A stretch of DNA of 29,412 nucleotides from a virus, in the IMG/VR virus record IMGVR_UViG_3300025646_007690, positions 1 through 29,412 of that record; one strand, 5' to 3'. The notes beneath the pieces were generated by a model. The model saw only the letters and a program-made list of their open reading frames with translations. It was not told the DNA's origin and searched no databases. This document shows, piece by piece, positions 1-29,412 of the stretch. A program made the translations under genes and the position numbers. Positions within the stretch are counted from its first letter, which is position 1. Every line of letters starts with the position of its first letter.

Positions 1-5
1 AAAAC

Positions 6-941
6 ATGGAAAGTAATAAAGTAAATATGTTTAACAACCTCCTCGTTGAAAAATATCGTCCCAAGCAGATTGCTGATTATTGTCTTAAAGAAGGTAATTC
101 AATTAGGCAATTGATTAATAAAGCTAAAGAGAGTGGAGAGATTCCTAATGTACTTCTTGTAGGTAGTCCAGGTATTGGTAAGACTACTCTTGCAAAGATT
201 ATTGTTAATGAACTAATCGAATGTGATCATCTATATATCAATGCATCAGATGAGAATGGTATTGATACTATCCGTAGTAAGGTTACGAACTATGCTAAGA
301 CAAAGAGTCTATTTCCTATCAAAGTTATTATATTAGACGAATGTGATGGTTTGACTCAAGATGGTCAGAGAGCATTGCGTAATGTAATGGAAGAGTATAG
401 TGCAATTACTCGATTTGTTCTTACTGCAAACTATAAGCATCGTATCATTCCAGCATTACAGAGCAGGTGCCAAGTATTTAACATAACTCATGATGTAGAG
501 GACGTAACCAGACGCATGGCTCATATATTGAATGAGGAAAACATCGTATGTAGTGAAGATGACTTGAAACAAATTGTTAGGGATAACTTTCCAGATCTTC
601 GTAAGACCATCAATACGATTCAAAAGCTTACAAATGATGGTAAGATTGAAGTTGATGATAGCTCTAACGTATCCAAACTTGTCGCTGATTTGTATAAGCT
701 TATTGAGCATGGACATGTTCTTAAGTGCAGAAAGCTTGCGATAAAGAATGAGCATGTGTTTAATAATGATTACCCTGTATTGTTGAAAGAGATGTTTAAC
801 CATATTGATAATCTAGATATCGATGAAGAAAAGAAAAAGTCGCAGCTTACAACTTGCCACGACTTTATCTATAAAATGTCTTTTGTTATGGACTTCGAAA
901 TCTGTGCTTACTCTTGCTTTATTACTTTAAGTAAATGCTAG
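6..941 (+). CDS. 44: DNA polymerase clamp-loader ATPase subunit (T4 gp44-like)
   Basis: AAA+ ATPase of the phage sliding-clamp loader; in T4 the gp44/gp62 complex loads the gp45 clamp for replication and for late transcription. Visible motifs: N-terminal EKYRP box (residues 15-19), Walker A GSPGIGKTT (53-61), Walker B VIILDECD (107-114), sensor-1 region LTANY (139-143) and the clamp-loader SRC motif (153-155) that supplies the trans arginine finger. The 311-aa length matches T4 gp44 (about 319). The first ATG is at 6; ATG at 27 (Met8) is an alternative, and only five bases upstream are visible, so the start is provisional. The gene ends 20 bp inside the convergent neighbour. Function is family knowledge; no gp62-like gene is visible here. 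Confidence 0.95.
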   Translation: MESNKVNMFNNLLVEKYRPKQIADYCLKEGNSIRQLINKAKESGEIPNVLLVGSPGIGKTTLAKIIVNELIECDHLYINASDENGIDTIRSKVTNYAKTKSLFPIKVIILDECDGLTQDGQRALRNVMEEYSAITRFVLTANYKHRIIPALQSRCQVFNITHDVEDVTRRMAHILNEENIVCSEDDLKQIVRDNFPDLRKTINTIQKLTNDGKIEVDDSSNVSKLVADLYKLIEHGHVLKCRKLAIKNEHVFNNDYPVLLKEMFNHIDNLDIDEEKKKSQLTTCHDFIYKMSFVMDFEICAYSCFITLSKC

Positions 942-1536
942 TGTCGGGCATATTACCCCCACCTACTGATTGAGCATCAAAGTTGTTGCCATTGGGTATT
1001 TGAACATTTGTATTTTTAAGTTCTCTATCATCACCCATTGCAACAGCTTTTTCACTATCTGGTAAATAACCTGCATCAACCTGAGACTTCAAAGGATCTA
1101 GTCCAATATAACTATCTTCATATTCTAATGTGTCTGGATCAATTTTAGTACCATTAGGTCTAACCATACTATCTGGTACAGGCATTCTATTAGGATAAAC
1201 ATCAACTTCTTGAAATATATCAGTTGGAAATTGATAAAATCCATCATACCTACCAGGAGCTGTCTCTTGTGATACAGTAATAGAAAACTCACCACTAGAG
1301 TTATCTGTGTTGCCCGGTTGGTTAGAAGGATATTTGTTCTCAATACCAGATACACGTAAGTTAAGATCACTTGCTATAAGATCATCTAACTTAGCTTTGT
1401 ATTCTGGACTTAACTTCTTATATCCTTCACTAGATTTGTAGTCATCTCTTACCTTAACTAAATCACCAGTAAGAAAACCACCTCTGGTATATCTAGAAAC
1501 GTAAGATTCGTAAATCTTATTGAATTTCTTTTCCAC
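922..1536 (-). CDS. Hypothetical protein, late gene (204 aa)
   Basis: Product not recognised. It is hydrophilic, with no signal peptide or membrane segment. The N-terminal ~70 residues are charged and probably helical (starts MEKKFNKIYESYVSRYTRGG); the rest is rich in Pro, Asn, Asp and Gly and probably extended. The GTG start at 1536 is chosen because a CATAAATA box ends 5 nt upstream on this strand, the same spacing as at other genes here. The gene is divergent from the gp25-like gene with a 51-bp gap and overlaps the clamp-loader gene by 20 bp at its 3' end. Late promoter and place beside the baseplate genes suggest a virion or assembly protein, but that is inference. Confidence 0.75.
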   Translation of the reverse strand: MEKKFNKIYESYVSRYTRGGFLTGDLVKVRDDYKSSEGYKKLSPEYKAKLDDLIASDLNLRVSGIENKYPSNQPGNTDNSSGEFSITVSQETAPGRYDGFYQFPTDIFQEVDVYPNRMPVPDSMVRPNGTKIDPDTLEYEDSYIGLDPLKSQVDAGYLPDSEKAVAMGDDRELKNTNVQIPNGNNFDAQSVGGGNMPDTSIYLK

Positions 1537-1541
1537 AATAT

Positions 1542-1549
1542 TATTTATG
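1542..1549 (-). promoter_or_regulatory. T4-late-like promoter, CATAAATA, 5 nt from GTG
   Basis: On the minus strand CATAAATA is followed by 5 nt and the GTG start at 1536. If +1 lies six nt after the box, as in T4 late promoters, transcription starts on the start codon. Confidence 0.6.
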
Positions 1550-1574
1550 CTGCAGAAGCTAATTAAAAGGTAGT

Positions 1575-1582
1575 TATAAATA
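1575..1582 (+). promoter_or_regulatory. T4-late-like promoter, TATAAATA, 5 nt from ATG
   Basis: An exact match to the T4 late promoter consensus TATAAATA, ending 5 nt before the ATG of the gp25-like gene. It is the likely start of the structural transcript. Predicted +1 is the A of the start codon. Confidence 0.75.
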
Positions 1583-1587
1583 TTAAT

Positions 1588-2076
1588 ATGGCTAACATTA
1601 TTTTAGGTAATCTAGAAAAACCTAAAAATATATCTAAAAAGAAGCAGTTTACTTATGCTGATGTAAAAGTTGACTTTGAGTTTGATCAAACACAACAAGC
1701 AGCATTATATTCTAATCTTAAAGATAAAGATCTAGTTGGTAGTTATGATTTAGGTGCTATAGAAAATAGTATCGTAAATATATTTACTACCTTTCCCGGT
1801 GATAAAATTTTAAATCCTCAATTTGGTTTAAATTTAAATCAATATCTTTTTTTACCTTGTAATGATTCAACTGCTCAGAGAATAGGTAATATTATTAATA
1901 CCCAACTGTTATTACAAGAGCCAAGAATTAAACCTATAGAAATTGAAGTACTAGCAGACCCTGAAAATGATCAGTATAACATTAACATGGTACTAGGAGT
2001 GCCATTCATAAATAATAATACAACAATAAACTTTAAAGCATTGTTGAATTCAACCGGAATAGAATTTTATCAATAA
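1588..2076 (+). CDS. 25: Baseplate wedge protein, gp25-like
   Basis: Structural protein of the contractile-tail baseplate wedge, related to T4 gp25 and type VI secretion TssE. The core GPW/gp25 signature is visible around residues 50-90: a helix containing LGAIENSIVNIFTTFPGD followed by the conserved stretch around LNPQFGLNL, leading to a short loop and a second helix. At 162 aa it is a little longer than T4 gp25 (132), the excess being a Lys-rich N-terminus. It is followed by a gp6-like gene 2 nt downstream, the gp25-gp6 pairing seen in many T4-like genomes, so both identifications support each other. The start codon is fixed by the TATAAATA box 5 nt upstream; no Shine-Dalgarno is visible. 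Confidence 0.92.
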   Translation: MANIILGNLEKPKNISKKKQFTYADVKVDFEFDQTQQAALYSNLKDKDLVGSYDLGAIENSIVNIFTTFPGDKILNPQFGLNLNQYLFLPCNDSTAQRIGNIINTQLLLQEPRIKPIEIEVLADPENDQYNINMVLGVPFINNNTTINFKALLNSTGIEFYQ

Positions 2077-2078
2077 TC

Positions 2079-3905
2079 ATGGCAGAATCAGATTTTAGAA
2101 TAGAACAAGATGGTTACGTAGCATTTGATGCTGTTAGTCTCAAAGACTTGATCATCGAAAGAATGAACCAACAACAGGTTTTCACTGATCAAAACTATGA
2201 AGGTAGTAATCTATCTGCTATTATTGATATTGTAGCATATTCATATCATGTTCTTATCTATTATTTGAACAAGAACTCTTCTGAGAGTAATTTTAGTCAA
2301 GCTGAGTTATATGAAAATATTAATCAGATAGTTAAGAGTATTGATTATAACCCTACAGGGCCTCAAACATCTAATTTATCATTTGAAGCTACAGCTAACG
2401 CTAATTTAGCAACTAATTTATATACAATACCTAGATATAGTTATTTTACATTCAGCGGTACCTCTTTTAGTTTTACCGAAGATGTTTCGTTTCAAAAAAC
2501 TCTTAACGGTATTGAAGCTTTAACTAATTTACAAAACAACACATTACTTTATAATGGTCAGTTTGTTGAGTTTCCGGTGTTTGAGGCAATTGGTGAAAAT
2601 AACGAAGTTGCAACCCTAGCTGCATCTAATATAAACGACAACTTTTTCATTGATAATAACAGTATTGATGTTTATGTTAAACCTGCGGGTTTAGATACAA
2701 CTTGGGAGAAATGGTCAAGGTCAGCTTCTTTATATCTTGAGTCTGGAAGTGCTAAAAAATATTCAGTAAGATTTAATGAAGAAGAACAATATGAAATCAA
2801 GTTCGGTAATAATGTTAACGGTAAAAGATTAAATCAGGGAGATTTAGTACAAATTTATTATTTGAAATCTGATGGAGCTGAAGGTCAAGTTAGTAAAGGT
2901 TCTCTCAACAACCAACAGCTTTATTTTTATAATACTTCTACATTCAATCAAATTTTAACTGATACAACTTCTTCTGGTACCAATATTATTACTTCAGCTG
3001 AAAGTGCTAATGTAACATTTACAAATATTAATTCCTCAACATTGTTTAAAGAGAAAGAAACAGTAGCAGAAATTAAACAAAATGCACCTAACTTATTCAA
3101 TTCTCAGTATCGTTTAGTAACTACAGATGATTATAGAAATTATATAAGTAAGAATTTTGGTAATTGGATTAGATCCGTTGAAGTTGTAAACAATTTTGAT
3201 TATACTGCATTTTATCAAAAATACTTTTTTGATATTGGATTAGATAGACCTAATGATGATTCAAGAGTTTTGTTTAACCAAATTAATTTTGCTGATGCAT
3301 GTGATTTTAATAACGTTTATGTATTTGCAGTACCTAATAAAATATTAGAAACATCATTAGATATTAGAACTAATTATCTTTCAGTAGCTCAGAAGAATGC
3401 AATTAATATTTTGTTAAGTGATGTTAAGTCAGCAACTACTGAGTTAGTTGTAACAGACCCGGTTTACATGGAGTTAAATTTAGGGGTTACTCAAAGTGTT
3501 TCTGATTTTGACTTTGCAGATATTGCAGGAGATGAATCTTATCTTTATATTGAAGTTGATAAAAATTCTAGAAGAGATTTATCTTCAGTTAAAAACGAAG
3601 TAGCTTCAGTGTTTTTAAATTATTTTAATGTTAGTAATTTAGAATTAGGGCAGGTTGTTAGTTTAAAAGATTTGTCGCAATTAATATTAGATATTGACGG
3701 GGTTGCAGAATTTTCAACTAGAAGAAATTCATCATCAGGTACCATTATTAGTAATTTATTACAACTTGTTGTTTATAATCCAGTTTATGTTACAAGTGAT
3801 TTTAATTTTACTGAACAAGATATAGATTTACAATTTTTTCAATTCCCATATTTTAAAAATTTATCAACCATATCAGAAAGAATTGAAGTTATTAGACAAG
3901 GTTAA
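2079..3905 (+). CDS. 6: Baseplate wedge protein, gp6-like (baseplate J family)
   Basis: Forms the inner ring of the phage baseplate, where the gp6 dimer with gp7 and gp25 triggers sheath contraction (T4 knowledge). Recognisable from the N-terminal region typical of marine T4-like gp6: helices around SLKDLIIERM (21-30), then the conserved FTDQNYEGSNLSAIIDIVAY stretch (about 36-55) and the ELYENINQIVKSIDYNPTG segment (about 76-94). The length of 608 aa is close to T4 gp6 (660). The middle is beta-rich, with an FNEEEQYEIKFGNNVNGK-type segment found in the baseplate J fold; the C-terminal half includes the gp6 helical/beta region. The ATG starts 2 nt after the gp25-like stop and no promoter is seen, so it is translated from the gp25 transcript. 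Confidence 0.92.
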   Translation: MAESDFRIEQDGYVAFDAVSLKDLIIERMNQQQVFTDQNYEGSNLSAIIDIVAYSYHVLIYYLNKNSSESNFSQAELYENINQIVKSIDYNPTGPQTSNLSFEATANANLATNLYTIPRYSYFTFSGTSFSFTEDVSFQKTLNGIEALTNLQNNTLLYNGQFVEFPVFEAIGENNEVATLAASNINDNFFIDNNSIDVYVKPAGLDTTWEKWSRSASLYLESGSAKKYSVRFNEEEQYEIKFGNNVNGKRLNQGDLVQIYYLKSDGAEGQVSKGSLNNQQLYFYNTSTFNQILTDTTSSGTNIITSAESANVTFTNINSSTLFKEKETVAEIKQNAPNLFNSQYRLVTTDDYRNYISKNFGNWIRSVEVVNNFDYTAFYQKYFFDIGLDRPNDDSRVLFNQINFADACDFNNVYVFAVPNKILETSLDIRTNYLSVAQKNAINILLSDVKSATTELVVTDPVYMELNLGVTQSVSDFDFADIAGDESYLYIEVDKNSRRDLSSVKNEVASVFLNYFNVSNLELGQVVSLKDLSQLILDIDGVAEFSTRRNSSSGTIISNLLQLVVYNPVYVTSDFNFTEQDIDLQFFQFPYFKNLSTISERIEVIRQG

Positions 3906-3907
3906 AG

Positions 3908-6214
3908 ATGCCGATTTATAATACAGGATATTGGAAATTTAACAGTTATAATGTATTCGATGTTCAATCGTTATCATCTTATGCATTAGAGCAAACCCCT
4001 CTAAAATTTTTACCTACTAATCTTGCAGCTTCAGATTATAGCGATTATTATATCATTTGGGACTTTGGTGATGGTTCACCAAAAGTAAAAGATTTATCTG
4101 CTTCACATTATTATTTTTATCCTGGTGAATATAGAGTAACAATGACCGTTACTTTAACATCAGGTGATACTGTATTAGATTCATACGCTAATACAGTTAC
4201 AATAAAAGATTTTATACCTAATACTTTTGCATTCGAACAATTATCAGCTGAAAATTTTGAAATGTTATATTTGTCAGCAGGTAACTATTCACCTACTTTA
4301 ACTATTAATAGATTTAATAGTTTGCAAACTTATTCAGCTGATGGGTACTCATTCTTTTTAAATGCTAGTGGAAGTAATTCACTTTTTTATGATGAATCTA
4401 AATTAGCTAAAGAACCTTACGCTCATTTATTACCCACACATAGATTTGTAACTAGAGAGTTAATTAGAGATAGTTATAGTGATACAATAGTACATAAAGT
4501 TAAAACTAATGACACTAACTTATATGGTAAGTTAGATAGTAACTCATTAGTAATACCTACTTCATCATCAGATGTTAATGCATTTTTTGTAGGAACAAGT
4601 GGGTATGCTAATTTTAATTTTGTTGACGATTTTTATAGAAACGATAGTTACTACTTGTTAGCTACAATCGACACAGCAAACTTTCCAGACAATTATACAA
4701 AATATTTTAACTTACCTTATCATTCAGATTTACCTATAAAGAATACAAATTCTGTTTATTATAAAATAGCAGAAAATTCTTATATTGAACCTACTTCTAT
4801 ATCAATTACTTCTAATGGTATAGATGGTGAAGGTTTTACTTTAAACACATTTAACATAGGACCTGTCAAGTATGTTAATCAACCAATTAGTTTTGTTGCT
4901 AAATTAAAAAATAATTTGTATGATGTAAAAAATCAATCTTGGTTTTTAAATCCTGGGTTTTTAAATTTTGCTACAAATACTTTTAGTTTATCTGTAACTG
5001 ATGTACTAGGCAATAATGTTTTAAACGAATATGCTGAAGATTATATAACATTTGATCTTAATACTTTTAAAGATTATAGATATGGGTGGTTTAAAGGTAA
5101 TATAACTTTACCTTTATCTGCTTTTAGATATTATAATGCTGAGTTGCCTAATTTTAGATTAGAAGCATATATAGATACAGGTTCTGGTGTATTATCAGGT
5201 AGTAGTAGTTTCTTTCAAATAAATCCATTGAATAAAAATAAGGTAGCTAAAATAAATGAAAATTTTGATATGTCTACTTATATGAAAGATTTAGCGTTTC
5301 AGCCTTCGATTTATAAGAGACCAGAAATTTTTGATACATTCTTTGGAACCATTTTAGGTACATTAAGTTCTGATACTAATGCAGTAGGTAAACGAATATA
5401 CGAAAAGACATCTAACTTTATTAAAAACAATGTCAATATAGATACTTGTAATATTCAAAACTTGTACGGATTGGCATTAGAATATAATGTAGATTTAGAT
5501 GACTATGCTACAGCTAATTTATTAATTAATTACCCTGCAGATTTAGCAAGATTAGTAAATTTATTTTCAGTTAAAAAGTCATTACTATTTGGTAAACGTA
5601 ATCAGGATACATTTAACTTTAAAGATACTTACAGGCAGGGTACAAACTTTAATAACTTAGATTTAGCTACTACAAATTATTCTTTGGGTAAAAATAGAGG
5701 TAATAACACAGGTAACCCTATAGATATTTTAACAGGTGTTATTGATAAGAGAGATGATTATATAATTGCTTATGAATATTTTTCTGATCAATATACATTG
5801 TTAAGAACTAATGTAGTTAATGATATTAATTTAGACGTTAAATCACAAACATTATCTAGTTACCCGTTAAGTACCTTTAATAATAACTGGGGCTGGCCTT
5901 TGGTGTTACCAAACGGTTTCTTTAATGATCCAGATTACATATATACATTATCTTCTTATTATGCTTTTTATGAATATATTGATGTAGTACCAGGAGAATG
6001 GAATAATAACTTAATAAATTGGGAAGATACTTATCAAACAACAATAAATCTTTTAGGTAATAATCCTTTATCTAGCACATACTTACCATCTTATCTCAGC
6101 AGTTATAGAGGCACACCATTAGATGAAATGAATTGGGATTCATTAAGTGGTGTAGTAGCACAAAATTTAAATTATCAGTTAAGTGTTGGTCTTGAATTGT
6201 TGTCAGCTAACTAA
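3908..6214 (+). CDS. Large baseplate/tail protein with N-terminal PKD domain
   Basis: A 768-aa protein in the position where T4-like phages place gp7/gp8 wedge proteins. Residues ~30-98 form a PKD (Ig-like) domain: IIWDFGDGSP at 49-58 and HYYFYPGEYRVTMTV at 67-81 are the two hallmark strands. PKD domains usually mediate carbohydrate or protein contacts outside cells. The rest is beta-rich with many Asn, Tyr and Ser. The last ~300 residues begin with a helical stretch (around NFDMSTYMKDLAFQPSIYKR) and include DLARLVNLFSVKKSLLFGKR, which look like baseplate attachment segments. No catalytic motif is seen. It starts 2 nt after the gp6-like stop, with a weak AAGG upstream. The baseplate assignment rests on gene order; gp7 or gp8 homology cannot be told by eye. 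Confidence 0.8.
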   Translation: MPIYNTGYWKFNSYNVFDVQSLSSYALEQTPLKFLPTNLAASDYSDYYIIWDFGDGSPKVKDLSASHYYFYPGEYRVTMTVTLTSGDTVLDSYANTVTIKDFIPNTFAFEQLSAENFEMLYLSAGNYSPTLTINRFNSLQTYSADGYSFFLNASGSNSLFYDESKLAKEPYAHLLPTHRFVTRELIRDSYSDTIVHKVKTNDTNLYGKLDSNSLVIPTSSSDVNAFFVGTSGYANFNFVDDFYRNDSYYLLATIDTANFPDNYTKYFNLPYHSDLPIKNTNSVYYKIAENSYIEPTSISITSNGIDGEGFTLNTFNIGPVKYVNQPISFVAKLKNNLYDVKNQSWFLNPGFLNFATNTFSLSVTDVLGNNVLNEYAEDYITFDLNTFKDYRYGWFKGNITLPLSAFRYYNAELPNFRLEAYIDTGSGVLSGSSSFFQINPLNKNKVAKINENFDMSTYMKDLAFQPSIYKRPEIFDTFFGTILGTLSSDTNAVGKRIYEKTSNFIKNNVNIDTCNIQNLYGLALEYNVDLDDYATANLLINYPADLARLVNLFSVKKSLLFGKRNQDTFNFKDTYRQGTNFNNLDLATTNYSLGKNRGNNTGNPIDILTGVIDKRDDYIIAYEYFSDQYTLLRTNVVNDINLDVKSQTLSSYPLSTFNNNWGWPLVLPNGFFNDPDYIYTLSSYYAFYEYIDVVPGEWNNNLINWEDTYQTTINLLGNNPLSSTYLPSYLSSYRGTPLDEMNWDSLSGVVAQNLNYQLSVGLELLSAN

Positions 6215-6217
6215 TCA

Positions 6218-6225
6218 ATTAAATA
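6218..6225 (+). promoter_or_regulatory. Late-like promoter, ATTAAATA, 6 nt from ATG
   Basis: ATTAAATA lies between the stop of the PKD protein and the ATG at 6232, with a 6-nt spacer. It is the only element in the 17-bp gap and gives a (nearly) leaderless transcript for the 1032-aa gene. Confidence 0.55.
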
Positions 6226-6231
6226 TTATCA

Positions 6232-9200
6232 ATGCCAGTTAACACTATAGATCGTTTTAGTGATTATAAAATTGATAGATCAATTACCGTTCTTGGTAAT
6301 GTATCTGATGCTGATGATTATAATTTTCCATTTGATTTTAAGACCTGGCTATCTTACTTTAAAAACAATTCTACTACAATAACCACATTTCAAAGTTCTT
6401 ATAGAAAATATTTAACTTCTTGGAATAAAGTTAAAAATACATTTTTAGATCAGCAAAATAATTTAGTAAAGGAAAATTATCTATCATTATTAAAGCAGAT
6501 ATCGTTAGAGGTATATACTGAACAAGAAAGAAGGTTTTTAAATTCAATTGATTATAATGACCCGGATCAATTAGATGTACTCGTTCCTTTAGTATCAAAT
6601 AAGATACAATCTTTAACTACATATTATAAAGACTTTAGAGAAACCGTAAAGACAACACCTAAGAAAAATAATATCTTTTCTTCTAATTTAGGTATTAAGT
6701 CTTTTCTAACTAAACTTATTAGTGATCTTTTAAATTATAACTCCGATACAAGATCATTAGTATACAAATATGATAAAAATGTAGGGTATATTTTATCAAA
6801 TGTTAATTATGTTATTGATGAGTTATACGATCAATATGATGATTATTTTGATTTAACAGCATCAGAACCCGCATCAGCTTATCAATATGGAGGTGTTAAT
6901 AGAACTAATCAATGGACAAGTAACACCAATCCTTTTGACCCTGATTTATTTTTAAATTATGATAACTCAGTAGTTAGATTATTATCCGGTTACAATTATG
7001 TTTTAGAGAATTTTATTTCAAATTTTTCATTTCCAGTATCTATAACATCTGTAGATACAAATTATCTTAAAAATAAAGATTTTATTGATCAATATAATAA
7101 CGGTAATATTAATCAGTTAAATCTAATTAATAAGAAAAAATTATTTGAAAAATATTCAGGTACTGATTGGTATTATCTTTCAACTGGTGATGTAACATCA
7201 ACTATATTATCTGGACAATTTTTAAAAGCTGAAAATAAATCTCAAAACTTTTTAAACAGAAACAATGTAAGTACTGCAACGGTACCTAATACAGCATTTT
7301 TAGTTACTGCAAAAGATATTGGTGGTTTTTATACTCCTAATAATTTAGGTGTGTTGCAATACAATACATTTTCTTACGATTATTTTTTAAACACAGATTC
7401 ATTATCAGCTAATTCAATTTATTATTTTCCCGACCCTAACAAATATGTAGCTACTTACGGTAATTCTCGTTACAGTAAGTCAACTAATGTATTTGATATT
7501 AATGAAAATGCATACATTGTTAATTATGATATTAGTAATGGCTCTGCATTTGGTTATATAAATGATCGATCAGAGTATCTTAACTTTCATGGGTATGAAA
7601 ACAAAGAAGAGAAAAATAAGATATACTCTTCAGGTGTGTCTAGATTATACGATAAGGTAGATTTCTTTAAAGGTGTTAATGGTGATATTTGGAATAATGA
7701 AGATGTTTATAAGATATCTAATAAAGCTTTATTCCCTATAGATGATAGACAATCTAGATTAGGTATATCTCAAAAAGATTTAATATTTGATACATCAGAT
7801 GTTTATGGAAATAGTTATGGTTTTTATAAACAATCTACTCCTAGAGAATTTGTTAACTATACGGTTTCTACTAATTCAATTACCCATAGATGTTTGTTTT
7901 TCAGTAATGGTTTATTTGAGTATTCTAATTCAGAATTTAATTACAAAGATGATAATGCTGAAATATTCGGTGTTATTCCTGGTCAAACTTTTATAGTTAG
8001 TGATGTAACAATGTTAAGTAGTTCTTTTACTACTAATACATTGAGCAAATTTACATTTGGTGTGTTTGATATGCCTTGGTGTTTTACATCAGGTACTACT
8101 TACAGAAGAGGTAATATATATGATGGTTGTTTTTATACAACTTATGAAGGGGTTATTTTACCTGATACTCCTAGCTCAGATTCACCTTCTTGGAGTACAT
8201 CAGATCAATCACTTTACTATAACTTACTTTTAGATGCTGGTTCAGATATTAACGGTATAAGACCAAATTTTGCAAGACCTGCTACATTTTTAAAAGAATT
8301 AAGTTCAATTATTGATTGTGGTATATTTGATTATGCAACAGTTAGGCAAGAAAATCCTTTTGAATCTAATTTTGCTATAGCTAATAGGTATGAAATACCT
8401 TATTATTCTGATACTATTAGCAGTTTATCAACCACTTATGTAGATGAATCCGAAACTATACGTAGATCAATCTATGATAAAAAGTATGTTTTATCTGCTA
8501 CATCTTTATTTAGAGATATTAACAATTATGTATCTCCTCTTTCAGCAGCATTAAGTGCTATATTTGTTAAGTACAAAGCAGTTCCAGATATTTACGAAGA
8601 GTTAAATGATAATATTATCAAATTTGATGTTGTATTTGATGTAGCGATAATTGAAACTGATAATTACATGGTTGTAGAAAAGATAGATTACGACTATAAT
8701 ACCGGTAAAGTTCTATCATTTACAAACGAGTTAAATTATATCACTAGAACAACTCAAGGTGATAATAAATTAGAAAAATTTGGTAACTTTTTCTTCCATG
8801 AAAAGACAAATACATTATTGTTACATAGAACCACTTTATTAGGAGCTATGTCAGCTACTAATTATAGAACATTCTACCCTACTATATATAAATTAGAACT
8901 TGATAGTTTATCTCTTAAACGAATATTTCCTCATAGCACTAAAAATTTATTTGGTTCTCTTATAGAGTATAGTTTTAGATCTCATCATGACCCAGTCATG
9001 CAATCTTTAGGTACTACAGAACAATGTATTTATAATATGTATGAAGCTGATCGTCCAGTACTTACATATAACCCAGAAACAAATATCTACGGTTATGTTA
9101 TAAAAACTATAGATTCTTCTGATTGTATGGCATTTTGGTATCAGACATACAAATATATTAACGGTGTATTTACTAATGATATTAACGAGATCTGGTTTCA

Positions 9201-9330
9201 AAATGCTCAAGTAAGAGATGAAAATTATACTAACCCTCTAACCGGCTCATACATAAAATATAACTACCTTGAAGGTACAAATAATTCATCGTGGATTAAA
9301 CCTGAAGGTGTTTTGAAATTAGGAGAGTAA
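6232..9330 (+). CDS. Very large tail/baseplate structural protein (1032 aa)
   Basis: Not recognised beyond its class. It is a 1032-aa soluble protein, rich in Asn, Tyr, Ser, Asp and Phe, with no membrane segment or Thr repeats. The first ~200 residues contain long helical stretches with Lys/Gln (NTFLDQQNNLVKENYLSLLK and the segment after it), while the remainder is mostly beta. T4 gp7 has almost the same length and sits downstream of gp6, but I see no motif that would prove homology. It lies between the PKD tail protein and the fibre-like proteins in the same direction. ATG at 6232 is supported by an ATTAAATA box 6 nt upstream. Most likely a baseplate wedge or tail-fibre attachment protein; function inferred from position only. 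Confidence 0.8.
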   Translation: MPVNTIDRFSDYKIDRSITVLGNVSDADDYNFPFDFKTWLSYFKNNSTTITTFQSSYRKYLTSWNKVKNTFLDQQNNLVKENYLSLLKQISLEVYTEQERRFLNSIDYNDPDQLDVLVPLVSNKIQSLTTYYKDFRETVKTTPKKNNIFSSNLGIKSFLTKLISDLLNYNSDTRSLVYKYDKNVGYILSNVNYVIDELYDQYDDYFDLTASEPASAYQYGGVNRTNQWTSNTNPFDPDLFLNYDNSVVRLLSGYNYVLENFISNFSFPVSITSVDTNYLKNKDFIDQYNNGNINQLNLINKKKLFEKYSGTDWYYLSTGDVTSTILSGQFLKAENKSQNFLNRNNVSTATVPNTAFLVTAKDIGGFYTPNNLGVLQYNTFSYDYFLNTDSLSANSIYYFPDPNKYVATYGNSRYSKSTNVFDINENAYIVNYDISNGSAFGYINDRSEYLNFHGYENKEEKNKIYSSGVSRLYDKVDFFKGVNGDIWNNEDVYKISNKALFPIDDRQSRLGISQKDLIFDTSDVYGNSYGFYKQSTPREFVNYTVSTNSITHRCLFFSNGLFEYSNSEFNYKDDNAEIFGVIPGQTFIVSDVTMLSSSFTTNTLSKFTFGVFDMPWCFTSGTTYRRGNIYDGCFYTTYEGVILPDTPSSDSPSWSTSDQSLYYNLLLDAGSDINGIRPNFARPATFLKELSSIIDCGIFDYATVRQENPFESNFAIANRYEIPYYSDTISSLSTTYVDESETIRRSIYDKKYVLSATSLFRDINNYVSPLSAALSAIFVKYKAVPDIYEELNDNIIKFDVVFDVAIIETDNYMVVEKIDYDYNTGKVLSFTNELNYITRTTQGDNKLEKFGNFFFHEKTNTLLLHRTTLLGAMSATNYRTFYPTIYKLELDSLSLKRIFPHSTKNLFGSLIEYSFRSHHDPVMQSLGTTEQCIYNMYEADRPVLTYNPETNIYGYVIKTIDSSDCMAFWYQTYKYINGVFTNDINEIWFQNAQVRDENYTNPLTGSYIKYNYLEGTNNSSWIKPEGVLKLGE

Positions 9331-9331
9331 C

Positions 9332-9339
9332 AGTAAATA
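9332..9339 (+). promoter_or_regulatory. Late-like promoter, AGTAAATA, 6 nt from ATG
   Basis: AGTAAATA in the 15-bp gap after the 1032-aa gene, with a 6-nt AT-only spacer to the ATG at 9346. Gives the first fibre-like gene its own late transcript start. Confidence 0.55.
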
Positions 9340-9345
9340 TATATA

Positions 9346-11532
9346 ATGCCAGCATCACCTATATACAATGTAAAAACAAATAACCTTTTATTAGAGGATA
9401 TATTAGATATCAGAAAAGATATTATTATATCAGGTGAGTTTTCTTTCTTCGGTTCATCTACTACTGGAGGAGAAGGATTTTGTATTTACTTTGTTAATGC
9501 TTGCACCGGCAATGATGTAGGAAGTCCTGGCCCTGGTTTAGGGTTTGCACCTACTGATGGTATCGTTGAGTTTAACGGTACAGATATATTTTCTGGTATA
9601 CCTAGTTCTATTTTAGGTATTGGTTTTGATGCTGCTGGTGATTTTGCTCTTCCTTTAGGCCCTGATATTGATGGTGATGTAGTATATCACCCTAACGCTA
9701 TTACTTTAAGACACGGTTCATTAAATGATTGGCAATATATTGCAAGTAGTGATAATGTTTCTGATTTAGGTTTTAGTATATATCAAACTTACGGTGATCT
9801 TTACCCTAAAGCTACAGCAACTTCTACAACAACATCTACTTTTACACCATCTAAAACATTTACTGCAACAGCTAACAGTACTGCAACTGCAACTCCAACT
9901 ACAACCCGCACATCAACAGTAACTAGTACACCTACAAAAACAACAACAAGAACGACAACACAATCAACAACTGTTACTAGTTCATTAAACAATTGTGTTA
10001 CACCTACAAAAACACCTACTAGAACGCATACCCCTACTTTAACTTATACTAATTCTTTAACTAAAACAAAAACACCCACGTCTACAGGATTGTATCCTAA
10101 ACGCCAAGCTTTTAAAATAAGATTATCTGATTACGGTAGAACAGCTTATGTTTATCTTAGAAATAACGCAGGTAATTTTGTTTTAGTTCATGAAGAAGAA
10201 CATCTTGATTTAATAAAACCTGAAAATGGTCAAATTCAAGTTGGCTTATCTTACTCTACTGGTATAAATTATTCAGCATTTCACATTTATAACTTTTCAG
10301 TTAATGGGGTTGGTTATGATAGCCCGTTTACACCTACACCAACAGCTACAAAAAATATCACAAGAACTTCTTCTCCTACCCCAACACCAACTTACACATT
10401 AACTTATACCCCCACGCAAAATCATTCACCCACGGTAACAAGATCTAATACACCAACACAGACAAATACTATTACAATAACAAATACAAATTTTGCTACA
10501 CCTACTCGCACTAGATCACAAACCCCTACACAAACAAGAACACCAACTAATACAAGAACATCTACTCAATTTTCTACTAGAACGCAGACACCTACTAATA
10601 CAAGAACATCTACTCAAACGCCTACTCAAACATCAACTCAAACACCTACCAGAACAAGCACTAGAACACCGACACAAACCCACACTTACACACCTACTGA
10701 ATTTAAGAGATTTATTGCAGCAGCAAATTCATCATATAAATTTGTATTTGAAAGTAACTGGGTAAACGCTGATAGTGCTGCAGCAGCAGTTAATGTTTTG
10801 ATTAATAATGCAAGATTTGGTATTAATAGAAATACTGGATCTACTAATTTAATAAATTTAATTACAACCTCTAATCCTAATGGAGTTGCTAATGATTTTG
10901 ATAGAAAGTATTTTAGAGCTTTCTTTTTTGATGGTACTGCTATAACTGGTCAACAACAATATGCTCCAGGTGTTGATGGTCAGACAACATGGCTTGGTAT
11001 ACCTTTTGTGGAAAATAAATCATCTACGTCTAACCCTAATACAGACTTTAGAGATGGTATTTCTTCTAACGTTTACCAAGCATTAAAGATTTTAGTTAAT
11101 ACTGGCGATGCATTAGATGATACTTTAATTTACATTAATAAAACAGATAACTCTAATGAACGTCCTAACCCTGCACAAAATTCAGGCGAAAATTTTAACA
11201 TTTGGGGTATTGATGGATTAACTTCTAATTATAAGACCGTAACATTTGATGCATCTAATAATGATAGGTATGTTATAAACTATAACGGTACAGGAAGAAT
11301 ATTATATAATTATGATTATATTGAAAATGATTCAGATAGACCTAACTTCATAGCTACCCCTGATAGTTATAGGGTGTTGCCAAATATTAGGTACTTAAGA
11401 GTTAATACCGGTAACATTGATATATCGTTCAGTTATGCAACTGAATTAATTAACTATATTGACAACTCTTCTACTAGTTCGACATCCTATTGGGGAGCAA
11501 GATTAACACTATTTACAAACGTAAGACAATAA
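9346..11532 (+). CDS. Putative receptor-binding tail fibre: split lectin-like domain with Thr/Pro/Arg repeats
   Basis: A 728-aa mosaic. Residues ~20-150 look like the first part of a legume-lectin/LamG-type jelly roll (GGEGFCIYFV, GPGLGFAP, SSILGIGFDAAGDF, NAITLRHGS). Residues 156-248 are a Thr-rich linker (TTTRTSTVTSTPTKTTTRTT-like). Residues 253-327 (FKIRLSDYGRTAYVYLRN, then IQVGLSYSTG and FHIYNFSVNG) look like the missing C-terminal strands of the same lectin fold. Residues ~329-450 are a second Thr/Pro/Arg linker and ~451-728 an unknown, probably beta-rich C-terminal domain. The tetrapeptide LYPK borders the first linker on both sides. This suggests an exposed, sugar-binding fibre or adhesin. 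It is followed 1 nt later by a related-style gene. The lectin call is from motif pattern only; a LamG-like or other jelly roll is possible. Confidence 0.75.
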   Translation: MPASPIYNVKTNNLLLEDILDIRKDIIISGEFSFFGSSTTGGEGFCIYFVNACTGNDVGSPGPGLGFAPTDGIVEFNGTDIFSGIPSSILGIGFDAAGDFALPLGPDIDGDVVYHPNAITLRHGSLNDWQYIASSDNVSDLGFSIYQTYGDLYPKATATSTTTSTFTPSKTFTATANSTATATPTTTRTSTVTSTPTKTTTRTTTQSTTVTSSLNNCVTPTKTPTRTHTPTLTYTNSLTKTKTPTSTGLYPKRQAFKIRLSDYGRTAYVYLRNNAGNFVLVHEEEHLDLIKPENGQIQVGLSYSTGINYSAFHIYNFSVNGVGYDSPFTPTPTATKNITRTSSPTPTPTYTLTYTPTQNHSPTVTRSNTPTQTNTITITNTNFATPTRTRSQTPTQTRTPTNTRTSTQFSTRTQTPTNTRTSTQTPTQTSTQTPTRTSTRTPTQTHTYTPTEFKRFIAAANSSYKFVFESNWVNADSAAAAVNVLINNARFGINRNTGSTNLINLITTSNPNGVANDFDRKYFRAFFFDGTAITGQQQYAPGVDGQTTWLGIPFVENKSSTSNPNTDFRDGISSNVYQALKILVNTGDALDDTLIYINKTDNSNERPNPAQNSGENFNIWGIDGLTSNYKTVTFDASNNDRYVINYNGTGRILYNYDYIENDSDRPNFIATPDSYRVLPNIRYLRVNTGNIDISFSYATELINYIDNSSTSSTSYWGARLTLFTNVRQ
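9811..10089 (+). repeat. Thr-rich coding repeat, block 1 (inside lectin-like domain)
   Basis: Imperfect tandem codon repeats of ACA/ACT with CCT and AGA, encoding T-x-T-x and TPTKTPTRT-type units. The plus strand is almost free of G here. The block separates two halves of what looks like one lectin-like domain. Confidence 0.8.
10330..10700 (+). repeat. Thr/Pro/Arg coding repeat, block 2
   Basis: About 120 codons of degenerate TPT-(Q/R/N)-T units. It contains a 24-nt exact direct repeat at 10546-10569 and 10594-10617, 48 nt (16 codons) apart, encoding NTRTSTQ twice. This shows recent unit duplication. The strand is A/C-rich and G-poor. Confidence 0.85.
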
Positions 11533-11533
11533 A

Positions 11534-13591
11534 ATGGCTCATAAACATATATTTTATGTAACAGGTACAGATGTAAGCGTGTTAAGCGCTCAAGAAGCTT
11601 CTGGTTATTTTTATCAAAACCCTATTGATGGAAGCAGTGACTTTTATACTAACACAGCAAGTAGTATGAGCTTTAATGACAGTACATACTCTCAATTATT
11701 TTCAGCCAGTAATTTTGATAGTGGTGTCTTTAATTATAAAAGATCTACAATAATTGATTTAAGTGCAGTTAGATATAGTGAGTTTGATACTATTGTTTTT
11801 AATCTTTCTGGTATTGATGACTCTACAAATACAATTGTTAAAATGTTATTTGAACCTGAAGATGGTATCATTCAAACCGTTACGTATAAAAATAACGAAT
11901 TAATATTTGATAAAAATTTACCTTATAATTTAGTCATTGGAGGTAATACAGGAAGTAACCCTAAAAATGTTTTATATTCTTACGACTATACTTTAGAAGA
12001 AGAGCATCCTTTTGAAAGAACATTTCAAACTCGATTTTCTGCTTATAGACAAGATGGTATGATTGATGAATATCTTTTACCTCTTAGAGTAGCTAGAGAT
12101 AGTATCTATAATGTTGCTGATAAATTTAATTTATTAGACGCTACTATTTTACCTTTATCATCTAAAGATTTGATGATAAAAATGGAGTTAGAAAATCCTA
12201 ATTACGTAAATCATTTTGCAATAAAACGTGACATTACCCCAACACCTACAAGATCCTTAACCCCTACTAATACTCAACAAGCAACCCATACTAGAACACC
12301 TACTCCTACGTTCACAAGAACATCATCTCAAACACCAACAAAAACAAGAACAAGAACACAAACTAAAACACGTACTTATACCCCCACATCTACAATAACA
12401 AGAACTAGATCAAGAACCAGTTTTGTAACTAGAACTAAAACCCCTACTTTAACAAAATCTCGTTCACCGATAAACATTAACATACCGGTCACACCCCCTC
12501 CAACCCCGGCAGTTTCATTAGCACAAGATTGTAAAAGCAAAGAATTTACTTTAACTTATGAAGGTATAAACGATACTGTTGATCCTTCTACAGTAAAATT
12601 AGGTTTACAATATAATTATTCAGATGATGTTAAATCATATTTTGCAGTTGATATTCAACAAATTTTAGAAAGTAATACCGTTAAAGTTTATTTACCTGTA
12701 ACATCAACTGACTACACGGTTACTCCTTATGTATATTTTGAAGGAGACGACCCTGGCATTACTGTAACAAGTGTAATAGTGACTAACAATTGTTCAGGTC
12801 ATACTGTTACTTCTTTTACTCCTCCCCCTCCACCGGTGATTCCACCACCGGTGATTCCACCCCCTCCGGTAATACCACCCCCTCCGGTAATACCACCAAA
12901 AATTATAACTACACCTAACATCCAATCTGTGTTTCAGTTTGGTTATGGTCCAATTGTAGATAGCCCTATAGTTGTAAATTTACCTGCTCAGGATGGATAT
13001 GGTGACTTTTTACCTTTACCGGCTTTATATCAAGTAGGTAATCAACAAGTTTGTAATATTGTAGTTAACTGGAAAATTATTAAATCACAAAGATCTATTT
13101 TGGAAATGATAGATTCTATGACAGTTAACGGAAAAGTACAACCTATTTTACCAGCCGGGGCAGTTCAAGTAGCTAAAGGGGAACGATCCGGTAGGTCTGA
13201 AAGTTTTAATGAAAATGGGTTATATTTGGGACCTGCTATAACTACATCTTACCCATGGTATGAAGCTATCGACGGTACAAGATATTTCATGTGGGCTTAT
13301 GTGCAGGTAACTAATGTTGTTGATGATTTTAGTTATTATGAACGATGGAATGAATGTCATAGTACAATAAATCTTAATCAACCTACGGGGTATGAAATGA
13401 GATTACAAATTTTAAATCAAATTCAATACCCCGGAAAATATCCAGAAGCTGATCCCGAATTTACCGACATTCTTACGATACCTACTTGTAAATTCCCGGC
13501 ATTTGAATATACTATTATACAAAATATGATATCTTATGACAAATGGGTACAGGATGGACAACCTCCCACTTTTACAATAACAAATAGTTAA
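11534..13591 (+). CDS. Putative tail fibre/adhesin with Thr/Pro/Arg and poly-Pro linkers
   Basis: A 685-aa mosaic protein starting 1 nt after the previous fibre-like gene, without a promoter of its own. Residues 1-234 are an unknown beta-rich domain; 235-311 a Thr/Pro/Arg/Ser linker of the same style as in the upstream gene; 320-425 an Ig-like beta domain bounded by Cys (SLAQDCKSKEFTLTY to VTNNCSG); 428-455 a proline linker built of PPPPVIPP units; and 456-685 a C-terminal domain with aromatic-rich strands. No catalytic motif. Sharing the T-P-T-R linker with its neighbour suggests linker exchange by recombination and a joint role in host recognition. The fibre role is inferred from position and architecture. 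Confidence 0.75.
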   Translation: MAHKHIFYVTGTDVSVLSAQEASGYFYQNPIDGSSDFYTNTASSMSFNDSTYSQLFSASNFDSGVFNYKRSTIIDLSAVRYSEFDTIVFNLSGIDDSTNTIVKMLFEPEDGIIQTVTYKNNELIFDKNLPYNLVIGGNTGSNPKNVLYSYDYTLEEEHPFERTFQTRFSAYRQDGMIDEYLLPLRVARDSIYNVADKFNLLDATILPLSSKDLMIKMELENPNYVNHFAIKRDITPTPTRSLTPTNTQQATHTRTPTPTFTRTSSQTPTKTRTRTQTKTRTYTPTSTITRTRSRTSFVTRTKTPTLTKSRSPININIPVTPPPTPAVSLAQDCKSKEFTLTYEGINDTVDPSTVKLGLQYNYSDDVKSYFAVDIQQILESNTVKVYLPVTSTDYTVTPYVYFEGDDPGITVTSVIVTNNCSGHTVTSFTPPPPPVIPPPVIPPPPVIPPPPVIPPKIITTPNIQSVFQFGYGPIVDSPIVVNLPAQDGYGDFLPLPALYQVGNQQVCNIVVNWKIIKSQRSILEMIDSMTVNGKVQPILPAGAVQVAKGERSGRSESFNENGLYLGPAITTSYPWYEAIDGTRYFMWAYVQVTNVVDDFSYYERWNECHSTINLNQPTGYEMRLQILNQIQYPGKYPEADPEFTDILTIPTCKFPAFEYTIIQNMISYDKWVQDGQPPTFTITNS
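12236..12470 (+). repeat. Thr/Pro/Arg coding repeat, block 3
   Basis: Degenerate codon repeat encoding TPTPTR, TRTPTPTFTR, TKTRTRTQTKTR-type units, the same vocabulary as blocks 1 and 2 in the upstream gene. Probably a flexible or extended linker; the high Thr content also makes it a possible O-glycosylation target (inference). Confidence 0.85.
12818..12897 (+). repeat. Proline-rich tandem repeat
   Basis: Tandem units of about 15-18 bp encoding P(3-4)VI: two copies with CCGGTGATT followed by two with CCGGTAATA. The codon change between the pairs suggests stepwise duplication. Encodes a stiff poly-proline linker. Confidence 0.85.
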
Positions 13592-13595
13592 TAAA

Positions 13596-13754
13596 ATGAT
13601 AGATAAGAATAAGAACCCCTTCGAAATGTCTGCAGAAGAAAAAAGACGACAGATGGATGATATGTGGAATAGTTATGAAAGGTCTCTAGATGACAGCTTT
13701 GAATTCGATGAAGAAATTGAAGAATTAGAGATTTTTAACGAAGATGAATATTGA
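13596..13754 (+). CDS. Small acidic hypothetical protein (52 aa)
   Basis: ATG at 13596 lies 4 nt after the stop of the fibre-like gene. The reading frame runs 52 codons to TGA at 13752-13754 and starts MIDKNKNPFEMSAEEKRRQM. The second half is very acidic (many Glu/Asp) and probably helical. It fills an otherwise gene-free gap and has the codon style of its neighbours, so it is likely real and coupled to the late transcript. Not recognised; small acidic proteins at the end of structural operons are often chaperones, but nothing here proves that. Confidence 0.6.
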   Translation: MIDKNKNPFEMSAEEKRRQMDDMWNSYERSLDDSFEFDEEIEELEIFNEDEY

Positions 13755-13780
13755 TATTAACGGTATTTCTTGTATATATT
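13751..13780 (+). promoter_or_regulatory. Sigma70-like promoter (TTGATA-18-TATATT), 7 nt from ATG
   Basis: TTGATA (13751-13756), 18-nt spacer, TATATT (13775-13780), then 7 nt to the ATG at 13788. +1 would fall at the start codon or one nt before it. The -35 overlaps the stop of the 52-aa ORF. Confidence 0.5.
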
Positions 13781-13787
13781 ATTGTAT

Positions 13788-14060
13788 ATGAGAAATACCT
13801 TTTCATTAGAGTTACTTAAAAGACTTCATCTTGCAAGATACGTTTATCTTAACGAAGAATTCAACGAAATCTACGCATGGTTTAGTGGTCCTTCAATTAA
13901 GATTTTTGAGTTTACCGGCGATGAAGTTGGTGAAGCTACTATTGTAAACGAAAGTACAAAAAGAGAATATAGTCTTAATGAAGAGATTAATTTTAGGGAT
14001 GTAACTACATCTATCGATAGTATCGTTAGAGAACTTTATACCGGTGAGTCGGATGAATGA
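13788..14060 (+). CDS. Hypothetical protein (90 aa)
   Basis: Not recognised. A longer frame opens at TTG 13770, but ATG 13788 is preferred because a sigma70-like -10 ends 7 nt upstream. The product (starts MRNTFSLELLKRLHLARYVY) is soluble, with mixed alpha/beta character and an acidic end. It overlaps the next gene by 8 bp or more and begins a run of small overlapping ORFs, so the whole run is probably one transcript. Confidence 0.65.
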   Translation: MRNTFSLELLKRLHLARYVYLNEEFNEIYAWFSGPSIKIFEFTGDEVGEATIVNESTKREYSLNEEINFRDVTTSIDSIVRELYTGESDE

Positions 14061-14280
14061 ATTTATTAATGATGTTGAAGCTTTAATTGAAACTATATTA
14101 GAGTCTGATGATACAGACCATATGGAGGATATGATTGCTTTGTTTATGTATAACAATAAAGTGATGCCCGCATCAGATGAGTTTGAAATAATAATGGAAT
14201 CAATTGCTGTAACATTATGCGAAAAAATGACGAAAAGAGTAATAACTAAATTTAGAGAACATATAGACGAATATGAGTGA
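14053..14280 (+). CDS. Hypothetical acidic helical protein (75 aa)
   Basis: Not recognised. Probably all-helical, acidic, with several Met (NDVEALIETILESDDTDHME near the start). ATG 14053 is chosen over GTG 14044; both overlap the upstream gene, by 8 and 17 bp. The stop overlaps the next start. No domain or motif identified. Confidence 0.6.
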   Translation: MNEFINDVEALIETILESDDTDHMEDMIALFMYNNKVMPASDEFEIIMESIAVTLCEKMTKRVITKFREHIDEYE

Positions 14281-14515
14281 TAAAGTAAAATTATCAGTTA
14301 AACAAGTTAACAATATTACTGCCGAATGGAATGATCAATTTTGTTCTATTACTGCATGGCATAACGGTGATGGGGTTGATATCACGTTTTCAAACGTACC
14401 TCCTATCTCTTTAGATAATACTCAAGTAATTACTTTGCTTGCTGTTCTATCTAACTACACACTAATGCAGAAAATGGATGTAGCAGATAATATTGAGTTT
14501 AAAAAAAACGAGTGA
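14273..14515 (+). CDS. Hypothetical protein (80 aa)
   Basis: Not recognised. ATG 14273 overlaps the preceding stop by 8 bp and the next gene starts inside this stop (GTGA overlap). The first 50 residues look beta-rich (around NNITAEWNDQFCSITAWHNG), followed by a helix (TQVITLLAVLSNYTLMQKM) and a charged tail. Soluble, no signal. Tight coupling suggests co-expression with its neighbours. Confidence 0.6.
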   Translation: MSDKVKLSVKQVNNITAEWNDQFCSITAWHNGDGVDITFSNVPPISLDNTQVITLLAVLSNYTLMQKMDVADNIEFKKNE

Positions 14516-14871
14516 ATTCTGAAGAAGAGTATGAAGATACTTTTCAAGAACCAGAACCAGAACAACAGGCCCCGGAACCAATATTTGAATACAACCCCGA
14601 TCCAGAAGAACATTCACACCCAGTAAATCTAGTTCCACAAAAAATAAAACAAATCGTAAATGAAAACGATTTAATTAATGAAATTACTGAATTTTCAGAG
14701 TACTTGGATAGAGAGTATGAAGCTCTCTATCCTATTGTTATAGAAAATGATGTAACTAGAAATAGTAGAAGGGTCGATCAAGAGGTTCAAAGAGAACTTG
14801 AACGAAGATTAGATTTAGTCGATTATATTAGAAGATTATTTCAAGAACGTATAGAAGGATTAGTTAAATGA
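14512..14871 (+). CDS. Hypothetical protein with Glu/Pro-rich N-terminus (119 aa)
   Basis: Not recognised. Residues 1-50 are acidic and low complexity (EPEPEQQAPEP and similar) and likely disordered. Residues ~55-119 are predicted helical and charged (VDQEVQRELERRLDLVDYIR). GTG at 14512 overlaps the upstream TGA, and its own TGA overlaps the ATG of the glycosyltransferase by 4 bp, so it is translationally coupled on both sides. Confidence 0.6.
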   Translation: MNSEEEYEDTFQEPEPEQQAPEPIFEYNPDPEEHSHPVNLVPQKIKQIVNENDLINEITEFSEYLDREYEALYPIVIENDVTRNSRRVDQEVQRELERRLDLVDYIRRLFQERIEGLVK

Positions 14872-15692
14872 TTAATGTTTTATTTGCTACATGCGCGATT
14901 GGTGAAAAATATAATGAGAGATGTATAACCTCTCTTAAAGCTTACGATAAACTAAATTACGATAAGACAGATGAGCTAGTTATCTATACTGATGATGTAG
15001 ACAGATATAAAGATATTGAAACTAAAATTAAACTAACTGTAAGGCCATTTAGTATCAATCTTTCAGGTAATAAGTTTAGAGATAATACAATACTAAAACA
15101 TCTTATGCTTACATCTGCATTATCTAATGATAATGAGCATGAGATATATTGTTGGTATGATTGTGATGCATTTCCTATTATAGATAAAGATAGAATGCAA
15201 GAGTATGCAAACTATGATAAAGGTATCTATTACAAAGATGCTCATACATTTGCGAAGTTTGAAGATGTTTTATCTCACCACATTTATACCGATAGAGGTA
15301 AAAGATATAATACATACACCTTCTTAAACGTTACACATAAGGATAACATGCTTGTTGAGTATGCTCTTAATGATAAAGAAGAGATTACCTTTCCTGTTGA
15401 GACTTGTTTATTGTTTAACAGAGACTTATCTTCGCAATCATACCTACAGAAAGAGAAAGTATATATCAATACTACCATTGATGTAGTTAAGTATTGTATG
15501 GACTTTCATTTGAACGACAACTATGGTGAGAGTTTTGAATTAGGTATTATAATTGGTAAGAGTTTTAATAAAATAAAACAAATGCCAGTTATACCGTGCA
15601 TGTGTGACTTTCATTATATGCCAGCTGATTCAACTCAGCAGGATGTTGAAAGATATAAAGACCGTACTTTATATAAAGAGTTTTTATTATGA
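14868..15692 (+). CDS. Glycosyltransferase-like protein (GT-A fold, DCD motif)
   Basis: A 274-aa protein with the layout of a GT-A, nucleotide-sugar-dependent glycosyltransferase: an N-terminal Rossmann-like start (INVLFATCAIG), a conserved TDD element (41-43) and a DXD-type motif WYDCDAFPI with DCD at 98-100, expected to bind metal and sugar nucleotide. It lacks membrane segments and is probably cytosolic. A second protein of the same design, with DCD at nearly the same position, is encoded at 21575-22408. Coupled by an ATGA overlap to the upstream ORF and overlapping the carbamoyltransferase by 6 bp tail to tail. Substrate unknown: host surface glycan, phage DNA bases or fibre Thr residues are all possible. 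Confidence 0.7.
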   Translation: MINVLFATCAIGEKYNERCITSLKAYDKLNYDKTDELVIYTDDVDRYKDIETKIKLTVRPFSINLSGNKFRDNTILKHLMLTSALSNDNEHEIYCWYDCDAFPIIDKDRMQEYANYDKGIYYKDAHTFAKFEDVLSHHIYTDRGKRYNTYTFLNVTHKDNMLVEYALNDKEEITFPVETCLLFNRDLSSQSYLQKEKVYINTTIDVVKYCMDFHLNDNYGESFELGIIIGKSFNKIKQMPVIPCMCDFHYMPADSTQQDVERYKDRTLYKEFLL

Positions 15693-17420
15693 TTTTTTGA
15701 AGACCGTAACGTCAGGTAAGTACTTTGATTTAATAATCAAACCATTCATATCTTCTTTACCCATAATTGCAAATGCATCTTTGTATGTATTGAGAATAGG
15801 CTTACCTGCAACGTTAAAAGAAGTATTCAACAACACAGGAATAAATCCTTTATTAGCTGCTTCAGTAAGCATATCATACATAAGCTCATTCTGCTCTCTA
15901 GTTACGGTTTGTATTCTAGCAGTACCATCTGAGTGAGTAATACTTGCTAATTGCTCTCTATATTCTTCTTTGACATAAGCAGCAAAGTTCATATGTCTAC
16001 TTTCACCTTCCCAGTCAAAGTAAGTAGATACATCTTCTAATCTCACAATAGGAGCAAATGGTCTAAAAAACTCTCTATGTTTAACTCTATCATTTAAAAC
16101 CTTCTTCATTCCCTCTGCAGGAGAGCATATGATAGATCTGTTACCTAATGCTCTTGGTCCATGCTCAGCTCTTCCTTGAACAACTCCATAGATGTGTTTG
16201 TCTTTAAAAATTTGATCTATTATCTTGCTTAAGTTAAGAGGTTCAAACACTCTACCTTCAATCATATAGCTAAAGATATCGTTATCATCATATACCTCTT
16301 CCCCTGCATAAGTAAGATCCATTGGTTCTTCTGGTCTTAGATAATCAATAACTAAACCAGTACTCAAACCGCAATCAGATGAATTAGGTGCAATGTAAAC
16401 ATCTTTGCCGTGTGTCTTTCTTACATAATCTCTTATACGAGTATTGTAAAGAATATTCATACCACACCCACCAGTGATACAAACATTAGTTTTATAAAAG
16501 TCTATTAACTTCTTTACTTCATTAAAATGAAGCTCTTCAAATACATATTGACTTGTAGCAATTAAATCTTTAGCATCATTCCCTTTTAATCTATTTTCTC
16601 CTGATGCATGTCCGTGTTCATTAAAGTCAAAATGTAAACCTATCTTACTACCTAAATCACCCAAGTATTGTTCGGCTTTGTCTTCAACTGGATTCCAACC
16701 TACCCTATTCCATTTAGAGTAATAATCTTTAATAGGTTCAATCCAATCTTCTCTTACACTACCATACGAACAATACCCCATAAGCTTACCAGCATATGTT
16801 AAGCAAGCTTCACCATAGTCATGAATGTATTTGATATCATCTATAAAATAACCTAGATAGAAATAAGGATTGCCGTAATCATTAAAAGAGAAATGAATCG
16901 TTTTCATTTGTTTATCTCTTTCCTTCTTTCTATCAAAATGATATCCTAAATTCCATCCATCATCTCCCCCTCCATCAAAAGAGAAGACTAAAGCTTCATC
17001 AAAAGGGCTTTGATAAAATGTACCTGCAGCGTGTGATTTATGATGAAATGCAGCCCACCCATCACCGCTTGTTTCATTTGTATCACTGCATCCTTCAATC
17101 TGATTACCTTCGCTATCTAATCTTACTTGATTATGTTCAATCAGATCAACATTAAAGAATCTACCTATCTGTTTATTCTCCCAATCTGAGTTAATACTTC
17201 TTATTACATCTATTTTATCAATACCATATTTTTCTTTTATATAGTGTTTGATTATTTTAGTCATATACTCACCATCCATACGAGGCATAAAGTTACACCA
17301 TGCTAAGTTTTTATGATTGAATAGTCTCTCTAATTCTATAGCAATAAACTCCCCTTTATTATAGATAGTAATGCCAGCATTATGGCCTCCTGATATACCT
17401 GCTATGACTTTATCTTGCAC
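15687..17420 (-). CDS. Carbamoyltransferase (NodU/CmcH/TobZ family)
   Basis: Transfers a carbamoyl group from carbamoyl phosphate, via carbamoyl-adenylate, to a hydroxyl of a sugar or similar substrate. The 577-aa length is that of a full two-domain enzyme. The N-terminal Kae1/YrdC-type ATPase domain shows SGGHNAG (10-16), the metal-binding HHKSH (126-130) followed by AAGTFYQSPF, and FDGGGDDG (149-156). Further on come ITGGCGMN, PNSSDCGLSTG, and the conserved C-terminal elements GRAEHGPRALGNRSI, FFRPFAPI and LNTSFNVAGKP. It starts with GTG at 17420, 33 bp from the divergent membrane-protein gene, with a GATAAGTA box 5 nt upstream. Family members modify antibiotics, Nod factors and surface glycans; the phage substrate is unknown. 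Confidence 0.93.
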   Translation of the reverse strand: MQDKVIAGISGGHNAGITIYNKGEFIAIELERLFNHKNLAWCNFMPRMDGEYMTKIIKHYIKEKYGIDKIDVIRSINSDWENKQIGRFFNVDLIEHNQVRLDSEGNQIEGCSDTNETSGDGWAAFHHKSHAAGTFYQSPFDEALVFSFDGGGDDGWNLGYHFDRKKERDKQMKTIHFSFNDYGNPYFYLGYFIDDIKYIHDYGEACLTYAGKLMGYCSYGSVREDWIEPIKDYYSKWNRVGWNPVEDKAEQYLGDLGSKIGLHFDFNEHGHASGENRLKGNDAKDLIATSQYVFEELHFNEVKKLIDFYKTNVCITGGCGMNILYNTRIRDYVRKTHGKDVYIAPNSSDCGLSTGLVIDYLRPEEPMDLTYAGEEVYDDNDIFSYMIEGRVFEPLNLSKIIDQIFKDKHIYGVVQGRAEHGPRALGNRSIICSPAEGMKKVLNDRVKHREFFRPFAPIVRLEDVSTYFDWEGESRHMNFAAYVKEEYREQLASITHSDGTARIQTVTREQNELMYDMLTEAANKGFIPVLLNTSFNVAGKPILNTYKDAFAIMGKEDMNGLIIKSKYLPDVTVFKKS

Positions 17421-17425
17421 ATATA

Positions 17426-17433
17426 TACTTATC
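17426..17433 (-). promoter_or_regulatory. Variant late-like promoter, GATAAGTA, 5 nt from GTG
   Basis: On the minus strand GATAAGTA ends 5 nt before GTG 17420. One base differs from the TAAATA core, so it is a weaker call, but the spacing is exactly that of the other late-like boxes. Confidence 0.4.
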
Positions 17434-17439
17434 CAAATA

Positions 17440-17447
17440 ACTAAATA
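17440..17447 (+). promoter_or_regulatory. Late-like promoter, ACTAAATA, 6 nt from GTG
   Basis: ACTAAATA followed by a 6-nt spacer and GTG 17454, within the 33-bp divergent gap shared with the carbamoyltransferase. Confidence 0.55.
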
Positions 17448-17453
17448 ATTAAA

Positions 17454-17681
17454 GTGTGGAGTTTTATACGATTTTTTATTATCTGGGTTAGTGAGAACTT
17501 ATCTATCCCTTTTTGGACAGTAGGTCATATTCACTTATCAATTAAAGATTATCATATATCGGAAGCTTTATTAGCTAGTTTAGCATTGCATCTTATTGTG
17601 GGTGTCGGTTTCTTTATGTCGTATAAAGATCACATGGCTGATCAGAAAAAGGAATATAAACGTAATGAAGAAGAAAATTAA
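17454..17681 (+). CDS. Small two-helix membrane protein (75 aa), possible holin
   Basis: Two hydrophobic segments, about residues 3-22 (FIRFFIIWVSENLSIPFW) and 39-57 (ALLASLALHLIVGVGFF), followed by a charged C-terminal tail (KDHMADQKKEYKRNEEEN). Small size, two helices and a charged tail fit a phage holin, which forms membrane lesions at lysis, but no endolysin lies next to it, so this is only a possibility. GTG start supported by ACTAAATA 6 nt upstream. Overlaps the next gene by 17 bp. Confidence 0.65.
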   Translation: MWSFIRFFIIWVSENLSIPFWTVGHIHLSIKDYHISEALLASLALHLIVGVGFFMSYKDHMADQKKEYKRNEEEN

Positions 17682-17925
17682 AAGCTTTAAAAAGTTTTAT
17701 AAAGATGAAGACGAAACTGTCTTCTCTGGCCCTGGTGAAGAAGAAGCGCAAATCAAAGGGGAGATAATGCGTAAAAATATACCACAACAACCTGGCGTTG
17801 ATAAAGCTCCAGATATAAGAAACCAACCTGGACCTAATTATACTAATCAGCCATCTTTACCCAAGATATCATATAAAAGAAAGTCTAAAGTAACCCAGCC
17901 GGGAATTCGAGAGACTGATGTGTAA
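17665..17925 (+). CDS. Hypothetical basic/Pro-rich protein (86 aa)
   Basis: Not recognised. ATG 17665 is preferred over the upstream in-frame ATG 17596, which would lie deep inside the membrane-protein gene. The product starts MKKKIKSFKKFYKDEDE and continues Pro/Gln/Asn-rich with a basic end, so it is probably disordered and possibly nucleic-acid or virion associated. It overlaps the upstream gene by 17 bp; an AAAAGGA stretch lies 10-12 nt upstream and could act as a ribosome binding site, a rarity in this window. Confidence 0.6.
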   Translation: MKKKIKSFKKFYKDEDETVFSGPGEEEAQIKGEIMRKNIPQQPGVDKAPDIRNQPGPNYTNQPSLPKISYKRKSKVTQPGIRETDV

Positions 17926-17928
17926 ATA
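17921..17928 (+). promoter_or_regulatory. Late-like promoter, TGTAAATA, 5 nt from ATG 17934
   Basis: TGTAAATA overlaps the stop codon of the preceding gene. The first possible ATG (17928) lies inside the box; the ATG at 17934 has the standard 5-nt spacer, so the box argues for the second start. Confidence 0.5.
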
Positions 17929-17933
17929 TGCGT

Positions 17934-18296
17934 ATGTATGAATATAGAGCGAAGATCACGAGAGTGATTGACGGTGATACTCTCAAGGCTTTAGTCGATG
18001 TAGGGTTTAATATGCATCATGATGTAACTCTTAGACTATATGGTATCGATTGTCCTGAAACAAGAACAAGAGACCTGGAGGAGAAGGAAAAAGGATTCGA
18101 AGCAAAAGAAAGAATGGTTCAATTATTAGAAGCATGTAACTATGAGGTTAACATTAAATCACATGGTGTTGACAAATATGGTAGATGTTTAGCTGAAGTT
18201 GTATCGATTACTTCTCACGGTGAATCTAAAAATATTAATCGTGTTCTTTTAGACGAAGGTCTTGCTGTCGATTATCATGGTGGTAAAAAAGGTTGA
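17934..18296 (+). CDS. Staphylococcal nuclease-like endonuclease (SNase/thermonuclease)
   Basis: A 120-aa single SNase domain that should hydrolyse DNA or RNA phosphodiester bonds in a Ca2+-dependent way. The conserved active-site set is visible: VIDGDT (11-16, metal-binding Asp), LRLYGIDCPET (with the catalytic Arg, Asp and Glu), DKYGR (catalytic Arg) and the C-terminal LLDEGLA motif. No signal peptide, so it probably acts inside the cell, for example in host DNA degradation (inference). The frame also has ATG 17928 two codons earlier; 17934 is chosen because of promoter spacing. 31 bp separate it from the next gene. Confidence 0.9.
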   Translation: MYEYRAKITRVIDGDTLKALVDVGFNMHHDVTLRLYGIDCPETRTRDLEEKEKGFEAKERMVQLLEACNYEVNIKSHGVDKYGRCLAEVVSITSHGESKNINRVLLDEGLAVDYHGGKKG

Positions 18297-18321
18297 CGTT
18301 TGTAGTTTGTCATTATAATAA
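18293..18321 (+). promoter_or_regulatory. Sigma70-like promoter, TTGACG with TAATAA/TATAAT -10
   Basis: TTGACG at 18293-18298. With a 17-nt spacer the -10 reads TAATAA (18316-18321), ending 6 nt before ATG 18328; shifted by two, a perfect TATAAT (18314-18319) has a 15-nt spacer and 8 nt to the ATG. Either way the transcript would have almost no leader. The sequence AAACGTAT between -10 and ATG is shared with the next promoter. Confidence 0.6.
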
Positions 18322-18327
18322 ACGTAT

Positions 18328-18597
18328 ATGACAACAATGACAAACACAAACTACGATGGAACCACTACAACCTACATGACCGGACGTCCTATTGACTACG
18401 CAAAGCGAGTCGAAGGCAATCCTCAGCGCATCTTTGCTGAGTTTGAAGTCGGTGCTGATGGATCATTGCATGTTGTAGAGGCTCACGGAGAAGTAAAAGT
18501 AAATCAGTTCGCTACTAGAGTTAAAAAGCTTCGTGCTCGTAGCGTTCATCGCGTTCTGCGTAATGCAGGTATTAAGCGCACGTTGACTGTCAATTGA
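18328..18597 (+). CDS. Hypothetical early protein with basic C-terminus (89 aa)
   Basis: Not recognised. The N-terminal ~20 residues are Thr-rich (MTTMTNTNYDGTTTTYMTG). The centre looks like beta strands (FAEFEVGADGSLHVVEAHGE) and the C-terminus is basic and helical (TRVKKLRARSVHRVLRNAGI), suggesting nucleic-acid binding. Base and codon use are visibly richer in G+C than those of neighbouring genes. It has its own sigma70-like promoter at the start codon, so it is probably an early gene, perhaps aimed at the host; function unknown. Confidence 0.7.
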   Translation: MTTMTNTNYDGTTTTYMTGRPIDYAKRVEGNPQRIFAEFEVGADGSLHVVEAHGEVKVNQFATRVKKLRARSVHRVLRNAGIKRTLTVN

Positions 18598-18600
18598 TAG

Positions 18601-18628
18601 TTGACTAATTATAGAGCGTCCCTATCAT
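18601..18628 (+). promoter_or_regulatory. Sigma70-like promoter (TTGACT-16-TATCAT), 6 nt from ATG
   Basis: TTGACT (18601-18606), 16-nt spacer, TATCAT (18623-18628), 6 nt, ATG 18635. Predicted +1 is the A of ATG. The upstream flank carries further TTGAC/GTCAA half-sites. Confidence 0.65.
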
Positions 18629-18634
18629 AAACGT

Positions 18635-18883
18635 ATGAAATGCATTACTTGTTCTAACGATATTGAGCAACCTAGAGTTGAGTTCGGAATGAAAACTTGC
18701 AAAGCTTGTGCGTTTAGAGGTAGGGACGTTGCTCGTTATAAAGGTGTGATGAATTGGTCGCACAAGACGGCGCCGACCATCCAAGTCATGTCAAGCGAAT
18801 GTTATGACGAGCAGAAGAAATACTATACTCCGCAAGGCGCAAGATCTTCAGTAAAGAATTTTTCTAAGAATCTTTGCGCTTAA
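18635..18883 (+). CDS. C4 zinc-finger protein (DksA/TraR-type finger), 82 aa
   Basis: Begins with a four-cysteine finger: Cys3 and Cys6 (CITC), then IEQPRVEFGMKTCKACAF with Cys22 and Cys25. This spacing, with the Ile-x-x-x-Arg between the cysteine pairs, resembles the zinc finger of DksA/TraR proteins that enter the RNA polymerase secondary channel. The long N-terminal coiled coil of DksA is absent and the finger comes first, so regulation of polymerase is only a possibility. The rest (SHKTAPTIQVMSSE and a Lys/Tyr-rich tail) is not recognised. It is driven by its own early-type promoter, and its TAA stop lies inside the TAAATA box of the next gene. Confidence 0.7.
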   Translation: MKCITCSNDIEQPRVEFGMKTCKACAFRGRDVARYKGVMNWSHKTAPTIQVMSSECYDEQKKYYTPQGARSSVKNFSKNLCA

Positions 18884-18886
18884 ATA
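18879..18886 (+). promoter_or_regulatory. Late-like promoter, CTTAAATA, 5 nt from ATG
   Basis: CTTAAATA overlaps the stop codon of the zinc-finger gene and ends 5 nt before ATG 18892. It decides the start of the next gene. Confidence 0.55.
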
Positions 18887-18891
18887 ATTAC

Positions 18892-19200
18892 ATGGTCAAC
18901 ATTAGCTTTTTTACAGTTGATAGATCTATTACAGTCGGGCATATTGACGGGGGTTTCTTATGTTATTTTCCGGATTTTATTCCTTTTACTTTTGATAGTG
19001 ATTTATTACCTGCAGGAGCATATCACTTACTTCATAATAGGTTACATGAAGGTAAAAACGAAAAGTCCTTTACTGGTTCAATCTTAGGTACTTACAAAGG
19101 GTCTAATAACGGAGGTCCTGAAATAAAACTTAAAATGACATTTAAGTTTGAAGGTGGGTTACTTCGAAGAAGAGAGTTGGATTTATTTGATATGACTTAA
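18892..19200 (+). CDS. Hypothetical protein (102 aa)
   Basis: Not recognised. ATG 18892 is chosen rather than TTG 18874, which would overlap the previous gene. The product is compact and mostly beta-strand by eye (MVNISFFTVDRSITVGHIDG; later IKLKMTFKFEGG), with no membrane segment. The stop codon TAA is the first part of the next TAAATA box. Confidence 0.65.
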   Translation: MVNISFFTVDRSITVGHIDGGFLCYFPDFIPFTFDSDLLPAGAYHLLHNRLHEGKNEKSFTGSILGTYKGSNNGGPEIKLKMTFKFEGGLLRRRELDLFDMT

Positions 19201-19203
19201 ATA
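19196..19203 (+). promoter_or_regulatory. Late-like promoter, CTTAAATA, 5 nt from GTG
   Basis: CTTAAATA overlaps the upstream TAA stop and ends 5 nt before GTG 19209, supporting that GTG as the methyltransferase start. Confidence 0.55.
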
Positions 19204-19208
19204 CCTTT

Positions 19209-19781
19209 GTGCCTTCATTAAAAGAAGTATACCAATCTAGTGACTGTTGTTCAGATAAAAATACTGATCACAACTATCTTGATACATATGAAAAGTTATT
19301 TGCTGATAAAGTTGACAAACCTATTACACTTTTAGAAGTAGGTTATTATGAAGGTGAATCTGCAGTACTTTGGAGTAACTATTTTACAAATCCAGAATGT
19401 ACTTTTGACTTTTTAGATATTAATAAACCTTCTAATAACTTTAGTAACCTTTCTAAATGTTATCTTTCCCAAAGAGTTAAATTTCATATTCAAGACATTC
19501 TTAAAATAGAAGAGGAAAGTTATTTTGATAAAAAATATGATATAGTTATTGACGATGGTAACCATTGCGGTAATTATCAAGAAGCAACAATACAATATTT
19601 TAAAGATAAATTAAAACCGGATGGTATTTTAGTTATTGAAGATGTACGAATAGAAACTTCTCCTTGGGGTGACCCCCCTTCTTTTGATAGTATAATAAAT
19701 CTCCTTCCTTTTGAAGTAGTTGATCTTCGTAACGTATCCGGAAGATTCGATGATGTTCTGCTTGTGTATAGAAACTCATGA
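19209..19781 (+). CDS. Class I SAM-dependent methyltransferase (CmcI/MycE-like)
   Basis: A 190-aa Rossmann-fold protein. Motif I is ITLLEVGYYEGESAVLW (about 39-55, acidic Glu and Gly-rich loop for S-adenosylmethionine). FDFLDIN follows at the end of strand 2, then YDIVIDDGNH (about 111-120) and LKPDGILVIEDV for strands 4-5. The DDGNH/EDV pair is typical of the metal-dependent O-methyltransferases of the CmcI/TylF/MycE group that act on sugars and antibiotics. Together with the nearby glycosyl- and carbamoyltransferases this suggests O-methylation of a sugar (inference). GTG start fixed by a TAAATA box 5 nt upstream. The TGA stop sits inside a palindrome followed by a T-run. Confidence 0.8.
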   Translation: MPSLKEVYQSSDCCSDKNTDHNYLDTYEKLFADKVDKPITLLEVGYYEGESAVLWSNYFTNPECTFDFLDINKPSNNFSNLSKCYLSQRVKFHIQDILKIEEESYFDKKYDIVIDDGNHCGNYQEATIQYFKDKLKPDGILVIEDVRIETSPWGDPPSFDSIINLLPFEVVDLRNVSGRFDDVLLVYRNS

Positions 19782-19789
19782 GTTTTTTT
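19772..19789 (+). terminator. Possible intrinsic terminator (AAACTCATGAGTTT + T-run)
   Basis: Perfect 14-bp palindrome AAACTCATGAGTTT (19772-19785) running into seven consecutive T (19783-19789). The stem is short and AT-rich, so it would be weak. It lies just before the sigma70-like promoter of the DUF932 gene and could insulate it. Confidence 0.4.
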
Positions 19790-19792
19790 AGT

Positions 19793-19820
19793 TTGATTTT
19801 GTAGGGAGAGTCCTTAATAT
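19793..19820 (+). promoter_or_regulatory. Sigma70-like promoter (TTGATT-16-TAATAT), 6 nt from ATG
   Basis: TTGATT (19793-19798), 16-nt spacer, TAATAT (19815-19820), 6 nt, ATG 19827. An earlier ATG (19823) opens a frame of four codons and is not the gene start. Confidence 0.6.
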
Positions 19821-19826
19821 ATATGT

Positions 19827-20810
19827 ATGTTAATTGATAATAGCTTAGTCAGCTTAGACAAATTGGTCGGAAATAAAATTGAAGGCTCTTCAATAAATGA
19901 CGTAATGGATGCTGGAGGTTTTAATTTCGAGGTAGTAGAAGAAAATCTTGGAAATAATGTTCAAGGAGCAGATAACTGGAAAGTGCTCCGAAGAGGTGAA
20001 GGAGGAGATGTAATTAATATTGTTCGTGATACATACCAGGTCATTCAGAATAGAGAGATTCTTGAGCCATTTGATGAAGTTCGTCGTCAGTTTAAAGCAG
20101 AATGGTCTCAGTGCGGTGTTATTGGCAAAGGTAATAACATTTGGGTTAGTGCAAAGCTTCCTGAAGAGCTGCAGCTTAAGAGCAATAGTCAAGATAAACT
20201 TTGCGGTTATATCATGGCTGTTCTTAATCATGATGGTACTAGAGCAGATTCTGTCTTTCCATATGTTGATAGATTGTTCTGTAACAATCAATTCAATACT
20301 GTAGCTAGATCAGCAAGAGGTATGACTATTATGCACCGTTCTAATTATGAGCAACGTATTAATGTATTAATGAATAGTTTTAAGAAAGGTATCGAAAAGA
20401 ATATTGAATTTGTTAGTACTGCTGATGCTCTAGACTCACAGAAGATCTCTCGAGAAGAGCTAGAGAAGGTAGTCAGCCGATTGTTTCCTGATAAGAAAGT
20501 TCGTAACAAAGGAGAAGAAGTACTCCTCTCAGGAGAGACGTCAAGGAATCGAGTCATTGAGCTGTTCTCTAACGGCGCAGGAAACAAAGGAGAAACTCGT
20601 TGGGACGCTTTCAATGCTGTTACTGAGTATATTGATCATCATCAGGGAGCAAAGCGGATAAACAATGCAATCTTACGTGACGGTCAAAGCGTGCTATCAT
20701 CAGATAGAATGCGCAGAGGATTTGAACGACGTTTCATGAACAATATGGTTGGCGGTCAAAGCAACAATCTGAAACATTCAGCCTTGAAACTACTTAGCGG
20801 TAAGCTATAA
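19827..20810 (+). CDS. DUF932 / phage-plasmid-like protein (327 aa)
   Basis: Belongs to the DUF932 (TIGR03299) family found in phages and plasmids, of unclear biochemical role. Recognisable by the N-terminal half around VLRRGEGGDVINIVRDTYQV and IQNREILEPFDEV, the centre with LPEELQLKSNSQDKLCGYI and LFCNNQFNTV, and the C-terminal signature KGETRWDAFNAVTEYIDHH. The 327-aa length is usual. It has its own early-type promoter with leaderless spacing. The stop codon TAA overlaps the TATAAT hexamer of the following promoter. Family members are often in replication/early regions, which fits the promoter class. Confidence 0.85.
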   Translation: MLIDNSLVSLDKLVGNKIEGSSINDVMDAGGFNFEVVEENLGNNVQGADNWKVLRRGEGGDVINIVRDTYQVIQNREILEPFDEVRRQFKAEWSQCGVIGKGNNIWVSAKLPEELQLKSNSQDKLCGYIMAVLNHDGTRADSVFPYVDRLFCNNQFNTVARSARGMTIMHRSNYEQRINVLMNSFKKGIEKNIEFVSTADALDSQKISREELEKVVSRLFPDKKVRNKGEEVLLSGETSRNRVIELFSNGAGNKGETRWDAFNAVTEYIDHHQGAKRINNAILRDGQSVLSSDRMRRGFERRFMNNMVGGQSNNLKHSALKLLSGKL

Positions 20811-20811
20811 T
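20784..20811 (+). promoter_or_regulatory. Sigma70-like promoter (TTGAAA-16-TATAAT), 6 nt from ATG 20818
   Basis: TTGAAA (20784-20789), 16-nt spacer, TATAAT (20806-20811), 6 nt, ATG 20818. The best sigma70 match in the window, but the ATG it points to is not in the frame of the GIY-YIG gene. Confidence 0.6.
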
Positions 20812-20843
20812 AGTTACATGATCGAACAACGATATATAAGCGG

Positions 20844-21281
20844 GTGCTCTTTGAGAGAGCAGCTCATTTTTATAAAGATGCTCATAATCATCTAAGAGTA
20901 AAAGTATTTGAGCGATATAAAGAACAAACTCATCTCATATATGCTCATTTCTTTGATGATAAACTTCTTTATATTGGAGAGTGTTCAGTAGCATTCATAA
21001 AAAGAATGAATTGTTATTGTAATCATAATGGTGCATCTAATGTGAGGGTTAGAGAGTATGTCAATAGTATCTTTCATGGTAATCATCGTGATCCTGACCT
21101 TTGTACTTTTATTCATGTACCTAAGAAGAAGCTTATGATTAATGAAGAACTATCTATCAATCCATACGCTGCAATAGAGCAGGAATTGATAAATATTCAT
21201 AAGCCAGTATTAAACAAAAAGAATGTCTTCCGAACAAAAAACAACTCTAATCGACGACGGTATGACTATAAACCCTATTAG
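20844..21281 (+). CDS. GIY-YIG nuclease-domain protein (145 aa)
   Basis: Single GIY-YIG-type nuclease domain: LIYAHFFDDKLLYIGEC (about 32-48) provides the two Tyr-containing strands of the GIY-YIG core (IYA ... YIG), an Arg follows in the next helix (FIKRM), and AAIEQELINIHKP near 115-127 supplies the metal-binding Glu and following helix. The C-terminal tail is basic (RTKNNSNRRRYDYKPY) and may bind DNA. GTG 20844 is the only start in this frame after the upstream stop at 20811. The promoter, however, points to ATG 20818 in another frame (25-codon ORF); a -1 shift at GGG (20842-20844) would join the two. It could be a homing or repair endonuclease. Confidence 0.7.
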   Translation: MLFERAAHFYKDAHNHLRVKVFERYKEQTHLIYAHFFDDKLLYIGECSVAFIKRMNCYCNHNGASNVRVREYVNSIFHGNHRDPDLCTFIHVPKKKLMINEELSINPYAAIEQELINIHKPVLNKKNVFRTKNNSNRRRYDYKPY

Positions 21282-21441
21282 ATTATACGATTGGCTTAAT
21301 AGACAAATCATTCTCAGAAGGCCTACTATGGATGATTATGACGCTGGTTTTACAGATTGTTTGATTGCTATCAAAGAACAGGTTGAAGAAGAGATGAAAA
21401 ATAATCCTCGATATAATGAAAATAATGATAAAAAACGATAA
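21223..21441 (+). CDS. Small hypothetical protein (72 aa)
   Basis: Not recognised. ATG 21223 overlaps the GIY-YIG gene by 59 bp; ATG 21262 (Met14) is an alternative with less overlap. The core TINPIRLYDWLNRQIILRR and the helix YDAGFTDCLIAIKEQVEEEM look like real protein, and the tail is Asn/Lys rich. A TAAACA hexamer, a weak late-box variant, lies 6 nt before ATG 21223. Confidence 0.5.
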   Translation: MSSEQKTTLIDDGMTINPIRLYDWLNRQIILRRPTMDDYDAGFTDCLIAIKEQVEEEMKNNPRYNENNDKKR

Positions 21442-21586
21442 GGGACTTCTTTACCAAGGTAAAAGAAGCTGGACAAAAGATCGCAACAAAGCATTATCAT
21501 TTAACAATTATACAATTGCAACACAAAAGATGTTATCTGACTTTTATTTCTTCAGAGATTGTAAAGCTCAGTTTTTAAATACCTAA
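21425..21586 (+). CDS. Small basic hypothetical protein (53 aa)
   Basis: ATG 21425 to TAA 21584-21586; starts MIKNDKGLLYQGKRSWTKDR and continues with an aromatic-rich helix (MLSDFYFFRDCKAQF). It overlaps the previous ORF by 17 bp and the convergent glycosyltransferase by 12 bp, and otherwise fills a gap. TATAAT (21412-21417) lies 7 nt before the ATG, as in other early-type genes, though no good -35 is seen. Function unknown. Confidence 0.5.
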   Translation: MIKNDKGLLYQGKRSWTKDRNKALSFNNYTIATQKMLSDFYFFRDCKAQFLNT

Positions 21587-22408
21587 CATAGATATAATTT
21601 CATCTTCTGTATCTTTTCTATCTATAACTAATCCAAAGTAGTTTAATATCTTTAGAGGTTTGTCTACACCTTGTTGTTCTTTTTCAGAAGCTACCCCGTG
21701 TATCATATTGCAGTAATTTGCTATTTCAATCTGTCTTGATACCCCAGTAGCTTTCATCTTAGCATGTTGACCTGCCATGCAAAAGAAAGTACTTTCAGGG
21801 TGAGTGCACTCGTTTGCTTTTTCACAAAGTCGGGATATTTCATCCCATTTATCGAGCATTACCTTTAGTTTATCATTATTCTTATACAGCATACGAGTTT
21901 CAACTCCTAGTACCGCATCAAGCATTTCTTCAGTAACTGCTTCTTTGACAGAGTTAACTCTTCGTCCTGTGTTGGGGTGATCTTTTGGATTGTCTATTTG
22001 TACTCTTACTGTATGGTGAGGGTAAAAAGTAGCATAGTATACGTCAAAGTCTTCCTCTAACATTTTAAGATAACTTTCATTATGCCATCCTGAATAAAAG
22101 CAATCACAATCGTTATAAAAAATGTAATCAAAATTTAATTCACTACATAACTTGATAGGGTATCTTTTTAAATTAAAATTAAATGTACCATATACCTCTT
22201 TAGGGTCATTAGGATAAAGCTCGTTAAAATCTCTAATAAAAACTCTTTCATTATTATAGTTGAACTTATCTGGCTTGTCCGTTAACATTAGGATAGAGAA
22301 GTTAGTATGTTTCAAAACAGAGTCAATCAAAATCTTAGATCGTTTGAAATATTGATTAGATTTTTCTCTCTCTCCGTCGATACAGATACTTCCTATTATT
22401 GTCTTCAT
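21575..22408 (-). CDS. Glycosyltransferase-like protein, second copy (GT-A fold, DCD motif)
   Basis: A 277-aa protein of the same design as the one at 14868-15692: N-terminal strand IGSICIDGE, a TDKPDKF element (43-49), and YNDCDCFYSG with DCD at 100-102. Later conserved-looking parts are HPESTFFCMAGQH, which may form the acceptor/donor pocket, and a His in NMIHGV near the end. No membrane segment. It probably transfers a sugar from a nucleotide donor; donor and acceptor unknown. Divergent from the RadA-like gene, with a CTTAAATA box 7 nt upstream of ATG 22408. It could be a paralogue of the first copy or an independent gain from the same family. Confidence 0.68.
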   Translation of the reverse strand: MKTIIGSICIDGEREKSNQYFKRSKILIDSVLKHTNFSILMLTDKPDKFNYNNERVFIRDFNELYPNDPKEVYGTFNFNLKRYPIKLCSELNFDYIFYNDCDCFYSGWHNESYLKMLEEDFDVYYATFYPHHTVRVQIDNPKDHPNTGRRVNSVKEAVTEEMLDAVLGVETRMLYKNNDKLKVMLDKWDEISRLCEKANECTHPESTFFCMAGQHAKMKATGVSRQIEIANYCNMIHGVASEKEQQGVDKPLKILNYFGLVIDRKDTEDEIISMLGI

Positions 22409-22415
22409 TCATTCC

Positions 22416-22423
22416 TATTTAAG
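22416..22423 (-). promoter_or_regulatory. Late-like promoter, CTTAAATA, 7 nt from ATG
   Basis: On the minus strand CTTAAATA ends 7 nt before ATG 22408, slightly longer than the usual 5-6. It is embedded between the half-sites TTCC and GGAA. Confidence 0.45.
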
Positions 22424-22432
22424 GAATATTCC
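22423..22432. promoter_or_regulatory. Palindrome GGAATATTCC in divergent control region
   Basis: A perfect 10-bp palindrome with a further TTCC half-site at 22412-22415, in the gap between the divergent glycosyltransferase and RadA-like genes. It could be an operator; no regulator is identified. Confidence 0.35.
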
Positions 22433-22457
22433 AGTGGAGTCAAAAAGGGAAGGAGCA

Positions 22458-22463
22458 TATAAT
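22458..22463 (+). promoter_or_regulatory. -10 element TATAAT, 6 nt from ATG 22470
   Basis: TATAAT followed by 6 nt and ATG 22470. Only a weak -35 (TGGAGT, 22435-22440, 17-nt spacer). It argues that the RadA-like gene starts at 22470, not at the upstream GTG 22434. Confidence 0.45.
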
Positions 22464-22469
22464 CATTGT

Positions 22470-23384
22470 ATGTTAGAATTAAATTTTAATCAGACTGATC
22501 TTTTATCTGTAGAGAATATCGAGATACCAGAGCGCTTCTACAGGCGTATGATGACTGGCATCGAAACAGTAGACGAATTTCTTCATGAAGGCTTCTTGCC
22601 TGGCTCAACTATGACTTTGACAGCTGCAGCTGGCTGTGGAAAGACTACGTTCATGATACAATTACTAGAAGGTCTTACAAAGAATGGATACAGCGTTGGA
22701 TATTGCTCAGGTGAAGAGAATATCTATCAGCTAGCTATGACTTGTAGACGATTGCAATGTACCAAGCTTCAGATTGCTAATAAGACTGATGTAGATGAGA
22801 TTGTTAAACTGACTAAGACAAATGACTTTCTAGTTATTGATAGCTTTCAAGCTTTGACTACTAGCAAGAAAATGAACAGCTTAGAGAAAGAACGATATGC
22901 ATTGATGAAGCTAGTCAAGGCTGCTCAAGAGAATGAATGCTGCGTTTGTTTCATTATGCATCTTACTAAGGCAGGTAAGCTTAAAGGCACTACGCTTGTT
23001 CCTCATACAGTTGATGCTAATCTTAATATCATGATTGATGCTGAAGTAGATGATCAAGCTAGACGTATTTGGTTTTCAAAGAACAGATTTGGACCTACTA
23101 ATGAATTGACTCTTATGATGACTCATTCAGGCTACGATATGTATAGCAAGGTTGTAGCTAAAGAGAACAAATACGTTAGCAAGAAGAATCAGAAAGAAAT
23201 TATTAAAGACGATCTTAAGAAGAAGAAGCTTGATAGTGTTAATGTTAATCAGATCTGTAGTCAATATAAAGTAAGTGTTGTGTATGCTAATTCAGCATTA
23301 CGTGAGTTAGTTGCTGAAGGTGCTTATCTTAAGATAGGAAGAGGAGATAATGCCACATGGCAGGTGTGTCATACTATTAAATAA
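22470..23384 (+). CDS. RadA-like RecA-fold ATPase with C-terminal winged-helix-like region
   Basis: A RecA-superfamily ATPase closest in motif to bacterial RadA/Sms, a DNA branch-migration helicase used in recombination. Seen: TGIETVDEFLHEGFLPGS leading to Walker A AAAGCGKT (52-59), SGEE after strand 2, Walker B FLVIDSFQAL, a MHLTKAGKLKGTTLVPHTVD segment that parallels RadA's VGHVTK...GP...LEHMVD, and the RadA-specific KNRFG (204-208) followed by GPTNEL. The N-terminal zinc finger and C-terminal Lon-like domain of RadA are missing. Instead, after a Lys-rich linker (~225-250), residues ~250-304 look like a helix-turn-helix/winged helix. KaiC/DnaB-like ATPases are less likely because of KNRFG. 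GTG 22434 is the alternative start. Confidence 0.82.
   Translation: MLELNFNQTDLLSVENIEIPERFYRRMMTGIETVDEFLHEGFLPGSTMTLTAAAGCGKTTFMIQLLEGLTKNGYSVGYCSGEENIYQLAMTCRRLQCTKLQIANKTDVDEIVKLTKTNDFLVIDSFQALTTSKKMNSLEKERYALMKLVKAAQENECCVCFIMHLTKAGKLKGTTLVPHTVDANLNIMIDAEVDDQARRIWFSKNRFGPTNELTLMMTHSGYDMYSKVVAKENKYVSKKNQKEIIKDDLKKKKLDSVNVNQICSQYKVSVVYANSALRELVAEGAYLKIGRGDNATWQVCHTIK
23376..23383 (+). promoter_or_regulatory. Late-like promoter, ATTAAATA, 5 nt from ATG
   Basis: ATTAAATA overlaps the last codons and stop of the RadA-like gene and ends 5 nt before ATG 23389. Confidence 0.55.
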
Positions 23385-23388
23385 TTAT

Positions 23389-23982
23389 ATGTCAGAGAGA
23401 GTTCCAAGAATGGCTCCTATTAACAACCAAGGCGATGGTGAGGTTTATACTCAGTATCGCCAATGGCCTTTTAATAGTACAGATATGGATGGAGGTAATA
23501 AAACAGAAGGTAATCAACCTAATGCTTATCCAGGTGAAGAAGATGCTGAAGAATATAAACATGACTATGATCACTTAGATGGTTATCATATTATGATAGG
23601 TACTCCTGATGAGTTTAAAAAGTCTAAAATAAAAAGAGGTATACTTCTTCGTAATAATAAAGTTGTTTGGTCTCCTGAAAATGAACATCATAATAGATTA
23701 CACGCAGCTTTTCAAAATGAGTTTGGAAAAAAAGATTACGATTTTTATAATCTAAGAGTTAAAGGCGATCAAGTACAACCATTAAGGTATCAGAAAGTAT
23801 CTCCTTATAAAGCTATTGATGTTAACACTGATGAAATAAACAGCATACAAAAGATATTACCTCAGTTTGAAGTTGTTAAATCTTTTAGAAGTCAACCTAA
23901 ATCTGTTCCATCATTCATGGATTATTATAAAAATAAGTTTAAGGGTTTATTTCACCCTGGTGATGAAGAAGAACCTAAATGA
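23389..23982 (+). CDS. Hypothetical protein, late gene (197 aa)
   Basis: Not recognised. ATG 23389 is preferred to ATG 23350, which lies inside the RadA-like gene, because of the ATTAAATA box 5 nt upstream. The N-terminal ~60 residues are polar and low complexity (Gly, Asn, Asp, Glu rich). The middle (YHIMIGTPDEFKKSKIKRGI, VVWSPENEHHNRLHAAFQNE) looks like a small folded domain, and the C-terminus is charged. No signal or membrane segment. It overlaps the next ORF by 4 bp (ATGA). Possibly a virion component, given its late promoter. Confidence 0.65.
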   Translation: MSERVPRMAPINNQGDGEVYTQYRQWPFNSTDMDGGNKTEGNQPNAYPGEEDAEEYKHDYDHLDGYHIMIGTPDEFKKSKIKRGILLRNNKVVWSPENEHHNRLHAAFQNEFGKKDYDFYNLRVKGDQVQPLRYQKVSPYKAIDVNTDEINSIQKILPQFEVVKSFRSQPKSVPSFMDYYKNKFKGLFHPGDEEEPK

Positions 23983-24707
23983 AAAAAGTTATTATAGTAT
24001 ATGTTATTGTTACACTTTTAATGGTAAGCATAGGAGTGTTTCAGAAATATTATACTAAATTAAAACCTATTTTAGAAGTAAAAGAAAAGATTGATAACAT
24101 AACTGATGATGTAGAAGCATTATTAGAAGAAAAAGCATTACTTAAAAAGTACAATATAAACGATCTTAGTCATATTAAAGATTTTAATATGAACAAAATA
24201 GGCCCCCCAACTAATGCTATTCCAAGTTTAGATAAACCTGAGTTTGAATTACCTTCAGAAGAAGATTTAATACCTTATGAGATTCTTCCATTCAAACGAT
24301 TTGAAAATGATAGAGGTTTATTGAAGAACATTTTTGATATAGATGATATCAGACTTAATAAGAACTTTAATTATGAAATAGATTCAGGTTATTTTACATT
24401 TGTACTAAAAGGTAATTTTCAGAACCCTAAACTGGTAATCGAAACTTCAGATGAGTTTCCTTTTGAACCTACTTTATCATTTAGTAGAATAAATGGCGAT
24501 ATAAATTATTTTTTAACTTCTAATTTTGAAACTCCTTTAACAGATAGATTAAATTTACAATTTGACGCTCTAGTTAACGATTACGATTATGGAGCTGAAA
24601 TAAGATTAATTAAAACATTTCAGAATGATGATAGTGCTTTTTTATCAGCTATATATTCTAACGAAAAGGATTTACAGTTATCATTTGGTGTTGATTACAA
24701 ATACTAA
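23979..24707 (+). CDS. Membrane-anchored protein: N-terminal TM helix, coiled coil, beta-rich C-terminus (242 aa)
   Basis: Residues 1-24 (MKKVIIVYVIVTLLMVSIGV) are an uncleaved-looking signal anchor, followed by a helical, charged stretch ~28-62 (coiled coil), a Pro-rich hinge (~70-95), and from ~125 a run of alternating beta strands ending in the aromatic LQLSFGVDYKY. The strand pattern with terminal Tyr resembles outer-membrane beta-barrel C-termini, so it might bridge the inner and outer membrane of a Gram-negative host as a spanin-like or envelope-modifying protein. This is inference; no lipobox is seen. Translationally coupled to the previous gene. Confidence 0.65.
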   Translation: MKKVIIVYVIVTLLMVSIGVFQKYYTKLKPILEVKEKIDNITDDVEALLEEKALLKKYNINDLSHIKDFNMNKIGPPTNAIPSLDKPEFELPSEEDLIPYEILPFKRFENDRGLLKNIFDIDDIRLNKNFNYEIDSGYFTFVLKGNFQNPKLVIETSDEFPFEPTLSFSRINGDINYFLTSNFETPLTDRLNLQFDALVNDYDYGAEIRLIKTFQNDDSAFLSAIYSNEKDLQLSFGVDYKY

Positions 24708-24776
24708 GTATTAAATATTAGTGTTAGTATTACTACTTCCAACCGTATTGGAGTGTGTGTGACTAAGGGGACTTAG
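24708..24776 (+). promoter_or_regulatory. Structured 5' leader with late-like box and two hairpins
   Basis: ATTAAATA (24710-24717) predicts a transcript start near 24723, roughly 54-60 nt upstream of the next gene. The leader holds a 6-bp hairpin (stems 24737-24742 and 24748-24753, loop CCGTA) and a second one, CTAAG-GGGA-CTTAG (24763-24776), touching the GTG at 24777. The GGGGA in the second loop could be a masked ribosome binding site. Confidence 0.4.
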
Positions 24777-25502
24777 GTGAAGCATATGAAAATGATTAAT
24801 TTGGAGGTGGTATCTCCTCCCAGGTGCGGTAGCACTTTACTTTGGCATTTCTGTAAATATAATGTTGCAGGAAAAAATAATGGTTTCTTTCAAATAGATA
24901 ATAATGTAAATAAATCTCACCCTCCTTTTGAAAGCGATCACATAAAGTTAAGCAACTTTGACTTTCATACATATTATATTGTTACTGTTAGACACCCTTT
25001 TAGTCAGTTAGCTTCTTTATTAGTATATGATAATAAGAATGAAAATAATACATATGATACATCTTCATTATCTGAAAGATATGTGATGGGTAAAGTTGAT
25101 GAATCTATTAGAGATTTTAAATGGTGTTATGATATTTTAAAAAATAATACTTTCAATACCGTATTATTTAAATATGAAAGATTTGTAAATGAATATAACT
25201 ATTTCTTTGAACATTTTCAAGAAGTATTTGGGTTTGAATATAATGAAGAGGATCGTAATAATTTTTACGAAAACTTTGGTTTAGAAGTTGTAAATTCTAG
25301 AGTAGGTTCAGAAGGATATATAGGTTATTCTCAAAATCATGTAAGTGTAAATCAAGGTAACAATGAAGAAAATATAAAATATATACCTAAACGATTTAGA
25401 AAAGCTATTCAGAACAAATATATTAGATCAGGAGTATATGATATGTTTAATTATTTTCCTGTTACTTTAGATGGTATAGAATATTTACCTTCTTACCCTT
25501 AA
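24777..25502 (+). CDS. Sulfotransferase-like P-loop protein, copy 1 (241 aa)
   Basis: Matches the PAPS-dependent sulfotransferase fold: 5'-phosphosulfate loop SPPRCGSTLLWHF (13-25, P-R-x-G-S-T core) and 3'-phosphate-binding VRHPFSQLASLL (about 65-76, Arg and Ser conserved), followed by LFKYERF, the usual strand after the helical insert. It would transfer sulfate from PAPS to a sugar hydroxyl or tyrosine. Starts possible at GTG 24777, ATG 24786 or ATG 24792. Unlike its neighbours it is preceded by a structured leader. Its stop overlaps the convergent gene by 4 bp. A second protein of this type is encoded at 26537-27238. The acceptor is unknown. Confidence 0.75.
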   Translation: MKHMKMINLEVVSPPRCGSTLLWHFCKYNVAGKNNGFFQIDNNVNKSHPPFESDHIKLSNFDFHTYYIVTVRHPFSQLASLLVYDNKNENNTYDTSSLSERYVMGKVDESIRDFKWCYDILKNNTFNTVLFKYERFVNEYNYFFEHFQEVFGFEYNEEDRNNFYENFGLEVVNSRVGSEGYIGYSQNHVSVNQGNNEENIKYIPKRFRKAIQNKYIRSGVYDMFNYFPVTLDGIEYLPSYP

Positions 25503-26089
25503 CGTTTCTTTTTAGCATCATTAGTTGATTGCATATGTTTTACTCCCATAATCGTTCCAATGATACTAAATGAATTTGTTAATAATATACTGAACATATT
25601 AGCCCATGAGCTCTCAATTATCTGATTTTCGTTTCCGGTTACTATTGTGTAGAAGTATAATATAGATGTAATAAAACCTACTCCTAATATAACTACTAAT
25701 GATGTACTTACTATTTTATTAACTAATTCGTTTTGATTTTTTTTAACTATGAAATCTAAATCTTCTTCAGCATTTAATTTAGCTTTTTCTGCTATAGCTT
25801 TTGCTTTATTAGATTCTTCTAGTGCTTTTTTTAAATCTATCTGAGCTTGTTCGTTTTTTTCTTTCCATTCTACTAGCTCTTTATTTTGTGTTTGAACCTG
25901 GCGAGTTATTTCAAGTCTTTTCTTTCTTGTTTCGATATCCTTTTCGATACTTTCTTTTACATATTTTTCTAGGTCAGGATTATCTGAAGTGTCTATAACT
26001 TTTAAAAAATTACCTTCAATTCTAATATTATGATTTACAAGTTCTAATATTTGTTCAGAACTTGTTTTTGAAAATTTTATTTTCTTCAT
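25499..26089 (-). CDS. Coiled-coil protein with two C-terminal membrane helices (196 aa)
   Basis: Residues 1-40 form a small N-terminal region (KFSKTSSEQILELVNHNIRI). Residues ~45-115 are a long charged coiled coil (Lys/Glu/Ala rich), then come two membrane segments at ~124-150 (NKIVSTSLVVILGVGFITSI...) and ~163-183 (ANMFSILLTNSFSIIGTIMG), with a basic tail. It is the last gene of the kinase operon and starts within the stop of the response regulator (ATGA). It may be the membrane-bound output or partner of the phage two-component pair, but no known effector motif is seen. Confidence 0.7.
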   Translation of the reverse strand: MKKIKFSKTSSEQILELVNHNIRIEGNFLKVIDTSDNPDLEKYVKESIEKDIETRKKRLEITRQVQTQNKELVEWKEKNEQAQIDLKKALEESNKAKAIAEKAKLNAEEDLDFIVKKNQNELVNKIVSTSLVVILGVGFITSILYFYTIVTGNENQIIESSWANMFSILLTNSFSIIGTIMGVKHMQSTNDAKKKR

Positions 26090-26520
26090 TTATAGACTTT
26101 AAATGGTGCTGTTCTATCTTTATAGCCACCAAAGTCTTTTCTAAAATCTTCTAATCTTGGTTCTATTTCATCACTCTTGATTATCCAAAATTGAGCTCCT
26201 GCTTTCATGGCTTTAGCTTGTTCAGTTTCATCATTAGAGCTTGATATAATCCCTATGACAACCCCATCTCCGTGTACAAAGTTTATACGTCTACATAATT
26301 CAATCCCATCGAAACTACTCCCTATAATATTAAGATCAACAAATATACAATCTGGTTTAGATAAATTGTTGTCTACTATATTTTTAAAGTACTTTTCTGC
26401 TTCGTCAGCACTACTCATTGCTTTTAAAGATAAAGTTATATCAAGCAAAGAACATGCATCTTCAAAGACTAAATGAAACAGGTCTTCATCGTCAACTAAA
26501 AGAATGGAGTCAATCATCAT
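26086..26520 (-). CDS. Receiver-only response regulator (CheY-like), 144 aa
   Basis: A complete receiver domain with all key residues: acidic pair Asp10/Asp11 in LLVDDEDLF, phospho-acceptor Asp62 in CIFVDLNIIG, the Ser of GIISSSNDE (about 93-94) in place of the common Thr/Ser, and Lys115 in WIIKSDE. No DNA-binding or enzymatic output domain follows; only a ~20-residue tail. It should accept phosphate from the histidine kinase encoded two genes upstream. Signalling would then be through protein contact, as with CheY or Spo0F. An ATTAAATA box lies 13 nt upstream of ATG 26520, so this gene may also have its own transcript with a short leader. Confidence 0.9.
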   Translation of the reverse strand: MMIDSILLVDDEDLFHLVFEDACSLLDITLSLKAMSSADEAEKYFKNIVDNNLSKPDCIFVDLNIIGSSFDGIELCRRINFVHGDGVVIGIISSSNDETEQAKAMKAGAQFWIIKSDEIEPRLEDFRKDFGGYKDRTAPFKVYK

Positions 26521-26533
26521 GGCATCTGTTTAT

Positions 26534-26541
26534 TATTTAAT
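26534..26541 (-). promoter_or_regulatory. Late-like box ATTAAATA, 13 nt from ATG 26520
   Basis: The box overlaps the stop of the sulfotransferase-like gene. Its spacing to the start codon is longer than at other sites and would leave a leader of about 7-8 nt. May be coincidental in AT-rich DNA. Confidence 0.3.
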
Positions 26542-27238
26542 GATATTCTTCATCTAAATTGAATACTTTGTCATTAGGTAAGGTAGATAAATCAAATGTT
26601 TCGTAGTTATGTCTATCTATATATTTTTGAAGGGTTGTTGTAGCGGTCTCTCTATAATCTTCTGGAATTAATTTAAGATTTGCTTTGTTATCTCCTTTAC
26701 CGCTACTAACATGGAAAGGTCTAAAGTCTTTTCTCTTCTTCTGACCGGCAATCATATCTTGAGCTATCGTTTCAGCACAAAAATCAGCTTGAAAATTATT
26801 AAACTGTTCATCAGTTATTTGAACGTTATAGTTATCACTGATAAAGGTTCTAAGATAGTCGTAGTTATTATGATAATCCTCATAATTGATTACAATACCA
26901 TTACCTTTATTATTATCTACGAAATCGTAGAAGAAAGATAATCTTTTGTCAAGCTCATTCAACTTCATCTCTGCATTACCAGGTATGACTTTTATAGCTC
27001 TATCTTTTCTATCAATACTATCTACATGTAACATTGACCCATATATACCAAACGGGTGTCTGAATAGAAATAAGTTATTGTTTCCGTAATCATTAGCTGA
27101 TTTACTCTTATCGTTCAACATTTGCGGGTGAACTAAACTACACTTCTCACAGACAAACTCTCTCAAGAATAAATTAAGTATTGTTCCTCCACTTCTAGGT
27201 ACAGCGAATATGTTTATTTGTCCTATTGGTTTGGTCAT
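26537..27238 (-). CDS. Sulfotransferase-like P-loop protein, copy 2 (233 aa)
   Basis: Sulfotransferase signature loops: AVPRSGGTILNLFL (12-25, 5'-phosphosulfate loop) and LFRHPFGIYGSML (about 57-69, 3'-phosphate binding Arg and Ser), with GIVINYEDY as the following core strand. The length and order match copy 1 at 24777-25502, though the rest differs much. It starts in the stop of the histidine kinase gene (ATGA overlap) and precedes the response regulator, so it is transcribed as part of the signalling operon. It may modify a surface glycan or a protein Tyr; which one is unknown. Confidence 0.75.
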   Translation of the reverse strand: MTKPIGQINIFAVPRSGGTILNLFLREFVCEKCSLVHPQMLNDKSKSANDYGNNNLFLFRHPFGIYGSMLHVDSIDRKDRAIKVIPGNAEMKLNELDKRLSFFYDFVDNNKGNGIVINYEDYHNNYDYLRTFISDNYNVQITDEQFNNFQADFCAETIAQDMIAGQKKRKDFRPFHVSSGKGDNKANLKLIPEDYRETATTTLQKYIDRHNYETFDLSTLPNDKVFNLDEEYH

Positions 27239-28308
27239 ATACAGAAGTTATTTAGCTCTCTCAATTGGATTTTAAACTTCGTACCTTGTTCTAATTTTTC
27301 ACAACTAACTCTAAAGCCATGCTCTTCTAAAATAGCACAACATATATTAAGACCTAACCCTGAACCAGATTCTTTTTGCTTATCATTTCTAACATACGGT
27401 TTGCGTAACTCTTCAAATTGCTCTTGGTTAATACCTCTACCATTATCTTCTATAATAATAGACTCATTACTTTTATCAAAGTAAATCTTTACCAACTTTG
27501 TATCAGAGTCATTATACTTTAACCCATTTCTAATTAAGTTATCACATGCAGTGCAGAATAAAGATTCATTAACACTTTCATCAGGTAAGTCTTCAATAAT
27601 TACACTTCTATAATATGATGTCTTACTTAGGTATTCATCTAATATACTACCTATGTTCTTTACTTCTCTGTTTAATTTTGCGTCGGGTTTTACTAAGTTA
27701 GTAAACTCATATACACCTCTATATACTTTCTGAGTATGCATTAACCCTTCTTCAATCATTCGTAATGGAGCTCCTATTCTCAATTCTTCTATTTTATCAT
27801 CAGCTAATCTTCTTTTTAATGAGCTTACACCTCTCGGTATGTATGTATTGATACCTGAATGCATATCATGTCTTAATATTTTAGCAGCGTGTTCTAAATA
27901 AGCATTCTTCTTTTCTATCTCTTGTTGTTGAACTATTAAGTCTGTTATGTCGTGTCTTATACTAATGTAACCAAATAACTTATTATCTTTAAACTCTCCC
28001 TTAATCCAAGACTTAACAAAATATAACTCTCCTTTTTTGTTAATGTTTATTACACATGGATGGTACCATATTTTTCTATCTTTTACTACAGTACTATACA
28101 TATCTCTCCAAAACTCTTTACCATGTACACCTGAATTAACTATATTATGATCTTGACCTAAACATTCTTCAAGTGAATACCCTGCAACTTCTAAAAACTT
28201 TTCATTTGCATAAGTTATCTTACCTTGAGCGTCAGCTTTGCTTATTAAAGAAGTTTCTTCTAGAAGGAGTTCTGCCCCTTCTGCAGTCTCATTTGTTAGC
28301 ATCATCAT
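27235..28308 (-). CDS. PAS-domain sensor histidine kinase (357 aa)
   Basis: Soluble sensor kinase that autophosphorylates on His and passes the phosphate to a receiver. A PAS domain of the Aer/redox style covers ~residues 15-125 (LISKADAQGKITYANEKFLE, then VAGYSLEECLGQDHNIV and a following FW...W pattern). A helix leads to the phospho-acceptor His147 in ILRHDMHSGINTY. The ATPase domain shows the N box (CDNLIRNGLKYN, ~255-266), G1 box IEDNGRGI and G2 box GSGLGLNI. No membrane segment, so it senses a cytosolic signal. ATG 28308 is chosen over TTG 28338 since a TAAATA box ends 5 nt upstream. First gene of a four-gene operon with sulfotransferase-like, receiver and membrane proteins. Confidence 0.93.
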   Translation of the reverse strand: MMMLTNETAEGAELLLEETSLISKADAQGKITYANEKFLEVAGYSLEECLGQDHNIVNSGVHGKEFWRDMYSTVVKDRKIWYHPCVININKKGELYFVKSWIKGEFKDNKLFGYISIRHDITDLIVQQQEIEKKNAYLEHAAKILRHDMHSGINTYIPRGVSSLKRRLADDKIEELRIGAPLRMIEEGLMHTQKVYRGVYEFTNLVKPDAKLNREVKNIGSILDEYLSKTSYYRSVIIEDLPDESVNESLFCTACDNLIRNGLKYNDSDTKLVKIYFDKSNESIIIEDNGRGINQEQFEELRKPYVRNDKQKESGSGLGLNICCAILEEHGFRVSCEKLEQGTKFKIQLRELNNFCI

Positions 28309-28313
28309 ATTAA

Positions 28314-28321
28314 TATTTAAT
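28314..28321 (-). promoter_or_regulatory. Late-like promoter, ATTAAATA, 5 nt from ATG 28308
   Basis: On the minus strand ATTAAATA ends 5 nt before the ATG at 28308; it drives the kinase operon. It touches the -35 of the divergent early-type promoter for the phosphatase-like gene. Confidence 0.6.
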
Positions 28322-28349
28322 TGAGTTTTATTGGGCAAGTTACTACAAT
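28321..28349 (+). promoter_or_regulatory. Sigma70-like promoter (TTGAGT-17-TACAAT), 6 nt from ATG
   Basis: TTGAGT (28321-28326), 17-nt spacer, TACAAT (28344-28349), 6 nt, ATG 28356. Canonical spacing; predicted +1 is the start codon. Confidence 0.65.
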
Positions 28350-28355
28350 ATACAT

Positions 28356-28883
28356 ATGAAGATAGAATATAAACCAGAGTTAAAGAGAGGATTTCTCTTT
28401 GTATGCACCGGTAATGTCTTTAGGAGTAAAACAGCTGCAGCTCTTGCCTGCAATAAAGGATTGTCATGTGCATCTGCTGGATTTGAGCCTTGGAGATTAC
28501 AAGACGAACATCATGACGATAGTTATTACAATCATGGTAGTCAAAAAGACATTACTATGGATAAAGATGCTTATGAGTTTTGTATTAGAGAAGGTGTTAA
28601 AGATTGGGAAATTGAACCGTTTCAACAAGAACTAACCCCTAAACAAATACAAAAATCTCAAATCGTTATATGTATGAATTATAGAGAGCATTATCCAATG
28701 ATGGAGAAGTTTAAGATGAAACATAATATTAATCCCCATAATATTATGTATTGGGATATACCTGACATTAGAAAGGAAGAAGGTTGGAAAGGTTTTGAAG
28801 ATAACCTTGATTATGGAGAGAAGAAAGATATAATCAATATGGTTAAAGATAAAATTGATTCATTATTAATTCGTTTAAGTTAA
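28356..28883 (+). CDS. Low-molecular-weight phosphotyrosine phosphatase-like protein (175 aa)
   Basis: Has the LMW-PTP P-loop near the N-terminus, FVCTGNVFRSKTAA, with the catalytic Cys17 and Arg23 of C-x5-R-S, and the later MYWDIPDI, matching the WDxxDP loop that carries the general-acid Asp. It would dephosphorylate phosphotyrosine, or phosphoarginine/arsenate in related enzymes, in the cytosol. At 175 aa it is a little longer than the usual ~150 because of an insert around 48-60 (DEHHDDSYYNHG). Divergent from the histidine kinase with 47 bp between, but driven by an early-type promoter. Bacterial relatives control capsule synthesis by dephosphorylating Tyr kinases, which would fit the glycan genes nearby (inference). 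Confidence 0.82.
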   Translation: MKIEYKPELKRGFLFVCTGNVFRSKTAAALACNKGLSCASAGFEPWRLQDEHHDDSYYNHGSQKDITMDKDAYEFCIREGVKDWEIEPFQQELTPKQIQKSQIVICMNYREHYPMMEKFKMKHNINPHNIMYWDIPDIRKEEGWKGFEDNLDYGEKKDIINMVKDKIDSLLIRLS

Positions 28884-28886
28884 ATA
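28879..28886 (+). promoter_or_regulatory. Late-like promoter, GTTAAATA, 5 nt from ATG
   Basis: GTTAAATA contains the TAA stop of the phosphatase-like gene and ends 5 nt before ATG 28892. Confidence 0.55.
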
Positions 28887-28891
28887 TTATT

Positions 28892-29284
28892 ATGGGACTA
28901 CATAAAGTAAAGATAATTTACCCGGGGTATAAAACTTTCGAATTCAATCGATTCGGTAATGGTGATTGGGATTACTTTTGGACTAAATTGAAAGAAGAAT
29001 GGCAATCTCCTGTTCATGGATGTGCTACATTTTTAGATGCTAAGATCAGACCTTTCTCTGTTAATGACTTCATAATGGTAGATGATAAGTACTATCGTTG
29101 TATGTGCCCTGAAGGTATGGTTGAAGTATCAAAAGAGTTCGTAGATGAAATAGAAGATAAAATTCGTAATCATTATCTTGTACTTGAAAGAGATGAACAT
29201 TTTTGGGCTAAACTTGAAGTGTTTGAAGAACTAGAAAGGACCAAAAAGAAAGTTAAACAGACATATGAATGCGCAGAAGTTTAA
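28892..29284 (+). CDS. Hypothetical protein (130 aa)
   Basis: Not recognised. Starts MGLHKVKIIYPGYKTFEFNR, has many aromatics (WDYFWTKLKEEW) and a short CMCPEG element that might be structural. The C-terminal ~45 residues are helical and charged (VDEIEDKIRNHYLVLERDEH). No membrane segment. The TAAATA box 5 nt upstream supports the start. It overlaps the following ORF by 20 bp. Confidence 0.65.
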   Translation: MGLHKVKIIYPGYKTFEFNRFGNGDWDYFWTKLKEEWQSPVHGCATFLDAKIRPFSVNDFIMVDDKYYRCMCPEGMVEVSKEFVDEIEDKIRNHYLVLERDEHFWAKLEVFEELERTKKKVKQTYECAEV

Positions 29285-29412
29285 AAAGATAATGGCTGAA
29301 GTCAGAAGTGAAATGAATAAGATTTCTGATATTCAGGAAGAGTTGTTTATGAATACAATGAAGGCTGCTCTTATAAAAGAAGAAAGCGATGCATATTTTC
29401 ATGCTTGGGACT
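29265..29412 (+). CDS. Hypothetical protein, partial (cut by window end)
   Basis: ATG 29265 opens a frame that runs to the window edge without a stop (49 codons seen). Starts MNAQKFKKIMAEVRSEMNKI and continues as a Met/Glu/Lys-rich helix. It overlaps the stop of the preceding gene by 20 bp, the usual style here. Function unknown; the C-terminus is missing from this window. Confidence 0.55.
   Translation, partial: MNAQKFKKIMAEVRSEMNKISDIQEELFMNTMKAALIKEESDAYFHAWD

Follow-up and report, generated by a model that had tools for sequence, protein, structure and literature searches.

A threonine-rich arm within a predicted L-type-lectin-like domain of a putative phage baseplate adhesin

A 728-aa open reading frame (ORF) is found at positions 9346-11532 of the window, i.e., the whole 29,412-nucleotide stretch of the uncultivated virus record IMGVR_UViG_3300025646_007690. 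Structure prediction and homology show that residues 1-150 and 253-328 of the encoded protein form a single L-type-lectin-like beta-sandwich, whose halves are separated by a long arm in which Thr residues mostly follow a two-residue register (Thr-X). This interruption of the lectin chain is real and common to seven related phages. We propose, at a probability of roughly 0.55, that the protein acts as an adhesin of the baseplate, its head being of the lectin type and its Thr arms, glycosylated by the phage, serving as a spacer or shield.

The split-lectin ORF and the baseplate cluster

The ORF starts 15 bp past the end of the preceding gene, and all of its parts described here are on the + strand. 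The first lectin half (residues 1-150; positions 9346-9795) has AF2 pLDDT values mostly of 62-93, and an N-half HMM matches it in the insert-free relatives. The low-confidence stretch that follows and forms the Thr-X arm (residues 151-249; 9796-10092) includes the Thr block proper (residues 156-248; 9811-10089), which is bordered by one LYPK motif at residues 152-155 (9799-9810) and by another at residues 249-252 (10090-10101). The second lectin half (residues 253-328; 10102-10329), with pLDDT of 73-93 over residues 251-320 and with counterparts in insert-free relatives that a C-half HMM matches, is joined to the C-terminal domain (residues 456-728 and the stop codon; 10711-11532) by a second Thr-X block that forms a putative stalk (residues 329-455; 10330-10710). 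The C-terminal domain is conserved in the insert-bearing family, with 46-94% identity in four contigs. A previous sequence-only reading had described the split jelly roll at positions 9346-10330. This interval is correct for the split domain, but it covers only residues 1-328, and the protein continues past position 10330 with the second Thr-X block and the 273-aa C-terminal domain. The next gene (11534-13591, + strand) encodes a 685-aa protein with a Thr-X block of its own (residues 233-308; about 12230-12457).

Upstream of the split-lectin ORF is a baseplate cluster (1588-9330, + strand) that includes the genes for a gp25-like protein (1588-2076; PF04965, phrog_261), a gp6-like protein (2079-3905; phrog_219, E = 7.5e-45), a PKD-containing protein of 768 aa (3908-6214; PF18911) and a 1032-aa protein (6232-9330). 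The same baseplate gene order is found in the relatives L001 and L002 and a similar one in L009. Relatives of the gp6-like protein among named phages are distant, with ~25% identity, and are mostly cyanophages. A phage collection yielded no match when queried with the whole split-lectin protein, its L009 homologue, the L016 lectin or the 1032-aa neighbour, and no relative was found in the bacterial and archaeal genomes scanned with the lectin N half. We infer that the product of the split-lectin gene is an adhesin that is associated with the baseplate of this T4-like phage.

One predicted lectin fold across both halves

The AF2 model of the window protein, which was built on a nine-sequence alignment, has a mean pLDDT of 69.2 and a pTM of 0.66 as a whole, with pLDDT values of ~62-93 in both lectin halves and below 50 over the linker 151-249. 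Features of the first half are strands up to E131-134 and 147-148, the loop-A motif GEGF (residues 42-45), a loop-B-like motif SPGPGLG (residues 60-66) and VEF (residues 74-76), and those of the second half are strands 254-261, 266-272, 278-284, 296-304 and 311-319 and the loop-D-like motif STGINYSAF. The best 50 Foldseek matches listed for the PDB are L-type lectins or lectin-domain carbohydrate-binding proteins, with E-values from 2.1e-5; ERGIC-53, the peanut and pea lectins, VIP36 and an archaeal legume-lectin domain are among the matches listed. Because the alignments are ~320-350 columns long and span the query and the targets are mostly of ~230 residues, the linker is a gap in these alignments and both halves lie on one lectin domain. 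That a lectin-type jelly roll, with early strands at residues ~20-150 and late strands at 253-327, is split by a Thr-rich insert had been suggested from the letters of the DNA, and this is borne out by the AF2 model, the Foldseek matches and natural insert-free relatives; with the insert present, both halves fall on a single lectin fold rather than on two independent domains. The matches of a PDB sequence search were essentially to low-complexity Thr/Pro and were taken as composition artefacts, and Pfam matches to DUF6267 and Med13_C (E of 0.1-0.6) were discarded, as they overlap the Thr block.

Relatives with an uninterrupted domain were searched for and five were found (L016, L017, L009, L010 and L018), all from uncultivated viruses, in which the lectin fold is retained and the two halves are ~9-17 residues apart vs. 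~105 in the window. They were compared with the window protein at the level of sequence only. In a nine-locus alignment, seven loci have the insert, two are without it, and the gap coincides exactly with the Thr block. A MAFFT alignment (A6), in which the C halves of L009 and L010 were paired with the Thr block, was replaced by separate N-half and C-half profiles. These were made from the insert-bearing members and used to search the five insert-free relatives together with 2000 shuffled copies. The N-half HMM scores 63-97 bits in all five relatives (best shuffle, 6.5), and the C-half HMM gives ~26 bits with both L016 and L017 and 14 bits with L010, against a best shuffle of 7.9. For L009 and L018, the C-half scores of 8.5 and 6.3 bits are low and close to or inside the range of the shuffles, yet the matches are at the right place.

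In an unrooted tree of the lectin halves, one branch with a support of 0.998 parts the insert-bearing from the insert-free members, and no loss of the insert was found among the clade members. Given that a Thr-rich stalk follows the lectin both in the lineage of the window and in L009, L010 and L018, a single insertion is the simplest reading of these sequences, by which Thr-X sequence would have been gained once in a surface loop in the lineage of the window; as the tree is unrooted, a single ancient loss of the insert is possible. The LYPK pair had also been likened to a duplicated junction. Both copies are present (codons CTTTACCCTAAA and TTGTATCCTAAA), with 9 of 12 bases the same and all differences synonymous, but the repeat is exact only in the window. 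The border pairs of the seven insert-bearing members are LYPK/LYPK (window), LYPK/LYPR, LVPG/LYPI, LAPV/IYPN, DAPA/IFPN, KYPS/INPI and KYPI/LNPP, and one Pro at each border is common to all seven. Since only this Pro is shared, the pair is no evidence of a target-site duplication, and that reading was rejected. Thus, the split lectin fold of the sequence-only reading stands and its duplicated junction does not.

Searches of Pfam and NCBIfam to E = 1 matched no L-type lectin family (e.g., Lectin_legB), and a weak match to Laminin_G_1 (E = 0.056) was found in one family member. The canonical Ca/Mn ligands of L-type lectins (the VEFDxxxN...D...H region) are not conserved in the family: among the insert-bearing members, the residue following VEF varies (N, D, G, E or L), and there is no His before IGFD. 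Of 12 members, 11 have Glu or Asp (Glu43 in the window) at the acidic position of loop A (ADGF in legume lectins), and L013 has Ala. Sugar binding by the lectin-like head is plausible but may be lost or changed, as the canonical metal ligands are not conserved.

Thr-X tracts and nearby glycosyltransferase genes

The low-complexity Thr block that had been noticed at residues 156-248 was confirmed, with 44 Thr among its 93 residues, and 39 of these 44 are in one phase of the two-residue register. The register is without exception in the second block (54/54) and in that of the neighbouring 685-aa protein (32/32), and in every Thr block tested the phase bias was reached by none of 2000 shuffles. 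It is present in all seven insert-bearing members, down to ~50% identity, and the length of the insert varies among them. Thr makes up 34-47% of the tracts, and the other positions are occupied by Pro, Ser, Arg, Lys, Asn, Gln, Ala and others, with no acidic residue in the window insert; Pro is found at 7 of the 49 non-Thr positions of the first block and at 16 of the 73 of the second. Such extended, low-complexity tracts rich in Ser, Thr and Pro are mucin-like in character. The insert is disordered in the AF2 model, by which the arm is predicted to be disordered or extended and to leave the lectin fold intact.

Between the window and L001, 39 of the 98 Thr codons of both blocks have synonymous changes only and six have nonsynonymous ones, and nonsynonymous changes are found at 24 of the 122 other positions of these blocks. 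Change at Thr codons thus appears to be mostly synonymous, which is suggestive only, Thr being fourfold degenerate. DNA-level repeats in the Thr tracts are weak (hexamer- and 12-mer-type), indicating that the Thr tract is not a fresh microsatellite.

A conserved downstream gene (14868-15692, + strand) is predicted to encode a GT-A-fold glycosyltransferase. The AF2 model of its product has a mean pLDDT of 78.7 and a pTM of 0.80, and its best 50 Foldseek matches listed for the PDB are GT-A glycosyltransferases (best E = 1.1e-6), including xyloside xylosyltransferase, alpha-1,3-galactosyltransferase, blood-group transferases and LARGE1. The DxD motif (D98 and D100) is invariant in five sequences; no Pfam match was found for this gene. 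Four insert-bearing contigs continue beyond the fibre genes, and each of them has this gene ~1.1-1.4 kb downstream of the Thr-rich pair; three of the four also contain a gene for a NodU/CmcH-type carbamoyltransferase (15687-17420, - strand, in the window; PF16861, E = 4.5e-54; PF02543, E = 5.4e-23), which is possibly a glycan-decorating enzyme. The sister phage L009, which is insert-free and has Thr-rich stalks, contains a PF11397 gene 33 bp after its second Thr-rich fibre gene (E = 8.4e-73; 246 bits vs. a curated cut-off of 21). PF11397 corresponds to CAZy family GT60. This family includes the polypeptide alpha-GlcNAc transferases of Trypanosoma cruzi and of Skp1 (PMC6939170). PF11397 was looked for in the window record and is absent from it, and neither the GT-A gene nor PF11397 was found in L016, a 90-kb record with no Thr-rich tract near the lectin. 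In this small sample, the pattern of gene presence fits O-glycosylation of the Thr-X tracts. Because Thr-rich tails and a GT60-type gene occur in the insert-free L009 as well, the link to glycosyltransferases would concern Thr-X tracts generally and not the insert. Phage glycosyltransferases may have other targets, such as DNA or host polysaccharide.

Several other genes were observed. At 11203-14165 of L009, a 230-kb uncultivated virus contig, an HtrL_YibB-type gene comes after the PF11397 gene, and both are directly after the two Thr-rich fibre genes. In the window, a two-component set on the - strand (25499-28338) comprises a PAS/HATPase histidine kinase (27235-28338; E = 1.1e-16), a response-regulator receiver (26086-26520; E = 2.5e-10) and a protein (25499-26089) in which a coiled coil and hydrophobic stretches resembling membrane segments were recognized by eye. 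Two genes (24777-25502, + strand; 26537-27238, - strand) have no Pfam match and contain, by eye, the sulfotransferase-like motifs PRCGST and PRSGGT near the N-terminus and a later RHP. A possible nucleotide-sugar-transferase-like protein with a DCD motif (FYNDCDCF) and no convincing Pfam match is encoded at 21575-22408 (- strand), and a low-molecular-weight phosphotyrosine-phosphatase-like protein, just under the Pfam cut-off (E = 0.00034), at 28356-28883 (+ strand).

Readings of the arm and known systems

According to the reading that we prefer, a Thr-X tract of ~95 residues entered the loop just before the strand AFKIRLSD in the lineage of the window, most simply once, and has been retained, as the comparison of the relatives shows. 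During infection, glycosyltransferases that are encoded by the phage, with genes that adjoin the fibre genes, would O-glycosylate the Thr hydroxyls of the arm and of the second block. The mucin-like arm would space, hydrate and shield the head, and the lectin-like head would contact host surface glycans. The probable role of the arm is that of a glycan-covered spacer or shield at the end that binds the receptor. The sequence-only suggestion that the arm may be glycosylated and located on the tip of a fibre is plausible.

It is conceivable, although rather doubtful, that the insert is an unmodified, near-neutral disordered spacer, which arose when Thr-X sequence of the adjacent stalk, or of the fibre gene, was copied into a surface loop tolerant of insertion, and which was retained because it is harmless or adds reach. 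The occurrence of three Thr-X tracts inside 3 kb in two adjacent genes, the site of the insert in a surface loop between strands, its variable length and the weak DNA repeats all favour such copying, but the Thr register kept in seven of seven members to ~50% identity, the mostly synonymous change at Thr codons and the retention of the insert throughout the clade members found point to constraint. We regard it as very improbable that the Thr-X strands form ordered beta-structure (a hairpin or trimeric fibre) instead of a disordered arm: alternating Thr is compatible with an extended strand and AF2 places strands at 157-169 and 233-245, but these have pLDDT of only ~35-45, and many non-Thr positions are Pro, which is unfavourable to sheets.

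Counted from loop D, strand 296-304 runs up, 278-284 down, 266-272 up and 254-261 down, and this counting of antiparallel strands in the AF2 model and its Foldseek alignments suggests that the arm exits from the binding-loop end. An arm leaving near the binding loops might be a self-ligand or gate, with its glycans filling the lectin-like site until a glycan of the host takes their place. The position of the insertion and the nearby glycosyltransferase gene would suit this mechanism, but the ligand-site residues are non-canonical and the identity of arm glycan and head ligand is an assumption only, and we consider it very unlikely. The joint version, in which a phage-glycosylated, mucin-like arm beside the receptor-binding lectin's own loops carries glycans that act as self-ligand or gate for adsorption, is likewise a long shot.

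Setting these alternatives beside the glycosylated spacer or shield that we prefer, the protein can be compared with several known systems. L-type lectins (ERGIC-53, peanut and pea lectins, VIP36 and the M. jannaschii domain) are its best PDB matches (probability of 1.00; TM-score by target of ~0.5-0.6 for single-domain L-type lectin entries) and are similar in the overall beta-sandwich and in the GEGF, VEF, IGFD and STG motifs, which occur in the expected order, whereas the phage protein has a Thr-X arm before the AFKIRL strand and its metal ligands are not conserved. The nick of two-chain legume lectins is located elsewhere, in a loop about two strands further on. The insert-free phage lectins, i.e., those of L016, L017 and L009/L010/L018 and BFVD A0A6J7XBQ8 of an uncultured Caudovirales phage, have the same lectin-like domain, with ~26-30% identity to the window. 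L009, L010 and L018 also have the baseplate gene order and the Thr-rich stalk after the lectin in common with the window, but these three, L016 and L017 have no insert within the lectin.

Mucin-like O-glycosylated proteins similarly contain long, extended tracts rich in Ser, Thr and Pro, and here a candidate glycosyltransferase gene is nearby; in contrast to them, the window arm has a strict two-residue Thr-X register and is set inside a folded lectin, and its glycosylation is putative. Work cited in PMC12619734 reports that, in virions of Mycobacterium phages, capsid and tail-tube subunits are glycosylated at their C-termini. None of the papers covered by our literature search describes a Thr-X arm inside a lectin. 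If the arms are glycosylated, these uncultivated T4-like phages would have an O-glycosylation system that is compact and phage-encoded, and the shielding of virions by glycans could be tested in them. That the L-type lectin fold tolerates the insertion reveals a permissive site. Heads of the lectin type, stalks of low complexity and glycosylated virions are already known singly; here they are linked in one probable receptor-binding protein by a long Thr-X arm in the middle of its lectin sandwich, conserved across a phage clade and with a predicted glycosyltransferase gene alongside.

Follow-up and report, generated by a model that had tools for sequence, protein, structure and literature searches.

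The gene at 22470..23384 of the window, i.e., of the whole analysed stretch of 29,412 nucleotides (IMG/VR record IMGVR_UViG_3300025646_007690), encodes a RadA-lineage offshoot that constitutes a distinct phage family; its RecA-fold motor core of the RadA type is followed by a predicted C-terminal winged helix. The hosts of the family are a group of uncultured T4-like phages represented in IMG/VR. Neither the RadA engine nor the winged helix is new; their combination and the family are apparently undescribed in the literature searched: a search by titles and abstract openings, with subscription papers largely outside its reach, found no description of a RadA-like winged-helix phage family.

The layout of the gene and the other features of the window are listed in Table 1. 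An in-frame GTG is located upstream of the ATPase reading frame, at 22434; in the full-length relatives, the alignment begins at the position that corresponds to 22470. By analogy with RadA (PMC5512693, available text), the N-terminal segment is a probable inter-subunit clasp. None of the 37 full-length members possesses a CxxC pair within its first 30 residues, so the C4 zinc finger is absent, as the original prediction had claimed. The Lon-like domain of RadA, also claimed to be absent, has no room in a chain that stops about 80 residues past the motor core, and a tblastn search of the window and four related records, in which the queries were the Lon-like regions of four RadA proteins from bacteria, gave nothing convincing (best E 0.05). 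The N-terminal collar of DnaB and gp41 is absent too, only about 24 residues preceding the core. The RadA motifs that the prediction had described as intact proved to be so: Walker A, HLTK, PH..D and KNRFG are invariant in the 37-sequence alignment, while Walker B and the whole HLTKxGxLKG...PHxVD stretch are invariant or nearly so. The HLTKAGKLKG stretch is the probable DNA-binding loop region, and KNRFG, judging by its role in RadA, probably provides the piston lysine and the arginine finger (PMC5512693, PMC4786428, available text).

Table 1. Features of the window; residue numbers refer to the RadA-like protein.
Feature	Position	Strand	Extent or basis
Clamp loader, gp44-like	6..941	+	phrog_168 E 2.1e-72; T4-like phage context
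Two baseplate wedge genes, presumably gp25-like (1588-2076) and gp6-like (2079-3905)	1588..3905	+	phrog_261, phrog_219
DUF932 gene	19827..20810	+	PF06067 E 2.1e-33
Promoter-like GGAAG-N5-TATAAT	22448..22463	+	one mismatch from family consensus GGAAC-N5-TATAAT
RadA-like ATPase gene with predicted C-terminal winged helix	22470..23384	+	304 aa plus stop
N-terminal segment without zinc finger, residues 1-24	22470..22541	+	family alignment; CxxC count
RecA-fold motor core, residues 25-224	22542..23141	+	TIGR00416 over 21-222; VIA-align RadA 8rxc_C Z 26.6 over 7-230
Walker A AAAGCGKT, residues 52-59	22623..22646	+	translation, alignment
Walker B DFLVIDS, residues 119-125	22824..22844	+	translation, alignment
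HLTKAGKLKG, residues 164-173	22959..22988	+	alignments; counterpart of the RadA HVTKxGxLAG stretch
KNRFG, residues 204-208	23079..23093	+	kept in 37/37 aligned members
Lys-rich disordered linker, residues 226-238	23145..23183	+	pLDDT <50 at 230-239; similarity to L037 falls off here
Winged helix (predicted), residues 239-300	23184..23369	+	predicted structure; Pfam GntR matches in 6/37 members

HMM searches clearly place the motor core with RadA. The NCBIfam RadA/Sms model TIGR00416 matches the window protein with an E-value of 3.6e-29 and a score of 101.8 bits, well below the equivalog cut-off of 403.05 bits, and it matches all 37 aligned members (best 4.8e-34). The runners-up among the NCBIfam models are KaiC (best 29.8 bits, 2.3e-7, the cut-off of the KaiC equivalog models being 408 bits) and phage DnaB (20.3 bits). 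The Pfam KaiC family PF06745, a superfamily-level model, scores 49.6 bits, over its cut-off, and covers mainly residues 28–97; DnaB_C, with 26.6 bits, just misses its cut-off of 27, matches all 37 members at E-values up to 0.01 and passes the cut-off with the gene in some records. A sequence search of the PDB returned RadA 5lkm and 8rxc at about 2e-17, followed by KaiC at 1e-7. Comparison of the family with four bacterial RadA proteins using hhalign gave 2.3e-31 over 195 columns; the value was 8.5e-6 for five gp41 proteins from the same phage group, i.e., 25 orders of magnitude weaker, and 0.026 (probability 1.9%) for four UvsX proteins of the same phages. One more candidate, phrog_26214, considered as a separate phage family, was rejected, being RadA itself, as is evident from the 733 bits that Enterococcus RadA reaches with it.

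RadA is the best match by fold as well. A Foldseek search with the full model placed RadA chains at ranks 1–5 and also found archaeal KaiC-like single-domain ATPases (e.g., 2dr3); VIA-align gave Z-scores of 26.6 (2.3 Å, 215 residues) and 24.2 for RadA, 23.5 for the DnaB-like G40P (22–23.5 for DnaB-type helicases), just 0.7 under the second RadA entry, and about 20 for KaiC. In a tree of 51 proteins, the phage family forms one clade (96/90), and bacterial RadA is nearest to it by branch length; gp41, at the end of a branch of 7.4 changes per column, has a weakly supported place (83/74) beside RadA, probably owing to long-branch attraction. The original prediction had offered a position between RadA and DnaB-type helicases; this is not borne out, the profiles being far nearer to RadA and gp41 lying on so long a branch, and in the HMM comparison that it proposed no non-RadA helicase family matched better than RadA. 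KNRFG, which it had named among the RadA motifs and which, in the available text of PMC5512693, is said to be absent from other SF4 members, is not diagnostic by itself: gp41 proteins of the same phages (L088, L090, L092, L093, L095) have KNRYG or KNRFG, and the UvsX proteins (L089, L091, L094, L096) have KNRF. The assignment to the RadA lineage therefore rests on the profiles, and the missing zinc finger and Lon-like domain put the phage protein outside the RadA family proper. It probably works like a RadA motor despite lacking both of these parts and scoring below the RadA cut-off.

Successive scans of IMG/VR brought the family to 5, then 10 and finally 45 loci, in overlapping sets (L037 onward include the same contigs as L001–L016, with other flanks). 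The 37 full-length sequences, comprising 36 loci and the window protein, make up alignment A3, from which the loci cut by contig ends (L071, L075, L079, L080), those split by an intein (L074, L077) and L055, L056 and L078, near-duplicates by eye from their ends, were left out. Across the 37 members, identity to the window protein goes down to about 40%, the architecture remains unchanged and all proteins end in the winged-helix region. The catalytic motifs are intact and the core is under strong purifying selection, dN being far under dS (e.g., 0.002 versus 0.204, and 0.065 versus 0.722). With 45 loci and a single clade, the suggestion of a distinct phage family has held. A tblastn search of 50,697 phage records with the window protein and with the distant member L067 found no full-length relative; the matches, in 25 and 24 records, respectively, are partial (at most 69% of the query), and those that are annotated are chiefly bacterial RadA, the others being unannotated, one dnaB, Cellulophaga ‘recombinase A’/UvsX-like and one megaphage. 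No full-length relative was found in 72,556 plasmid records searched by tblastn with the window protein, where none of the matches (93 records) covers 80% of the query and every named one among the best 40 of the 93 is RadA. Bacterial and archaeal genomes, scanned once, yielded 581 pattern matches, none of which was confirmed.

AlphaFold2 modelling with the 37-row alignment (mean pLDDT 84.3, pTM 0.70, blocks of 80–87 across residues 241–300) predicted three helices (residues 239–251, 259–266 and 270–282) followed by a two-stranded wing (286–289 and 296–299), and the tail modelled alone from residue 230 had the same winged helix (mean pLDDT 78.6). The original prediction had described a helix-turn-helix-like segment after a Lys-rich linker and had asked whether the C-terminal part folds at all; in both models the segment is folded as a winged helix. 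VIA-align of the tail gave Z-scores of 8–9 with many winged helices, including Z-alpha, GntR-type regulators and ribosomal S25-type proteins, and up to 9.3 over 68 residues; Foldseek matches of the tail alone are weak, the best being the DNA-binding AspA (5.8e-3). Since DNA-binding and ribosomal winged helices match at nearly equal Z-scores, the fold of the tail is clear and its role is not; winged helices serve many roles besides DNA binding. The tails of the window protein, L049 and L067 have a pI of about 9.6–10.2, and among five tails with a calculated charge, that of L059 is net acidic (−2.2) and that of L069 weakly basic (+1.9). The LRELV motif of the recognition helix and KxGRG of the wing are among the best-conserved tail positions. 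The winged helix probably binds a partner, or DNA in duplex or branched form. Thus, of the stripped-down RadA motor with its own DNA-binding module that had been envisaged, the RadA-lineage motor and the predicted winged helix stand, and the DNA binding is suggested by the fold and by the mostly basic tails.

Between close relatives, the tail has a history of its own, distinct from that of the motor. The window protein gene and that of L037 are about 96% identical in the core and about 65% identical from about 23165 to the gene end, after which the next gene is 92% identical. Seven close pairs, with a core pS of 0.02–0.45, were compared over 68–85 tail codons each; synonymous divergence of the tail exceeds that of every equal-length core window in five of them and is lower in the other two (L045/L047 and L060/L061). 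Two pairs share a member (L043/L044 and L042/L044) and the tails are only 68–85 codons long, so these data are a strong hint, and not proof, that the winged helix has been exchanged repeatedly. The winged helix looks like a swappable part. A sulfotransferase-like gene, recognised by eye, lies directly behind the tail in the L037 contig, and local gene gain or loss may therefore have brought the tail change.

Among same-strand neighbours of the family, the DUF932 gene comes up most often, being present in the available flanks of 21 of 43 loci; the flanking genes give no clear pointer to recombination. A separate DnaB_C gene of the gp41 type (93–107 bits) was found in six of 23 records (G011, G012, G013, G014, G015 and G016), and a separate UvsX-type gene (RecA match) in 6 of 25, the same six records; the records without them are mostly short fragments. 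These six records make the RadA-like protein an additional RecA-fold ATPase, and a replacement of gp41 as well as of UvsX is rejected on their account. The 147-kb record G001 and shorter records contain no second DnaB_C gene, which is uninformative because all of them are fragments.

Several other genes of the window were noted. Interspersed genes at 15687–17420 (−), 14868–15692 (+), 21575–22408 (−), 24777–25502 (+) and 26537–27238 (−), including a NolO-type carbamoyltransferase (phrog_1601) and several glycosyltransferase- or sulfotransferase-like genes recognised by eye, suggest glycan modification. The region 26086–28338 (−) contains, by eye, a response-regulator-like frame (26086–26520) and a PAS/histidine-kinase-like frame (27235–28338), a possible phage two-component pair. 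Two large proteins encoded at 9346–13591 (+), with long Thr/Pro repeat tracts (TPTxTxT..., PPPPVIPP...; by eye), are probably tail or fibre proteins.

In two relatives, L074 (about 3300–5723) and L077, which has the same layout, the family gene is interrupted in the Walker A loop, between the equivalents of K58 and T59, by a split intein. The sequence ...AGCGK is followed by an N-intein of about 30 aa with a stop codon, a frame of about 330 aa that by eye looks like a Vsr/EDxHD-type homing endonuclease, and a frame in which a C-intein ending in HHN is followed by TS... and the remainder of the protein; the Pfam model Intein_splicing matches the C-intein at 5.7e-7, below the cut-off. The gene is uninterrupted in L057, a close relative of the split loci. 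The arrangement of split intein and endonuclease reportedly matches that of the ‘fractured genes’ of Dassa 2009.

The TATAAT of the promoter-like element ends 6 nt before the ATG of the window gene, with no Shine–Dalgarno-like sequence between them. A single such element equals the chance expectation for the window (mean 1.0), so its support comes from position and from conservation in relatives. Upstream of 40 family genes, GGAAC-N5-TATAAT is exact in 24 cases and has one mismatch in eight, three in six and four in two (the one-mismatch element of L069 is out of place, about 50 nt upstream and out of frame), and the first ATG lies exactly 6 nt past TATAAT in 13 of the 40. Record G012 contains 19 exact copies versus 0 in five Markov sequences, and G011 contains 15 versus 0–1; each of the other spacings, from 0 to 19, occurs 0–2 times in these records, and there is no exact copy in G001 or the window and one in G004. 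In G012, 7 of 19 TATAAT with the GGAAC box have, at distance 6, an ATG that starts a frame of 50 codons or more, versus 7 of 405 without the box (Fisher 3e-7); the figures for G011 are 6 of 15 versus 10 of 685 (Fisher 2e-7). With the 6-nt spacing, transcription would begin at the start codon itself; therefore, transcripts of these genes are possibly leaderless, judging from the sequence.

Records G012 (L097–L106) and G011 (L107–L116) carry this strictly spaced class of elements before the family gene and before RNase H-like, clamp-loader-like, QueE-like and DUF932-like genes, recognised by eye. G012, a T4-like phage record, also encodes a sigma-70-type factor of 387 aa with regions 1.2, 2, 3 and 4 (L098:10743-11906:-, about 30743–31906 of G012), the gene of which sits behind a GGAAC-N5-TATAAT element of its own; a role of this factor as the reader of GGAAC is not supported, since it is present in 1 of 19 records searched and G011, which lacks one, has 15 exact sites. 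The class was not found described in the literature searched by titles and abstract openings, with few subscription papers covered. A speculative and rather unlikely picture would be a RadA engine with an exchangeable head that recombination re-aims at other DNA sites or partners, expressed in part of the group as leaderless mRNA under this phage-specific promoter class.

The reading that we favour, with about even chances of being correct, is a ring-shaped motor on single-stranded DNA. Subunits would form a ring locked by the N-terminal clasp, with the lysine and arginine of KNRFG reaching into the ATP site of the neighbouring subunit; the ring would translocate during recombination-dependent replication and would widen D-loops made by the phage UvsX, or move branches, and the winged helix, held on a flexible tether at the place of the Lon-like domain, would serve as a targeting head that positions the motor via duplex or branched DNA or a partner. 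We infer the ring, the DNA translocation, the role at D-loops and the DNA binding of the winged helix, together with helicase activity and branch migration. The translocation parts are kept, which argues for a DNA motor; those linked with ring stability and with RecA-coupled work are missing, and the loss of both the zinc finger and the hexamer-stabilising Lon-like ring of RadA speaks against it. A site-directed loader or initiator, whose winged helix recognises particular phage DNA or a phage partner and whose motor opens or remodels DNA there for origin firing or replisome loading, is the main rival and less probable, to which we give perhaps one chance in a handful. It would account for the exchange of winged helices between relatives, suggested by five of seven pairs and by the window and L037, although that comparison uses 68–85 codons per pair and pairs that are not all independent; the conserved LRELV and KxGRG fit a general contact with DNA or a partner better than a shifting sequence specificity. 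In G011, the GGAAC-N5-TATAAT element stands before the family gene and also before a gene that was recognised as clamp-loader-type by eye rather than by HMM, so that the two may be co-expressed.

Somewhat less probable still is a regulatory ATPase, a KaiC/ArlH-like switch or a transcription regulator that does not translocate and whose ATPase acts to control the winged helix; the Pfam KaiC score above the cut-off, the GntR-type matches in six of the 37 members and the Foldseek match to 2dr3 are consistent with it, but the E-values of RadA models are over 20 orders of magnitude better than those of KaiC models, and the invariant or nearly invariant KNRFG and TKxGxLKG have no obvious need in a pure switch. 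That the protein is a divergent gp41/DnaB-type replicative helicase in place of gp41 is very improbable: the DnaB_C score just below the cut-off and the VIA Z-scores with DnaB-type helicases point in that direction, but the protein has no N-terminal collar, its hhalign match to gp41 is far weaker than that to RadA, and full-length gp41-type genes coexist with it in six records. A truncated RadA acquired by chance and functionless, as the missing zinc finger and Lon-like domain could imply, has a negligible probability and is refuted by the conservation of full-length homologues, which form one clade, are built alike even where identity to the window protein is as low as about 40%, and are under strong purifying selection.

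Ring stability and RecA-coupled work are the tasks usually assigned to the Lon-like domain and zinc finger of RadA. If the favoured reading of a DNA motor holds, a natural and conserved motor of the RadA type that lacks both would reveal the minimum that the engine requires, and its combination with a small add-on would show how motors can be re-targeted, the compact protein and its natural tail variants being ready-made controls for testing this. A third RecA-fold ATPase in T4-like phages that have gp41 and UvsX also bears on recombination-dependent replication.

The nearest known system by sequence, profile and fold is bacterial RadA/Sms (TIGR00416; 5lkm, 8rxc), with which the phage protein shares Walker A and B, HxTKxGxLxG, HxVD and KNRFG; unlike RadA/Sms, it has a winged helix and neither the C4 zinc finger nor the Lon-like C-terminal domain. 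According to the available text of PMC5512693, pneumococcal RadA is a hexameric 5'-3' helicase that is loaded by RecA and widens D-loops, in its KNRFG, K251 serves as piston and R253 as arginine finger, its hexamer has support from the Lon-like ring, and its zinc finger is dispensable for ATPase and helicase activity; the available text of PMC4786428 describes branch migration driven by RadA, which was abolished by a zinc-finger mutation in E. coli RadA. DnaB-type phage helicases and gp41 have the SF4/RecA-type fold in common with the phage protein, and gp41 of the same phages shares KNRYG or KNRFG; unlike gp41, the RadA-like protein lacks the collar, is encoded by a separate gene in the same records and gives a far weaker profile match. 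Other phage proteins on a RecA-like core are the Wildcat Gp80 mycobacteriophage group (PMC4523182), where helicase activity was shown for Gp80 and for a form of it that lacks the N-terminal part, and GP46 of sk1-like phage (PMC8965321), likewise shown to have helicase activity; in the available texts both are termed DnaB-related or RecA-like, not RadA-like, and it is by these descriptions only that they are set apart here. Archaeal KaiC-like ATPases (PH0284, 2dr3) are single RecA-fold domains of similar size, with lower sequence scores. A 360-aa protein of LR756508, a 484-kb uncultured phage, differs in having KNRRG for KNRFG, a long acidic C-terminal part and a long tree branch; on its hhalign match of 1.1e-15 over residues 7–212, including the N-terminal ‘IPD...MKTGI’, it is to be regarded as a remote relative of the family.
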